DNA of 64,000 nt from Blepharisma japonicum (taxonomy: Eukaryota > Ciliophora > Heterotrichea > Heterotrichida > Blepharismidae): positions 620,001 to 684,000 of the forward strand of contig CATKHK010000006.1 of NCBI GenBank assembly GCA_949751835.1, in the 5' to 3' direction. Position 1 is the first letter of the stretch, and each line of letters starts with the position of its first letter. The notes under the pieces were generated by a model. That model ran no database searches, had not been told where the DNA came from, and saw nothing but the letters and a program-made list of their open reading frames with translations. Below are positions 1 to 64,000 of this stretch, piece after piece. A program made the translations under genes and the position numbers.

Positions 1-2
1 GA

Positions 3-647
3 AGGCTTAATCATCCAAGAATTTTAGGACTTCATTATTTATACGAATCTGATCATGACATTAAACTAGTTTGCGATTATGTAAAAGGTGGAGACTTGAC
101 TCATAGAATTAGAAGCTTAAAGAAATACCCAGAAAACTTGACCATCATGTTTATGGTAAATTTGCTCGAAGCTGTAGATTACCTTCATTCCTGTGGCATT
201 GTTCACCGCGACTTAAAGCCAGATAATATTCTCTTAGAAGATCATGAAGGCTTTAAAATTTGTGATTTTGGCCTTTCGGCTCAATTTGAAATCGATAATG
301 AGCTTTGCTCAAAATGTGGAACCCCAGGCTATATCGCCCCAGAAGTTTTGCGGGACGAAAAGTATGGCACAAAAGCTGACATTTTTAGCGCCGGGATTAT
401 TTGTTACCAGCTTCTAAGCGGGAAATTACCATTCGAAGGATTTGATGCATTAAGTGTTTTATCCAGAAATCGGGATTGTAATATAGCTTTTCGCGATGAA
501 GATTGGTGGAATATTTCAGATTTGGCCAAAGGCTTTGTAATTCGTTTAACGAATCCCGATCCTCACAGAAGGCCATCTGCCATAGAAGCTTTAGAAGATC
601 AATGATTAAGCGCTGTTTGGGGAAGGAAAAACAGAAAAAATTGATAA
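3..647 (+). CDS. Serine/threonine protein kinase, C-terminal part of catalytic domain (5' end outside window)
   Basis: The frame is already open at the left edge and starts inside the N-lobe (RLNHPRI, then LVCDYVKGGDL in the hinge). The catalytic loop HRDLKPDN, the DFG motif, the GTPGYIAPEVL segment with APE, and the RP-S subdomain XI are all present, so the part seen is an active-type kinase of CAMK-like character (the hinge and activation segment fit, but the subfamily is inferred). At 603-605 a TGA is read as Trp, giving EALEDQWLSAVW, exactly the conserved subdomain XI Trp. A second TGA at 642-644 precedes the TAA stop at 645-647. No regulatory tail follows. The glycine loop and VAIK lysine lie outside the window. 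Confidence 0.93.
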
Positions 648-958
648 AGGACTGTATGAGAGTACATTAACTTATTTTAAAAGTATAAATCACCCAATAC
701 GGTAATGAAATGGACCAAAATTCAAGTGTGTTGTAGTATAAAGCGAAGTTTTAGTATAGTAAAATGGATTTGCCTTATTTAGAGAGTTCAGAGATGTAAT
801 TTTGCATTAGAAACACATTAGAATTTCGGATTGAATTTTCCAGGCATTCTGAACTATGAATTTGGTAAATAGTATTATTTACTGAGTGTCTGTGTCCTTA
901 GCGTAGAGGTTCAATTACTTAAATTCCATAAGTTTATTATAATGAAAATTAATTTATA
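648..958. other. Intergenic, no gene seen
   Basis: About 310 nt of AT-rich sequence between the convergent ends of the kinase gene and the minus-strand gene that follows. No coding pattern or RNA gene was recognised. Confidence 0.6.
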
Positions 959-3790
959 CTAAGTGCTAACTATAGTTTCAATGCCTTCTATAATCTCTTT
1001 ATCAACATCAGCGCCTTCTTGAATTTCTTTTACATAGTCTAAGTTAATCGACTCTTTTGAGGTATCATGCTTCTCTTTTTTCAGTGTTAAACTCATTTTT
1101 GGTTGTAAAACTGTACTTTTTGATTTTACTAGTCTTTCAGGATTATTTATTTCACTGAATGACCCCGAATATTGGCTGATTAAAAATTTTTGCTTTTCCA
1201 GTCTAGCAATTCTTGAATTTCTTGTAGATGATAGTGAATATCCTGAAGATTCATAGTTTGTAGAATCCCTTGATCTCCTGGAACTTCTTGTTGACAGAAC
1301 AATTTGATTTGAGTTTTGATCAATAATCTTTCTTTTGCTATCAGGGTACAATGGTGCTTTTTCCATTATTTCTCTTGTTTCTGGATTTAGTGGCTTAGAA
1401 GTCGCTATTCCATTAACTTCTCTATAATATTTTTCTTCTAAAATATCTTCAGGGATATACAATTTCAATGATGTGATTTTTTTCTTTTTTTTCTTTTTAA
1501 TTTCTTTAATTGACTGCTTTTCTTCTTTTTCTTCAATAATCATTTTTTTATTTGAATTTTCATGTAAACTTCTAAAGCTCTTAGCACTAGAAATTCTCAT
1601 TATTTTCGCATGAGAATTATAAGGGCTAACAATATCTTCCATTTTCCTTAAATCTTCTTTACTCAAATGTGGAGTATATAAAACTTCATCTGCTAACTTG
1701 CCAGAATACACTGAGTTATCATTAATTCTTTCGTCTCCATACAGCTCCATCCATTCTTTTGGCAATGGATCTGCTGTTATAAAGCTGTCAACAGGAATAT
1801 AAATATTTTGATGCTTTGTCAATTTTACCTTGATTTTTTTGCTTGAAATTATTTTATCACAACTGAAACCTACAATTAATGCTAGGTTAAAAGTGGGATG
1901 ATTTGAATGGTTAAATAAAATAATTTGGTTTTGCTGATACATCGCACAATTTATAGGCAAATTAATAGGCATTTCTCCGAAAACATTACCTTTGCTGTGT
2001 GCAAAAATAAATTCGCCAATATGAATAACTACTTCTAAGCTATTTGATGATAAAAATTCTTTTAGGTTTTTATCTTCAGGCAAAAATAAATAATGAACCC
2101 TTGTGAATTCTAAATTGATACATTTTTGTCCGAAATATTCTTCAATTTTCCAATTAAGCGGATAACTTGTGATATTTCCTGCAAAATTCAAGCTCAATCT
2201 AATATCATTAGAACTTTTAATTGTTTTTATATCAAAAATTCTAATCGGATGCAACAGAACTCTCCACTGGACTAATTTTTTCGGTAAAAATTGCAGCTGA
2301 ATTTTTAATGCTGGATCTTCTTCATATCCTAAAATAGTTTTAGGGATATGAAGAGCTTCAGCCATTTTTTCCTCAACTTTTATCAATTCAAATTCACTTG
2401 TTACCAGTAAATAGCAAAATTGGCATATTCTTACACTTTGTGATAATAAATCGGCTGTTGTTAATTTTAAATGTGAAGTATCTCAAGGCAAATCCATCCT
2501 TTGAGTTACATGGACTTTATAAAGCATAAGCATTCTTACAGAAACCAGATGTGAGAGTTCGTTATTTGGATAATGAAGCCTGCATAATTTACAATGGACA
2601 AAGCTTATTAACCCTTTTCTCTTTTCTTCCAATTCTTCACTATTATTCGTTTTATATTTTTGTGAATTCGGCCACCATTCTTCAACTGGCTGTAGGCTGT
2701 TCGCTAAAGTGCTTTCGTCTATTTTTATACTTTTACAGCCACAAAGCCACACAGTTCCATTAGAATCCCTTAAATAATCAAGGATTATTTCTTGTATTCT
2801 TAGGTTATAGCCTTTATTCAAAAATGAAACGAGATTTTTTGCTTCTTTTTCAAATGGTTTTAAGGCGGGTCCAGAAATTTTATAGATTTCTAAAGTATCA
2901 GGTTTGTCCATATTTACTGCGCATTTTTGTATATTTGACTCTGTAATTTCTTCGTCAATATCAAGCCGTTTTGCGAAATAGGCAAAATTTGCTTTATTTC
3001 CTTTAATATGTGAAAAATAATGCAGTCTTGTAACAGAAGGTTTTCCACCAGGAACTTTTATATATCTTTGCATTAGACTTCCAGGATTTGCTTCATTTCC
3101 TATCATTTTGACTTTAAATTGATTCCAATCAAATAAAAATTTTTGCATGTTTTGGATTTGCTCGTCTCTTCCTCTCATAATGGCAGCGATATGGTCAAAA
3201 ATATCTAAATTCTCAGCGTCCTTTCTGTATTTTTCCACAATTTGCATAAATTTGTAATTAATTATATCTGTTGAACATTGGACTTTTCCATTTGGATTTG
3301 TAAAGAGAAAATAAAGCCTATCAGAGTAATATAAACTTTCTGGGATATTTTGGTTGAGCTCAGTTATGTCTGCTTTTGGAGCTTTAATTAGGCAGTCAAA
3401 AAAAGCAAACCCTGGTTTTATAGGGATTTTGTTATATTGTCCTTTGACTGTAGTAATAGAAACTTTTTCTTTTAGTTTTTCATAGCGATATTTTAATAGT
3501 GGTTCGCTTTCTAATAATTGCTGAGGTTTTTCTTTGAGAAATTTAGCTTTAAGAGTTCTTGAGAGTTTTGAAGATAACTTTTGATGCATTTTTTCAAGCT
3601 TAGATTGAGATAAAGAGTTGCTTAATGAAAGATGACTTGATTCAAAACCTGTTGACTCAACAATAGTCTGGGCTTGACGAAGCTTTATAAAATCTTCTAA
3701 ATTTGAATCTAAAGGCTGAGGATGTTTTGGATAGTTTTTGACGTTTGTTGAAGTTAGGAAGAAATCATCATCTTTGAGAAATGGTTTCAT
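959..3790 (-). CDS. Uncharacterised 943-residue protein with paired CxxC motifs
   Basis: Two apparent frames (3790-2483 and 2386-959) are one gene: TGA at 2485-2483 is Trp and the frame stays open through the linker. The join is convincing because a CKLC motif just before it pairs with CQFC just after it, as expected of a Cys4 zinc site (about residues 400-460). The N-terminal third is rich in charged helices. The middle holds a compact hydrophobic-alternating domain (SVTRLHYFSHIKG to VWLCGCKSIKID). After the CxxC region comes a beta-rich segment (about 475-700) with a C2-like look (weak inference), then a basic, Ser-rich tail with a run of lysines. I do not recognise the family. It is intronless, and its start is the first ATG after upstream AT-rich spacer. 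Confidence 0.85.
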
Positions 3791-5097
3791 TTTAATTTGA
3801 GAAATAGTTTGGAATTTTAAATTTTTATAAGTATTAGTTAATAAAATTAAGAAATTTTATAGGAAAATAGAAATAAATCAAAGAAAATCAAAATTAATTA
3901 TATAATTTATATTTAATGCTCTTAATTTAATTAACAATTAATATAGAGAATTTCCAAAATTGCAAAATAAGTGCTATTTTGCAAAATTACACTTAATTTT
4001 TACACTTTTGCATTTTCTTGCATGAGTTTTTGAAAAAAAAATTTGTTTTTTCATTTTTGAGATTTTTTCACCATTTTCGCAATTTCCTCTTAATATAACC
4101 AGCTTTCTATAAGGTTTAGTGTTTAATCTATTCATTTGAAAAGGTATCGACCTATTAAACTATATTTTCTGTGTAAACTTATCATAATTCAAATTGGTAA
4201 TTATTAAAATGGCAAAAATAAATCTAAAGGCTTCTTATTTAAAAATGATAACGAATAGATAAGAAATAAAGTAAGAATTATACTTTGCAATTTATACAAA
4301 TTTCTACTTAATCAAAAATTGAATAATATATAATTAAATTATATTTACTTAACAAATTTTTTCATATTTTAATAATTTTCTGATTGCTTTTTTTTTATTT
4401 AAAACGTTTGAATTAGAGAAATTGTTTGTTAAGAATAATAAAATCATATATGTTGTATGAATTAAATTTAATATAGCTGTTATGGCAAATAATGCTTATT
4501 ATTGGAAGGGCTACGAAGATTTTATTTGATATACTAAGCTGGATAGGATTTTTACCAATTTAATTATATAAGTACTTAAATACGTTTATTTTAAGCATCT
4601 AAAAGAAATTTTAGATTTTCTGATACTATATGATAATTCTTTATAGGACATATTAACAAAATTATGGATAACTTTTTTTAAAATACTGAAGCGAGAACCT
4701 TCTAAAATCAAATCTAAAAATTCTATAGCAAAAGCAATAAGTAAAAAACAGTTTCAAGATAATAAGCACTTTTTTTTGCAAATAAGAGAATTTGTAGCAA
4801 AATACTTATTATAAGTTTCGTAGCATTCTTATTAATTATTAATCTATTGAATTGATTCTTCAGTATCACCCTCAATTCATATATAATATTTATTATTCTC
4901 CTTCACGACACTTTGATTATAATAGTTCATTTCAAAAATGGTAATAATTCGCCTTTAATAATGCTTCAACAATTCAAGCAAATTTCGAGATACTCGATAG
5001 AAATAATAATGAATTTAGATTAATAAGTTAACTTAGTTAAAACATATAACCACTAATTTTATTTTATACAGTAAAAATTAAATTACCCGTAAGAAAA
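3791..5097. other. Long AT-rich spacer without recognisable gene
   Basis: About 1.3 kb, very AT-rich with many short homopolymers and stops in all frames under the TGA=Trp code. It separates a minus-strand gene from a plus-strand gene, so it should hold both promoters. I see no ORF, tRNA or repeat family in it apart from the short inverted repeat listed at 3960-3984. Confidence 0.55.
3960..3984. repeat. Perfect 10-bp inverted repeat with 5-nt loop
   Basis: TTGCAAAATA, loop AGTGC, then TATTTTGCAA. It lies about 170 nt upstream of the minus-strand gene start at 3790. It could be a palindromic protein-binding site or chance in AT-rich DNA. Confidence 0.5.
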
Positions 5098-5385
5098 ATG
5101 GGATCTTGCGTTTCCTCTAAAGGTTTTACAAACAATTCAAAAAACCAAGAAAAAATTCTGGAAAAGGAGAAAAAGCAAATTGCTAAAGAAAAGAGAATAA
5201 TTATAGCCAAAAAAATTCAAAATGCACCTATTCTAAAACTAGAAAACAATGAGCTCTATACCAAAAGAAAAAAGCCATTTTTGACCAGCCAAGCTAACAG
5301 TGAAATTGGCTACGAGAACTGTATAGAAATTACAAAAATAAACACAAATAGTTTTACTGACAGGCCGTCACCTTTATTCGATTAA
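5098..5385 (+). CDS. Small acylated basic protein, 95 aa
   Basis: The protein begins MGSCVSSKG. Gly2, small residue/Ser at position 6 and Lys nearby fit an N-myristoylation signal, and Cys4 is the usual adjacent palmitoylation site, so dual lipid anchoring at a membrane is inferred. The rest is a Lys/Glu-rich helix (about residues 20-45) and a polar tail with no known domain. It is single-exon, with ATG directly after an AT-rich leader and a TAA stop. A second small protein with a Gly2 start is at 33274. Confidence 0.75.
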   Translation: MGSCVSSKGFTNNSKNQEKILEKEKKQIAKEKRIIIAKKIQNAPILKLENNELYTKRKKPFLTSQANSEIGYENCIEITKINTNSFTDRPSPLFD

Positions 5386-5677
5386 ATAATTTAAATTTTT
5401 AAACTATTCATATAATTTGAAGTATTCCAGTTTCTAACTAAGTATTGAGAATTCCAGAATTTAAGAAATTTTCTCATTCAATTTCATTCAACATGCTTTT
5501 CATTTTATTCGAGCATGAATACTGAATTTCTATAGACTGATAATTACTGAACACTTTTGATAGTCTAAAAATTATTTAAATCAAGCTAACGAAGCCTAAT
5601 ATAATTTAAATTTCATACTGCAAAGTTTTTAATTTTTTAGGACTGCTCATGCTTTTTCAATAATTTTAAATATTATA

Positions 5678-6325
5678 ATGGCAGATGAGCTAGACTTGCC
5701 AGATACTTTTCCTGATTTTTCATCAGTGGAATATTGGGATTCTCGATATGAGTCAGAAATAAACGTTTCTTATGAGTGGCTTGTATCTTTCACACAGCTT
5801 CGTTCAGTATTACTGTCAAAACTTCATGATAATTTTGATGCTGAAATTTTAATAGTTGGAAGCGGAAATTCTCATATGGGCGAAGAGCTTATAAAGGAAG
5901 GCTATAAAAACATAACAAATATTGATTTTTCGCCTGTACTTGTCCATCAAATGAATGAAAGAACACAAGATCTTGGTGAAGAAATGGAATATATCACTAT
6001 GGATGCTTGCAATATTACATTTCCTGTGGGGATTTTTGACTTAATTATTGATAAATGCACATTGGATTGTATATTATGTGGAGATGGCAGTTTTCAGCGA
6101 GCTTCAAGTTATTTGCAAGGCGTTTATAGATGTTTAAAGCCTGGTGGGTCTTTTATAGTAGTATCATATGGAGTTCCTGATTCAAGACTTGGATATTTAA
6201 AAAATAAATTTTTGCCTTGGGGAATTGAACAAGCAAAAATTACAAAGAGCTCAAGTGAGTCCTTTGCAAGTTTTGAGCAAGCAAGATATCATTACCTTTA
6301 TATTTGCACTAAATCTTTAACATAA
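5678..6325 (+). CDS. EEF1A lysine methyltransferase 4-like SAM methyltransferase
   Basis: A 215-residue class I Rossmann methyltransferase. It opens with the family hallmark YWDSRY and a following YEWL, then motif I ILIVGSGNS (about 62-70), the acidic end of strand 2 (NIDFSP), a MDA segment for the adenine side, DLIIDKCTLD (the family's acidic D-KGTLD-like element) and LKPGG before strand 6. This order and these motifs match EEF1AKMT4 (the METTL-type enzyme also found fused to ECE2) and related METTL13-N proteins, which methylate lysine on elongation factor 1A. The substrate assignment is by family only. It has no introns or targeting signal and is the usual length for a stand-alone member. 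Confidence 0.88.
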   Translation: MADELDLPDTFPDFSSVEYWDSRYESEINVSYEWLVSFTQLRSVLLSKLHDNFDAEILIVGSGNSHMGEELIKEGYKNITNIDFSPVLVHQMNERTQDLGEEMEYITMDACNITFPVGIFDLIIDKCTLDCILCGDGSFQRASSYLQGVYRCLKPGGSFIVVSYGVPDSRLGYLKNKFLPWGIEQAKITKSSSESFASFEQARYHYLYICTKSLT

Positions 6326-6467
6326 ATTTAATAAAATATTCTTATAAGAGAAAGAAAGCTTTATTATTCATTGAAATAATGATATTACAGGGAAACTTAT
6401 TCATGGCAAAGAGTAATTTTGATTATTTAGGTTAATGTAAATTAATGGCAGTTAAAATTGAACGCCA

Positions 6468-7559
6468 TTACATTTTAGTTGCCAAATTATCTGACCTGAT
6501 CACTTTTTGGATTCCAAGTTCATATTTTGAAGCTTGTTCACTATTAGAGCAATGCAAAGTCATATTTTCCTTTCTATTTTCTTCATTGATTTCTAAAACC
6601 ACATCCAAGCCAATCTTTACTGCATTATTTATTTGTCTTGCATCAATTCACCCACTAAGCTTTAAAGAGCTTACATCTTTTCATTCGAAATAATACTCCT
6701 CTTTTTTATATGAATATTTTAGCTCATTTGGCACCAAATTGACTATAAATGGCTTTTTTACTAAATCTCTTTTGGAAATGCATAGTGTTCTGGGTTTCAA
6801 TAAATATAGTAAAATTCTGTCCACTTGTACAGCACTTTTGCTTCTTTTCCTTGATTGCAGAAATGAGGCATCAATATTTTCTGCCTCAGTTTTGGTCCTT
6901 GTATCAGCAATTCACATGAGTTTGCGCTCTTGCAATTGGCTGAGTTTTTCCATTTGGACTAATTTTTGTGATTTTTTCTTAGAAATAACTGGATCACTGG
7001 CTGCTGAAATTGGTGACTCTGATCGAGCTTGGCTATCAACAGCGCTAATTAAGCTTCTCTGGGAAGATGCTCCTAATGTTAATTCTGATAAAGATTTCAT
7101 ATTATAGCTCATTGGATCTTTTCTGCATATATATTGAGAAAATGATCCTTTTGGGCAAACTACAACGGTTTTTGTCTTGGGGATATCAATTGATATTTTC
7201 CTAGCACTTTTCATTTGGAGTTTGTTTTTTGAAGTTGTCGAAATTGAAAGAGATTTTGTATGTAAATGAGAAGTGTCATGATATTGATAATACAGCTTTA
7301 ATAAGAGCTGCAATAAAAATTGGTTTTCATTTTCTGAAGAATTTTCAGATTTTAAAATTCCTTTCTTTTCCAAAATCTCAATATTTTCTTCTCACGTTTT
7401 TCCAGTTTCATCCAGAAATCTATTTAATATAACAGCTAAGCCTTCTTCTTTGAAATTCCTCAGAATTGTATTTAAACTGACTTGATCCTTGCTATTTCTC
7501 TTCAGGACCTTATTGTACCACTCTATTGCTGCATTTATGTGACTTTTGTTAATCGGCAT
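6468..7559 (-). CDS. Uncharacterised 363-residue protein
   Basis: Starts at ATG 7559 (MPINKSHINAAIEWYNKVL) and runs to TAA at 6468-6470, crossing TGA codons read as Trp. Antisense frames here are shadows. The N-terminal 70 residues form a predicted helical module. The middle is Ser/Lys-rich and looks disordered. The last 110 residues (from about LCISKRDLVKKPFIVNLVPNE) alternate hydrophobic and polar in a way that could be a PH-like beta domain, which is weak inference. The start is only 45 nt downstream of the kinesin stop (7605), both on the minus strand. Confidence 0.75.
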
Positions 7560-7604
7560 TATTATAAATAAAATTATTGGTTAAGTTAAAAATCACCAAA
7601 TATA

Positions 7605-9702
7605 CTACACATATTGATATTTATGCCTTTTCGGCTTATAAAGCATATGTGATAATGCTAAAAATGCTTCATCTTTTATTGAAGTGTCCAATGAATTTTC
7701 TTGTGATTCTGGTTTTGTGCTTTCAAATGATTTATCCATTTTTACTCTCCCCATAGGTCTTCCTTTAGCGTTTTTTATTTGAAAATTCATCCCTGAGTCG
7801 TGTGGCCTTTCTCCTAAAAATGCAATAATTTGTCTGGGTGCTGGGGATTCTGCATAAAAATTACGAGCCCTGACAATTGTCCTTTTGGATTTTCAGCCTA
7901 AGTCTTGCTTATCTTTTTTCTCCTTTGGAGGAGGCTGAAAAACAGTTTGAATTTGTTTATGCTCGCTTTCTAGCTGCAAAATTCTTTTCTCTAGTTCTTC
8001 TCTTTCTTGTTTAAGCTTCATTATTTCAATTGATCCTTTCTCATTTTCTCTATCTTTTATCCCAGACTCTACATTTTCTACTCTTTCTTCTAGCTCTTGA
8101 TTTTCATTTTGTAACTAAATAAAGTTTACGTGTGAGATTTCTAATTCTTGATTTTTGTTAATAGATTCAAGCTCACGGATTTCTTCGTTAAGTCGGCGGT
8201 TTTTGTCCATTTCGTCTCTGATCATTTTTACGCTTTCATGCAGTTTATTGCTTAATATTTCAGGTGTGTATATAAAACTTGAAGGCATTTCCGAATCCCT
8301 GGACCTAACAGGAGCTGTTGGAGGGGAAATTGGAAGCGAGTGGGAGGTTTGGGCCCTTATTGACTGCGCAGATTCAAGATTGGTTCTCAATGCATGTATC
8401 CTCTGCATATGGTTTGACCTCATTGGCAAATTCTCCATCTCTTTAAGCTTCACTGCTTGCTCCCCTTTATCCAAAATAGCAAGCTCTGATAACAAATCAA
8501 TCTGTTGATATGCTTCAGAAAGCTCATTTTTTAGCTCTTTTATTTCTTTCTATATCAATATTACCCTTAATTTTTTCACAAGTTTTGTTTTTGGGTCAAT
8601 ATTCTTTATAGGGTCATTAGAAATTCCTATAGCTTTACTTGCATATGCCAATGTGCTTAAATTTTCTTCATAATAGCAATCAGACGCTGCCAAGCAAGCG
8701 ACCATTAAGCAGAAGCTGTTTCCTCCTATACTTTGTTTTAATAAACTCGTCAATTTAGAATCCCTATAGGGTACATGAGCTCCATCTCCTTCTTTTATAT
8801 TAGAAAGTGTAGTAATAACCTGCCTCAGCGTAAACAAAGATTTATTTATTTCAATGCTTTCTTTTAAAGCTAAGCCTTCGTTTCCTGTTAAAGATACTCT
8901 TTCACTACCTGCTAAATCAACCAGCTGTAATTTACTAGTCAAAATTCCTCCGGATTCAGTATCTATAGCTTCTATTGTCAACGATAATAAACAATGTGAC
9001 CGAGAACTTGTAGAATTCAAGTTGTGGGCAGCCATTATTTTGTTTTTTAAGCCTGCATGATAATGGGATTGCACTTCTTGTGGGCTATAGCAAGGATGCA
9101 CACATAGATTTTCGACATAAAATTCTTCTTGTTTATTTCACCTTAATTTCAAACCTAAATTTCCAGCTTTCAGCTGGGCAGGATTTAATAAATCATAAAT
9201 TTTTTCTTTGTAGATCTGAATAAACGTACAATAAACTGTATGTTCTATATGTGAAGGAGCGGCTTGTATTTCATTAAATAAAGCTTTTATTATTCTTGGA
9301 GTAATTCCTATATTTTCATCATTCTGCTTATGAATTTACTTTGATTATTGGTTTAAGCGAATTATCATATTGGTACCCTTCCATTGTAAACGTTTTGCCA
9401 GACCCAGTTTGCCCATAGGCAAAAATCGTGGCATTAAAGCCTTCAATAACTTTTTTAATTAAAAGCTCAAGATTGCATTTTTCAAAGACTTCGTCTTGTG
9501 ATACAGTTTCATCCAAAATTTGATCAAATTGGAATCGTTTATGTTGTCTCATGTCTGGTGAGGTTAATCTTGATAGCAATTACGTTATTTGTTGATTTAG
9601 AAGATCACAGTTTATACGAGAATTTATATGCCCTGAAGAAATTTCGTCAGGTAAAAGGGGACGTAGCCGTATAACAACGCCAATATGAGTAGTTGTTTCC
9701 AT
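7605..9702 (-). CDS. Kinesin with N-terminal motor, 678 aa, four tiny introns
   Basis: Removing four introns (9569-9583, 9324-9339, 8550-8564, 8115-8129) and reading TGA as Trp gives exactly 679 codons. The motor begins near residue 7 (GVVIRLRPL). It has the P-loop GQTGSGKT (92-99), YKEKIYDLLN, switch I NSTSSRSH, switch II LVDLAGSER (from 250), and the end of the motor at YASKAIGISNDPIKN. A coiled coil follows (about 360-470) with a heptad-like KEIKELKNEL start. Then comes a basic, Ser/Pro-rich tail with no known cargo domain. The motor-first order and short neck point to a plus-end kinesin; the subfamily was not resolved. All key nucleotide and microtubule motifs are intact. The stop is TAG at 7605-7607. 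Confidence 0.93.
8115..8129 (-). other. 15-nt spliceosomal intron 4 of kinesin gene
   Basis: GTAAACTTTATTTAG. Removing it joins LEISH to LQNENQELEERV, keeping the heptad pattern. Confidence 0.92.
8550..8564 (-). other. 15-nt spliceosomal intron 3 of kinesin gene
   Basis: GTAATATTGATATAG. Removing it joins LVKKLR to KEIKELKNEL, continuing the neck coiled coil. Confidence 0.92.
9324..9339 (-). other. 16-nt spliceosomal intron 2 of kinesin gene
   Basis: GTAAATTCATAAGCAG. Removing it joins KPIIK to NDENIGITPRIIK, the expected loop after the P-loop helix of the motor. Confidence 0.92.
9569..9583 (-). other. 15-nt spliceosomal intron 1 of kinesin gene
   Basis: GTAATTGCTATCAAG. Removing it joins NQQIT to LTSPDMRQHKRF in frame; left in, the frame ends at TAA. 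Confidence 0.92.
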
Positions 9703-9739
9703 TTTATGAATTTATGAATAAAATATTTTAATATTCAGG

Positions 9740-10354
9740 CTACCCACAGCATCCTCCAGTTTTTGCAATTGAAGTTCCTGAGGTAACACGTGTTGAGGTG
9801 GGAGCGTAACTAGTGCTTGTTGGTCTGGTAGCGGAGACTGTTGATAGGATTTTTTTGGACATATTTTCGAAAGCTTGTTTGACGTTCTGAGAATTTTTTG
9901 CTGAAGTTTCTATATAATCCATCCCAAGTCTTTCTGCAAGCTGCTGAGCTTCATCTTGCTTCACTTGTCGATTATTAGATAAGTCAACTTTATTTCCGAT
10001 CAAAAGTTTAGGGACTGAGCTTTGCAAATAGCCTTGAGCTTCTTCATGCCAACGTGTAATATTTTGGAAGCTGGTAGGATTTGTAATATCATACATAAGC
10101 ATTATACCTTGAGCTCCTCTATAATAGGAAGCAACAATATTTCTAAATCTATCTTGTCCAGCTGTATCCCAGAGCTGAAGTTTGATGGCTTTTCCATTTA
10201 CATTCAGATTCGCTATTTTGAAGTCAACCCCAATTGTTGTCTGGAATTCTGGGCTGTACATGTCGTCTACAAATCTTAGAAGCACTGAAGTTTTGCCAAC
10301 TGAGCTGTCACCGATGATTAAAATCTTGAAAAGATGATCATACTCTTGATCCAT
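9740..10354 (-). CDS. Rab1/Rab8-like small GTPase
   Basis: A 204-residue protein with a complete set of GTPase motifs: GDSSVGKTS (P-loop), TTIGVDF (switch I), WDTAGQDRF (switch II with catalytic Gln), GNKVDL and ETSAK. It ends in GGCCG, a double-cysteine geranylgeranylation signal. The switch I and RabF sequences resemble the Rab1/8/10/13 group that acts in ER-Golgi or exocytic traffic. I take the start at MDQEYDH (10354), because an in-frame ATG 24 codons upstream adds a hydrophobic stretch that Rabs lack. It has no introns. It differs clearly from the Rab-like domains at 50.8-53.2 kb, whose switch II is altered. Confidence 0.95.
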   Translation of the reverse strand: MDQEYDHLFKILIIGDSSVGKTSVLLRFVDDMYSPEFQTTIGVDFKIANLNVNGKAIKLQLWDTAGQDRFRNIVASYYRGAQGIMLMYDITNPTSFQNITRWHEEAQGYLQSSVPKLLIGNKVDLSNNRQVKQDEAQQLAERLGMDYIETSAKNSQNVKQAFENMSKKILSTVSATRPTSTSYAPTSTRVTSGTSIAKTGGCCG

Positions 10355-10978
10355 ATTGTCTCCTAACAGATTATAAGGAAAATCCCAATTTATATTTATG
10401 AGAAAAATGCTGATGAGAAAATGCATTTTTTCAATTCCGAGATTAACAAGTTTATAAAATCATAATTGCTTTGCATGCTAATAAATGGAAGCTATAAGTG
10501 GCTGATATAATATCTTGTTTAATATAAATAGCAAAATTAATATCGTTATTTTTCCAGTATTTATTGATGTTAGGTGCAGGTTTCTGATTTACTATACGAC
10601 AAAGGTATGGCAGAAAAAATTAATTAAGCATAATTAGGCTTGGCAATGATGATGAATCTTAAATGTGATATTCCGAGTAAGTGTTTTTCAAATTATATAT
10701 TTTGCCTTTATTTTGACAATCTAATGAAATACAATTAATAATAAATTTCAATATCAGGTAAAATTTAAGATGAACTATATATTTGTATCTGGAGTATAAC
10801 AATGATTAAATAGCAGTCAATAGCCAAAAAATTATTACTCGGAAAGAAAATTATAATTATAAATAAGCTTCTTCCCATTTTCTAACACTCATTTAAGTTT
10901 GCAATGTTATTCTATATATCTATGCTTAAAAAAAGAAAATAGTTGCATAAATAATTAATAATTTAATACCAAATTATT
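10355..10978. other. Divergent intergenic region, no gene seen
   Basis: About 620 nt of AT-rich DNA between the divergent Rab and cysteine-rich membrane protein genes. Both promoters should lie here, but no motif is clear enough to name. Confidence 0.5.
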
Positions 10979-13900
10979 ATGTCTTTTACAGTATCATTAT
11001 TTATTTTGATTTTTTCATCAGAAAATATACTTTATTTGGCCAGTGCCAAAATTTTTGAATATCAACTTCACAAAGGTATTGGCCAAATTCTTGACGATAT
11101 CAGTGGAAATTATAACCACTGTGTAAATGGCCTCACAGCTGAGCTTGAAGCTACAGATATAACTTGGACTACCAGAGGAGCTTATTTTTCTAGCACTACT
11201 TTACTAACCCCTCCTCAAAATTCAGTAGTTCAAAATCCCTTATCTTATCTTTTTCTCATTTTTCAAGCTGTATTCAATAATTGTTTCTAGTTTGAATATC
11301 TGATCTGAGGTTGATCTCCCAATAACAAATCCAGCTTGTGACGTGTGCATGATCTTTTGGTTCTTGTTTCTTCAGTCAGCCTTGTTGCCAGTATTTTGTC
11401 CAATATCTTGTAAACCGAGTTTAGCAGTGTGATCGGCCGATAATCTTCGGGTGTCCTTTTCCCTTTCTTCTTAGGTAGCAGAACCACCAACGCCTCCTTC
11501 ATTTCCATAGGGAGCCTCTTCTCTACTCAAATTTGTTGTATCAACCTGCAATAAATATCTACCAGAGCTTCTCCTCCATACTTAATTAATTCAGCAGGGA
11601 CTCCGTCCGGGCCCGTAGTTTTGTTATTTCCCAATGCTTTTATGGCTTGAACTATTTCCTCCTTCGATGGCGTTAAGGGTAACTCTTCTTCCAGTTCCAT
11701 CCTTATTACAAGATCTGTATATTGTGTCTGCCATCACATCACCAAGTCTTCTTCGTCTTTACCACTAAACTTCACAATATTGGTTCTCTTCTGCCTCTTC
11801 ACTTTATTATATAATCCTCACATATCAGTTCTGCCCAGTATTGCATTCTCTATTTCACGTTCTCTTCAAGTAATTGCTTCACTTCTTTTCTTTTCCCTCT
11901 TAAACTCCTTCATCACCAGTCTATACTTAGTCATAAGCTCATTGTAATCTGCTTTGCTTACTTTCAGGGCGTTCAGTGCTCTTCATCTGTATCTTCGAGC
12001 TCTTCTGAGCTCAGCAAGGGCATCACCACTTATGTAGCTTCTGCCACCGTCCCGTACCCCCAATACCATTTCCGCCGCATATAGTACAATCCGGTTAATT
12101 GCCTGATAATTCAGTTCAATGCTGGCACCCATTTCCAACCTCTGAATCTCCCCTTTTATCACTTCCTGGTATAGTTTGGCATAAGTTTGGCTTTTTAGTC
12201 TGTCAATCCTGTACTTCTTGCATGGCGATTTCACTACTTCTCTCCAACCTTGCCAGATCTTTAAAACCAGTGGTAGATGGTCTGATTTCACCGGGTTGCT
12301 ATTGAGGCAGTTGAAACTTATCACTTTTCCCATTATATGTAAGTCGACAGCCACGTAGTCCAGGCAGAATGCAGATCCACTGGAGTGTAGGTGCGTAGGT
12401 GCGTTCAGATAGAGGATTTTGAGTCCTCATTCTGCACAGAATTTCATCATTTCGTCTCCATTGCTATTTGTATTCTCTGATCATCACCCCTTTATGTGGG
12501 CATTGAAATCTCCAACAACTATTAGGTATTTTCCTTTCGCCCTGTCTCATGCACAGGCTTCATTTATCCCTTCATAGAATGTTTCCACTTCCTCTTTCTC
12601 GCCTTCGACAGGTGAATAAGCCTCTATAACCACCAGGTCATTGATAATCGCTGCAATAACTCTACCTTGTGTTTAACTCATGGTCTCATGGGCATTAGGT
12701 TTTTTCTGTATAGGATCCCCACGCCTGCACTCCTCTCAGTACCTGAATTGTGATATCAGCCATGGTCCTTGAACCTGGGCAGCAGTTCGTACTCAGCGCA
12801 GTGTGTCTCAGCTACTGCCATCACGTCAACCCCATTTTCCTCTAAGAATTCCTCTAGCTGATCCTTCTTCTGCTTGATCCCGTGAGCATTGACATGTGCA
12901 ATCGTTATTATCCTGTGCTCTTTGTTTTTTGATCGCTTCATTGGTGGGTAAAATGATTTGGCTTCTTGAGCTGTCCTCTTGCCTTCATAAATTTTGTCAC
13001 AGTTGATTGTATTCCCATCCTCGATCTTCCTTTTATTATTATCTCCTATATACGGTGACTTATTAGTCTTATCCTCCTCTAATATCATTCGCCTGCCCAA
13101 TATTTCCCCCACTGACTGCATGTGCTGCTTCCTTTCCTTTCCTCTTCTTTTCTCTTCTCCTTTATGCCCTCAGCCTTGACTCTTTCCTGCCTTTTCGCCT
13201 CCATTCTAGCATGCCCTTCTTTGTTATGCCCGATCTGATTGCACTGCATACATACCAGTGTTGCTGCATGATTCAAGTAACTCTTTTTCCTTTAATTATG
13301 AGCCCCTCAGGTAGGTCAATCGCTTCTTCAATCCTCGCGAATTCCGCGTAGATTCGATATTTCGAGTTGGTGTTAAAATGCACTGTATATGTTGCATCTC
13401 CGTCCCTCAACGTGTTTTCAGACACAACTTCGACCACTTTGCAACTACTGGCTAAAGCATCGACCACGTCTTCAATCCCTACCTCTAATGGCAATGTTAC
13501 CTGGACTAGGTATCTTTGAAAGTTAAGCTCTCCATTCTTCCCTACTGGCCCCAATGGCACAATTCTCCTCTGGACTCCATGTTGGACTGATATTCTTCCT
13601 GGGTCTAGTACCTTCTTTTTCGCCGCATTGCTGGTGAAGATGACCATGGCATCGCCTGACGGCAGCTGCCTACATCTCAATATCTCTCCTGGGTCAGTGG
13701 CGTGCTCAAGTTCAAGTATTAGCGCTGAGTATAGCTCTCTTTTTCCAATCTGGTCATCTCTCTTTGCATATTTTGAGAGGTAAATCTTGATGGCATTCTC
13801 CAACAGATGGTTTTCTTGCATTTCTGGTAACGTCTCTACTGGAGCCGCATATCCGAAGAAGGTACCACTACTGCTTATTCCCAAGAACTGAAGATCTTCG

Positions 13901-16900
13901 TTCTGGGCAGACTTGAGTGCTACTGTTTTCTTCCTCATTTGGCCCAAAATAATGAAAGTCAAAATCCCTTATCAGTGCCTGATTCTTTTACTATTAAATT
14001 TTGAATAATGGTGATTTCAGACGGTATGATACTTTTACGTTATGATAAATCAAATAATTTATTATTTGAATTTAGAGTAACTTCAGGAATTTTAGCTTTT
14101 CAAATTCAAATTTCAGAGCTGATGGTATCAAATTTGGCCATTTCTTATGGTATTTTATATTTAGACCAGTGGAATTATATTGCAGGTGTAATAGATTATT
14201 CAAAATCAGGAGGATTGAGCACAAAACAAACGTTATATGATGAAAATAATTATTCAACGGCTACTTGCAGTGGACAGTATAAAGAAGCAGCTAATTCTAT
14301 AATGAGCATAGGCTGTGACTCTACTTTTAGCAATGGATTTATAGGATACATTTATGAAATTTCTTTATCCTATACTAGTGAAACTCTAGCTAATATTTTA
14401 TTAGATTTTTCCACATCATGCACCGGCAGCTGTTTATACTGCCCAATTTCCTCCTTAGCTTGCATATCTACATGTGCTAATCCTCAATACCCAGACAGTT
14501 GCAATTCTGCTTGTCCTTGTGAAAATGGTTTTAGTTGTTCAAACTCAAACGTATCCTCATGCATTACTTGCAATCTTTCTTGCCCAAAAGCCTGCTCTGG
14601 AGCATCATCGAGTGATTGTATAGATCTATCGTTGGCTTACTGCAAAGGACATCCTTATTCCCCAACTAAAAAATCCTGCCTATGAACAGTCTCCTGTCCT
14701 TTAAACTGTTACTATTGTGAAGACAATAATTTATGCATAAAATGCAATTCTGGATATGCTGTATGAATAAATAGTTGTGCAAAATGCAATAAAAATTGTG
14801 TGACATGCTCAGGGCCATCGCCTAATCAGTGCTTAACTTGTGTAGCAACAGGAATTACCCCTTCAGCGACTGGAACTTGCAGCTGTGCAGTTGGTGAGTA
14901 TCAAATTTCTTCGAGCCCATTGACTTGTGGGCTTTGCGACTCATCGTGCAGCAGTTGTGTAGGAGCGGGGTTAGGTGATTGCTTGGCTTGCTCAGATCCA
15001 GCGATTATTATTACTTCACCACCTGGCTATTGTACGTGCGGAGTATCACAATATACTGCTTCTAGCAATCCTTTGATTTGCGAAAATTGCGATTCAAGTT
15101 GTTTATCATGCACAGGACCTTTGAGTAATCAATGTATTGCTTGCAAAAATTCTACTATAACCCTTTCATCGATCCCTAATTCATGTTCTTGCCTCCCAAA
15201 TCAATCTACCTCGTCATTATCCCCTTTAACTTGTGTAGACCAATGCAGTTCAAACCAATTTATTCTCTCTCTGAATCCCTTATCTTGTGGCGACTGTTCA
15301 GCACCCTGTGCAAGCTGTATAAGCTTAGGAAATGATCAATGCTTATCTTGTGTAGACTCTTCAATAACACCTAACACTTTACCAGGGTCATGCTTATGCA
15401 ATTCGTCACAATATATAATCAAAAAATCACCACTTTTGTGTGGAAATTGTGATAGTTCATGCTTAACTTGCTCAGGACCATTGAGCACCGATTGCATTGC
15501 TTGTCGAAATAATTCTATCACTTTATCATCTTTTCCAAGCTCCTGCAGCTGCAGTTCAAGCCAATATATAATTTCTTTAAACCCACTTACATGTGGATTT
15601 TGCCATTCATCTTGTCTCAGTTGTACCGGGCCCTATTCTTATGATTGTTTACTATGCAAAGATATAGAAATTACATTAAATAATATTCCTGGGTCATGCA
15701 CATGCAAGAGTGATCAATATATAATACAGAAAGCTCCTTTATTATGTGGGAAATGTGATGATAATTGTAGCATCTGCACTGGCTCGACTAATAATGATTG
15801 CATAAAATGCACGAATTTTTCGATAACTCCAGCAAGTATCCCAGGATCTTGTGCATGTGAGACCTCAGAGTTTGTGATTACAAATTCTCCTTTGTCTTGC
15901 GGGTCTTGCAATTATGACTGTCTCAGCTGTATAGGACCACAAGAAGACCAATGCTTGTCTTGTAAGGATTTGATAGTAATTCAAGAAACACCTGGACGAT
16001 GCTCATGCTCAAAATCTGAATATCTTATAGATAGTTCTCCTTTGAGTTGTGGAAAATGTGATCCATCTTGTTTTTCTTGCATTGGGCCTGCTCCTAATCA
16101 ATGTACATCATGCACGAATCAATCTATTACCCCTTCATCACCTATTGGATACTGCAATTGCCTCCCATCTCAATATATTATGTCATCATCTCCTCTTATT
16201 TGTGGAGACTGCAATATAAACTGTTCATCATGCTCAGCTCCTGATAAATGCTTATCTTGCAAGAATAGCACAATTTCGCCAAATTCTGAAGGAAATTGTA
16301 ATTGTAAAGATAGTGAATATATTATTTCACTTTCTCCTTTAATGTGTGGATCTTGTGATTCAAGATGTGAAACTTGTATTGGCCCTTGAAACCATGATTG
16401 TTTGACATGCAAAAATTCAAGTATAAGCTTAAATAAAGCTCCTTCATCATGCAGAACTGCAGCAGAAACTAATGAAAATTCATTAAATGAACTATCATCT
16501 AAAGGAGGCGCTTATGTATCAGCAGGAGTAGTTTTCTCTGGATTTGCATTATCATTACTTACAGGAAAAACTGGATTTTTGTGGACTTATCTAAATATTA
16601 TACAAATTTTGGCTTTTATTCCTTTACAAAATATTGATATACCAGACTGTCTTTTTCATTTTTGGAAAGCGTTTCTTTCTTATGTTTTCCTTCCAAATTT
16701 TGGAAAAATTATATATGGAAAAAGTGAAATAGAGAGGCATAGTCCTATATATAGATGACATAAATATGGATATACAAGTTCATCTTTTTTGGCGAATGGA
16801 GGTGGTATGATATTTATTATTTTTATTGTTGTTTTTATATGAGCAATAATAATTTTGATTTCTTTTTATCCTGAACCTGCACTACAGAAGAAAATGAGAT

Positions 16901-17760
16901 TAATATTGGAGAAATTTAAATTTAGTATATATATTAGGCTTTGAATGGAAATTTACATATTTCTTATGGCTGCAGCAGTAATTGGTATAAATAATTTATC
17001 AATTGATGATATTCCAATGATTTTTGACTCTATTTTTTCTATTCTTTGATTCTCTCTTGGGCTATTTTCTATTATCTATTTTTCATATATTTTATATATA
17101 AATAGACATAAAATACCGGTATTGTCCTCAAAATTTTCAAAAAAATATGGATCATTATTTGAAGAATTTTATTTTGAGGATAGCATATTTGATTTAATGT
17201 ATTATCCATGCTATTTGCTCAGAAGAATTTCTTATGTAGTAATTTTATACGATCTTTCTTCAGCTCCAGCAATTCAATGCTTGCTAAATTCTTTTCATTC
17301 ATTTATGATCACATTTTTTCTTTTGAGGTCTTGACGATTTAAAGATAAAGAATGCTGGATACTTAATATTGCTGGAGAAATTATTATATTGGTGAGCTTT
17401 ATGCTATCCGGGATTTATATGTTTGAAATTTCAGATATTGCAAATTTTATTATTCAGATCATTGTTTTTACTATTACCATTATTTACTTAATCTCAAGCT
17501 ATTTTATACTGATTTTTAAACTTTATCATTTAATTAAATTGAAGCATCTTCAAAGAAATAGAGAAATTATTCCAGAAGTACTGTCAATGAATTGCGAGTG
17601 TTGGACTCGAAGATCTACAATATGTTTGGATTCAGACAAAAATAGATTAAGTATAGTTTCATTAGATAGAAGCCCTGCTGAAATGAATAGCAATGAATTA
17701 GTAAATCATGAAATTATTTTTGGAATTGAGTGTGCTTCTCCATCAAATACAAAAATTTAA
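10979..17760 (+). CDS. Large cysteine-rich multi-pass surface protein, interrupted by a LINE insertion
   Basis: Joining 10979-11244 to 13974-17760 (dropping the element and one copy of the 15-bp repeat) gives 1351 in-frame codons with TGA as Trp. Layout: signal peptide (residues 1-25); a laminin-G/concanavalin-like domain (about 28-320) that contains the insertion point; about eleven furin-like repeats of roughly 50-58 residues, each with a CDSSC-SC-GP-NQC-C core; then a C-terminal region with several hydrophobic helices (about 900-1270) and a short cytoplasmic tail. Such Cys-rich multi-pass proteins are common in ciliates and are presumed surface receptors or channels; function is not known. 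Apart from the insertion the frame is clean, so the gene looks under selection. Confidence 0.85.
11230..11244 (+). repeat. Left 15-bp target-site duplication
   Basis: TCAAAATCCCTTATC, identical to the copy at 13959-13973. The match stops on both sides (t/g before, t/a after). It encodes part of QNPLS in the host gene. Confidence 0.93.
11287..13121 (-). CDS. LINE ORF2: AP-endonuclease and N-terminal part of reverse transcriptase (broken)
   Basis: From MQSVGEILGRR at 13121. The endonuclease begins at IITIAHVNAHG (Asn) and AVAETH (Glu), then after a frameshift near 12670 has VVGDFNAHIKGWW and, further on, SDHLPLVL (the Asp-His pair). A helical linker leads to RT: NKTTGPDGVPAEL, LLPKKKGKRTPEDYRPITLLNS, then after another frameshift QAGFVIGRSTSDQIF. 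The element ends about 25 residues later, before the catalytic Asp pair. Endonuclease plus RT would nick and copy into target DNA; this copy cannot make an active RT. Confidence 0.85.
13085..13938 (-). CDS. LINE ORF1: nucleic-acid-binding protein with zinc knuckle (frameshifted)
   Basis: Starts at MRKKTVALKS 20 nt inside the element. Residues about 80-220 form an RRM-like alternating pattern (RRIVPLGPVG to VHFNTNSKYRIYAEF). The main frame runs through TGA at 13275-13273 but the zinc knuckle is in the neighbouring frame, so one frameshift (or a programmed slip) separates them. The knuckle reads CMQCNQIGHNKEGH: spacing C-x2-C-x4-H-x4, with His where the fourth ligand is normally Cys. A basic Lys/Glu-rich tail ends at 13085, overlapping the ORF2 start. 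ORF1 of this kind binds the element RNA. Confidence 0.75.
13959..13973 (+). repeat. Right 15-bp target-site duplication
   Basis: TCAAAATCCCTTATC. The host reading frame continues from it as QNPLS-VPDSFTIKFW, so the repeat pair marks the exact ends of the inserted element. Confidence 0.93.
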
Positions 17761-17953
17761 CGTTTTTGCTTTTAGATGTTTAAAACTAAGAATCGTTATA
17801 ACTACTTATCCTATAAATTAATTAAAATCCATTGCTGTCAAGCGTATACTTTGTCATTAAATGATGACATAAAATTCTAGTTAATTAAACCATGTTTGCT
17901 TTTTAAATTTAAAAATTAATATAAAGATATTTCCTATTTGTAGGTAAATTATA

Positions 17954-19759
17954 TTAGTTAGAAGGGTGAATTATTTTCATATCTAGCTCTGCAAACTGTT
18001 TCTTTGTACTCACCTCAGTAGCTTCTTCTTCCAATATCTTTACTGTTTTATCATATAATTCCTCTGCTTCTTCCTGAGAATTTGCAATCGCTACAAAGCC
18101 AAAATTCCCAAACTCCGAAATGGTTGAAAATAAGTGAAAAATCACCCCCGTCAAATTTTCCGAGTCAAACTGCAAATCAGGATGAGAATTTATAAAATCA
18201 ATAAAGCAAGTAGGGGTTAATCCTGTGTATACATCATTCTGTATAGCGTCAGTTGCAACATAATATTTATTTTGGTCATCACAACCTACTAAAACTCCAT
18301 CCTGTGACAGTTCAGCGCTCGTTAAATACTTCGCAGTCATCATAGGATGTGATGTGCCACCCCATCTGACATTAATTTCAATAGCGTAAATCGTATAATC
18401 CTCATTTTCTTTCTTAACTACAAAATCAATTGCAAATCTCTCTCTGCATCCTTTTTCAGCCAAAACTTTGCCAATTTTAAGTGTATTTTCTATCAAAATT
18501 GTCCGATAATCCGGTTTTGCTGGGAAAATGCAGCCTTTATAAATCATCCCATCAAGCATTTGTTCATGTGTGGATAAAATCTCCACAACTCCTTTAGGAT
18601 TTATAATGGCTTGGCATGAAGGTGAGGAAATTGCGTCATCGACCCAGACTTCAACAATAACTCCATGGACTTTTACTTTTTCAACAAAACTTTCCCAGTC
18701 TTCTCCTTCACATGTGAACTCTAAATGCTGACTTAAAGCTTCCGTGATAGAAGCCTCTAAATTGTTTTTATCAAAATATTTAGTCTTAATAATTGAATTT
18801 CCTCGCCCAGAAAACCCAACATCAAGCTTTACTATAAATTGAGAAATATTATAGTTTTCTTCTGTGTAAATACTTGCGATTGTGTGAGATAATTCTTCAA
18901 TTGAATAAAGTAAGCTGCTACCTTTAGGAAAGAGCACCCCAGATCTCTCAAAAACCTCTCTGCTGCCACTTTTTGTACCCCAGTAGCTTAGTGAAGGATC
19001 ATTTGCAAATAGAGGAACTCCAAGCTCTATGGCGAGTTTTCTTTCAAGATTAGAGCTTATATAGCAACAGACATAGGCTTTTTTAGGGTCAATGAAATTT
19101 TTAATTTTTTGCAATAATTTTGGCCTCCTGAGAAGTTTGGAGGAAAGAGGTGTGAGGCAGCTATCATTGCAGCTTATTAATAAAAGTCGTTTTTTGGCTT
19201 CTTCGACAGTTATTAATGATGATTGCTCTAATAGAGCTAAATAATAATCAATAATTGACTTTTCTATTGGCATACTTGTGGCATATACCAATCTTAGCTT
19301 TGGATTAACTAAATAAAATAAATAACATAGCAGTCTTTCCTCATAATTCAGAGCCCCAGGTACTTTTTCAAGCTCAGTTCTTGGCAAAGATAGAGATGGT
19401 ACAACAATAACATCTTCAGACTCCCTTGTTCTCATGGCCCAGCTAGCTTTATGGCTCACTTCATGATTTTCCAGCAGATCTATCATAGTTGCCCTTGAAG
19501 GAGTCCTAGGAACTTTCCCATAATTTTCTTCAGGTTTTACCTCAAGTTTTGTCTCTTCAGGCTTCTTTACATTTTGCGGATTATTTCTCAGATTTTGGCT
19601 AGGTCTCCATCTGATTAAAGACCCGCAACTGAGAACAAAAAGAGCTGTGTTGAGTGATAACCACATTGTAGTTGAAACAAGCTGCAAAGCGAGTTTGCCT
19701 CCTGATTTTATGAGTGTGTAAAGATCTTGATATTGACGCGATAAATCGTTTTCTGACAT
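17954..19759 (-). CDS. ATP-grasp protein with PGM1-type C-terminal domain
   Basis: A 601-residue protein. There is a hydrophobic stretch near residues 25-48 (possible membrane anchor) and then a polar linker. Residues about 130-260 form a preATP-grasp-like domain. The ATP-grasp core has IVKLDVGFSGRGN (ATP lid, Lys and Gly-rich), VEVWVDD, and AIDFVVKK followed by YAIEINVRWGGTSHP, where Glu and Asn are the metal ligands. The last 100 residues (GVIFHLFSTISEFGNFGFVAI) resemble the C-terminal domain of PGM1, the peptide ligase of pheganomycin synthesis. Members form an amide bond between a carboxylate and an amine using ATP. The substrate here is unknown. It is single-exon with a TAA stop. Confidence 0.8.
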   Translation of the reverse strand: MSENDLSRQYQDLYTLIKSGGKLALQLVSTTMWLSLNTALFVLSCGSLIRWRPSQNLRNNPQNVKKPEETKLEVKPEENYGKVPRTPSRATMIDLLENHEVSHKASWAMRTRESEDVIVVPSLSLPRTELEKVPGALNYEERLLCYLFYLVNPKLRLVYATSMPIEKSIIDYYLALLEQSSLITVEEAKKRLLLISCNDSCLTPLSSKLLRRPKLLQKIKNFIDPKKAYVCCYISSNLERKLAIELGVPLFANDPSLSYWGTKSGSREVFERSGVLFPKGSSLLYSIEELSHTIASIYTEENYNISQFIVKLDVGFSGRGNSIIKTKYFDKNNLEASITEALSQHLEFTCEGEDWESFVEKVKVHGVIVEVWVDDAISSPSCQAIINPKGVVEILSTHEQMLDGMIYKGCIFPAKPDYRTILIENTLKIGKVLAEKGCRERFAIDFVVKKENEDYTIYAIEINVRWGGTSHPMMTAKYLTSAELSQDGVLVGCDDQNKYYVATDAIQNDVYTGLTPTCFIDFINSHPDLQFDSENLTGVIFHLFSTISEFGNFGFVAIANSQEEAEELYDKTVKILEEEATEVSTKKQFAELDMKIIHPSN

Positions 19760-19887
19760 TTTATTGATAAAGTTTGGTGAAGAAAAAAAAATATAAAGAA
19801 TTCTTATAAAAATTGAATGATTTAGGAATTAATCATATACTGTATTTATTATAGCTGGTGAATGTATTTTAAGCTTTAAATCTGAAA

Positions 19888-20004
19888 ATGGATAATAATA
19901 AATTGAAATATGAATCAGCTATCGGCAAAGATTTTAAGATCATCAGAATTCCTGAAAAAAAAATTGAGCCAGCTAAGCATGAAATTTCGAAGATTTTTGC
20001 TTAA
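19888..20004 (+). CDS. Possible 38-residue small ORF
   Basis: MDNNKLKYESAIGKDFKI to SKIFA, ending TAA, in the roughly 510-nt spacer (19760-20271) between the ATP-grasp gene and the taxilin gene. Codon pattern is gene-like but there is no support beyond that. The rest of the spacer is AT-rich and empty; another open stretch at 20029-20250 is low-complexity and not called. Confidence 0.25.
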   Translation: MDNNKLKYESAIGKDFKIIRIPEKKIEPAKHEISKIFA

Positions 20005-20271
20005 ATTTCGCACTAAGAAATAATTAAAATGGGCGAGATTAGATCTCTATTTTATTATTTTTATTATAAAGAAATTAATATGAAACTTTTAAAATTAAAT
20101 AAGGTAATTTTTAAGTTAAGAAAAAAAAATAACTTACAAAATAATATAGATATATTCTTAATAAATCTATATTTTAATTCATGTCGTTTTGATAAAATAG
20201 CCCAAAAGGATAATATTATTAAAGAAAATATCTCAATTTCTAATTTATAAGCTAAACTAAATAACTTAATA

Positions 20272-21180
20272 TTATGCCCCACTTTCCAGCGTAGATTTCA
20301 GCGTTTCTAACTTTGTTATATCTTTCATCATTGCAGCCTTAGCCTTTTCATGCTCTTGCGCTTCTCTCTGCATGCTTTGGAACGTTTCCTCAGACTCTAT
20401 CAACCTTTTCTTTACTTCTTGGCTGTCTTTTTGTATTTGCCTTAATTGTTTCGCTTTACCGTCCATATCTTTTTTAAAGTTTCCAAACTGTTCGTTACTA
20501 TTAACTAAGCTCTCCTGAAATTCTTCAAATCTAGCTTTATACTCTTCTAATTGTTTTCTCATTTCATTTTCTTCCTCAGTTGGTGGTGCTTCTAATTGCG
20601 ATTTATATTCCTCAAGCATTTTTGTTTTTGTTTCTAATTCCCCTTTGAATTTTTCATCTTGTTTTTCTACATGTTCTATCAATTCTTTTAGTTTTTCTCT
20701 CAATAGCTCATGGTATTGAAGCAATTGAACTCTTTCTTGGTTATTTTGCTCCAATTTTTGCGAAATCTCTGTTATCGAAACTTGGAAATTCTGACTGAGG
20801 GCTATTCTTTTCTGTTTTTCTTCTTCTGCAATTTTTCTGCTATCATCTATAATTTGCCGATTTTGCCCTTGCAATTCATGACAAAAATTTTCAAGCTTTT
20901 TCCTCAGCTGCTTTTCTTTTTGCAACTCATTTTTAATCCTCTCATTTTCCTCAGTTTCTGCCTCCAAGTTTTCCCTTGAGGGTAATAATTCAATTTCCCA
21001 CTTCCCAGCTTCTTGGATTTCTTTTAGTAATCTTTCTCCCAGAACTTTAATGCGCTGTACTGGATCTTGATACCCGTCTGCTAGTTTCTTTATGTCAGTT
21101 TGAGCCTTTTTCTGGAGTTTTTCTAGTTATTTCTTACTGAATTTCCTTTGGTCTTCTATGGACGCTAAATTAGGCCTCAT
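20272..21180 (-). CDS. Taxilin-family coiled-coil protein
   Basis: Removing one 15-nt intron (21123-21137) gives a 297-residue protein, almost entirely coiled coil. The stretch KLENFCHELQGQNRQI followed by FQVSITEISQKLEQ and LREKLKELIEHVE is the taxilin signature. Taxilins bind syntaxins and act in vesicle traffic. The N-terminus (MRPNLASIEDQRKF) lies in the short first exon. It is compact compared with animal taxilins (about 500 residues) but close to protist ones in the central domain. Its ATG at 21180 is only 8 nt after the stop of the PARP gene on the same strand. Confidence 0.85.
21123..21137 (-). other. 15-nt spliceosomal intron of taxilin gene
   Basis: GTAAGAAATAACTAG. Splicing joins QRKF-K-KLQKKAQ in frame; unspliced, the frame stops in the intron. 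Confidence 0.9.
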
Positions 21181-21188
21181 ATTTAATT

Positions 21189-22685
21189 TTAATTAAAGGT
21201 AAATTGGCAGCGAATTAGATATCGCAGCTTTATTTGTCCGATATCGTAGACTATATATTCATTATACCGGAGCTCTGATTGAGCAGCTTGAGGATTTTCT
21301 TTTAGATTCCCAGTATAAAGGGAAACTCCTGGGTAAACTTCGAATTCGTCTGTAGGACTGGTTCGGCCGACACCTATAACACTGTGACAAGGAGAAGGAG
21401 GACACTTGAAAGATTTTGCTTTGAGAACTTGATGAGGGTTGCCAAGGGCTACTTCGCAGAGAAGGAGGATCCCTTCAGGAGAGCTTTGAGTTGCGTTACA
21501 GTACATTGCAGATTTTGATGATAAATCTGCAAGATAAATCCCTTTTCCAAACATATAGCCGCTGGAAGGAGCTTCTTTTGGAGCGATTCTTAGGCCTTGT
21601 GATAGAATACCAACGATATTTGTGATTCTAGAGCCATGTCATAATAGTTTTTTGTTAGGAAGTCTTGAAAAAGATCAATATCTTGAAGACTCATTTTCTC
21701 TATCAATTTCAAAAGCCTGTACCACTTCCATATGGAAATTATGTGACGGCGCATGTGTACTATCAATCCATCCTTGCAAAGTCCCTTTAAACTCATTAGA
21801 CACCGCACTTATTCTGCATTTTAATTGAGAATAATACACATCTAAAGGATTTCTCGTCTCCAAAAGCTTCAAACTTCTCATAGATAGTGAATTGGCAATC
21901 TCTAAGTCCAAAAGTGTATCTAAAAGTGCCAATTTTTCTTTTACTTTCGGGACACGATTGATTGGTGGTGGTCTTTTCATGCCAAAATTCTGAGGAATGT
22001 TTGTATAGAAATCATTTGTCAATTCTAAAATTTTAGATTCCCTGTTACTTGTTGTCAAAACTTGGTAGATTTCTCGTAAAATTTTGTAGCCTTTTTGTAT
22101 TTGGGATTTGCTTAATTGACCTAAAGGGCATTGGTCAGGGTCTAAATTTAATTCTCTCATTGTTCTTTTCATGCGATCAAAATCCCATATAAATTCCATT
22201 AAATTAGCAACCTCTGTATCACATTCAATGGGGAAGCTTTTAGCTTTTTCTACTAATTCGCGGCGCTTTTTCTCAAACCTTATATGTGATTCTAATTTTT
22301 TGCTATCAGATTGAACTTCGACAAGTACGTATTTTCCTTCCGCGCGATTGAATTCAGTCCCCCATTCATTTTTGGTTTTTTGGTGGAATTTTTTTTTGAA
22401 TTCAATGATAGCTTCAGCTTTAGAAGAACAAAGACTTAAGGAAGATGCAGGGTTAGATGCACCTACTCTTCCTCACTTAGCCCAGAAATAAAACCCATTA
22501 TCTTCGAGCACCATAATCTGGTAAAATTTATTGTGGCCTTTTACTCCATATGACACATCTGTAAGATTTAACATAGCTGAATAAGGCTCTACTACTTTTG
22601 GGTTTGGCAAACCAGTTTCGAGCGATAAAGATCTATTTACAGCTGCAGGAGCTGGAGGCTCTATTTCCATTTCTGTTCCCGCCAT
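21189..22685 (-). CDS. PARP1/2/3-like poly(ADP-ribose) polymerase with WGR domain
   Basis: 498 residues with TGA as Trp. Order: short tail; WGR domain (about 50-150, FYFWAKWGRVGASN, the first Trp of WGR encoded after a TGA); PARP regulatory helical domain (about 170-310, PLGQLSKSQIQKGYKIL); catalytic domain to the C-terminus. The H-Y-E triad is present: LLWHGSR (His350), SKSAMYC (Tyr395), RYNEYIVYD (Glu476), so poly-ADP-ribose synthesis from NAD is predicted. There are no zinc fingers, so it is built like PARP2/3 and likely acts at DNA breaks in the nucleus. It sits 8 nt upstream of taxilin. PARP-type fingers do occur in this window, but in the F-box family at 44-53 kb. Confidence 0.95.
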
Positions 22686-22770
22686 TATGAATATTTATAA
22701 AGTTATGTTTAATGATATTGATCTATTGCATTTAAAATATTGATTTGTGAAAAGATAGAACAAGGAATTT

Positions 22771-23720
22771 TTACTCTTTTCTAGGCTCTTTATCTTGCGA
22801 GTATTTTTGATCCAAAAATTTTTGAGAATTTTGGTATTTTTTTTTCATACCTGAATTTTCAGTAAGCTTGAAAATTCTTTCTTTTACTTTCAGCTCATCT
22901 AATCTTGTCAAAAGATTTTTTGATAAAACTTTGACCCCTTCCACATTTCTCTTCCTTAATTTTTGAAATAAAATGAAGTTATCAATTCATATTCTTCTTT
23001 GATATAATTGGCAGCCTTTTAAAAATGAAGAAAATTCTTTTCAGTTTAACTCAAAGCCAGTCGCTAAAAGTTTTTCTAATTTCTTTTTCTTCGTCATTTA
23101 TTAAAAAGCCTTTTTTCTGTAAATCAGCTAGCCTTTCTCTATTTAGCAGAAATTAAAATTTGGGACTGGGTTGAAATTTTGCCTTTATTTCTTATAAAAT
23201 TTCTAATTTTGGCTAATAAAATTTATCTTGAATTAATTGTTTGATAGTTACTTTAGAGTGTTCTTTTATTTTCTTTTGAATAATCTACATTCTCGAAGTT
23301 TCACAAATCGACTTTAGGTTTTAAAAATCAACCGAATTCACTTTTGTCTTATCAAACCGATTTTCTAGATAGTAGTTAATATTTTGCTCTCATTAGTGTA
23401 AAATTGTTGCAAGATTTTCTTCTATTATGAAAAAAATCTCTTGTAATGATCTAAAGTATTTAATTCTTCAAGAAATTTTTCTTGATAAAGGATTGCAAGA
23501 GTAAGTTCTTCTTTTTGAAGTAGAGCATTTTTGTAGAAAGTTTTCTGCTTGAATTATAAGGGAATAACACAATACAAAGAATTGCCACTCTATTATTCTC
23601 TCTTCAAGGCTGCCTTTTATAGACAGTCTATACACGTTAGCCTGTTTTTCATATAATACGATGGGCACGATCCACAGTTTGGAAATCAGTTTGTGGATTA
23701 TAATTAGAATCTGCACAACT
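22771..23720 (-). pseudogene. Decayed ISWI/SNF2-type chromatin remodelling ATPase
   Basis: Minus-strand remnants in several frames. At 23640-23720 there is SNYNPQTDFQTVDRAHRI, then after a frameshift KQANVYRLSIKGSLEERIIE, which are helicase motifs V-VI and the post-helicase segment (DRAHRIGQ, VYRL--GT-EERI). Further on (23150-22771) LADLQKKGFLINDEEKEIRK and, in another frame, LLATGFELNWKEFSSFLKGCQLY match the HAND-SANT region of ISWI (LLNEGFSTWTKRDFNQFIKA). Frameshifts and a short terminal frame ending TAA at 22771 show that it is broken. The ATPase lobe 1 is absent. A full-length source gene presumably exists elsewhere. Confidence 0.78.
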
Positions 23721-23849
23721 AAATTTATACATAATGCCTAGTCTAGTTTACAAGAGAAAAACAATATATTGCAGTCCTGCCATATTAAATACCTCTATCA
23801 TTTATTCTCTTTCATTTATATCTATTAAAATCCCAAAAAAATAGACCAT

Positions 23850-24498
23850 GATAGATGCGACCTTATTATTTCTATCAAGAATCATCCTACAGTTTAGGTT
23901 CTATCCAGAAAAGAATTTTCCTTGGAGTTAATAATTTTTTACAAAGACTTCATCTTGAATATACAGATGTCTTTTCTCTGTATATCTATTAACCAGCTTA
24001 TTGAGACTGAAAATTCTATTGAGAAGTCCCATACCAATCCAGTAGCTTGCTCAATGGTATAAAATTTTCGATAAATATGGCTGTTTAGGGCCCATAGTCT
24101 GGAGGGTTATTGTATGGGAAGTATAATGATGGAAACAATCTAATTTGAGAAATATCACACCCAATGTTATCAACTCAATGGAAAACTTGTAGGGAGGATG
24201 AAAAATAATGGCTCAGAATTTTTCCTTGAGCTTAAAAAATATTAAAAGGCTTGGGCTGCACTAAATCTCAGTTAACGTTTACTTAATCCTGATGTATCAT
24301 TTGCTTTATTTAGGGCAAAAACTTTTGCTCAAATTGAAGATAATTTGGGTGCTTTGTTGCTATAAAAAATCTGAATAAACTACTCTTGATAGAGATGAAG
24401 AAGTTTTTGATAATAAACCAGCTGTTGCTCTTGATTATAGAACTTTTACTTCAAATCGTCCAAGAATTTCATTCAATAAAATTTATTTATGTAATTAA
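23850..24498 (+). pseudogene. Decayed aldo-keto reductase (Kv-beta-like)
   Basis: Plus-strand fragments across frames keep the family order: GVNNFLQRLHLEYTDVF (matches SL-RL-L-YVDV), PYQSSSLLNGI, GGLLYGKYNDG (matches GLLTGKYNDG), LNPDVSFALFRAKTFAQIEDNLGAL (matches NP-VSS-I-GA---EQ--ENLGAL), and a tail with NKPAVALDYRTF. Several in-frame stops and frameshifts break it. It lies tail-to-tail with the ISWI remnant, so this 1.7-kb gap is a patch of dead genes. Confidence 0.75.
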
Positions 24499-24577
24499 TA
24501 ATCAATTTTTTATTTTTGACAAAAATTAATTTTAACTCAATATTCTGAAAATTTATAATTGTTTTAAACTTGTCAAA

Positions 24578-24898
24578 TTAATTATGCCGAGCTGCATCCT
24601 TTAATATAAATTTAGCTATTGTAATGTGTATTGCTGCTCGGCAAGGGCCAGGTGTTCCAGATTCTTCTTTTAATCCTTCCACTTCTCTAATGAATGAAGA
24701 TAATCCTAAAACTGCATCAAGCACTTTATGAGAAGTTCTTTTTTTGTATTTTTTAGTTTTGCTTTTAAATTTTATAGGATTTCCTTTTAAGTACTCTAGT
24801 TCTAAAACTCCGCAAATTTCTTCTAGATCCTTAATGATATCTCTTGGATTTGCTTTCATTCGATCAGATTTTCGCTCAGATGAAGAATCGTTTTTCAT
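24578..24898 (-). CDS. Uncharacterised 106-residue protein
   Basis: MKNDSSSERKSDR start, then helical segments with a basic patch (KFKSKTKKYKKRTSHK) and a C-terminal helix rich in Ala/Ile (CRAAIHITIAKFILKDAARHN). It is intronless with a TAA stop. No family was recognised. Codon use is like that of its neighbours. It could be a short nucleic-acid-binding protein, but that is only from charge. Confidence 0.55.
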   Translation of the reverse strand: MKNDSSSERKSDRMKANPRDIIKDLEEICGVLELEYLKGNPIKFKSKTKKYKKRTSHKVLDAVLGLSSFIREVEGLKEESGTPGPCRAAIHITIAKFILKDAARHN

Positions 24899-25000
24899 AT
24901 TGGCCTTTTTTGTTCGACTCTTTTGAATTATAACTAAATGGAATAATTCTTTAAATACATATTAAATATTTAATTTCTATCAATATTATCGTTATTATAA

Positions 25001-26554
25001 TTATTTTATATTTTGATTTTTAAGTTTTTTTGTTACAAAATCAACATTCTTCTCATTATGAGTTTGATAAGCTAAAAATTCTTCATAGTGACTTTCTAGT
25101 TTTTCCTTGCTCTGAACTTTACACACTAAAGGTAAATCATAAACAATTTCAAACTCTAAAAAAGGATGAAAAAACGCAACGGATTCATAAATTTCTTCAA
25201 TATTTTTTATATCACATGCTGCAGATATAAATCCTGAATATAGCTGCTGCACCACGCTTGCATTTCTAAAGTTTTGGGCTTCTCTGTGATCTTCTAATCC
25301 TACAGGACCTTCTTCTCCATCTCCAAAGCACAATGATATATTATTGCATTCATTTTCTTCAAAAACTGGTGGAGATTTATGATAATCTGGACCTGAATAG
25401 TATAATAAATTATAATTCGTCTGGTAAAGAAATTTACTGACCATCAAATATAGAAGCCCAGATGCTGCAATTCTTGGGGTTATTTTAGCGATTCCTATAT
25501 CAAGAACTCCAATATCCAGGACTTGCAATGATTCTCGGAATCGCTTATAAGCTTGATGGTTAGAGTATTTGAAGACAATAAACCTTTTTTCGAGCTTTTT
25601 TTGCTCTTTCTTCTTTTTTTCTGGAGGCAGGTGGTCGAAATCTTTAGGCTTGTTGTAATTTACACAACCAAAATGATACTCAACAAATTTATCCCACTGA
25701 CTCATAAGCCAGTTTGTCCAATTATATACTGTAGATGGGAAAATTTTTCAATCAAGCCTGTTCAAGATAATTTTTTCCATTATCTTAATAGCAGGCAATG
25801 AATATCCATTATCAGCTGATTTGGCTCACTCAGAAATTTTCGGCGGATAAACTTCTTCAGTTTTCGCAGCAATATACATAGCAGCCAAGCCAATTAATTG
25901 AAATTCATCTTTTTTTATTCCTTTTTGGATAGATAAAAATCTATCTACATAAGTAATCGACAGATGAAAAGTTTCGCGTTTTAGAGTAAATTCAGAGCAC
26001 ACTTCCATCATTCAGTCATATAAAATTGCACGCATAGTATTCGTTATATTATTAGCTTGAATTGACTGTAAAGCGAAAGGATTAGGCATATATTCATACT
26101 CTTTTTCAATCATAGACTTAATATAGTCTTTATTTTCTGGTTTTCATCGAGATTGTGGCGCTTTTGAAATTTCTTTAATTTCTGATGTCTCAAATTCTGG
26201 CGGTGGAGCTTGAGTACCATGAAATTCTTGAGTAAATGAATCAGACCCCTTAGGTGTTAAGATCTGTTCGTTATCAAAAATATTTTCGTCACTTGAATTA
26301 GATTTGCAAGGATAAGAAATAATTTCTAAAATTTCGTTGCATTCAAAGTCAATAGGAGAGCCACATTCGATTTCGAATTTTGTGGAAAAATTAACACTTT
26401 TATGTCTTTCTCTTAAGTGCTTTGGCTTTAAAGACTTTTTTATATTTTGCTGATAAGTGGAAGCCACGTTGTTTTCCTTTGGAATTGAAATTGTTTCTAA
26501 AGTAGATTTTCTTGAATGGCTGGGCCTTTTACTCCTTGCTTGTATTTTTTGCAT
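25001..26554 (-). CDS. Cyclin (A/E-type cyclin box)
   Basis: One 517-residue frame once two TGA codons are read as Trp. The N-terminal 135 residues are basic and Ser-rich, then MRAILYDWMMEVCSEFTL-RETFHLSITYVDRFLS (MRAIL-DW with the Trp-Met pair) opens the cyclin box. LIGLAAMYIAAKTEEVYPP carries the Lys and Glu that contact the CDK (second and fifth helices). The second fold runs about 290-420. The MRAIL-DW and -FYL-SI-YVDR-L patterns fit mitotic A/B or E cyclins. I see no clear destruction box, so E/A-like is only a guess. Role: activates a cyclin-dependent kinase in the cell cycle. Confidence 0.92.
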
Positions 26555-26757
26555 TTCAATTTCAAATTTATAGATTATTTTCTTAGCTCAAGCTTTAGGT
26601 GCGGTAATGTGCGAGTCCTGCGCATTATTTCCAAATTTAAATTATGAAATGATATGAAAATTAAACTGAATTTTTTATGGGAAGTATTTAAATGGAATTT
26701 TTTATGAAATTTCTATGCTTATCTTTATTATTAAAAAATACTTAATTAATAATTTAA

Positions 26758-29700
26758 CTATTTTTCTTCGTGAAGTGGGTCATAGTTTTTAGATTCATTT
26801 TTAACTTCATGCCCTGCTGTCGCAATATTTCTAATATCAGCCATTTCAATCTCAAGCTTACGTTGCGATTTTTTATATTTTTTATAAAAAACAATTGCAA
26901 AAGAAATAGAAAGTATAAAAATAATTATAACAACCAAAATCAGAATTATCCCAGCCCAGCTATGTGTCCAAGCTTCTTCATATGATATACTTACAGGATT
27001 ATAAGGGATTATATTCATATATCAGTTATTATATCATTCAGAGTCTCTTATGTTTTTTTCTGAAGGAGCTATAATGCCTAAAATATAAATAACTCCATTA
27101 TAGTCTTCTAAGTCAATCACATAATAAGTCTTTCCGTTATAAGTATTTCCTATAAGTTCATTGTTATCATACTGGCAAGAATAGTAAGCTCCACAAAACG
27201 AAGACCCTCCTTCATCATCATAAGGAGTAAAGTAAATTTGATAGTAAAAGTCATTGATATTTTCTATTTTTTTGCCATTTTCATATATAGGAGCTTCCCA
27301 TGTTAAATTTAGTTTATTGTTTCCTATATTATGGATTGAAATAATGCCACCATTTCCAGGAATTATTTTGGCTTCTTTTGGCTGGCCAGGTTTTCTTAAT
27401 TTTGTGAAAATTTGGTAAGTTGCCATTTTTGTTGTAGTGGTGCTGTTTAGCAGAGATACAGTGATGTAATATTTTCCTATGGCATTATTTATGATTCCAG
27501 TAATTTTTCCATCAGTTATTCTTGCTATTTCTATATCAGGCTGGCTCTGGCTAAGAATAGTCCAATTAGATGAAATTTCAAGTATAAATGAACCCTCACA
27601 AGGGATTATAAAAATTTCAAGTATTCCTTTAGAATTAACAGTAATTTCATACCTATTGGATTTTATTTCATCATCGATAGATCCGAACACAGTTATTCCT
27701 TCACTTAATACTAAGTATTCCATAGACGAAGAGCAAACTAGCTCAAATTCTCCAAAATCAGTTGCCGATTTATTTTGATTCGACATCCCATAAACAGCTA
27801 TATTAGCTTTTTTATCATAAAACTTCATCTGTATGGTATTGGTTATCCAAAAATAATCTGAAAAATTATAAGCATGATCAAAATTATTTTCCGATGGAAA
27901 ATCAGAAGAGAGAGCATTGGAATCTCCTTCAGAATAAGTATATATAATTGGCTGAAAATCGGAGCTGTAGGATCTGAAATTACAGAATATGGGGCTAGAA
28001 TCTCCACCAGTATTTTTATATGTGAAATATAATTTATCTTGAGAATTATATTCAAGGCTATATGTTTGAGGCCACCCGTCTATTAAATTAATATAGCTGT
28101 TTCTCATTGTCGCTATAATTGAATATGAAATGTCCTCTTCTCCATAAATAGCTATATAATAAAGCCCAATTTTCAAATTAGGGTCATTTTCTTTTATATG
28201 GATGTGCTTTATTTGCGAATCTTCATTAGAAGTCCATATATAACTGCTTTTGTCTACATTTTCTTCAGTATTTATATAAATATTTCCTTTCCCACTGAAT
28301 AATGTAAAGGAAATATCAATATCAGCTTTGCTAATTACTTGGAAGTATACATACTGATATTCAAGCGAACTTACCCATGAATTAAATTGTACACCATTCT
28401 GGAGAAGGATTAATGAGGAGGATGTAGTGGCAATAATGCTATACGAGCAATTAAAATTATTTGACACCACACTTATGACTAAATTGCAGAACTTACACAA
28501 GTTAGGGTCATTCTCAGATATTTTTACAGAGTATCTATCATTACTTGATATGCTTGACCATACATAACTAGAATCTGAAGGGAGTTTTTTATATATATCA
28601 TCATCTCATGACTCAGGATTTACATACAATATTGGATTTCCTGTACCAGGCGTTATTTGAATAGTTATATTATTTTTAGCAAAATTCTTGAAATAGTAAT
28701 AATTAGCACTATTGGGAAGTAAAAATCCATAATTTGGCTTTCCTTCAGCCAATCTTATGACACCATGAAAATTACTGCTTGCTGTCAAACTAAAAGTAGA
28801 TGAAAGATGCCCATAAACTCCTATGGTATAATACCCTTTCATAGTCACATTTTTTTCTTTAAAATATTTATCGCTAGCTGAAATCACAACCGTATCCCCT
28901 CCCCATTCTCTGGAATTTCAGATCGAGTTTTCCAGATCAGGTCTTTTTTCTTTCCCTTTGTTAACAAATAAATCCAGATCCTGATTACTAAGATCAGTTA
29001 AAGTAAAAATCAAACTTGTATCGTCTTTATCACAATAATAAGAAAAATACTCAAATTGATCACCGATAATGAAGCCATATTTTGCTTCAGCTTCTAAAAG
29101 GGTATAAATCTCATTTTGGTTTGCTTCTATTGTATATTCACAATTTTCCGAATTGTAGCACTGAACACCAATGAATGCAATACAAGCTCCACTTTGACAA
29201 GGTGAAAATAATTGATATTCTTTCATACTAATCTCTCTTACAAATGGATTTATCTGTGATGAAATATATTGATTAGGAAAAGATGGAGGAATCACCCAGG
29301 ATGGTGCATTAGGAGTAGCTAGGGTGCTAGAGTCTATTAAATTCATGCTAAAAGAGATATACCCTTTAGAAGTCTGGGTGCTTATTAATAGAGGCATAGA
29401 TGCTGATAATGAATAACAGTAATAGCTATATGTAGAACTATTCAGATAGGCAATTTCTGGAATACCTGATACCAGATATTTAGGCATATTCTGTTTTGAG
29501 CTTGCCTTAATTGTATAAGTGCTGTCTGAGGCTCCAAAAACTCCAATATAAATTAAGCAGGCCGGGTAGGTTTCGATACAGCGTCACTTAATATCAAAAT
29601 AGTATAAAGTAATTACGTCACTTCCAAAGAGCCTCGAAACTTCAGTAATATTATGATGATCAGATCTGAAATAAATTGTTAAATCTGGATCTCCTGTAAG

Positions 29701-31920
29701 TGCTGTGACCGAAATAGTGATTTCTGGGTAATCCTCATGAATTTGATATGCATAAAAGTTTTCTGAAGACCGAGGAACAGTATCAGTAAATGGTATATTA
29801 TCAGAAAGAATTATACCATCATCGCCAAATGACACAACAATAGAATAATCCGAAGTATTGTCATAGGAAAATTCTTTTCCATCGACTATTACAACATATG
29901 TGCCATCATACTCATATAAAAAGTCTGATGGGGAAATAGTTATAGTGTTAAATGGTGAGGTTTCACTGTTGTAGGCTATGCCACTTGAAAAAGTAGAGGA
30001 GTCTGAATTAAAATCTAATTGGCTTCCAACGAGGATTGCAAATTTCCCTGTAATAGACATTAGGGATATCTTGATAGACTTTTTTTCGTGCTTTGGGAAA
30101 TGGACTGAAAAATAGTAAATTCTTGATTTGGCTTCAGATGTGTTATAAAGGGTGTCTCTTTGAGGGTGGCCTTGGTATAGCCTAATATGTGTATGGTCAT
30201 CAAGAGTATTTATTTTTACAACAATAGTAAAAGATGATGAAAGAGGTGAGTAAACTGAAATATGGTATTCACCAACTAGCGAATCTTCAGTTTCCCCTTT
30301 AATGTATTTTATTGATTCGATCATTGATCCATAATTCCCTGAATATTTTTCATAATGATTGATACTTGGTTTTGAAATTCTGGAGGAAAAAAGATTAGGA
30401 TCGCCTGTAATAGGGGTTAATGTGAACTCCACTTGTATTGCAGCTGCATTAAATATACAATATTTGAAATATTTGTACTGATTTCCTAAAGTACTCATAA
30501 ATAGTGGTCTCCCTTCTTGCAAAAGCTGCTCTTTAGTATCATCCAATGTAGCTAAAATTGTATAGTCACTTTTTATGCTAGAATTTCCTTTAACGCCTAT
30601 AACATATCTGCAAGGGGTACTTATACTGCAAAATCCTGACTGGTGATTTATATAGATATAATCATTTCCAATTTGGTTTTTTGAAGAAAAAATTGATGGG
30701 CTATTTAGTTCTTCTTGAGAAAATTCGCAGGCTTTAAGATTCGAGGATAAACATAATTTTGCATATAAATCAGGATTTCCTGATAATACTGCAAGGTACA
30801 TAGAAATATTATAGCTAAAATTTGAAACTAAATCTATATAATGAAGTGAAATAGAATCAGGATCAGCAAAAGAAGTCATTGGAACTCCAGAGATCAGAGA
30901 AATTAAACTATCTTGATTGATTGAAGCAGCAATTCCATACGCAGAAGTAGAAAGTCCATATATTCCAATATAATAATATCCAACAGCTTTATTTACGTTT
31001 TTTCTCATCAAACTAGTAATTACCAAACTATCATTCCCTACACCATCGCTATAATAATCATAATCGTTCTTGCTTGGAATCATCCCAGCTTTTATATAGA
31101 TTTCTGCTTTCCCTGAAAACTGAGTCATAAAAATAGAAAGATCCTCATTTTCATCATCCACATAAATTGAATAATATTTAAAATCACTATGTTTTACAAT
31201 CCCATAACTGGTAGCTGAAGCTTTTAAGCTTATGGTTTCGGTTTGGTTTAAATTTAAAATAATAGAGAACTGAGAATCTTCTAATGCGACGACTGCTACT
31301 TTATAAAGAGTACTGGGAGAAGGAGAAGGGTCAGTAAAAGTTTCTCCAGTATACCATGCTGCGCTTGTGGGTAAAGTATTGTCTATTGATGGCTCTTGGC
31401 CGTTTTTTGAAACAAAAAGCTTGAAATTTCCTGAAATAAGAGAGATTTCTATAGACAATTGTGGAGAAACTGTACTTGGAGTTAAAAAGTTATAAATTTG
31501 TTGTTTTCCTTTGGGTAAAATCCCTGATAAAGCGACTCCATTAGTTAGTACAATTTCGGATACATGAGATACTGTAAGCGAATATCTGCAGTAAGTGAAG
31601 CATGAGACTGAAATATAATAATCTGTGTTTTCTGATAGTTCAGATGGTGGAATTACGACAGAGCCTACACCCCAAGTTGTACTTTTCCAGTCATAATCAT
31701 CTAGATTAGGATGGTGGCCTTTAGATACTAATAGACTTTGGCTATCTCAGTCCGAATAAGTTGTAAGGGTTAAGGCAAAATCCGAATTGGCCACTTCAGA
31801 AACGTGAAATTTATAAATCTGAGTGCCTCCTATAATAGAATTTTGGCTTCCATCAACAGTTTCTCCATCCTGTATCAATATTTGTCCTCCTATAAGTGTT
31901 AGTAAAAAGAAAAATAGCAT
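26758..31920 (-). CDS. Giant single-pass surface protein with tandem PPC-like repeats
   Basis: Six separate stretches join into one 1720-residue frame by reading five or more TGA as Trp. It has a signal peptide (MLFFFLLTLIGGQ), then about ten repeats of roughly 130-150 residues with the pattern Y-YF---, I-L---SG-PDLY, YYIGIYG--SS-Y-I-A-. This is the arrangement of PPC (pre-peptidase C-terminal) beta domains. Near the C-terminus there is a fibronectin-III-like segment (LNLTWEAPIYENG), one transmembrane helix (about 1652-1680) and a short charged tail. Repeats are well diverged, so the array is old. Role unknown; surface or cortical adhesion is inferred. Confidence 0.85.
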
Positions 31921-32232
31921 CTATAAATGATGAAAAATGATAGAGATATTTGTTTGAAATGTAGAATAATCAATAAAGATGGAAAGCTTAGACGATCATT
32001 ATTTTTCTTTTAATGCTGTATTAACTTCAATGGAGTTATTATCCTTATTTTATTTTGAGTAAAAAAAAATAAATATATTCAAGAATATGCTTGATTCATA
32101 CCAAATTATGTATCTGATCTATTCTTTTAAAAGTATTTAATACAATTTTTTATTATTTCCCTTGATATTCTGTTTTAAATTTATTATTATAATTTCGCAT
32201 CCTATTTTTCATAAATTTTTTTAAGCCTAAAA
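31921..32232. other. Intergenic, no gene seen
   Basis: About 310 nt of AT-rich DNA between two minus-strand genes. It is the promoter side of the giant surface protein gene. Nothing was recognised. Confidence 0.5.
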
Positions 32233-32832
32233 TTATTGATATCTTGCCACTTTCTGTTCCTCATGCACTTGTTGTGCTGGCATGACTGGTTGAGTTAGTG
32301 GGACTTCTCCAAGCTCTGCTTGTACTTGTATACCATGCTCTGAAGCAATTTGGTTCAAAAATTCATCGACTTGGCTTCTTGGAGCACTTGTTACAGTTGC
32401 TGTTTCTAATGACTGATTTATTGTTCCTGATACAACTTCAAAGTTTTCAAAGACGCTTTCAAACTGATTCATGGTCCTTGCAATATGCTCTGGATTCATT
32501 GATTTTAAGACAGAGTTCATTTGAGGGATAACATGGCCGAATTGTTTGGTCAATTCTTGGGTTCGGCTTGCGGAACGGAGCCGGGATTGTACAGCATCTA
32601 ATTTAGATGATAATCGCAAATAATTCAAACTTTCATTGTGGAATCTTATTGCATTTTCACCATATATCCTGGCATTGTCAATCATCCCTTTTTTAAGACT
32701 TGCGGCAGCTTTTTGTTTTTCTATGTTGCATTGCTGTTCACTTCTCTGCGATTCTTTGGCTAGTTGTTTTGATCCCATTCGGAAGTTGAAGATGGTATCT
32801 TCAAGTGTTTCTTTTGATCCTTTTCCTCCCAT
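32233..32832 (-). CDS. CHMP1/Did2-like ESCRT-III protein
   Basis: 199 residues with the Snf7-fold layout. A basic N-terminal helix pair (LEDTIFNFRMGSKQLAKESQRSEQQCNIEKQKAAASLKKG) matches CHMP1 (--LFNLKFAAKEL-R-SKKCDKEEKAEK-K-KKAI--GN). NARIYGENAIRFHNESLNYLRLSSKLDAVQSRL is also typical of CHMP1. The C-terminal acidic half has QVDEFLNQIASEHGIQV (DEL---A-EHGLEV). The MIT-interacting motif usually ending the protein (L--RL--L) is not evident; the tail ends HEEQKVARYQ. ESCRT-III proteins bend and cut membranes in endosome and cytokinesis steps. Confidence 0.93.
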   Translation of the reverse strand: MGGKGSKETLEDTIFNFRMGSKQLAKESQRSEQQCNIEKQKAAASLKKGMIDNARIYGENAIRFHNESLNYLRLSSKLDAVQSRLRSASRTQELTKQFGHVIPQMNSVLKSMNPEHIARTMNQFESVFENFEVVSGTINQSLETATVTSAPRSQVDEFLNQIASEHGIQVQAELGEVPLTQPVMPAQQVHEEQKVARYQ

Positions 32833-33273
32833 TTATACAACAACTTTATTATCAGATTAATTTAATTAGAAGACATGAAAATTGTGTTATTTTTTGTAGA
32901 TTGAAAAGTTTTGATTAATTAGTTATGCGTAATCTTTCAGATTATTTAAAAATATTTAAAAATAAAGCGCGTAGTAATTAAGCATTTTGCGAAAATATGC
33001 AAATAGAATGAGATTATGATTTTTGAGTCTGCATCAAAAATCAAATGCATAACTCTGGTGTAAGTATAAAAATTAATAAAACTTATGTTTATAACAAAAA
33101 ATTTTTCCTTTTTAAATTTTTAATTTGATTAGTCAAACTTTTCTTGATTGCTTAGGTTCTCATGAATTCATCAAGGCAAAGATTTTATGTGTAATAAGAA
33201 ATAAATAAGTTTTTCCATATAAACAGAACTAATCTAAAGATAATTTTACACGCAACGCCATAATACCAATAAA
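32833..33273. other. Divergent intergenic region, no gene seen
   Basis: About 440 nt of AT-rich sequence between the CHMP1 gene and the small gene at 33274, which point away from each other. No motif was recognised. Confidence 0.5.
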
Positions 33274-33714
33274 ATGGGAGCATTACAAGCAAAAGCTTAT
33301 TGTAATGAAGCACAAATCCAAATAAAAATCACAGAACCAGACACAGAAAATAAAGGCCCTCGCAGAATTTCTGACTTTTTTGAGGCCTTAAGCTTGGCGC
33401 AAATTCCAAATGACATAATTAATGGTTGTCAATTCAATCATTTAAATGATGGTCTTTCTCCATGTAAAGAGCCAGAAGAATTGATGAGTTCTCAAGAATC
33501 AAAAAGTAGCCGAAATAGCATGTCTCTTGAACACACCTTAAAAGACTGTTTCGGCAATATGAATTGCATCACAGACTTATGTCCACGATTTTCTTATCAA
33601 ATTGATAAGTTTAGCAATAAATTTAATAACATAGAAGGGAATTTTGTGGAAATTTTAGAAGCTGATTTTGAGGCATGTGAAGTCCCTGAAAACTGCAATG
33701 AAATGGAATTATAA
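33274..33714 (+). CDS. Uncharacterised 146-residue protein with possible N-myristoyl signal
   Basis: MGALQAKAY start allows N-myristoylation at Gly2. The rest is polar and acidic at the C-terminus (VEILEADFEACEVPENCNEMEL) with several cysteines and no known domain. It is single-exon with a TAA stop. It is not similar in sequence to the other Gly2 protein at 5098, beyond the start. Confidence 0.6.
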   Translation: MGALQAKAYCNEAQIQIKITEPDTENKGPRRISDFFEALSLAQIPNDIINGCQFNHLNDGLSPCKEPEELMSSQESKSSRNSMSLEHTLKDCFGNMNCITDLCPRFSYQIDKFSNKFNNIEGNFVEILEADFEACEVPENCNEMEL

Positions 33715-34049
33715 ATTTGGGGGTTAAGCAGTGTAATTTAAATTTAAAAATTAAATTTATAAATGGGATGAAAGGAATATGGAGAAAAGAATTGATTAGA
33801 AATGGAATCTTCTTTCCTGAAATTTTATATAAATAATAAATTGCATCATTTAGAAAAATTAAGTAATATTTGAATGCTAAAAATAATAAAAATTATTAAC
33901 GATATTATCATGCATTTATTATTGTAATTTCTTAAAAATTATTATCAAAAAAAATCCAAATGATATTAATTTTGGAATATTTTTCTTATTTAATGACAGT
34001 TATTAGTCAAATCCCTATATTTCCATATAAAAATCTATTAAAAATTAAT
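33715..34049. other. Intergenic, no gene seen
   Basis: About 335 nt, AT-rich, upstream of the ankyrin-DHHC gene. An in-frame ATG at 33960 would add 30 hydrophobic residues to that protein; I prefer the ATG at 34050. Confidence 0.45.
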
Positions 34050-35657
34050 ATGGATTCTTCAGAATCTCAAAGCTCATTCATAGCCCTGATAAATGACTTT
34101 ACTCGTGGCACTATTCAGATTGGGGAATTATATTCATATATGAGAGAAAAAGGTATAAACCCTTCCCAGCATACAGGAAAAGATGGTTACACAGCACTTC
34201 ATATATGTGCACTTAACAGCATGACCTCATTAGTAAAATTTTTGATTCGATATACCCATGAATTTTTTCCAGAGCAATCTGATAATATAATAAAAACCTG
34301 AATAAATCAGCCTTCTACAGAAGGCTTCACATGCATCCAATTAGCAGCATTTCGAGGAAACATGGTAAATTTTAAATAGAAATTAGTAAAATTCTTACTG
34401 AGATTCAGCGCTAGCACAAAAACCCTCACAAGCCAAGGGATGAATATTATTCATATAGCAGCTCAAGGTGACCAAATGAATATGTTGGTGTTATTTGGAA
34501 GCATGGGAATTAATTTTAATTTAAAGGACAAAAAAGGATCTACCCCTTTACATTTAGCAGCAAATCAAGGATGTGAAGTAGCTATGTCTGTTTTATTGTC
34601 CTGGGGAGCTGAAGTAAATGTAGCTGATGATGAGGGGCAAACACCTCTTCATCTGGCAACCATATCTGGAAATGCTAGATGCGTTAGAAATTTACTATTA
34701 AAAGGAGCAAATCCAAATATGAAGAATAAAAAAGGCCAAATTCCTATAATGATTGCAAAAGAGCTTAGTCATGGGACTATTATTTCTCTATTAAAAGAGC
34801 CAGGGATATTATCTCTTTGTGGTGTAAAGCCACCCCAAAGACCAGTTAAATATAGAAGAGTCCTTTTATTGGTGTTTTTTTGACTTTTAGTGTTTGGAGC
34901 TGCTGGGAATATTTTATTTATTTGCAAAAGCAATTATTGTATGGTTATTTCTGGGATGGAGTTTATATTTCTATTAATTATTTGGATTAAAAATCCTGGA
35001 TACCTTAAAAACACAAAAGAAAATTCCCTGTTAGCTTTATGTGAAGAATATGAAAATTATCAGATTTGTGTAGAGTGCATAATTAAAAGGCCTCCAAGAT
35101 CAAGACACTGCCTTACTTGTGGTGTTTGTGTAGAAAAATTTGATCACCATTGCCCTTGGATTAACAATTGTATTGGTGCTCGGAATCTTGGGCTTTTTTA
35201 TTTATTCCTTATCATGACTTTAATTTTTCTCATTTCTAATGCAATTTTGGATATTTACGCTTTTCTTTCTTCTGATTATATATTTGTTTTAGAAACTCCA
35301 TTACTTTTTCAGCAAATTGTATCAATAACCTTATTAGCAATTTCTGGTAGTTTTTTAATACCTGTTTTATTGCTATTTATAGTGCAAACGAGGAATTTCT
35401 GGACAAATACAACGACAAATGAGAGATACTCAAGATCCGCAAGAATTGAGATGACTTTGGATAGGCAAGATTCAGATTCTATGGTAAATAGGAGTAGTGT
35501 GTTTACGAATTGAAAAGAAATGTGCTGCAATTCAGATCAAAAATTGCTGGCAGGAGTAGCCTACGAGTTAAATGAGCCCATGGATAATGAAATCAGGTTT
35601 ACATGGGTTGCAAAAGAGCACGAAAAAGCATTGAAAAAGCCTTTACTCGATAAATAA
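34050..35657 (+). CDS. Ankyrin-repeat DHHC palmitoyltransferase (ZDHHC17/AKR1-like)
   Basis: 530 residues after removal of one 15-nt intron (34365-34379) and reading TGA as Trp. Residues about 35-235 form ankyrin repeats (DGYTALHICALNS, KGSTPLHLAANQG, EGQTPLHLATISG). Two transmembrane helices follow (about 250-300), then the Cys-rich DHHC domain (CVECIIKRPPRSRHC to FDHHCPWINNC, catalytic Cys in DHHC), two more helices and the TTxE-type motif TTTNERYS. Ankyrin plus DHHC with four membrane spans is the layout of HIP14/ZDHHC17 and yeast Akr1, which attach palmitate to cysteines of membrane proteins. The stop is 65 nt from the end of the convergent MUL1-like gene. Confidence 0.95.
34365..34379 (+). 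other. 15-nt spliceosomal intron of ankyrin-DHHC gene
   Basis: GTAAATTTTAAATAG. Splicing joins AAFRGNM to KLVKFLLRFSAS, repairing an ankyrin repeat. Confidence 0.93.
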
Positions 35658-35722
35658 TCCGTATTAATATAGAATTAAAGTATTTCTTATCATAAAGTTA
35701 TATTATTTTTATTTTTCAGCCC

Positions 35723-36646
35723 TTATCCATCAATAGGATAAATCCTTGTAACACCTCTTACTACAGCCCTACAAACTGGACAATGAACTAAATTTTCATT
35801 GCAACTAGAGCATAAGCACATATGTTTGCATGGCTCATTAATTGTGTCTCTATTATTTTCAAGGCAAACTATGCACTTATAGGTATCAGGAATTTCCCCT
35901 AATTTTTTATTTCGTCTTTTCTTTAACCACTCTTTTCATTTTTCTTGAACAATCATACACGCATCACACAGCCACAAGGATCATAAAGCTAATGTTACCA
36001 AGCTAATAAATTTCAATTTTTTTCTCAATTTTTTTAATATAATTTCCTTTGAAAATCCGATATAATCAGGAATAATTATATTTTGTGTTGTTGTCTTTCC
36101 TATTATTGTAATCGTTGAATCACAAGCAATTACTTTTTCCGTTATTCTTCCAGAAGCCTCCACAAAAGATTCTCGCTTAGGCATTCAAAAGGTTAAAAAT
36201 GATACAAGTAGCTGCTTAAAGGGAACTTTAGATAAAGGGATATCTTCAATTTTACTATATATAGGATTCATATAGATTTTGGAATATGAAGCAACCATAA
36301 CATCGATTTGGGATTTTTTATCTAGTAAAGTGAAAAAGCCGCCCGTTATTGTGGGATTTTTTTTCAAGCTTTTCTCGACAATTTTGGAATAAACGATTTC
36401 TCCATAAGTTTGGTCGAATTTGGGCTACTTTGAGATTACTTTAAATGATTTTTTTCTACCGACGATCCCTGATATGCAAACAAGATCATATTTGGAATTT
36501 GATGGGTGCTTTTTGAGGTCTTCTATTGTAGTTTCTTTTAATGAAAACAGCTTATAATATCTGTAGCCTCTTATTGCAGTTATTGAGGTAACTACTATAG
36601 TGATAATTCCGCCTATAGCAAGAATAATTTTCTCAGAAGTTCTCAT
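35723..36646 (-). CDS. MUL1/MAPL-like membrane RING E3 ligase
   Basis: 302 residues after removing one 15-nt intron (36425-36439) and reading two or more TGA as Trp. N-terminal transmembrane helix (about 7-27), then a GIDE/BAM domain (KYDLVCISGIVGRKKSF to GRITEKVIACD), a second transmembrane segment (about 205-222), and a C-terminal RING of the C3HC4 type (CIVCLENN, PCKHMCLCSSC, CPVC). This TM-GIDE-TM-RING layout is that of MUL1 in mitochondria and SP1 in chloroplast envelopes, both E3 ubiquitin ligases. Mitochondrial outer membrane location is inferred from the family. Confidence 0.93.
36425..36439 (-). other. 15-nt spliceosomal intron of MUL1-like gene
   Basis: GTAATCTCAAAGTAG. Splicing joins RKKSFK to PKFDQTYGEIVY in frame. 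Confidence 0.92.
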
Positions 36647-36947
36647 TTATGTATAAATTATTAATTTTATCGTATTTTATCATTCTACAATAAATTTTGC
36701 AAAATAACTACTGGCAGGCTGATTATTCTTTAAAGATCTTATGTTCAAGATGCCCTATTTAAGTATTAAATGTAACTCCTACCCATTTTCATTTAGATAA
36801 CTAGACACATGAAAACTGAATAGCCATATCTATTCCTATTATAAAAGAAGCTATACCACAATAAACCAAGCTTAATTTATTCCCTTAATAAATTAATTAC
36901 CATAAATCTTTAAAATCAAAAAATAACTTTTCTTAACACAGTTTCCA

Positions 36948-37757
36948 TTATTTATCCTTTTTTGCTATTGATAGCCCACACAATGGGCATGAATCTTTTT
37001 GAATCAGCCATCTATCAATGCAATTTTTATGAAAAGCATGTGATTCATAGCAAGGAAGTACCTTAATTACATCTCCTTCTTGAAATTCAAATGTGCATAC
37101 TGCACAAACATCATTTTTATATTGATTTTTAAAATCATTGCTAATAGAAATTTCTTGTAAATTTTCAATATCTTCTATTTCAGCACCATCTTGCAAAAAG
37201 TACAAAAACTCAGGAAATCCTCTGATAACTGGGTCATTGTCATCAAATTTCAGTACAATAATTCCAATGATAAGCCTTATTATGAAAATCATCATAACTT
37301 TTACGCTTGTGGAGTAAGGGTTTGCTAAGTTTTCGTCACATGTGTTTCCACTCACAATCCTTACTAATCCATATATTAGTAGCAGATATGAGGATATATT
37401 TAAAAGCTCAAACGTTTTGAAAATCGAAGATCTGACTAGATTCATCAGCCTTTTTATTGTAAATCTTGTATCATCAACTTTGATACGTGACGACAAATAG
37501 ACGAGCTTTAATAAAAGCTTAACTTTTAGAGGGATGTCACAGAATTTCACTAGGGAAAACAAAACCAGCCAATAAGTTAAATATTTGTCACATAGAAAAC
37601 TATTTCCAAAATTGTTGTAAAGATATTTGAAAGATATAGAGGAAATGCAGATACTTGTGATAAAGGAAATCGTAAATTGGTAGTAGAGGTATTTTAATCC
37701 TTTGGAAGGGTTTAGAAATTTCCAATCAAGGGGGTGACTATTTGTTGTAGTTGGCAT
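36948..37757 (-). CDS. Multi-pass membrane RING-H2 E3 ligase
   Basis: 269 residues with about four hydrophobic helices in the first 180 residues and a C-terminal RING-H2 finger: CAVCTFEF, LPCYESHAFHKNCIDRWL, CPLC, giving the C3H2C3 ligand order with His-x2-Cys replaced in the usual way (HAFHKNC). Such proteins act as membrane-bound E3 ubiquitin ligases; the substrate is unknown. The RING-H2 closely follows a short acidic linker. Intronless. The 300-nt spacer before it (36647-36947) and the 335-nt spacer after it (37758-38094) hold nothing I recognise. Confidence 0.9.
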   Translation of the reverse strand: MPTTTNSHPLDWKFLNPSKGLKYLYYQFTISFITSICISSISFKYLYNNFGNSFLCDKYLTYWLVLFSLVKFCDIPLKVKLLLKLVYLSSRIKVDDTRFTIKRLMNLVRSSIFKTFELLNISSYLLLIYGLVRIVSGNTCDENLANPYSTSVKVMMIFIIRLIIGIIVLKFDDNDPVIRGFPEFLYFLQDGAEIEDIENLQEISISNDFKNQYKNDVCAVCTFEFQEGDVIKVLPCYESHAFHKNCIDRWLIQKDSCPLCGLSIAKKDK

Positions 37758-38094
37758 TATTGATAATTATTGTAAATGACGTTTGTAATTCTAAAGAAAG
37801 AATAATTACTAGTTATTATTGTTAGCCTTAATTAGTAGTCATAATTTAAAGTAATTAACGTCTTTTTGGGATAATTTATTCCTATTTAGCAATTTTTATT
37901 TATTTAGATATCTTAAAGCAAGCCTATGGAACTTTATAAGCTAATGTTTTAATCAAGAAGACTTATTTTTATAAAAAAAACTAGCTGTTAAATAATTTTT
38001 TTATCCCAAAGGCAAATTAATTTGTTATATATTTTTGTAAATGATGGATGACTCTCTAAAGTAATTTCCATCCAGTTATTTAGAAGAAGACTCA

Positions 38095-38784
38095 ATGATA
38101 TGTATCAATTCTCCTACGCAACGCTCTTCAGACATAAAAGGCTCAATGGGACTAGATTTCAATAAAGTCCAAAACGACAAAATTTCTCCTCAAATTTTTA
38201 CCCAAAATCATTTCTATTCATATTCATGCTCAACTGTTATTCCTACAGAAACTCATTCTTCTATAAAACTACCTATAAAGACTCAGCGACAAAGCCAAGT
38301 TTTTGAACGATTAGTCCAAGATGTGAATACAAGGCATGAATTAAAAGCAAAAATAGAGGAATCTAATAAAATTCTTGAAAACCAAAAAGTTTTGGAATTT
38401 AAGTCAAAAAAGAAAATTTCTTTAAAAGAAAAAGATGATCTTTATAATAGACTTGTAGAAGATGAAAATAGAAGAGAAAAAATTAAAAAAGAAATGCAAG
38501 CCATAGCAGAAGCCAAGGAAATAGAAATTCTGAAAAAGAAAAAATTATTAACAAAAAAAGAAGTCGATGTTTTATTAGAAAGGCTGCATGGATATCATAC
38601 AAAGAAGAAAGAATGATTAGAAGCTATTGAAAAAGAAAAAATTAAGCTAGAGCAGCTAAAATTAAAGGAATTGGAAAGCTTTACCCCTAGAAAATCAAGG
38701 GACTCAGATTTGTTTCAAAGATTAAGTATTCCAAAATCGCCAAGAAGCTTTTTAGAAAGTAAAATTAGAATGTCACTTAGATAA
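38095..38784 (+). CDS. Coiled-coil protein with RL--D--R repeats
   Basis: 229 residues, with TGA at 38614-38616 read as Trp. After a disordered 75-residue start come repeated units VFERLVQDVNTRHELK, LYNRLVEDENRREKIK and LLERLHGYHTKKKEW, separated by Lys/Glu-rich helices. The R-L-x-x-D-x-x-x-R unit is common in ciliate and flagellate cytoskeletal coiled-coil proteins. The C-terminus (TPRKSRDSDLFQRLS--KSPRSFLESK) is Ser/Arg-rich. The 3' third of this gene was copied in the tandem duplication to its right and survives there as a decayed fragment (40530-40722). Confidence 0.8.
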
Positions 38785-38837
38785 ATTCGTTTCAAAATGG
38801 CGTAATTATTTTAAATCAATGAGCCTCTTAAATTTAT

Positions 38838-39551
38838 TTATTTAATTAAAACCCAAGGTAAGCTTTTTCCTTCCTTTGCTCTGGCCTGATATTCTTGATA
38901 TCTTTTTCTCAAAATATTATAAAAGCTTGAAATCCAATAAAACGACAAAATTTCGAGCAAAAATGCTATTGTCCTCACAGGCCAAAAAACGCTCCAAGAC
39001 GCCACTACTTGATAAATAATTACAGGCCCAATAATAAATCTCGCAAAAATAAACGTAAAAATATATGTTAGCTCAGCTAACAAATAAATTTTTGTTTCTT
39101 TTTGATTGTTATACCTCAGTATTTCTTTTATTTGTAAAGATGGATTTGGTAAAACTCCAATGAACGATCCATACATTATTTCCACGATTCCGTTGTTGCT
39201 TGAGAGTCCACAAATTGACCCAATAATTACAAGTGAGTGGTGGATGACAATAAAATTGTCAGAAATCCCAAATTTTATTTTGCATATTGTGTCGTAAATG
39301 TGGTATCCTAGCATCCACAATATTATTTTGATTTGGAAATATGTGTTGTCTGAGCCTAGTTTAGCTTCACTCATTACTGTGATGGCAGTGAAAGTAAGGT
39401 AGAACACTCCATGTATAAAAGTAACTAAGCGATTTCGGAAATCCCAAAGTTCTCTTGTAGGTAAACCTGCATCTATAACTTGTGAGAACAAGAAGAATAA
39501 GAAAGTCCAAAATGCGATTGATATAAATAGAGTTGAAAGGTAGTCAATCAT
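38838..39551 (-). CDS. TLC-domain multi-pass membrane protein, tandem copy A
   Basis: 237 residues with six or more hydrophobic helices. The pattern WDFRNRLVTFIHGVFYL, then GYHIYDTICKIKFGISDNFIVIHHSLVII, and PSLQIKEILR followed by FARFIIGPVIIYQVV, matches TLC domains of the TLCD4/TMEM136 kind (R--S--HA, D-I--, HH-L, N-S---R, R------). TLC proteins act in membrane lipid handling (some are ceramide synthases, but the catalytic signature of those is not evident). Nearly identical to copy B at 40768, with about ten residue changes by eye. Confidence 0.82.
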   Translation of the reverse strand: MIDYLSTLFISIAFWTFLFFLFSQVIDAGLPTRELWDFRNRLVTFIHGVFYLTFTAITVMSEAKLGSDNTYFQIKIILWMLGYHIYDTICKIKFGISDNFIVIHHSLVIIGSICGLSSNNGIVEIMYGSFIGVLPNPSLQIKEILRYNNQKETKIYLLAELTYIFTFIFARFIIGPVIIYQVVASWSVFWPVRTIAFLLEILSFYWISSFYNILRKRYQEYQARAKEGKSLPWVLIK

Positions 39552-40529
39552 TTAATTTTTATAACATAAAATTTTTGTAACAGATAAATGGACTATTAAA
39601 TTTGTAACCTATTTGATTTAATAAAATTGCGATATAAATGAGCTTTTGAGATGAAAATATATAGAATCATTAGCTATTTATCGATTAAAACTTTATTTAG
39701 AGAAGTGATAATATACATTCAAGCCCTAAAAATAAGTATTTATATTTTTGAATTAAAATTATTTGATAAGAGTTGATACTCATAACTTCTTAGTGCATAA
39801 TTAAAATAACCTATGATAATATAGCTTAGCTGAGATTAATATTTTTTTTGTATCTAATTTTTGACCGAAGTGCATCATCTTAAATTAAACAATCGTATAA
39901 AATATATTAATTAACAATATAAATTTTCACTAGAAATCTATTATTTAGCGGAAATTCGATTAAATAAGAATTGATCCTTAAGTAGAATTCAATCCATTTG
40001 AATAGCTGCCTTCAAGTTATTATTTTACTCAACTTAATCGATAGAAAAAATTTGTATATGATAACAATACATATAGGCCTATTTTTCTTGCACATGGCTT
40101 AGCATAATAAACATATGATTTGATTTATCTTTCATAATAAGCCAAAAAAAGCAGCATCCTCAAAATTGCAACTGATATTATATAAAAATACACTTCAACT
40201 TTATTTTGAAACGACTGATTAATCTGTAACCGACGGTTAGGAAAAATTTAAAAATAAATCAGCCTTTAAAACATCAATCTTTTTGGGAAAATACGTATTT
40301 GAAGTACTTATATCACATTTATAAACGCTAGAGTTGTTAGTAGCATACTTTTCAAAATTATTCAATTTATTTTCAATTTTATATTGCTTATTAAAATAGA
40401 GGAATTACAAACTTTATAGCATATTGATGATAGCATTAAACAGGCTTTGGTAGACTATTTTTTAGCAAAATCATTCTTATTAAAGAATTGAATGAGATGA
40501 GCTCGCTAATTATTTTAATAAAATAGAAA

Positions 40530-40722
40530 AGTCGATGCTTTATTAAAAAGGTTGAATTTATACCTTACCGAACAAGAATTTTTAGAATCATTTGAAAATA
40601 ATAAATAAATTGGAAAGATTTAACCCTAGAAAGCAAGGACCTCAGATTTGATTCAAAGATCAAATATATCAAAATCTCAAAAAAGCTTATTAGAAATTAA
40701 GTTAGAACGCCACTTAAATAAG
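40530..40722 (+). pseudogene. Decayed copy of the 3' end of the coiled-coil gene
   Basis: Starts at about GTCGATGCTTTATTAAAAAG (copy of the VDVLLERL region), then fragments of LERFNPRKQG and DLIQRSNISKSQKSLLEIK correspond to the C-terminus at 38560-38784. Stops and small indels interrupt it. It lacks the first two thirds of the gene, so it marks the left breakpoint of the duplicated unit. Confidence 0.8.
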
Positions 40723-40767
40723 TGCATTTCAAAATGGCGTAATTATTTAACTATCTTAATTTAATAT

Positions 40768-41481
40768 TTATTTAATTAAAACCCAAGGTAAGCTTTTTCC
40801 TTCCTTTGCTCTGGCCTGATATTCTTGATATCTCTTCCGCAAAATATTATAAAAGCTTGAAATCCAATAAAACGACAAAATTTCGAGCAAAAATGCTATA
40901 GTCCTCACAGGCCAAAAAACGCTCCAAGAAGCTACTACTTGATAAATAATTACAGGCCCAATAATAAATCTCGCAAAAATAAACGTAAAAATATATATTA
41001 GCTCAGCTAACAAATAAATTTTTGTTTCTTTTTGATTGCTATGCCTCAGTATTTCTTTTATTTGTAAAGATGGATTTGGTAAAACTCCAATGAACGATCC
41101 ATACATTATTTCAACGATTCCGTTGTTGCTTGAGAGCCCACAAATTGACCCAATAATTACAAGTGAGTGGTGGATGACAATAAAATTGTCAGAAATTCCA
41201 AACTTTATTTTGCATATTGTGTCATAAATGTGGTATCCTAGCATCCACAATATTATTTTGATTTGGAAATATGTGTTTTCTGAGCCTAGTTTAGCTTCGC
41301 TCATTACTGTGATGGCAGTAAAAGTAAGGTAGAATACTCCATGTATAAAAGTAACTAAGCGATTTCGGAAATCCCAAAGCTCTCTTGTAGGTAAATCTGC
41401 ATCTATAACTTGTGAGAACAAGAAGAATAGGAAAGACCAAAATGCGATTGATATAAATAGAGTTGAAAGGTAGTCTATCAT
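40768..41481 (-). CDS. TLC-domain multi-pass membrane protein, tandem copy B
   Basis: 237 residues, same length as copy A and intact. Visible changes from A include AFWSFLF (A: AFWTFLF), VIDADLP (A: VIDAGLP), KLGSENT (A: KLGSDNT), EILRHSNQ (A: EILRYNNQ) and ELIYIF (A: ELTYIF). Both keep the conserved RNR--FIH, YD-IC, HH and R---GP positions, so both are probably functional. Confidence 0.82.
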   Translation of the reverse strand: MIDYLSTLFISIAFWSFLFFLFSQVIDADLPTRELWDFRNRLVTFIHGVFYLTFTAITVMSEAKLGSENTYFQIKIILWMLGYHIYDTICKIKFGISDNFIVIHHSLVIIGSICGLSSNNGIVEIMYGSFIGVLPNPSLQIKEILRHSNQKETKIYLLAELIYIFTFIFARFIIGPVIIYQVVASWSVFWPVRTIAFLLEILSFYWISSFYNILRKRYQEYQARAKEGKSLPWVLIK

Positions 41482-42901
41482 TTAATTTTTATAAGTTGAA
41501 ATTTTTGTAACAGATAAATGGACTATTAAATTTGTAACCTATTTGATATGATAAAATTGCGAAATAAATGAGCTTTTGAGGTGAAGATATATAGAATCAT
41601 TATCCATCTATTGATTAAAACTTTATTTAGAGCGATGATAATATACATGTAAGCCCTGAAAATAATTATTTATATTCTTGGATTAATTTATTTGATAAGA
41701 GTTGATACTCATAACTTCTTAGTGCATGATTAAAATAGCCTATGATAATATAGCTTAGCTGAGATTAATATTATTATTTTTTGTATCTATCTTTGACTGA
41801 GGTGCATCTTCTTAAATTAAACCATCATATAAAGTATATTAACTAACAATATAAAAATTCACTAGAAATCTATTGTTTAGCGGAAATTTGATTAAATAAG
41901 AATTGATCCTTAAGTAGAATTCAATCCATTTGAATAGGCGTCTTCAAACTATTATTTTACTCAACTTAATTGATAGTAAAAAATTTTGCATATGATAACA
42001 TACATTGAGGCCTATTTTTCTTGCTCATGGATTATCATAATAAACATATGATTTGATTTATCTTTCATAATAGGCCAAAAAATGTAGCATCCTCAAAATT
42101 ACAACTGATATTATATAAAAACAAAGTTATGCTACTCTTCAACTTTATTTTGAAACGACTGATTAATCTGTAACCGACGGTTAGGAAAAATTTAAAAATA
42201 AATCAGCCTTTAAAACATCAAATTTTTTTGGGAAAATACGGATTTGAAGTACTTATATCACATTTTAAACGCTAGAGTTGTTAGTAACATACTTTCAAAA
42301 TTATTCAATTTATTTTCAATTTTATATTGTTTATTAAAATATATGAATTACAAACTTAAATAGCATATTTGATGATAGCATTAAACAGGTTTTGGTAGGC
42401 TATTTTTTAGCAGAAATTGAGGACTTGAATCTAGGTAAAATCAATCTTGTTAAAGAATTGAATGAGATGAGCTTGCTAATTCTATTAATAAGTAGAAAAT
42501 TTATATTTAAATAAAGTTAAAGTCAACTGTTTAGGTTGGCTATAAGTGGAGCTTACCCAGCATCAATTTTCGTCAAAATCACCTAGATTTAAATAATAAC
42601 TTTTGAACAATGAACTTGATTATTGAATTTTTGAAATAATTAGACAGTCTAGTAAATCTTGTATGTGGAATAGCTACTTTATTAAAAGTTTTGAAAGAAA
42701 ATAAGCGAATTATTATTAGTCAGCATAGCCAATTGGACAAATTTAAAATTAGACAAAAGCGCATCTAAGACTTTTTTGCAGTTCATATATAACTAAGTGA
42801 ATAGCTATACTATATTTGAAGTTACCAATTAAGCACTTTAAATAATTATTGAAAAAGTTTAAAAATTGATAAAAATAAAGGACAAACTAATAATAGATTT
42901 T
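41482..42901. other. Spacer, right half unique, no gene seen
   Basis: The first kilobase is the second copy of the duplicated spacer. From about 42490 to 42901 the sequence is single-copy and AT-rich. A short open stretch at about 42640-42770 (plus) is not supported by anything else. Confidence 0.5.
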
Positions 42902-43939
42902 TTATAGTTTTGTCATCAGCTTTAACCCCAAAGAGAATCTGTAGTAGCATGGCTCTTCGTTATTTTTCAAACTCCCAATATAAATTCCACCTTTGTTATA
43001 TGAGCAATAAACTTGTGTAGGATTATCACTAATTATTGATTCTTTAATTTTTTTCCAATAATATTCGTTTCCAACATCACTTTCATAAATAAATCCATTT
43101 CGACACTCAAACAAATACAGTCTTTCTTCTACATTTATCAGGATCTTTCTTTTATATACTGAAAATTCATAAGGAATTGTCGAGAAAGAGTCAATATCAA
43201 TTGAATATAGTAAAATATTTTTATTATTTCATCCAGAAATCAAAATATTCCCATTAAACATCACGCTATGGCATAAATTGCTAACTTGAGGTATTGGAGC
43301 AGTATTCATTCAATAATTTCTATCAAAATTAAATCTACGACTCCTAGTTAAAGAGTCAGCATTGGTAGCATCTCCGAAGCAATAAATATCTCCGTTTGCA
43401 TAGATAGCTGATGAGCTGCTATAATGTGATACGGATTGAAATTTTCGAAGTTCATAATTGCTGTCAATTATAAATGCAATCCCATTACCTAGAAAAAATA
43501 ATCCTCCGTTGGGAAGTTGAGTAATTGTTGGGTAATCGCTTAGAGATTCAGAAATTTCTAAAATTTTGGTCTCTTTTCTTTCACTTTCAGTGTTATAAAC
43601 AAACAAATAATTTTTATTATTTGTTTCTCTAATAAGATAAAGAGATGAGATTTGGTGATAAGTATTAATATAATCACCATAAACTTTGCTGAGTTCTTGG
43701 TCGAAACGTGAACTCTGATTCCGAAAAAATAAGTAAGTTGTCCTGAAATCTTGCTCTATTACTGGGCCAATTGCTCTTTTTAATATTATTGATCTTTTAT
43801 ATTTTAGCTCTTCAGGGTTTAATAACTGATCAATCATATTTTGACTTAGTCCTCCTTTTTGCGTTTGCTTAAGTTTGAATATGTAATCTTTCATTGAAAA
43901 TTTAAGGCAGCCAATCAAACCGACCTGACTTTGATCCAT
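42902..43939 (-). CDS. Kelch-like beta-propeller protein, 345 aa
   Basis: MDQSQVGLIGCLKFSMKDY start. About 100 residues of helical N-terminus come first, then repeated blade-like units of about 45-50 residues (ITQLPNGGLFFLGNGIAFIID, SSSAIYANGDIYCFGDATN, CHSVMFNGNILISGWNNKNI, VYCSYNKGGIYIGS), each with a G-I-I-GG/FG-type strand pair. The propeller is divergent from textbook kelch. It lacks the Cys/His finger of the four related genes at 57-64 kb. TGA is read as Trp at 43310-43312 (NRNYWMNTAP). Its start is 55 nt from the divergent start of the first PARP-finger/F-box gene. Confidence 0.75.
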
Positions 43940-43994
43940 ATTAAGGGCTAATTAGACCCCAAAATTTAATTTATTAGTAAACTTTTAATTATAA

Positions 43995-44990
43995 ATGCGG
44001 ACTACATTTTATATAGAAAGAAGCCCCGTAGTGAGATTTTGCAGCAAATGCAAAAATGACATAAAAGAAAAAGCTTTTACAGCCAGAAAATATTACAATA
44101 TTCGTTATTATTACTTTCATTTTATATGCTATGATGTTCCAAAGCAATACATATATAAAGAAGATATAGAATTTAACAGTTTAGATTCAAATGATCAGAA
44201 AACCTTTATCTTATGGCTTAATAAATGAAATAAAAAATATATTCCAATAGATGAAGCTGACATTGATACTCCAGTAGTGTCTAATTGCTTTTACTCTAAA
44301 TCTTATGAATGCCGACGAATATGGCTAGAAATCCTAAAATTTATTGATGGGAAAGAGCTTTTTATGGTGGTTTCATATATAAACAAAGATTTTTTGATAC
44401 TTACATATGATGATGAGCTATGATATTTCAACTGTATAAGAGATTATGGAAAAGTGAAGCCAAATAAAACAAATTATAGAGAGCAATATATCCTTTTTAC
44501 TATGAGGTCTTGTTTTTGGTGCCATAATGACTCAAAAAGAGAAAATTCTTTCTGCACTCTTTTTAATAAATCTATATGTAGAAAATGCAGAGGAGCAAAG
44601 GAATTGGAGTGGGTGACTAAACAACGGATTAAAGACATTTATGGATTTAATCCAAATTTGTTGGAATTGAAATTTGAGACGTTACCTGATGTAAAATGCA
44701 CTTATAGATATATTGCAGAAAATGCAATAATTTCGTATAGAAACAGAATTAAGAGTCTTTTGCTTGATGATATTAAGAAGCACAATATAAATGCAAAGAT
44801 AATTGATTTCGTTGAAAAAATTGATGTAAAAAATATGAATAATGAAAATCCTGATTTAACTAATTATTCTGATTTACCATCTTATGTTGAGGAAATCTTA
44901 AAGTTAATTTATAAATATTTAAGATCTGGAATAAAAATGAAAGCAGAGAATAAATATTACTTGGGTTTACGGATTCCTCTAAAATTTTAA
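43995..44990 (+). CDS. PARP-type zinc finger/F-box protein, family member 1
   Basis: 331 residues with TGA as Trp. Finger 1 is CSKC--IKEKAF----YYYFHFICY, a C-x2-C, H-x2-C layout like PARP zinc fingers that bind broken DNA ends. A WLNKWN linker follows. The F-box-like stretch RRIWLEILKFIDGKELFMVVSYINKDFLILTYDDELWYFNC has the L-I----L---VN--- and final Trp expected. A second finger CFWCHN (17 residues) CRKC leads into a helix and YGFNPNLLELKF, with a look of the XPA zinc finger plus its C-terminal helix. A charged helical tail ends the protein. Function unknown; an SCF-type adaptor is inferred. Confidence 0.78.
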
Positions 44991-45393
44991 TAATAAAGAA
45001 TAATTTTAGGAATTAAATTTATTCAATAGAGCATTTTCTTAAGTTCTGAGGTATTATTCTGAAAATTGGAGAAATACTGAATAAATTTAAAAATATATTT
45101 TTATAATTCTTAGCTCGAACAAACCGTTAAACGGACTTTAAATTTGGCCATAGTATTCAAAAATTGGCTTAATAAATTGATTTAAAGGCTTCCAAAAAAA
45201 AGCTCAAATATTGATGTTCCCTTAAACATTATATGGTATGCTTTCCACATGCAAAGTGATGAAAGTTTTTAATTTTTTGAGGAAAAGAAATTTTAAAATA
45301 TTTTATAAGGCAAAAAATATTTTTATTTTAGAATTCTTACTTTTTAACTTACAGTTAATTTTATTCAAAAATTGTAGAATATAATTTTTGATA
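44991..45393. other. Intergenic, no gene seen
   Basis: About 400 nt of AT-rich sequence between family members 1 and 2. No remnant was recognised. Confidence 0.45.
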
Positions 45394-46359
45394 ATGAGAA
45401 TTAAATTTTATGCAAATTCAGGTGATCGCTGAAATACTTGCAAAGAATGCAAAGAAGAAATAAATTACTCCAGTATAGAAATTAAGCTTCCTTATCATCC
45501 TAAATACTATTTGCACTTGCATTGCTATACACCAGGACTCAAGCAATACATCTATAAAAAAGATATAGAATATAGTTCTACAATGAGTCAAAGTAAAAGA
45601 GAAATTGTAACCTCTTGGCTTAATAAGTGAAATGAAAATTACACTCCAATAGACGAAGATGAAATTGATATTCCACTAGTTAATAAACTTGCTTATTCTG
45701 AGCCTTCTAAATACAGACGTGCCTGATTAGAAGTGCTCAAATTTCTTGACGCAAAAGAAATAGCTTTAACAATTTCTCACATAAATCGAGATTTTTATAT
45801 TGTTTCATGTGATGAGGAGCTATGACATTTTAATTGCTCGCGAGATTTCACAAAATTAAATCTGAGGGGAGAAACTTATAGAGAAAGATATATTAATTCA
45901 TGAACGGCTTGCTTTTGGTGTCACAAAAACCCAGATAGCTCATATGTCCTCTTAACTACATACCTATGCTCAAGTTGCTCACAATTAGAACGCTTTGAGA
46001 TTATTTCTAAAACTGATATTAAGCATTATTACGGCATAAATCCCAATGTTTTACAATTGAAATATGGTAAAGGGAGACACAAAAGCGTTTCATTTAGATA
46101 CATGATAGAAGATGCAATAAATGTTTATTGCCAAAAACAAAAAGATTCTTTACTAAAGGAAATGAGAGAGGGTCACATAAAAGCAGATTTAATTGAGCTT
46201 GTAGAAAATATCAGCTCTAGAAGCATGATTAAAAAAACTCCTAATTTAAGTGATATTTCGAGTTTAACATATAAGCAGAGGCAGTTATATGTGATGATTT
46301 ATGATTATTTGAGAACAGGGAAAAATGAAGCGAAGCTCAAACGTAAGCTTTTAGAATAG
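45394..46359 (+). CDS. PARP-type zinc finger/F-box protein, family member 2
   Basis: 321 residues when TGA is read as Trp, beginning MRIKFYANSGDRWNTCKEC. Finger 1 keeps C-x2-C and H-x-H-C (LHLHCYTPGLKQYIYKKDIE). The F-box part is YRRAWLEVLKFLDAKEIALTISHINRDFYIVSCDEELWHFNC. The second finger is CFWCHK----CSSC followed by ISKTDIKHYYGINPNVLQLKYG, close to the XPA-like ITKTEAK-YLL segment. The helical tail has KADLIELVENI, which recurs in other members. Identity to member 1 is moderate across the whole length, so the pair is not recent. Confidence 0.8.
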
Positions 46360-46594
46360 CATTAATAAGTAAATAAGTTATTTTAATATTTTTGCTATAA
46401 CTGCAAGATAAATTATGATTCTCACTAATATAGAGCCATTCTATCTTTATTATCATTCAAATTGTATCATTTATTTTTTTATAGTGTATTATACTTTTTT
46501 TATATATGAGTAATACGCATGCTTAGCAAAATCAGCTATTACACATATATTGTATTTCAAATATTGATTAAGCCCCCTCATTATAACAATTAAT

Positions 46595-48610
46595 ATGATA
46601 GCCAGCATTAGCAAAAACCAAAAGCTTTCCACTGCAGGCCAAATTTCCTCCTATAAAAAACAATTGAATCAAATTTTAAAAGATCTTCCTCTTCAAGCAT
46701 ATCTCGATTCAATATTTAATCAAGAATTCCTTGATGACAAAAACAATTGCTTTCTTTGTTTAATCGAATTTTTAAATGATGAAACTCATTGCTATTTTTC
46801 AATTTCCCAAATTAAAACCGATATAGATGAAGCTATTCAAAATTGTGCTTTAAAATTTACTGATAATAAAATAAAATCAAAGTTTCAATTGCTCCAAGAA
46901 ACTATATCTCAATACTTAGATTTCTTTAATCAACCGATGGTTGATTCTTTGTGCAGCTTATGAAAAAAGCTTAAAAAGCATCTAAAGCATTTGCCAAGCA
47001 TGAATGGCACTGAGCATAATCAGAAAATTGTAAGGCATTATACTAAAGAAATTCAGGAAATGGAAATAGGTCATGAAGACTTTTCAATTTCAGAAATATA
47101 TACAGATAAAAAAAGCATATGCGATGGTATCAATTGCTCTAGATTTGAAAGCCTTTATAATAATACATGCTACGCTCAAAACTTTGAATGCTCATTCAAT
47201 TGTGGATGCTCTGAGACAAATTGCTTCAATCGAGAAGTTTCAAAGAGAAATGAGAATTATGTATGTGGAATAAATCTTAGTGAACGGCCCTCTTTTGGAT
47301 TTGACAAACGATCGGCAATGATGTTGTGCTATATTTTAGTAAATACCAAAAAAGCAAAGCTGTTTATAAGCAAAAGTTTGCTTAATACAATAAATTGGAT
47401 TGGCTTCAACTATAACAAAGATCTTATTCACTGTCTGTCAACAATTATAAAAGTAAATGATTTCAATGTCGAAGAGAAAAATTTTGCAAAAACTTTGCTT
47501 AATGCGATTTATTCTCTTGGAACAATATTTGGAATAGAAAATATACTAAAAGAATTCATAGTTTACCAAAAAGGATTCGGGATATTTAATAATGGCCCAG
47601 AAAGTATTTCAAAGAATGCATTCTTAGCAGAATACATTGGACAGATTTTTAACCCCGCTCAATTTTATGAGAAAGATATGATAATAAAGCAAATTGTCAA
47701 AAGTATATATGGAGAAACTCAACCTTTTAAAAATTTTTACAACGTTGAGCTTGAAAGGGAAGCTGATGATATGAAAGGCTATGAAATATTTTTAATAGAT
47801 AGCAGCGTCAAAGGAAACTGGGTACCAAAAATAAATCATTCTTGTAAGCCCAATTGTGAGCTTAGAACAATTATTTCATGTGGACAGTATAAAATGGCTC
47901 TATATGCAATAGATAATATAAATCCAAGAGAAGAACTTTGCTGAAATTATGGATCTTATACGGAAATTGAAGAAGAACATAAAAACAGTATATGCTTATG
48001 CTCACAATCTAATTGCAATGGATTTTATCTCTATTTAAATAATGCCGAAACTGGCCAAGTGCATTTTTCTGGGAGTTTTTATATTCTATGTCTTTTATGA
48101 CAGACCGAGTATTCATCATCTATGGAAGATTACATAAGGCAATATAATCTAAATACATCTTTGCTTTTTAATTGCCCAGAATGGCTAAAATGCTGAGTTT
48201 ATTTCACTCTAAAGAATATTGAAGCCCTATGTGGTTATAAAAAAGAAAAACTTAAAGAGATGGGCTCAACAGATATTGATGAGGAAGTACAAAAATTTTA
48301 TTGTGTACTGAGAAAGGAGTTAATGATAACAATGAACAAAATAAAATATATAATTCAAAATATAGATGATCATTTGCACTCTCCAATTTATATCTTAGAT
48401 GATGATGAGATTTTAGATTATTTATGAGGAAACAAGGATTTTTCAATAAAAAGTCGATTGAAGGCAATTTTCAAAGGTGATAAAAACATTTCAGTCGAAA
48501 ATCTCCTTAGAAAAGAAAATAAAAATTACACTCCAATAGATGAAGCTGAAATTGATATTTGAATAAGTTTGATTATTCTGGGTCTTCTCAAAATAAGCAT
48601 GCTTGATTAG
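46595..48610 (+). CDS. SET-domain histone methyltransferase, ATXR3/SDG2-like, with chimeric tail
   Basis: 671 residues with TGA as Trp. After a helical N-terminus comes a Cys-rich pre-SET (CDGINCSRF, CSFNCGCSETNCFNREV). The SET region follows: YQKGFGIFNNGPESISKNAFLAEYIGQIFN, INHSCKPNCELRTIISCGQYKMALYAIDNINPREELCWNYG, then post-SET CLCSQSNCNGFYLYLNN. FYNVELER-ADDMKGYEIFLIDSSVKGNWVPKINHSC matches plant ATXR3/SDG2, an H3K4 trimethylase. From about 48525 the frame enters a degraded PARP-finger/F-box copy (NYTPIDEAEIDI) and ends at TAG. The last 30 residues are therefore not native to the family. SAM-binding NHSC and catalytic Tyr are kept. Confidence 0.85.
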
Positions 48611-49125
48611 TCTTCAAATTTCTTGATGAAAAATCATAACCTTATCAATTTCTCAATAAATAAAAGTTTCTATAAATTTCATGTAACGAAGAGCAATGAT
48701 ATTTATTTGATTTAAATATTTCAAGACATTAATCAGCAGGAAAAAACATAGAAAAAGAAATAGAAGCTTGCTGCTGGTATCATAAAAACGAAATAGTTCA
48801 CATATCCTGTTTAAAATGGGTAATATTGTACTTTTTTTAGAATCACCTTTTTTACACTTCTCTGCAAAAACTGCTACAAATAAGAACTCTTCGCGCTATC
48901 CATAAATCAAATATTAAGAATCTTTATAGTCTAAGTCTAAATATTTTATAATGACATTATAATAAAGGGTTTCATGGAAGAATTTGTACATTTAAATATA
49001 AGTTGGAAGATGCATTATTTCTATACAGTCAAATAAAGAAAGTTTTATTAGTAAAGGAATTGAAAAATAGTCAACTGATTGAGCTTGTAGAAAAAACTCT
49101 TCTAAGTTTAGCATCTGGATGACTA
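48525..49125 (+). pseudogene. Decayed PARP-finger/F-box family remnant
   Basis: Begins at NYTPIDEAEIDI, which aligns with residues about 85-97 of member 2; the N-terminal finger is missing. Scattered matches follow to the F-box helix (LDWSSNFLMKNHNL), the second finger region (ACCWYHKNE) and the tail helix (VLLVKELKNSQLIELVEKTL). Several stops and frameshifts are visible. Its left end is fused in frame to the SET gene. Confidence 0.75.
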
Positions 49126-49149
49126 TTGCTTGCTGCAGAGTACTGCCAT

Positions 49150-49400
49150 TTCTTTTTCACTTCCCACATTATCAATATATTTTTTTATCATTCGCAAAGC
49201 ATAAGGAATGCAATAAAAAGTGTTGATATCTATTGAATTTCTCAAAAGATTTGTTTTATATAACCTAGAAACCAAAATATTTCTATTAAAAATTGCACCA
49301 TTTCAATGCAAAACGTTCTCTGTTAGTGAGCTAATTGAATTTATTGTTTTTTATTAAATTAAATCTGCTAGATAGAAATGAATGATAATAATTGTTTGCT
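49150..49400 (-). pseudogene. Decayed Kelch-gene fragment
   Basis: The minus strand here is similar in order to 43160-43340 of the 42902 Kelch gene (AAGGAATG-AATAAAAAGTG-TGATATC, then AACCAAAATATTTCTATTAAA and the GCTAA-TTGA stretch). No start or complete blade is left. It lies beside an F-box remnant, as the intact Kelch gene lies beside family member 1. Confidence 0.55.
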
Positions 49401-49979
49401 GCTTTAAAGTAATAGGTATTTTAATTGAAAATGGATATCTAGTTGATGGACGATAGCAAGTTTTTCAGATAGTAGAATTAATGTGATTTAAATAGATAAG
49501 GAATTAAAATCAAAGAATTGTAGGTGTAAATCTTAATCTTCTACCATGTAATTTTATAGTAATCATAGCGGTGCAAAATTTACATATAAATATTTGTAAA
49601 GGCCCTGAAAAATATTTACTTGATAAAATTAAAAATATTACTTGGATTTAGATTATTCCGTTTTAATAAAAAATTTAATGAAAATTATTATAACTCAGAA
49701 AAGACGTATAAACTTTATAAAAAGCATTGAGAAAACTATATAATAATATAAAATCTGTAAAATATCAAAAGGAACTTGACTTTAATTTATTGTTTGTATT
49801 AATTGACTAATTGTAAAATTACATAAGATTTCTTAACTTCTGAAATCATTATTTAATTAAAATTAAATGCATTGCTATTTTAATATTGCTGAAACATGAA
49901 ACTCTTACTTTTTGCTAGAAAAATTAAAGAAATTGTTTAAATTCAATAATATGATAATTAATATATAAAAAACTCTACA
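49401..49979. other. Intergenic, no gene seen
   Basis: About 580 nt, very AT-rich, in front of family member 3. No motif or remnant was recognised. Confidence 0.45.
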
Positions 49980-51434
49980 ATGAGAATTTCATTTTATGTA
50001 GAAGACAGCCAATGCGATAGAAACTGTAGCTATTGCTCAGAGGCTATAGAAAAAGGAGATTTAATAGTAAGAACTTGATATTTTGTAAAATTTTATTATT
50101 TTCACCTGAACTGCTATACCCCAGGACTTAAGCAGCAGATTAATAGAAAAGACTTACAAGTCTATATATTAAGCCCAGAAAAAGAAAGAATCTTCATTTT
50201 GTGGCTTAATGAATGAAATATTAATCACTCTCCAATTAATGAAGCAGAAATTGATATCCCAATGGCCTCTAGACTCACCTACTCTAAGCCTTCTACACAT
50301 AGACGAGCATGATTAGAAATCTTTAAATTTCTTAACTCAAAAGAAATTAGTTTATCAATTTCTCGAGTAAATAAAGATTTTTATCATATTTCATGCGATG
50401 AAGAATTATGATATTTTAATTTTATAAGAGAGTATGGACAAATAGAGCCAGATATAAGAAACTACAGAGAGCAATATATTTTACGTACTTTGAGAAATTG
50501 CAGCTGATGCCACAAAAACTCTGATGAGGGAAATATTGTGGGGAATCTCTTTAATAAGTCGCTTTGTAAAGCTTGCAAAGGATTGAGACGTTTTTATAAA
50601 ATGACTGTAAAACAAATAGAAAGCCAATATGAGGTCGATTCAAGATTTTTGGGTTTAAAATTCGATAATAGTGTTGAAGGGTGAAAGAGGACTTATAGAT
50701 ATATGGCATTAGAAGCAATAAAGAAAAATAATGCAAGCTTAATAAAAGTTAATTCATCTGAGATAGGTGTGACTGAAGAAAATAATTTGGATTTGATACT
50801 TCCAAAAAATTTAACATCTTCATCTTTGGATAAAAGAATTATCAAAGTTATTATAGTTGGAGACTCAACTGTGGGCAAAACTTCTATTATGAATCAATAC
50901 GTTATCAAACGATTTTCTGAAACTTATAGAGTTACTATTGGAGCCGATTATATGGCGAAAAATATAAATATTGATCGCAGACCAATGACCCTTCAAATTT
51001 GAGATAAAGCAGGCTGAGAGTGTTATTTCAGTGAAGAGGCCAAGTTTTACTGTGAAGCAGACTGCTCTATATTGGTCTATGATATAACATCACGCAGAAG
51101 TTTTGATAATCTTGGAATGTGAAAAGAAAAAATCTTGTCACAGAGAAACGATAAAGCTGATGAAAATTTCCCATTTATTGTACTAGGAAATAAAGTTGAC
51201 AGAGAAGATGAAAGAAAAATCTCAAATGAAAGTGCGAGGCAATGGTGTAGAGAAAATGGAAATATTCCGTTTTTCGAGACTTCAGCCAAGGAGTATGTCA
51301 ATCTTGATTGTGCATTTATGATGATTGCAAGAAATGTATTGATGCATGCTGGGATAAACACATTTGAGTATGATTTCGAAGACCCAGATTCTGAGAAAGC
51401 CAAAAAAAAACCCAGAGAATGCATTGCTATCTAA
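49980..51434 (+). CDS. PARP-finger/F-box protein fused to a CaaX-ending Rab-like GTPase, family member 3
   Basis: A single 484-residue frame when TGA is Trp; three ATG-initiated pieces join in the same frame. PARP-type finger ligands are C16, C19, H42, C45. The F-box-like stretch is at about 105-150 (RRAWLEIFKFLNSKEISLSISRVNKDF). The second finger is CSWCHK----CKAC (about 175-205) with an XPA-like helix. Residues 287-450 are a Ras/Rab GTPase: P-loop GDSTVGKT (294-301), TIGADY, WDKAGWE (341-347), NKVD (404-407), ETSAK (433-437). Normal switch II is WDTAGQE, so the catalytic Gln is Trp346 (codon TGA) and Thr is Lys; slow or absent GTP hydrolysis is predicted. The end KKKPRECIAI is a basic stretch and CaaX box (prenylation, Ile favours geranylgeranyl). 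Confidence 0.88.
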
Positions 51435-51733
51435 ATATAAAAAACACTATCGAATAGATTTATCTAATTTTTTATTTTATATTAGCTATTTTAATAGGGA
51501 GATTTTATAGACTCTGATAGAAATGTAACAACATAGAATAAAAATATAAGTGTCTGCTAGTTAATTATAAATAAATAACAAATCTAATCAAATTCAGATA
51601 GCTTTGGTTATAGTTTTGAAGGATTATTTTTAGATCCAATCATATTACTGTTTTTGGACTCGAAGTATTTAAGCAGCTAATTTTTAAAAGATTAAGTATT
51701 TGGTGAAAAAATTGTAAAATTTATAGATATAAA

Positions 51734-53182
51734 ATGATGAAGCCGTTGTTCTACATAGAAGCCAATCAGTGCAGAACTACCTGCAAGCAATGTTCAGGAA
51801 TAATAGAAGAAGAAGCTTTAGTTACTAGAACTCAAAATAGTGATAAATTCTATTATTTTCATTTAAATTGCTATACTCCTGAAGTTAAAAGATATATTAG
51901 CAAAGCAGATATAGATGCTTGGTATTTAGACTCAGAAAAAGAAAGGATTCTTAACTCCTGACTTAGTGAGTGAAATAAAAATTGAACTTCTCCAGATACA
52001 ATTGAAGATTATACTTCTGACAATAAAGCTCCAGATAATGAGGCTCAAACAGTTAACTTAAAGCTTTATACAAATAGACGAGCGTGATTAGAAATCCTTA
52101 AATTTATTGATCCTATGGAAGTCCTCAAATCCATTTCTCGTGTCAATAAAATTTTGTATCAAATTTCATGTAATGAAGAGTTATGAAAATTTTATTGCTT
52201 AAAATCTTTTGAGAATATAAAGCTTGATGATGATATGCTTTATAAAGAAAAATACTCTTTTATTATTGCTAAATATTGTATTTGGTTTCATAAAATCACA
52301 GACAAGAATCATCCTCTAATTTCAGTTTGTAAAAGATGTGGAATTTCAGAAATAAATCCTCATTCTCTGAAATTGAAATTTAATATGTGGGATTATCTAT
52401 CAAAAAAGAGATATAAAAATAAGTTTAATAAAGCAATTGAAGAATTTAACATTAAGAAAAGGAATTTAATATTCGAAATGCAAGAAAGTCACGTAGATCT
52501 TAGATTGATTAGATTTGCTGAAAACATTGGCATAAGAGGTAAGTGTGAAGAGTTTATAGATTTGAACTCAATATCAGTAAAAAACCTGCCAGATCTAACA
52601 AATATAAATATGAGCATAACTGTTTGGGGAAAGAAAAATACTGGCTGTTATAGTCTCATGAAGCAATATTTTGAAAAAACCTTTGGTACTCCGAAATCTG
52701 ATTATATTAGAATTTGAAATTATTCAAATACAAAAAAAGTTAAAAAAGATAACAAAGAGTTAAATATTAAATTTCAAGGAATTGATTGAGCGTGATATAA
52801 AAGTACTAAAACTCCATTGGAAAAGATAAGCTGCTGCATCCTATTATATGATATAGCAGAATGATACAGCTTTGCTTATCTTGAAGAACTTAAAAGATAT
52901 ACACTTCAAGTTTTACAAAAAAAACCATATGAAAATTTCCCATTTGTGGTGATAGGAAATAAAGTTGATAAAGAAAGAGAGAGAATAGTGCCATATGAAA
53001 CTGCAAGTGAATGGTGTAGACAAAATGGAAATATTCTATTTTATGAGACTTCAGCGAAAGATAATATCAATGTTGATATAGCATTCGAGATGGCAATTTT
53101 GAAAGGAGTAGAATGAGAAACAAAAAGACTAGTTGAATTGGAGCTTAATAAGACGCATAAAAAAAGCAAAAATAGAATTTAA
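51734..53182 (+). CDS. PARP-finger/F-box protein fused to a degenerate Rab-like domain, family member 4
   Basis: 482 residues when TGA is Trp. The PARP-type finger is CKQC----HLNC. The F-box-like stretch is RRAWLEILKFIDPMEVLKSISRVNKILYQISCNEELWKFYC. The second finger is reduced: CIWF replaces the first C-x2-C while CKRC remains. The long charged tail keeps HVDLRLIRFAENI. The Rab-like domain follows at about 300: the P-loop position reads VWGKKNTGCYS, with Cys-Tyr where Lys-Thr/Ser should be. The switch II position is GIDWAWYK. NKVD and ETSAK are intact. There is no CaaX at the end (KKSKNRI). Loss of the P-loop lysine and of DxxG points to a pseudo-GTPase. The start is 300 nt after member 3, same strand. 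Confidence 0.85.
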
Positions 53183-53239
53183 AATTATATATAGGCATAT
53201 AATAGATAAATGAGTCATATAATTTTATTTACTTCTTAT

Positions 53240-56090
53240 TTAGTTATTTCAAAGTTCTTTTAATCTATTAAGTTTTATTTGCCGAAGGATTAAGTGACAT
53301 GAAGGAATTTTCGTAATCAGATGTAGAAATGGAATTGGACATCATTGGGGAGTATGTGATATTTTTCGTAATAGTTTCCTTAAGCACGTTTCCATTCTTG
53401 CTTTTTCTCCTGTTAAGAATGATTTATTTTCATTTCGATCTGCAATGTTACCCATCCCATATAGATTCCCTCTAATAGAACTTTCAATTAAAATTTTTAT
53501 AGATTTATAATTGAAGATATCTTGTCTAATGCATCTTCCTATGTTGTTCAAGCAAATCTTGAATTTAGGTAATCTTAATTTGCATTGTTCTACTGAATAT
53601 CTATTAATAAAAAATTTCCCATCTTTTCTCACTTTAATTATGTTCCCCAAATATTTGTAGCTTTTTGTTAGGCTTGCATACTTAGATTTATAATTGTCTA
53701 GGTAAATCTCATTCTTTCTTGATAAAACCATAATGGCTGTTTTATCAATCCCTTTATTTAATTCCATATGATTTTTATTGCATCATTTAGTCACTTCTTC
53801 ACATGCTTTGGAAATAGACTGATAGTTATCACTGGCAACTAAAATATCATCAGCATATGCTCTGATAAATAAGTTTCTATTATTTTCTAATGCATCAAAT
53901 AAATCATTTATGTATATGTTAAATAGAATTGGGCTAAGAGGTGAACCTTGTCTCACTCCTCTATTAATATTTATTCATTTCATTTTAGTTCCTAGTGCTC
54001 TTAAAGTTTGGTTTTTGAAAATCAGTTTTATTGAGTTAATTAGTTTGTCTGGCAATTGATAGCTTTCCAACTTCTGGATTAAAATACTTCTATTCAGATA
54101 ATCGTAAGCTTTTTTAAAATCTATAAATAAAAGAAAAACATTAGAAACCTTACTAATATTGAATTTTTCATCAATTCAGGAGTTTAATATCTCATATTGA
54201 ATTTTCGCAGATTTTTTCTCTACAAATCCAAACTGATTGCTTTTGATGATCCTTGTTAAAGCATACCGATATTTATCAAATGTGCAACTTTCATATAATT
54301 TAACTAAAAAGTTTATTAATGCAATCGGTCTGTAATTTTCAGCTAAATTTTTATCCCCTCTTTTATAAATAGGAATATCAAACAGCGATTTTGTTTTTCA
54401 ATACATCGTTTATTGCATCAATCTTCAAAAATGTTTGTAATGATATAATTGAACTCATTAGGAAAATGAAGATTTGATATGCCATCAGGACCTGGGCATT
54501 TGTTAGGGTTAATATGTTTTCTCGCCTTTTGGATATCTTCTAACTCAGGAATATAAAATTCATTTTCATCATATATAAAGAGCTCGAGTTACTTTCATAT
54601 AATTTTTCATAGAATATCTTTCATATGTCATCCATATCATTATCGCCACGAATATTATTTCTTTTAACATATTTTAATTTTTTGTTTAAACACAAGCAGT
54701 CATCTTTTTGTTTAATAATATCTAAAATTCCATTCACTTGCTTATTTAAGAGTTCATTTTTCTCATAGATTTTGATTTTTTGTGTTTTTCTGCTTCTTCT
54801 TCCGTAAGCTCATATTAATGCTTTTTGAAATGCTCATATTCAGTTATTAATATCAATTTCAGCAAGTTTACTTAAAGTATTCTTCATGTTTTCATAAGCA
54901 TTAATATCTATTTTTATATTTTTATTAATCTGAAAATCTAAGCATCTATTTTTTCTGCTCATCTTGATAAATTGAATCATATGTGAAGTTTTTTCTGTTT
55001 CAAAGAGGAAAAGATCTAGAGGAAACTTGCTAAATGTGTAATCAATGATTTTCCGACAATTTATTTTATTAAATGTAGCATCATTAATTGAGTTTCGTAT
55101 TTTATAGTTATATTCATCTAGAAAATTCAGCAAGATTTTTCTTGTAATATCACTTTTATTTGATAATACCCTTTAATATGTAAATTGAAGTCTCCTGTTA
55201 TTATATCACTTTGTCATTTTTCAATATTCTTCACTAACTCTATAAATCCTTGTATGCTACACTTAGGTCTAGCATAAACAAAGCAAATTCTGAATCCTAA
55301 TCCTTCTACAATTGCAAATTGATATTCATCATTACTCATCATTTCTAAAGCTTTTCAATTTCCTGTATCTCTTGCATACACTGCAATCCTCAATTATCAA
55401 GCTTTAGGAGTTTATTGAAATGCTTGCTTATTAGTTCTCCATAGCCACTCTCCAGAATTCCAACTATGTCACAGTTAGATCAATCAACTTCGTTTATTAC
55501 ATAATTTTTAATGCCCAGTTTATTATTTTGAATGTTCACACACGCAACTTTAATTCCATCTTTGTCTGAAGTTAGCATATTTTTATCAGTTTTAATCTCC
55601 TTGTGCAAGTCCTTACTAATAAGCTCATTAACGTTATAACTAATCAGTGATTTGAATTTTTTACTTAAAGGTCCGTTGGATTTTATATCAAAACAGATGC
55701 AATTTCAATTCCTTTCTTTGCAAAAATTATGTATTAAATATTCATTTGGCCATATCACTGAATTAAGTGACAATAACTCTTCTTTCTTTCCTTTTTCAAT
55801 ATAACTATAGACTTCATCTTCATTTTCATATGCTATTTTGATGAGAGCCTGAGGGAAATGATTTATTTTAGAGTAATAGATTTGTGAACTTATGCTTCTG
55901 TTAATTTCATTCATGAAATTTTTTAGTTGTATTTTATAACGTTCTGCAATATTTACTGTTAAGCATCTATCCTTATAGTGGCCTACTTTATTGCAATTTC
56001 ACAATATCTGGTGTATTAATGCTCAATTTTGAAATTTTTTCCAAGAATTTTAATGTTTTTACCAATATTCCTCGCATCATCTATATTAAT
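53240..56090 (-). mobile_element. Second APE-type LINE, 5'-truncated, with YADD reverse transcriptase
   Basis: Minus strand; TGA reads as Trp in the element too. From its 5' side: RRM-like scrap, zinc knuckle NCNKVGHYKDRC (first Cys lost), AP-endonuclease (VACVNIQNNK with Asn, GILESGYGEL with Glu, IITGDFNLHIKGY), then RT: HINPNKCPGPDGIS, NYRPIALINFLVKLYE, LLFIDFKKAYDYLNRS, GVRQGSPLSPILFNIYINDLF and AYADDILVAS (catalytic Asp pair). A C-terminal domain follows, with the frame ending TAA near 53240. At least three frameshifts are visible (near 55370, 54400 and at the 5' end), so this copy is probably inactive. It is AT-rich like the host, unlike the LINE at 11-14 kb. Confidence 0.88.
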
Positions 56091-56093
56091 TTA

Positions 56094-56450
56094 GTAATAA
56101 AATTCTTTTTCTGTAGAAGCTTGCCAGTGCATCAGATTATGTAGTAAGTGTGCATACGTTATAGAAAAAGGAGATTTAATAGTCTGAGCTGTTCGTGCTG
56201 ACTACATTTATTGCATCCATATAAACTGCTATATACTTCAAAAACTTTATAGGTTTTTTATAATTCTATTTTTTTGATCAGCCAAATTTATTATCCACCT
56301 TTAAAGTCTTAAATTTTTAACTATTATAAAAATTTTAAAGCAAATTTTTAATGCTCTTTCAAACTTCTTAAGCTGAATAATCCATAGCTTGAACAATATA
56401 TTTATAAAAAGACATAGATACTTGACATTTAGGTATGGTTACCTCTACTA
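56094..56450 (+). pseudogene. Decayed N-terminal part of a PARP-finger/F-box gene
   Basis: Starts at a lost ATG and reads FSVEACQCIRLCSKCAYVIEKGDLIVWAVRADYIYCIHINCYILQKL, keeping C-x2-C and H-x2-C of the PARP-type finger and closest to member 3 (IEKGDLIVRTWYF). A further scrap SLEQYIYKK at about 56390 equals GLKQYIYKKDIE. The F-box and later domains are absent. The LINE ends exactly at its upstream edge. Confidence 0.75.
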
Positions 56451-56489
56451 TTTATTAATAAATAAAATTCCTTATTTACCTGTGAAATC

Positions 56490-57215
56490 CTACTTATCTT
56501 TCTTAATCTCCACAAACCAAGGCAAACTTTGTCCTGTTTTGCACCTTATTTTGTACTCTCTATATCTTTTCTTCACAATAAAATACATAGTATACGCCCA
56601 CTTAAAAGATTGCATTTCTAATAGAAATCCCATAAGTCTTATTAGCCAAAAAACATTCCATGATGTTACAACTCCATAAGTTATAGGCGGTCCAAGAATA
56701 AATCTCCCAATGAAGAAGGCTATGATAAAGACTAATTCAGCAATTAAATGAGACTTGGTTTCCTTTTGCCCAGTGCACTTTAGAATTTCTTTTATATGTA
56801 AGAATGGATTAGAAACCTCAGCAAAAAAAGTTCCATGCATAATTTCGATTGTCCCATATGTTCCTGAAACTCCAGCTAATTCTCCAATAATTGTAAGACC
56901 ATGGTGAAGCATAATAAAATTGTCATAGATCCCAAATTTCCACATACATAAGGTATCATATATAAAGTAGCCTAAAGAAATCGCAATTACCGTGATTTCA
57001 AAGTCGTTATTTAGGTCTCCCATTCGCCGGCCAGAAGAAATTGCCATTGTGGTTGAGACAAGTAAAAAGAGTCCATGGATGAAGGAAACAATGCGATTTC
57101 GGAAATCCCAAAGCTCTTTGGTAGGCAAATTTATATTGACTACCAAAGATACAAGGATAAACACGATTGTCCATACAGGAGCTGAAAGGACAGCTACCAG
57201 TAGAGGATTAACCAT
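56490..57215 (-). CDS. TLC-domain multi-pass membrane protein, copy C (diverged)
   Basis: 241 residues, same layout as the tandem pair: ELWDFRNRIVSFIHGLFLL, GYFIYDTLCMWKFGIYDNFIMLHHGLTIIG, NPFLHIKEILKCTGQKETK and GRFILGPPITYGVVTSWNVFW are conserved. Identity to copies A/B is roughly half by eye, so it is an older paralog. It lies 187 nt downstream of a Kelch gene on the same strand, the same pairing as at 40.8-43 kb. Confidence 0.85.
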   Translation of the reverse strand: MVNPLLVAVLSAPVWTIVFILVSLVVNINLPTKELWDFRNRIVSFIHGLFLLVSTTMAISSGRRMGDLNNDFEITVIAISLGYFIYDTLCMWKFGIYDNFIMLHHGLTIIGELAGVSGTYGTIEIMHGTFFAEVSNPFLHIKEILKCTGQKETKSHLIAELVFIIAFFIGRFILGPPITYGVVTSWNVFWLIRLMGFLLEMQSFKWAYTMYFIVKKRYREYKIRCKTGQSLPWFVEIKKDK

Positions 57216-57401
57216 GTTTTATAATAGTAAATATCTAATTTTAGGTTCATTTTAATAATAAAACTTTGCTGGTTTGAAATTTATATCATATTTTACTTAT
57301 GTGGAAATTAATCTGGATTAATTGCTAATTATGAAAATATAAAAATTAGATATGGCAAATTTTTAAATTTGATAATTAAATGGAAATAAATTATGGATTT
57401 A

Positions 57402-58658
57402 TTAAACTTGGGTCACTGTTATTTGGAAAGTGTTCATATCGAATTTATATATTTTATCAGTATAGTCCATAAAATAGCAATTATGATTTAAATAAACTTG
57501 ATATGCTGCTCTAAAGTGAAAGCTAGTCTGCAATGTCCCTATAACTTCTCAATTGCTCAGTTGATTTGGCTCACTTTCATATATATTTTTGGATGATTCG
57601 ATTAAAAATATTCGATTTTCTGCTTGAAGTAAGACTTTGCTCGTATTTATTGCAAAGCTGAGATAAATCTCATCATATATATCTTGATTATGATTGTATG
57701 AATATAGTTTTTTGCTTTGATAAACAACAAAAACAATTCCACAATTTCCTGCAAGACATGAAACATGACTTAGATTTTCCTTCAGAGGGCAAGTTTTATA
57801 CCACTTATCAGTTGATAGCTCATATTTTGCTGCTTGATTTCATGAAACACCAGCAGCATTTCATCCTCCAAATAAGTAAATAAAGCCATCATGATGCACA
57901 GCACCCATACCCACTGATGGATCTCCATCTGAAAGCTGTTTAATAGAGCTATCCGAGTATAATATAAATGCTGTTCTTGATGAAGGATTATTGCCATAGC
58001 AAAATATAGATTTATCAGGAAGAAGGCACATAGAAATACCATTAGAAGAACTAACATTGCTTTGAAGAGTACCTACCTGCTGTTCAGACTTTGAAAAATT
58101 GGTTAAATTTACTCTAATTGAGTTTTTTGTGTTAGCCCTAAAAAATACAATTTCATTATTTTCAAAAGTATTGATTTTATCTTCTTTGCTAAAGCCAAAA
58201 TCCGAATAATTGAAGCCACACCCAAATTCATTTAATTTTTTTCGGGCACTATCTAAATCTAAAATTAATAGTTTTTCAAATGGATTTTGATTTATCTTTG
58301 GTACTTTTTTAATAGGGTATATATTTTTAATTAAATCAACTTGATTTTTTCTTATTTTTTCGATATTTTCTAGTGCTTTATTAAGTGACAATTTTAATTC
58401 TTGTATTTTTTTATATATTTCTTTGATTAATTTTTCTTTTATATCAAGCAATTCTTTTGATAATTTGTGCATTTCTTCAATTATGAGTTCTTTATTTTTT
58501 TGATTTATTTTTAATTTCAAGGATTCAAATCTGTGCTCTTCAATAGAGGCGGCTAGAACATGTTGGCACATATGGATACTGCAAGAATGGCTGATAGGAT
58601 CCGTGCATTTGCAGAAAACTTTGACTTTATTTTTGCATCCTTGCTTTCAGCACTCCAT
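57402..58658 (-). CDS. Finger/coiled-coil/Kelch protein, copy 1 (418 aa)
   Basis: Starts MECWKQGCKNKVKVFCKC (the Trp is TGA). Residues 1-40 carry Cys/His pairs (C3, C8, C-K-C, SC, H, C-H) resembling a B-box-like zinc finger. Residues about 45-110 are a Lys/Glu coiled coil (ELRIIEEMHKLSKELLDIKE, then YKKIQELKLSLNKALENIEKI). Residues about 165 onward are a Kelch-like propeller: ISMCLLPDKSIFCYGNN, MGAVHHDGFIYLFGGWNAAG and later blades. TGA at 57861-57863 is Trp after FGG. The protein ends TMTQV- style (NSDP equivalent TVTQV). Copies share the same ends and length. Such B-box/coiled-coil/propeller layouts resemble TRIM-like adaptors without a RING (inference). Confidence 0.85.
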
Positions 58659-58829
58659 AATTAAGATAAAAATTATAGATTCTAGAATATGAGTTAATAA
58701 TAAAAGCAATTGTATTCTCGATTATTTAATATATTTTACTTATTAACATTCGAGATTTACCCTTCATGGAGCAGACCAGATCCATCCTAATGAAGTTGAA
58801 TTCAGTGCATAAATTAAATTATGGATATA

Positions 58830-60086
58830 TTAAAGCTGGGTCATCGTTAATTGTAAGCTGTTCATATCAAATTTGTATATTTTGCAACTTCCGTCCATAA
58901 AATAGCAATTATGATTGAAATAAACTTGATATGCTGCTCTGTAATTAAAGCTAATTTGATATGTTCCTATAATTTTTCAATTGCATAGTTGATTTGGCTC
59001 GCTTTCATATATATTTTTGGATGATTCGATTAAAAATATTCGATTTTCTGCCTGAAGCAAGACTTTGCTATTATATACTGCAAAGTTGTTATAAATCTCA
59101 TTATAAGTATCTTGATTATGATTGTATGAATATAGTTTGCTACATTGATAGCTAACAAATATAATTCCATAATTTCCTGCAAGACATGAAACATAACTTA
59201 GATTTTCCTTCAGAGAGCAAATTTTATACCACTTATTAGTTGATAGCTCATATTTTGCTGCTTGCTTTCATGGACTGCCTTTAGCATTTCATCCTCCAAA
59301 TAAGTAAATAAATCCATCATGATGTACAGCACCCATACCCGCCGATGGATTTCCATCTGAAAGCTGTTTAATACTGTTATCCGGATATAATATAAACGCT
59401 GTTCCGGAAATAGGATAATTGCCATAGCAAAATATAGATTTATCAGGAAGAAGACACATAGAAATATAATACGGATAATCTATATTTCTTTGAAGAATAT
59501 CTAATTCCTGTTCAGACTTTGAAAAATTGTTTAAATTGACTCTAACTGAGTTTTTTGTGTTAGCCCTAAAAAATACAATTTCATCATTTTCAACAGTATC
59601 GATTCTATCTGTTTTGTTGAAATCAAAATCTGAAGGATTAAAACTACACCCAAGTTCACCCAATTGTTTTCGGGCACTATCTGGGTCTAAACTTAATAAT
59701 TTTTCAACTGAATTTTGATTTATTATTGGTATCGATTTTATTGAGTATATCTTTCTAATTAAATCAGCTTGATTTATTCTAATTTTTTCAATATTTGCTA
59801 TTTCTTTAATAAGCGACAATTTTAATGCTTCTATTTTCTTATATGTTTCTTTGATTAAGTTTTCTTTAATATAAAGCAATTCTTTTGATAATTTGAGCAG
59901 TTCTTCAATTATGAGTTCTTTATTTTTTTGATTTATTTTTAATATCAAGGATTCAAGCCTGTGCTCTTCAATAGGAGAAGCTTGGGTATGCTCGCATACA
60001 TGGTTTTTGCAAGAGTAGCTGACAGGATTCGTGCATTTGCAGAAAAATTTCACTTTATTTTTGCATCCTTGCTTTCAGCACTCCAT
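58830..60086 (-). CDS. Finger/coiled-coil/Kelch protein, copy 2 (418 aa)
   Basis: Same length and layout as copy 1, intact. N-terminus MECWKQGCKNKVKFFCKCTNPVSYSC; coiled coil ELLKLSKELLYIKENLIKETYKKIEALKLS; DSARKQLGELGCSFNPSDFDF, then EIVFFRANTKNSVRVNLNNFSKSEQ and propeller blades. Reading TGA as Trp at 59289-59291 continues FGGWNAKGSPW. C-terminus LTMTQL. High similarity to copies 3 and 4 across coding sequence and parts of the flanks. Confidence 0.85.
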
Positions 60087-60114
60087 GATTAAGATAAATT
60101 TATTAATTCAAGAA

Positions 60115-60560
60115 AATGATATGCTACTCTTCTACTATAGTTAATATGCGATACTCATATAAATTTTCAATTGCTCAGTTTGATTTGGCTCACTTCATAT
60201 ATATTTTTGGATGATTCGATTAAAAATATTCGTCTTTCTGCCCGGGGCAAAACTTTAGAAGTAATTCATAATTTCCTAGAAAACATAAAACTTGAGTTAG
60301 ATTTTCCTTGAAGAGGCTAATTTATATTCTCTGCTGGATTTTTCTTATTATTTTAATACCTTAATAATCTCAAAACCTATAAATACTTAGCCCAATATGG
60401 AAAATTTCTTAATATTCCAAAAATATACTGCAAATCATTTCTCTGATGATACCACTTATCAGTAATAGTTCATATTTTTCTGCTTGATTTCATGAATTAT
60501 CTGAAACATTTCATTCTCCAAATAAGTAAATAAAGTATCATGAAGCGCATTACCCATTTT
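60115..60560 (-). pseudogene. Decayed Kelch fragment with an unrelated 120-nt insert
   Basis: Matches the C-terminal half of the finger/coiled-coil/Kelch genes (CAATTGCTCAGTTTGATTTGG to the FGG blade near 60530) with indels and stops. Between about 60325 and 60445 lies sequence that has no counterpart in the intact copies, with a GCCCAATATGG motif. The rest of the gene is missing. Confidence 0.7.
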
Positions 60561-60574
60561 GCCTAATAGATCAT

Positions 60575-60889
60575 GATGAAGGATGATTAAATTATCATAG
60601 TTTGAAAATTTCTGCATGTGTAATATATATTATTTATAAAATAGCCTAAAGAAATTGCAATTGCCATAATTTCTAATTCGTCACTTGAGTCTCCCATTCA
60701 TTGGCCAGCAGATTGCCATTGTAGTTGAAGCAAATAAAAAGAGTCCATGGATGAAGGAAATAATTCGATTTTGGAAATCTCAAAGCTTTTGGAAGGCAAA
60801 TTTATATTTACTACCTGAAATGGAGAGATAACACGATTGTCCATAGGAGCTGAAAGAAGAGCTACGAGTATAGGATTAACAATGTTTTA
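60575..60889 (-). pseudogene. Decayed TLC-gene fragment
   Basis: Minus-strand match to the first half of copy C (about 56905-57216), including the stretch for RNRIVSFIHGLF and GRRMGDLNND, with many indels. Together with the Kelch fragment at its left it marks a lost TLC-Kelch unit. Confidence 0.8.
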
Positions 60890-61064
60890 TAAGATTAAAT
60901 ATTTACTTTTAAATTTAATGTAATAAGAAGCGTTGTTTAGTTTGAATTTTTATATACATTTTTTACTAGTATGAAAATCAATTTGGATTAATTATTAAGT
61001 TAAAATATAATAATTCTATATGTCACAATTTGAAAATAAATTAATTTACAGGAATTAAGATGGA

Positions 61065-62294
61065 TTAAACTTGAGTCATAGTTAATTGCTTGGTGTTTAT
61101 ATCAAATTTATATATTTTGCATCCTTTGCCCATAAAAAAGCAATTATGATTGAAATAAACTTGATAAGCTGCTCTGTAATTATAGTTAATCTGAAATTTT
61201 CCTATAATCTTTCAATTATTTAGTTGATTTGGCTCACTTTCATATATATTTTTTGAGGATTCGATTAAAAATATTCTATTTTCTGCTTGAAGCAAGACTT
61301 TGCTATTATCTGCTACAAAATTTTTATAAATCTTATTATGAGTATCTTGATTATGATTGTATGAATATAGTTTGCTACTTTCAAAGCCAACAAATATAAT
61401 TCCATAATTTCCTGCAAGACATGAAACATTACATAGATCTCTATTCAGACAGCAAATTTTATACCACTTATTAGAAGATAGCTCATATTTTACTGCTTGA
61501 TTTCATGGACTACCTTCAGCATTTAATCCTCCGAATAAGTAAATAAAGCCATCATAATACACAGCACCCATACCCGCTGATGGATCTCCATCTGAAAGTT
61601 CTTTATAAGTGCTATCTGGATATAATATAAACGCTCTTCCAGTTGCAGGATAATTGCCATAGCAAAATATCGATTTATCAGGGAGAAGACACATAGAAAT
61701 ACAATTAGAACGAGCAACATTGCTTTTAAGAATATCTATCTTCTGCTCAAACTTTGAAAAATTGTTTAAATTTACTCTAACTGAGCTTTTTGTGTTAGTC
61801 CTAAAAAATACAATTTCATGATTTTCGAAATCAAAATTTAAAGGATTAAAACTGCACCCAAATTCATCCAATTGTTTTCGGGCACTATCTAAATCTAAGC
61901 TTAAAAGTTTTTCGAGTGGATTTAGATTGAGTGCTGGTATTGATTTTATAGAATAAAGCTTTCTAATTAAATCAGCTTGATTTATTCTAATTTTTTCAAT
62001 GTTTTCCAGCGCTTTAATAAGTGACAATTTTAATTCTTCTATTTTCTTATATGTTTCTTTGATTAAGTTTTCTTTTTTATCAAGCAATTCTTTTGATAAT
62101 TTGCGTAGCTCTTCAATCATGAGTTCTTTATTTTTTTGATTGACTTTTAATTTCAAGATTTCATACCTGTCCTCTTTAATAAAAGAAGCTTGAGTATGCT
62201 CGTATATATGGATTTCGCAAGAGTAGCTTACAGGATCCGCCCATTTGAAGTAAACTTTGACTTCATTTTTGCATCCTTGCTTCCAACACTCCAT
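61065..62294 (-). CDS. Finger/coiled-coil/Kelch protein, copy 3 (409 aa)
   Basis: MECWKQGCKNEVKVYFKWADPVSYSC: the internal C-K-C of other copies is here F-K-W, so that zinc ligand pair is lost. The coiled coil and propeller are as in copies 1, 2 and 4, ending LTMTQV. Nine residues are missing between SFNPLNFDF and ENHEIVFF, explaining the shorter length. TGA is Trp at 61503-61505. TAA stop at 61065-61067. Confidence 0.85.
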
Positions 62295-62429
62295 GATTAA
62301 GATAAATTTATAAAATTAATGAAATGAAAATAAATAAAAGATTATTCCTTAAATATTTAAATATAATTTTCTTAAGTAATTCATAATTCAGATTTTATTT
62401 AATTTCCTTCAAATTTTGATATGTGAAAC

Positions 62430-62500
62430 CTCAGTAATTCCAACAATTGTAAAACCATGTAAAGCATAATAAAGTTATCATAAATCCCACATTTTTATTG
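62430..62500 (-). pseudogene. Small TLC-gene scrap
   Basis: A stretch of about 60-70 nt matches 56880-56945 of copy C (the HHGLTIIGELAG region: CCAACAATTGTAAAACCATG, AAGCATAATAAAGTTATCAT). It sits just left of the fourth Kelch gene, repeating the TLC-next-to-Kelch order. Confidence 0.65.
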
Positions 62501-62556
62501 GCATTTATAGAGAATTTACGCATTCTATAAATTAAATTATTGAAATTTTTTATGAA

Positions 62557-63813
62557 TTAAACCTGGGTCATCGTTAATTGCAAACTGTTCATATCAAATT
62601 TATATATTTTGCAATTTCTGTCCATAAAATAGCAATTATGATTGAAATAAACTTGATATGTTGCTCTACAACCAAAGCTAGTCTTCAATTTTCCTATAAC
62701 TTTTCAATCGTGTAGTTGATTTGGCTCACTTTCATATATATTTTTATAGGATTCGATTAAAAATACTCGACTTTCAGCTTGAAGCATGACTTTGTTAGTA
62801 TTTAATGCAAAATTGAGATAAATCTCATTATAAGTATCTTGATTATAATCGTATGAATATAGTTTGCTGCTTTGATAGCCAACAAATAAAATTCCAAAAT
62901 TTCCTGCAAGACATGAAACTTGACTAAGATTTTCTTTCAGAGGGCAAATTTTATATCACTTATTAGATGATAGCTCATATTTTGCTGCTTGATTTCATGA
63001 ATTACCTGCATCATTTCATCCTCCAAATAAGTAAATAAAGCCATCATGATATACAGCACCCATGTTTCCTGATGGGTCTCCACCTGAAAGCTGTTTAAAA
63101 CTGCTATCAGGATATAATATAAACGCTGTTCCGGAAATAGGATAATTGCCGTGGCAAAATATAGATTTATCTGGGAGAAGACACATAGAAATATAATGAG
63201 GACTCTCAATATTGCTTTGAAGAATATCTACACACTGCTCAGACTTTGAAAAATTGTTTAAATTTACTCTAACTGAGTTTTTTGTGTTAGTCCTAAAAAA
63301 TACAATTTCATTTGTTTCAGCATTATCAATGCTATCATTTTTGTTGAAATCAAAAGCTGAAGGATTAAAACTACATCCAAATTCACTCAATTTTTTTCTG
63401 GCACTATCTAGATCTAAGCTTAATAGTTTTTCAACTGGATTTTGATTTATTTTTGATATTGATTTTATTGAGTAAATCTTTCTAATTAAATCAGCTTGAT
63501 TTATTCTAACTTTTTCAATATTTTTTAGTGCTTTAGTAAGTGACAAATTTAATTCTTCTATTTTCTTATAAGTTTCTTTGATTAAGTTTTCCTTTATATC
63601 AAGCAATTCTTTTGATAGCTTCTGTAACTCTTCAATTAGGGCTTTGTTGTTTCCCGGATTTATTTTTAATATCAAGGATTCAAGCCTGTGCTCTTCAACA
63701 GAAGGAGCTTGAACATGTTCGCATACATGGTTTTTGCAAGAGTAGCTGACAGGATTCGCACATTTGCAGAAAACTTTGACTTTATTTTTGCAGCCTTGCT
63801 TTCAGCACTCCAT
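62557..63813 (-). CDS. Finger/coiled-coil/Kelch protein, copy 4 (418 aa)
   Basis: Intact, same layout as copies 1 and 2. Starts at ATG 63811-63813 with MECWKQGCKNKVKVFCKCANPVSYSC (TGA as Trp4). Coiled coil LQKLSKELLDIKENLIKETYKKIEELNLSLTKAL; then NSVRVNLNNFSKSEQ, ISMCLLPDKSIFCHGN and propeller blades; TGA is Trp at 63016-63018; ends LTMTQV with TAA. Head-to-head with the inverted fragment at 63889. Confidence 0.85.
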
Positions 63814-63888
63814 GATTACGATAATTTATAGATTTAAGAAAATGAAATAATAAAGCAATGATTGATATATTAATAAAAGATATTTTTT

Positions 63889-64000
63889 AGTTCTAGCACA
63901 AAAAACTCGGTTAGGGTAAATTTAAACAATTTTTCAAAGTCTGAGCAGCAGATCGGCATTCTTCAAAGCAATATTGACTCTCCTAGTTATATTTCTATGT
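63889..64000 (+). pseudogene. Inverted partial copy of the Kelch gene, running off the window
   Basis: Plus strand reads SSSTKNSVRVNLNNFSKSEQQIGILQSNIDSPSYISM, equal to the middle of the four minus-strand copies. The first 150 residues (finger and coiled coil) are absent and no start is seen, so it is a truncated or fused copy. It is the only copy in this orientation. The rest lies beyond the window. Confidence 0.65.

Follow-up and report, generated by a model that had tools for sequence, protein, structure and literature searches.

One reading frame of Blepharisma, here called copy A, encodes a PARP-like CCHC finger, an F-box, a Cys4 finger, a Rab7-like GTPase domain and a C-I-A-I end in a single polypeptide, as confirmed by analysis of the sequence (Table 1), and this F-box/Rab7 chimera looks like a real, maintained gene and not a misreading, because a second Blepharisma species has the same altered switch. 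On balance, we regard copy A as probably an SCF substrate receptor that a lipidated, Rab7-like and probably GTP-biased module would anchor to endolysosomal or phagosomal membranes. The gene lies in a window of 64,000 nucleotides (the whole stretch of DNA that was analyzed, positions 620001-684000 of its contig), and the genome searched for relatives is a 45-Mb assembly of 224 contigs.

Table 1. Position of copy A, its parts and its relatives, with an adjoining reverse-transcriptase frame; coordinates refer to the window unless stated otherwise.
Feature	Position	Strand	Evidence or remark
Copy A, whole gene	49980..51434	+	484-aa PARP-like finger/F-box/Cys4/Rab7-like fusion; UGA = Trp; no intron recognized
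PARP-type CCHC finger, residues 15-57, ligands C16, C19, H42, C45	50022..50150	+	PF00645 E 0.0033, below cut-off
F-box, residues 109-150	50304..50429	+	PF12937 (F-box-like) E 7.9e-4, PF00646 (F-box) E 0.0097, below cut-offs
Cys4 finger, XPA/Rad14-like, residues 174-199 (C174, C177, C196, C199)	50499..50576	+	
Linker between F-box module and Rab domain, residues 250-284, replacing the stand-alone tail	50727..50831	+	Alignment with stand-alone siblings
Rab7-like GTPase domain, residues 285-455, G1-G5 present	50832..51344	+	PF00071 E 2.8e-47
Rewritten switch II, residues 338-362, WDKAGWE for WDTAGQE	50991..51065	+	P0002, Rab7 paralogue comparison
C-I-A-I, CaaX-like C-terminal end	51420..51431	+	C-V-V-I in P0002
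Copy B, tandem sibling fusion, 482 aa	51734..53182	+	Degenerate G1/G3, no Cys near C-terminus
Copy C, fusion in pieces	Same contig, near 696-698 kb (L022)	-	Degenerate P-loop, interrupted
Stand-alone sibling of the N-terminal module, 331 aa	43995..44990	+	
Second stand-alone sibling, 321 aa from in-frame ATG	45394..46359	+	ORF from TTG at 45388
Isolated 44-residue remnant, PARP-type finger part of the family	56104..56235	+	E 4.7e-5
RVT_1 ORF, non-LTR retrotransposon-like, beside the cluster	53240..54406	-	

When TGA is read as Trp, the frame is open throughout its 484 codons up to the stop; nine TGA codons are present, and with TGA as a stop the frame would end at codon 33. Both UGA as Trp and introns of 15-16 nt match the published description of B. 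stoltei (PMC9942806), and a bacterial or viral origin is unsupported; from the code, the tiny introns and the closest proteins, the host is taken to be a Blepharisma different from the sequenced B. stoltei. Stretches of the form GT...AG, 15-17 nt long, are present within the frame, and an intron or frame artefact was considered and rejected, given that the alignment with the B. stoltei protein P0002 is gap-free save for four linker residues. The product, at 484 residues including an N-terminal module of ~280, compares with about 200 residues for a single-domain Rab. A Pfam scan placed Ras above its cut-off over residues 289-454, with the Arf family (PF00025) scoring far below Ras, and placed the F-box and zf-PARP matches below theirs. 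A preliminary description of this DNA had read here one continuous 484-codon frame with a Ras/Rab domain and a CIAI end, and had put the domains in the order given above; the frame is indeed single and coextensive with P0002, the layout was read correctly, the Pfam match and the G1-G5 motifs bear out the GTPase, and the CIAI end is present.

P0002 (480 aa) aligns with copy A from end to end, with 374/484 residues identical (77%) and the four linker residues as the sole gap. Identity was 73% over residues 1-60, which include the PARP-like finger, 84% in the F-box, 80% in the Cys4 finger, 67% in the linker (20/30 for residues 251-284), 85% in the G domain (146/171), 92% in switch II (23/25) and 52% in the hypervariable end, where the Cys and the terminal Ile are kept. 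P0002 retains all eight zinc ligands, G1-G5, the C-x-x-I end and WDKAGWE, and it carries Trp at seven of the nine positions at which copy A encodes Trp by TGA. This comparison bears on two readings that would deprive copy A of its standing as a functional fusion. In the first, which we consider highly improbable, two adjacent genes for an F-box protein and a Rab7 would have been misread as one through a missed stop or splice; stand-alone siblings of the module are common, but the coextensive annotated protein, itself indirect evidence for a single transcript, comes from a species in which introns had been identified by RNA-seq mapping ahead of the prediction of genes (PMC9942856), the 484 codons run without a stop, the module adjoins Rab in copies B and C too, and no P-loop intron of the kind seen in the Rab7 genes is present in the Rab part. 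The second reading, to which we give hardly any credence, takes copy A for a decaying, functionless by-product of recombination in the cluster, in which there are indeed the interrupted copy C, the remnant of 44 residues and a SET gene whose tail resembles the family. Yet full-length identity of 77% to the second species goes with kept zinc ligands and G motifs, and a free-drifting frame would have accumulated stops.

Searches of protein databases passed 1/357 and, in a second search, 3/4117 candidates at E <= 0.01; the second search yielded a family protein of metagenome origin (P0004). A second pair of family members across the two species is formed by P0003 of B. stoltei and L050 of the present genome (252/270 residues). 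The search with copy B returned none of 3827 candidates at E <= 1e-10 and missed even P0002, so its silence about a copy B in B. stoltei carries no meaning. Since the method depends on five-residue words in common, an absence outside the genus Blepharisma counts for little.

Sequence similarity assigns the first 250 residues of copy A to a family that has expanded in this lineage. Residues 1-251 have matches at 26 places in the genome, most of which lack a Rab domain; three of the 26 lie in Rab-bearing copies (A, B and part of C), and another is the 44-residue remnant. We aligned 24 members; P0002 and the first open piece of L011 are included, whereas the fragmented copy C, the remnant and the C88 copy, which has an internal stop, are left out. 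Among the stand-alone rows, 15/21 are 301-341 aa long, and Pfam Ras is found in 3/24 rows, those of copy B and of the two A-type proteins. The C-x2-C...H-x2-C ligands are kept in 24/24 members and the full Cys4 set in 23/24, the exception being copy B. At E <= 0.01, Pfam matched F-box-like in 17/24 members, F-box in 13/24 and zf-PARP in 7/24. In the genome scan the F-box-like cut-off was exceeded at nine family places, and zf-PARP was found at six places, all within the family, one of them just over the cut-off. The zf-PARP score of copy A is 18.6 bits against a gathering threshold of 39.3, and that of the best sibling (C25) is 39.5 bits in the genome scan and 37.1 when scanned as a protein. 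The weak N-terminal Pfam matches of copy A thus gain support through the family. It is on the family that the F-box call rests, because at E <= 0.1 P0002 lacks an F-box match in Pfam, and both stand-alone siblings in the window lack an F-box as well as a zf-PARP match.

A profile built from 18/21 stand-alone rows (L011, L019 and L049 left out) was searched against the PDB, with 50 sequences listed at E <= 10. PARP1 appeared at 2.2e-5 for a two-finger chain (single fingers at 0.096 and 2.4), the KDM2A F-box at 2.3e-5 with other F-boxes from 0.0057, Rad14 at best at 0.011 and XPA at best at 0.017; the list also includes two unrelated chains (0.026 and 0.042) and LIM domains from 0.22 upward. Structure models were built from alignments that hold no other loci of this genome. 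The model of residues 1-265, from seven sequences, reached a pLDDT of 69.9, and Foldseek ranked PARP-1 Zn1 first (probability 1.00, E 0.012), with Skp1-F-box complexes appearing at rank 9 and below (probability 0.96-1.00, E 0.024-0.28) and none of the 185 matches at E <= 0.001. The search for an F-box and a PARP finger, set beforehand as a test of the preliminary description, was therefore answered by matches in the family HMM, profile and fold searches. For its XPA-like label on the Cys4 finger the evidence is divided: the four Cys are there in 23 of the 24 members and Rad14 and XPA are among the profile matches, but PF05181 gave no row in the Pfam scans of copy A or of family members.

The first finger shares its CCHC ligand pattern with PARP1 zinc finger 1 and the DNA ligase III finger; the spacing from the second Cys to the His is 18-25 residues across the 24 members (22 in 15 of them), whereas it is 28 in PARP1. 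The PARP1 DNA-contact residues are absent from the module family. In the profile alignment, six PARP1 Zn1 residues including Phe44 are missing from the family, and the position of PARP1 Arg18 is Asp13 in copy A and Gln13 in P0002 (hand-counted numbering); Phe44 and Arg18 are among the PARP1 contacts at a break given in a simulation paper (PMC12108792). Judged by these contacts, a role as a DNA-break finger is not supported by the sequence, and a general role in binding DNA, RNA or protein is possible. We therefore think it improbable that the zinc fingers bind damaged DNA and that the protein moves between the membrane and DNA or ubiquitin machinery. The nearest solved relatives, PARP1 Zn1 for the first finger and, more weakly, Rad14/XPA for the second, would favor such a role, but beyond the missing Phe44 stretch and the Asp or Gln at the Arg18 position, the CaaX-like end speaks for a membrane-bound pool, and the Pfam rows of copy A contain neither a PARP catalytic domain nor a DNA ligase domain. 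Of the function that the preliminary description had proposed, the membrane and ubiquitin halves appear reasonable, the DNA half is not supported, given the absent PARP1 contacts, and the shuttling is unsupported. That description did not cover the module family, the sibling fusions, P0002, the Gln-to-Trp exchange or the missing Rab7 intron. A PARP with WGR, regulatory and catalytic domains is encoded at 21189-22685 (-), 27 kb from copy A; it has no zf-PARP match at E <= 0.01.

The Rab domain of copy A has Ypt7/Rab7 as its best PDB sequence match (5.3e-58), and the Rab7/Ypt7 rows of Foldseek are 37-48% identical to it. The full-length AF2 model, from a five-sequence alignment, was poor (pLDDT 49.5), and the 50 Foldseek matches listed for it are Rab/Ras-type GTPases. 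The G motifs of copy A are GDSTVGKT, the switch I residue T319, DKAG, NKVD and TSAK, and of these GDSTVGKT, the switch I Thr, NKVD and TSAK are identical in P0002. At the catalytic Gln of WDTAGQE copy A has Trp346, and P0002 likewise has Trp. Within switch II, copy A differs at 10/23 columns that are invariant among six Rab7 paralogues; the apparent excess of changes there is suggestive only, because 24/91 invariant columns elsewhere differ too. The two C-terminal Cys used for Rab geranylgeranylation, with which the six closest Rab7 copies end (CC), are absent from copy A, and the Cys four residues from the end that defines a CaaX box is found in both CIAI (copy A) and CVVI (P0002). The genome holds three Prenyltrans matches, one each for a farnesyltransferase-, a GGTase-I- and a RabGGTase-like beta subunit. 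TBC-type Rab GAPs bring their own Gln, so GTP hydrolysis by copy A may persist, the effect of the Gln-to-Trp exchange being extrapolated by analogy. Rab7(Q67L) is constitutively active and GTPase-deficient (PMC10954720).

The module is joined to a Rab domain at three places, A, B and C, all on the same contig, and the P-loop is degenerate in both B and C. Simple counting, which carries no error bars, gave dN/dS values between B and C of 0.32 for the finger and first F-box part, 0.60 for the middle and 0.81 for the Rab part. Between these two copies the module seems to be kept while the Rab part drifts under weak constraint, and therefore the Rab part would not be essential in each copy. A 115-nt insertion whose ends carry TA-containing repeats interrupts copy C; this insertion is consistent with a retained internal eliminated sequence (PMC9942856). 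The loss of G1 residues and the apparently relaxed Rab part in B and C, together with the Trp at the catalytic Gln position in copy A, might be taken to mean that the Rab part is a non-switching pseudo-GTPase, merely a folded anchor or dimer surface. We consider this unlikely for copy A, as the G motifs are exact in A and P0002 and the G domain is conserved at 146/171 residues, which would be superfluous for a nucleotide-free scaffold.

Our preferred reading, that of a membrane-tethered SCF receptor, can be set out as a sequence of predicted steps. The F-box of copy A would dock Skp1-cullin, the zinc fingers and helical segments would select a client, and the lipidated Rab7-like domain would keep the complex on late-endosomal, lysosomal or phagosomal membranes. 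The parts of an SCF ligase are at hand in the genome, with 12 Skp1 matches and 14 cullin matches, nine of which span most of the profile. We place the complex at the lysosome or phagosome because in Tetrahymena Rab7 is found on lysosomes and in puncta at phagosomes (PMC2954822). With Trp in place of the catalytic Gln, and a rewritten switch II, in both species, the Rab7-like domain probably holds GTP but hydrolyzes it poorly and no longer responds to the usual Rab7 partners. In that case it would not cycle as a switch but would provide a constant membrane anchor, or serve as bait for some new partner. A sharper version, which we put forward tentatively and hold to be doubtful in its full form, is that the SCF receptor has its membrane address built in, as a CaaX-lipidated Rab7 derivative permanently loaded with GTP, that the rewritten switch II of this derivative captures a dedicated endolysosomal or phagosomal partner as the ubiquitylation client, and that such a Rab-coded ubiquitin ligase arose by retro-copy capture independently of Rab40.

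The intron structure of the Rab genes bears on how the fusion arose. The six best-scoring Rab-only places (L002, L003, L004, L005, L008 and L009) carry an intron-like insert inside the P-loop codons, of 16 nt in L005 and 15 nt in the other five; these introns are called from sequence. Copy A reads straight through the P-loop codons with no insert there, as do two more distant Rab7-like genes. That the fused gene is intron-less and that a reverse-transcriptase ORF adjoins the cluster suggests that a retro-copied, cDNA-like Rab7 was joined behind a stand-alone F-box gene in the tandem cluster; intron loss by other means is possible.

Whether Rab7 was captured once or twice is not settled by the trees. 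Two captures, one for A and one for B/C, have in our estimate a little less than an even chance and are compatible with the receptor reading. In its N-terminal module, A clusters with stand-alone genes, apart from B/C (96/90; 95/93 in a second tree), A and B join Rab at different depths of the module tail, and the first Rab tree, with long outgroups in, placed A beside one conventional Rab7 (84/74) and apart from B/C. In contrast, the Rab tree without the long outgroups put A and B/C on one side (88/93), and a single clade of Rab-fused N-terminal modules was not rejected (p-AU 0.12). In one alignment A and B share two columns against the six Rab7 sequences, and B keeps the Rab7 letter at 17 columns at which A diverges. 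Two alignments disagree on where the Trp of copy B belongs, and for this reason shared derived residues of A and B were dropped as an argument for a single fusion.

Other features of the window include a SET-domain protein at 46550-48610 (+; PF00856 E 4.1e-14), the end of which resembles by eye the 'PIDEAEID' segment of the module family, as if recombined with a family member. A non-LTR retrotransposon-like ORF with Exo_endo_phos_2 and a partial RVT_1 lies at 11287-12633 (-). A tandem array of similar proteins with MECWKQGC near the start occupies 57402-63813 (-) and extends into L021 and L022; Kelch-like repeats were found in the one member scanned, and several copies are split into two ORFs. 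Related proteins of 237-241 aa, multi-pass by eye, recur through this region and are encoded at 38838-39551, 40768-41481, 56490-57215 (-) and 5543-6268 (-) of L022, and the one member scanned had no Pfam match.

The fusion of a small GTPase to a ubiquitin adaptor is already known, since Rab40b, TRIM23 and the F-box/BTB-ARF proteins precede copy A. The combination of F-box and Rab7 with a PARP-type finger and a CaaX-like end is new as far as the listings of narrow word searches of the literature reach, in which no paper was recognized as describing an F-box-Rab fusion. Copy A also points to a family of PARP-type fingers that expanded together with F-boxes and lacks the PARP1 break contacts. The cluster, if our reading is true, offers a natural series of ordinary Rab7, altered fusion, degenerate fusion and module with no Rab, from which it could be learned what a GTPase adds to a ligase receptor.

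Relative to Rab7 (Ypt7) itself, copy A has Trp at the Gln67 equivalent, a rewritten switch II, C-I-A-I in place of CC, and an N-terminal module. Like copy A, the Rab40 family unites within one chain a Rab GTPase and an adaptor motif for a cullin ligase, and Rab40b binds Cullin5 through its SOCS box regardless of nucleotide (PMC8129794). The Rab40b SOCS box serves Cullin5 and Elongin B/C, whereas copy A has an N-terminal F-box of the Skp1-cullin type, zinc fingers and a Rab7-like GTPase, and SOCS_box is absent among the Pfam families listed for it at E <= 10. TRIM23/ARD1 likewise joins an N-terminal ubiquitin-ligase module to a C-terminal small GTPase (PMC8358228, PMC5794181), but there a RING, B-box and coiled coil precede an ARF, in place of the F-box and Rab7 of copy A, and the Pfam rows of copy A contain no RING and no B-box. 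ARF-family proteins with an F-box or BTB, and a Rab-BTB-BACK-Arf protein, are reported as lineage-specific (PMC8358228) and share with copy A a Ras-superfamily small GTPase fused to an F-box or BTB; the GTPase of the F-box proteins is of the ARF family, and Rab7, a PARP-type finger or a CaaX end is not described with an F-box in section 13 of that account. If our reading is true, copy A would add to Rab40-SOCS, TRIM23 and F-box-ARF a further route by which a small GTPase came to be fused with an adaptor of ubiquitin ligases, and what is new in this route would be the union of a late-endosomal Rab7 with a Skp1-type adaptor.
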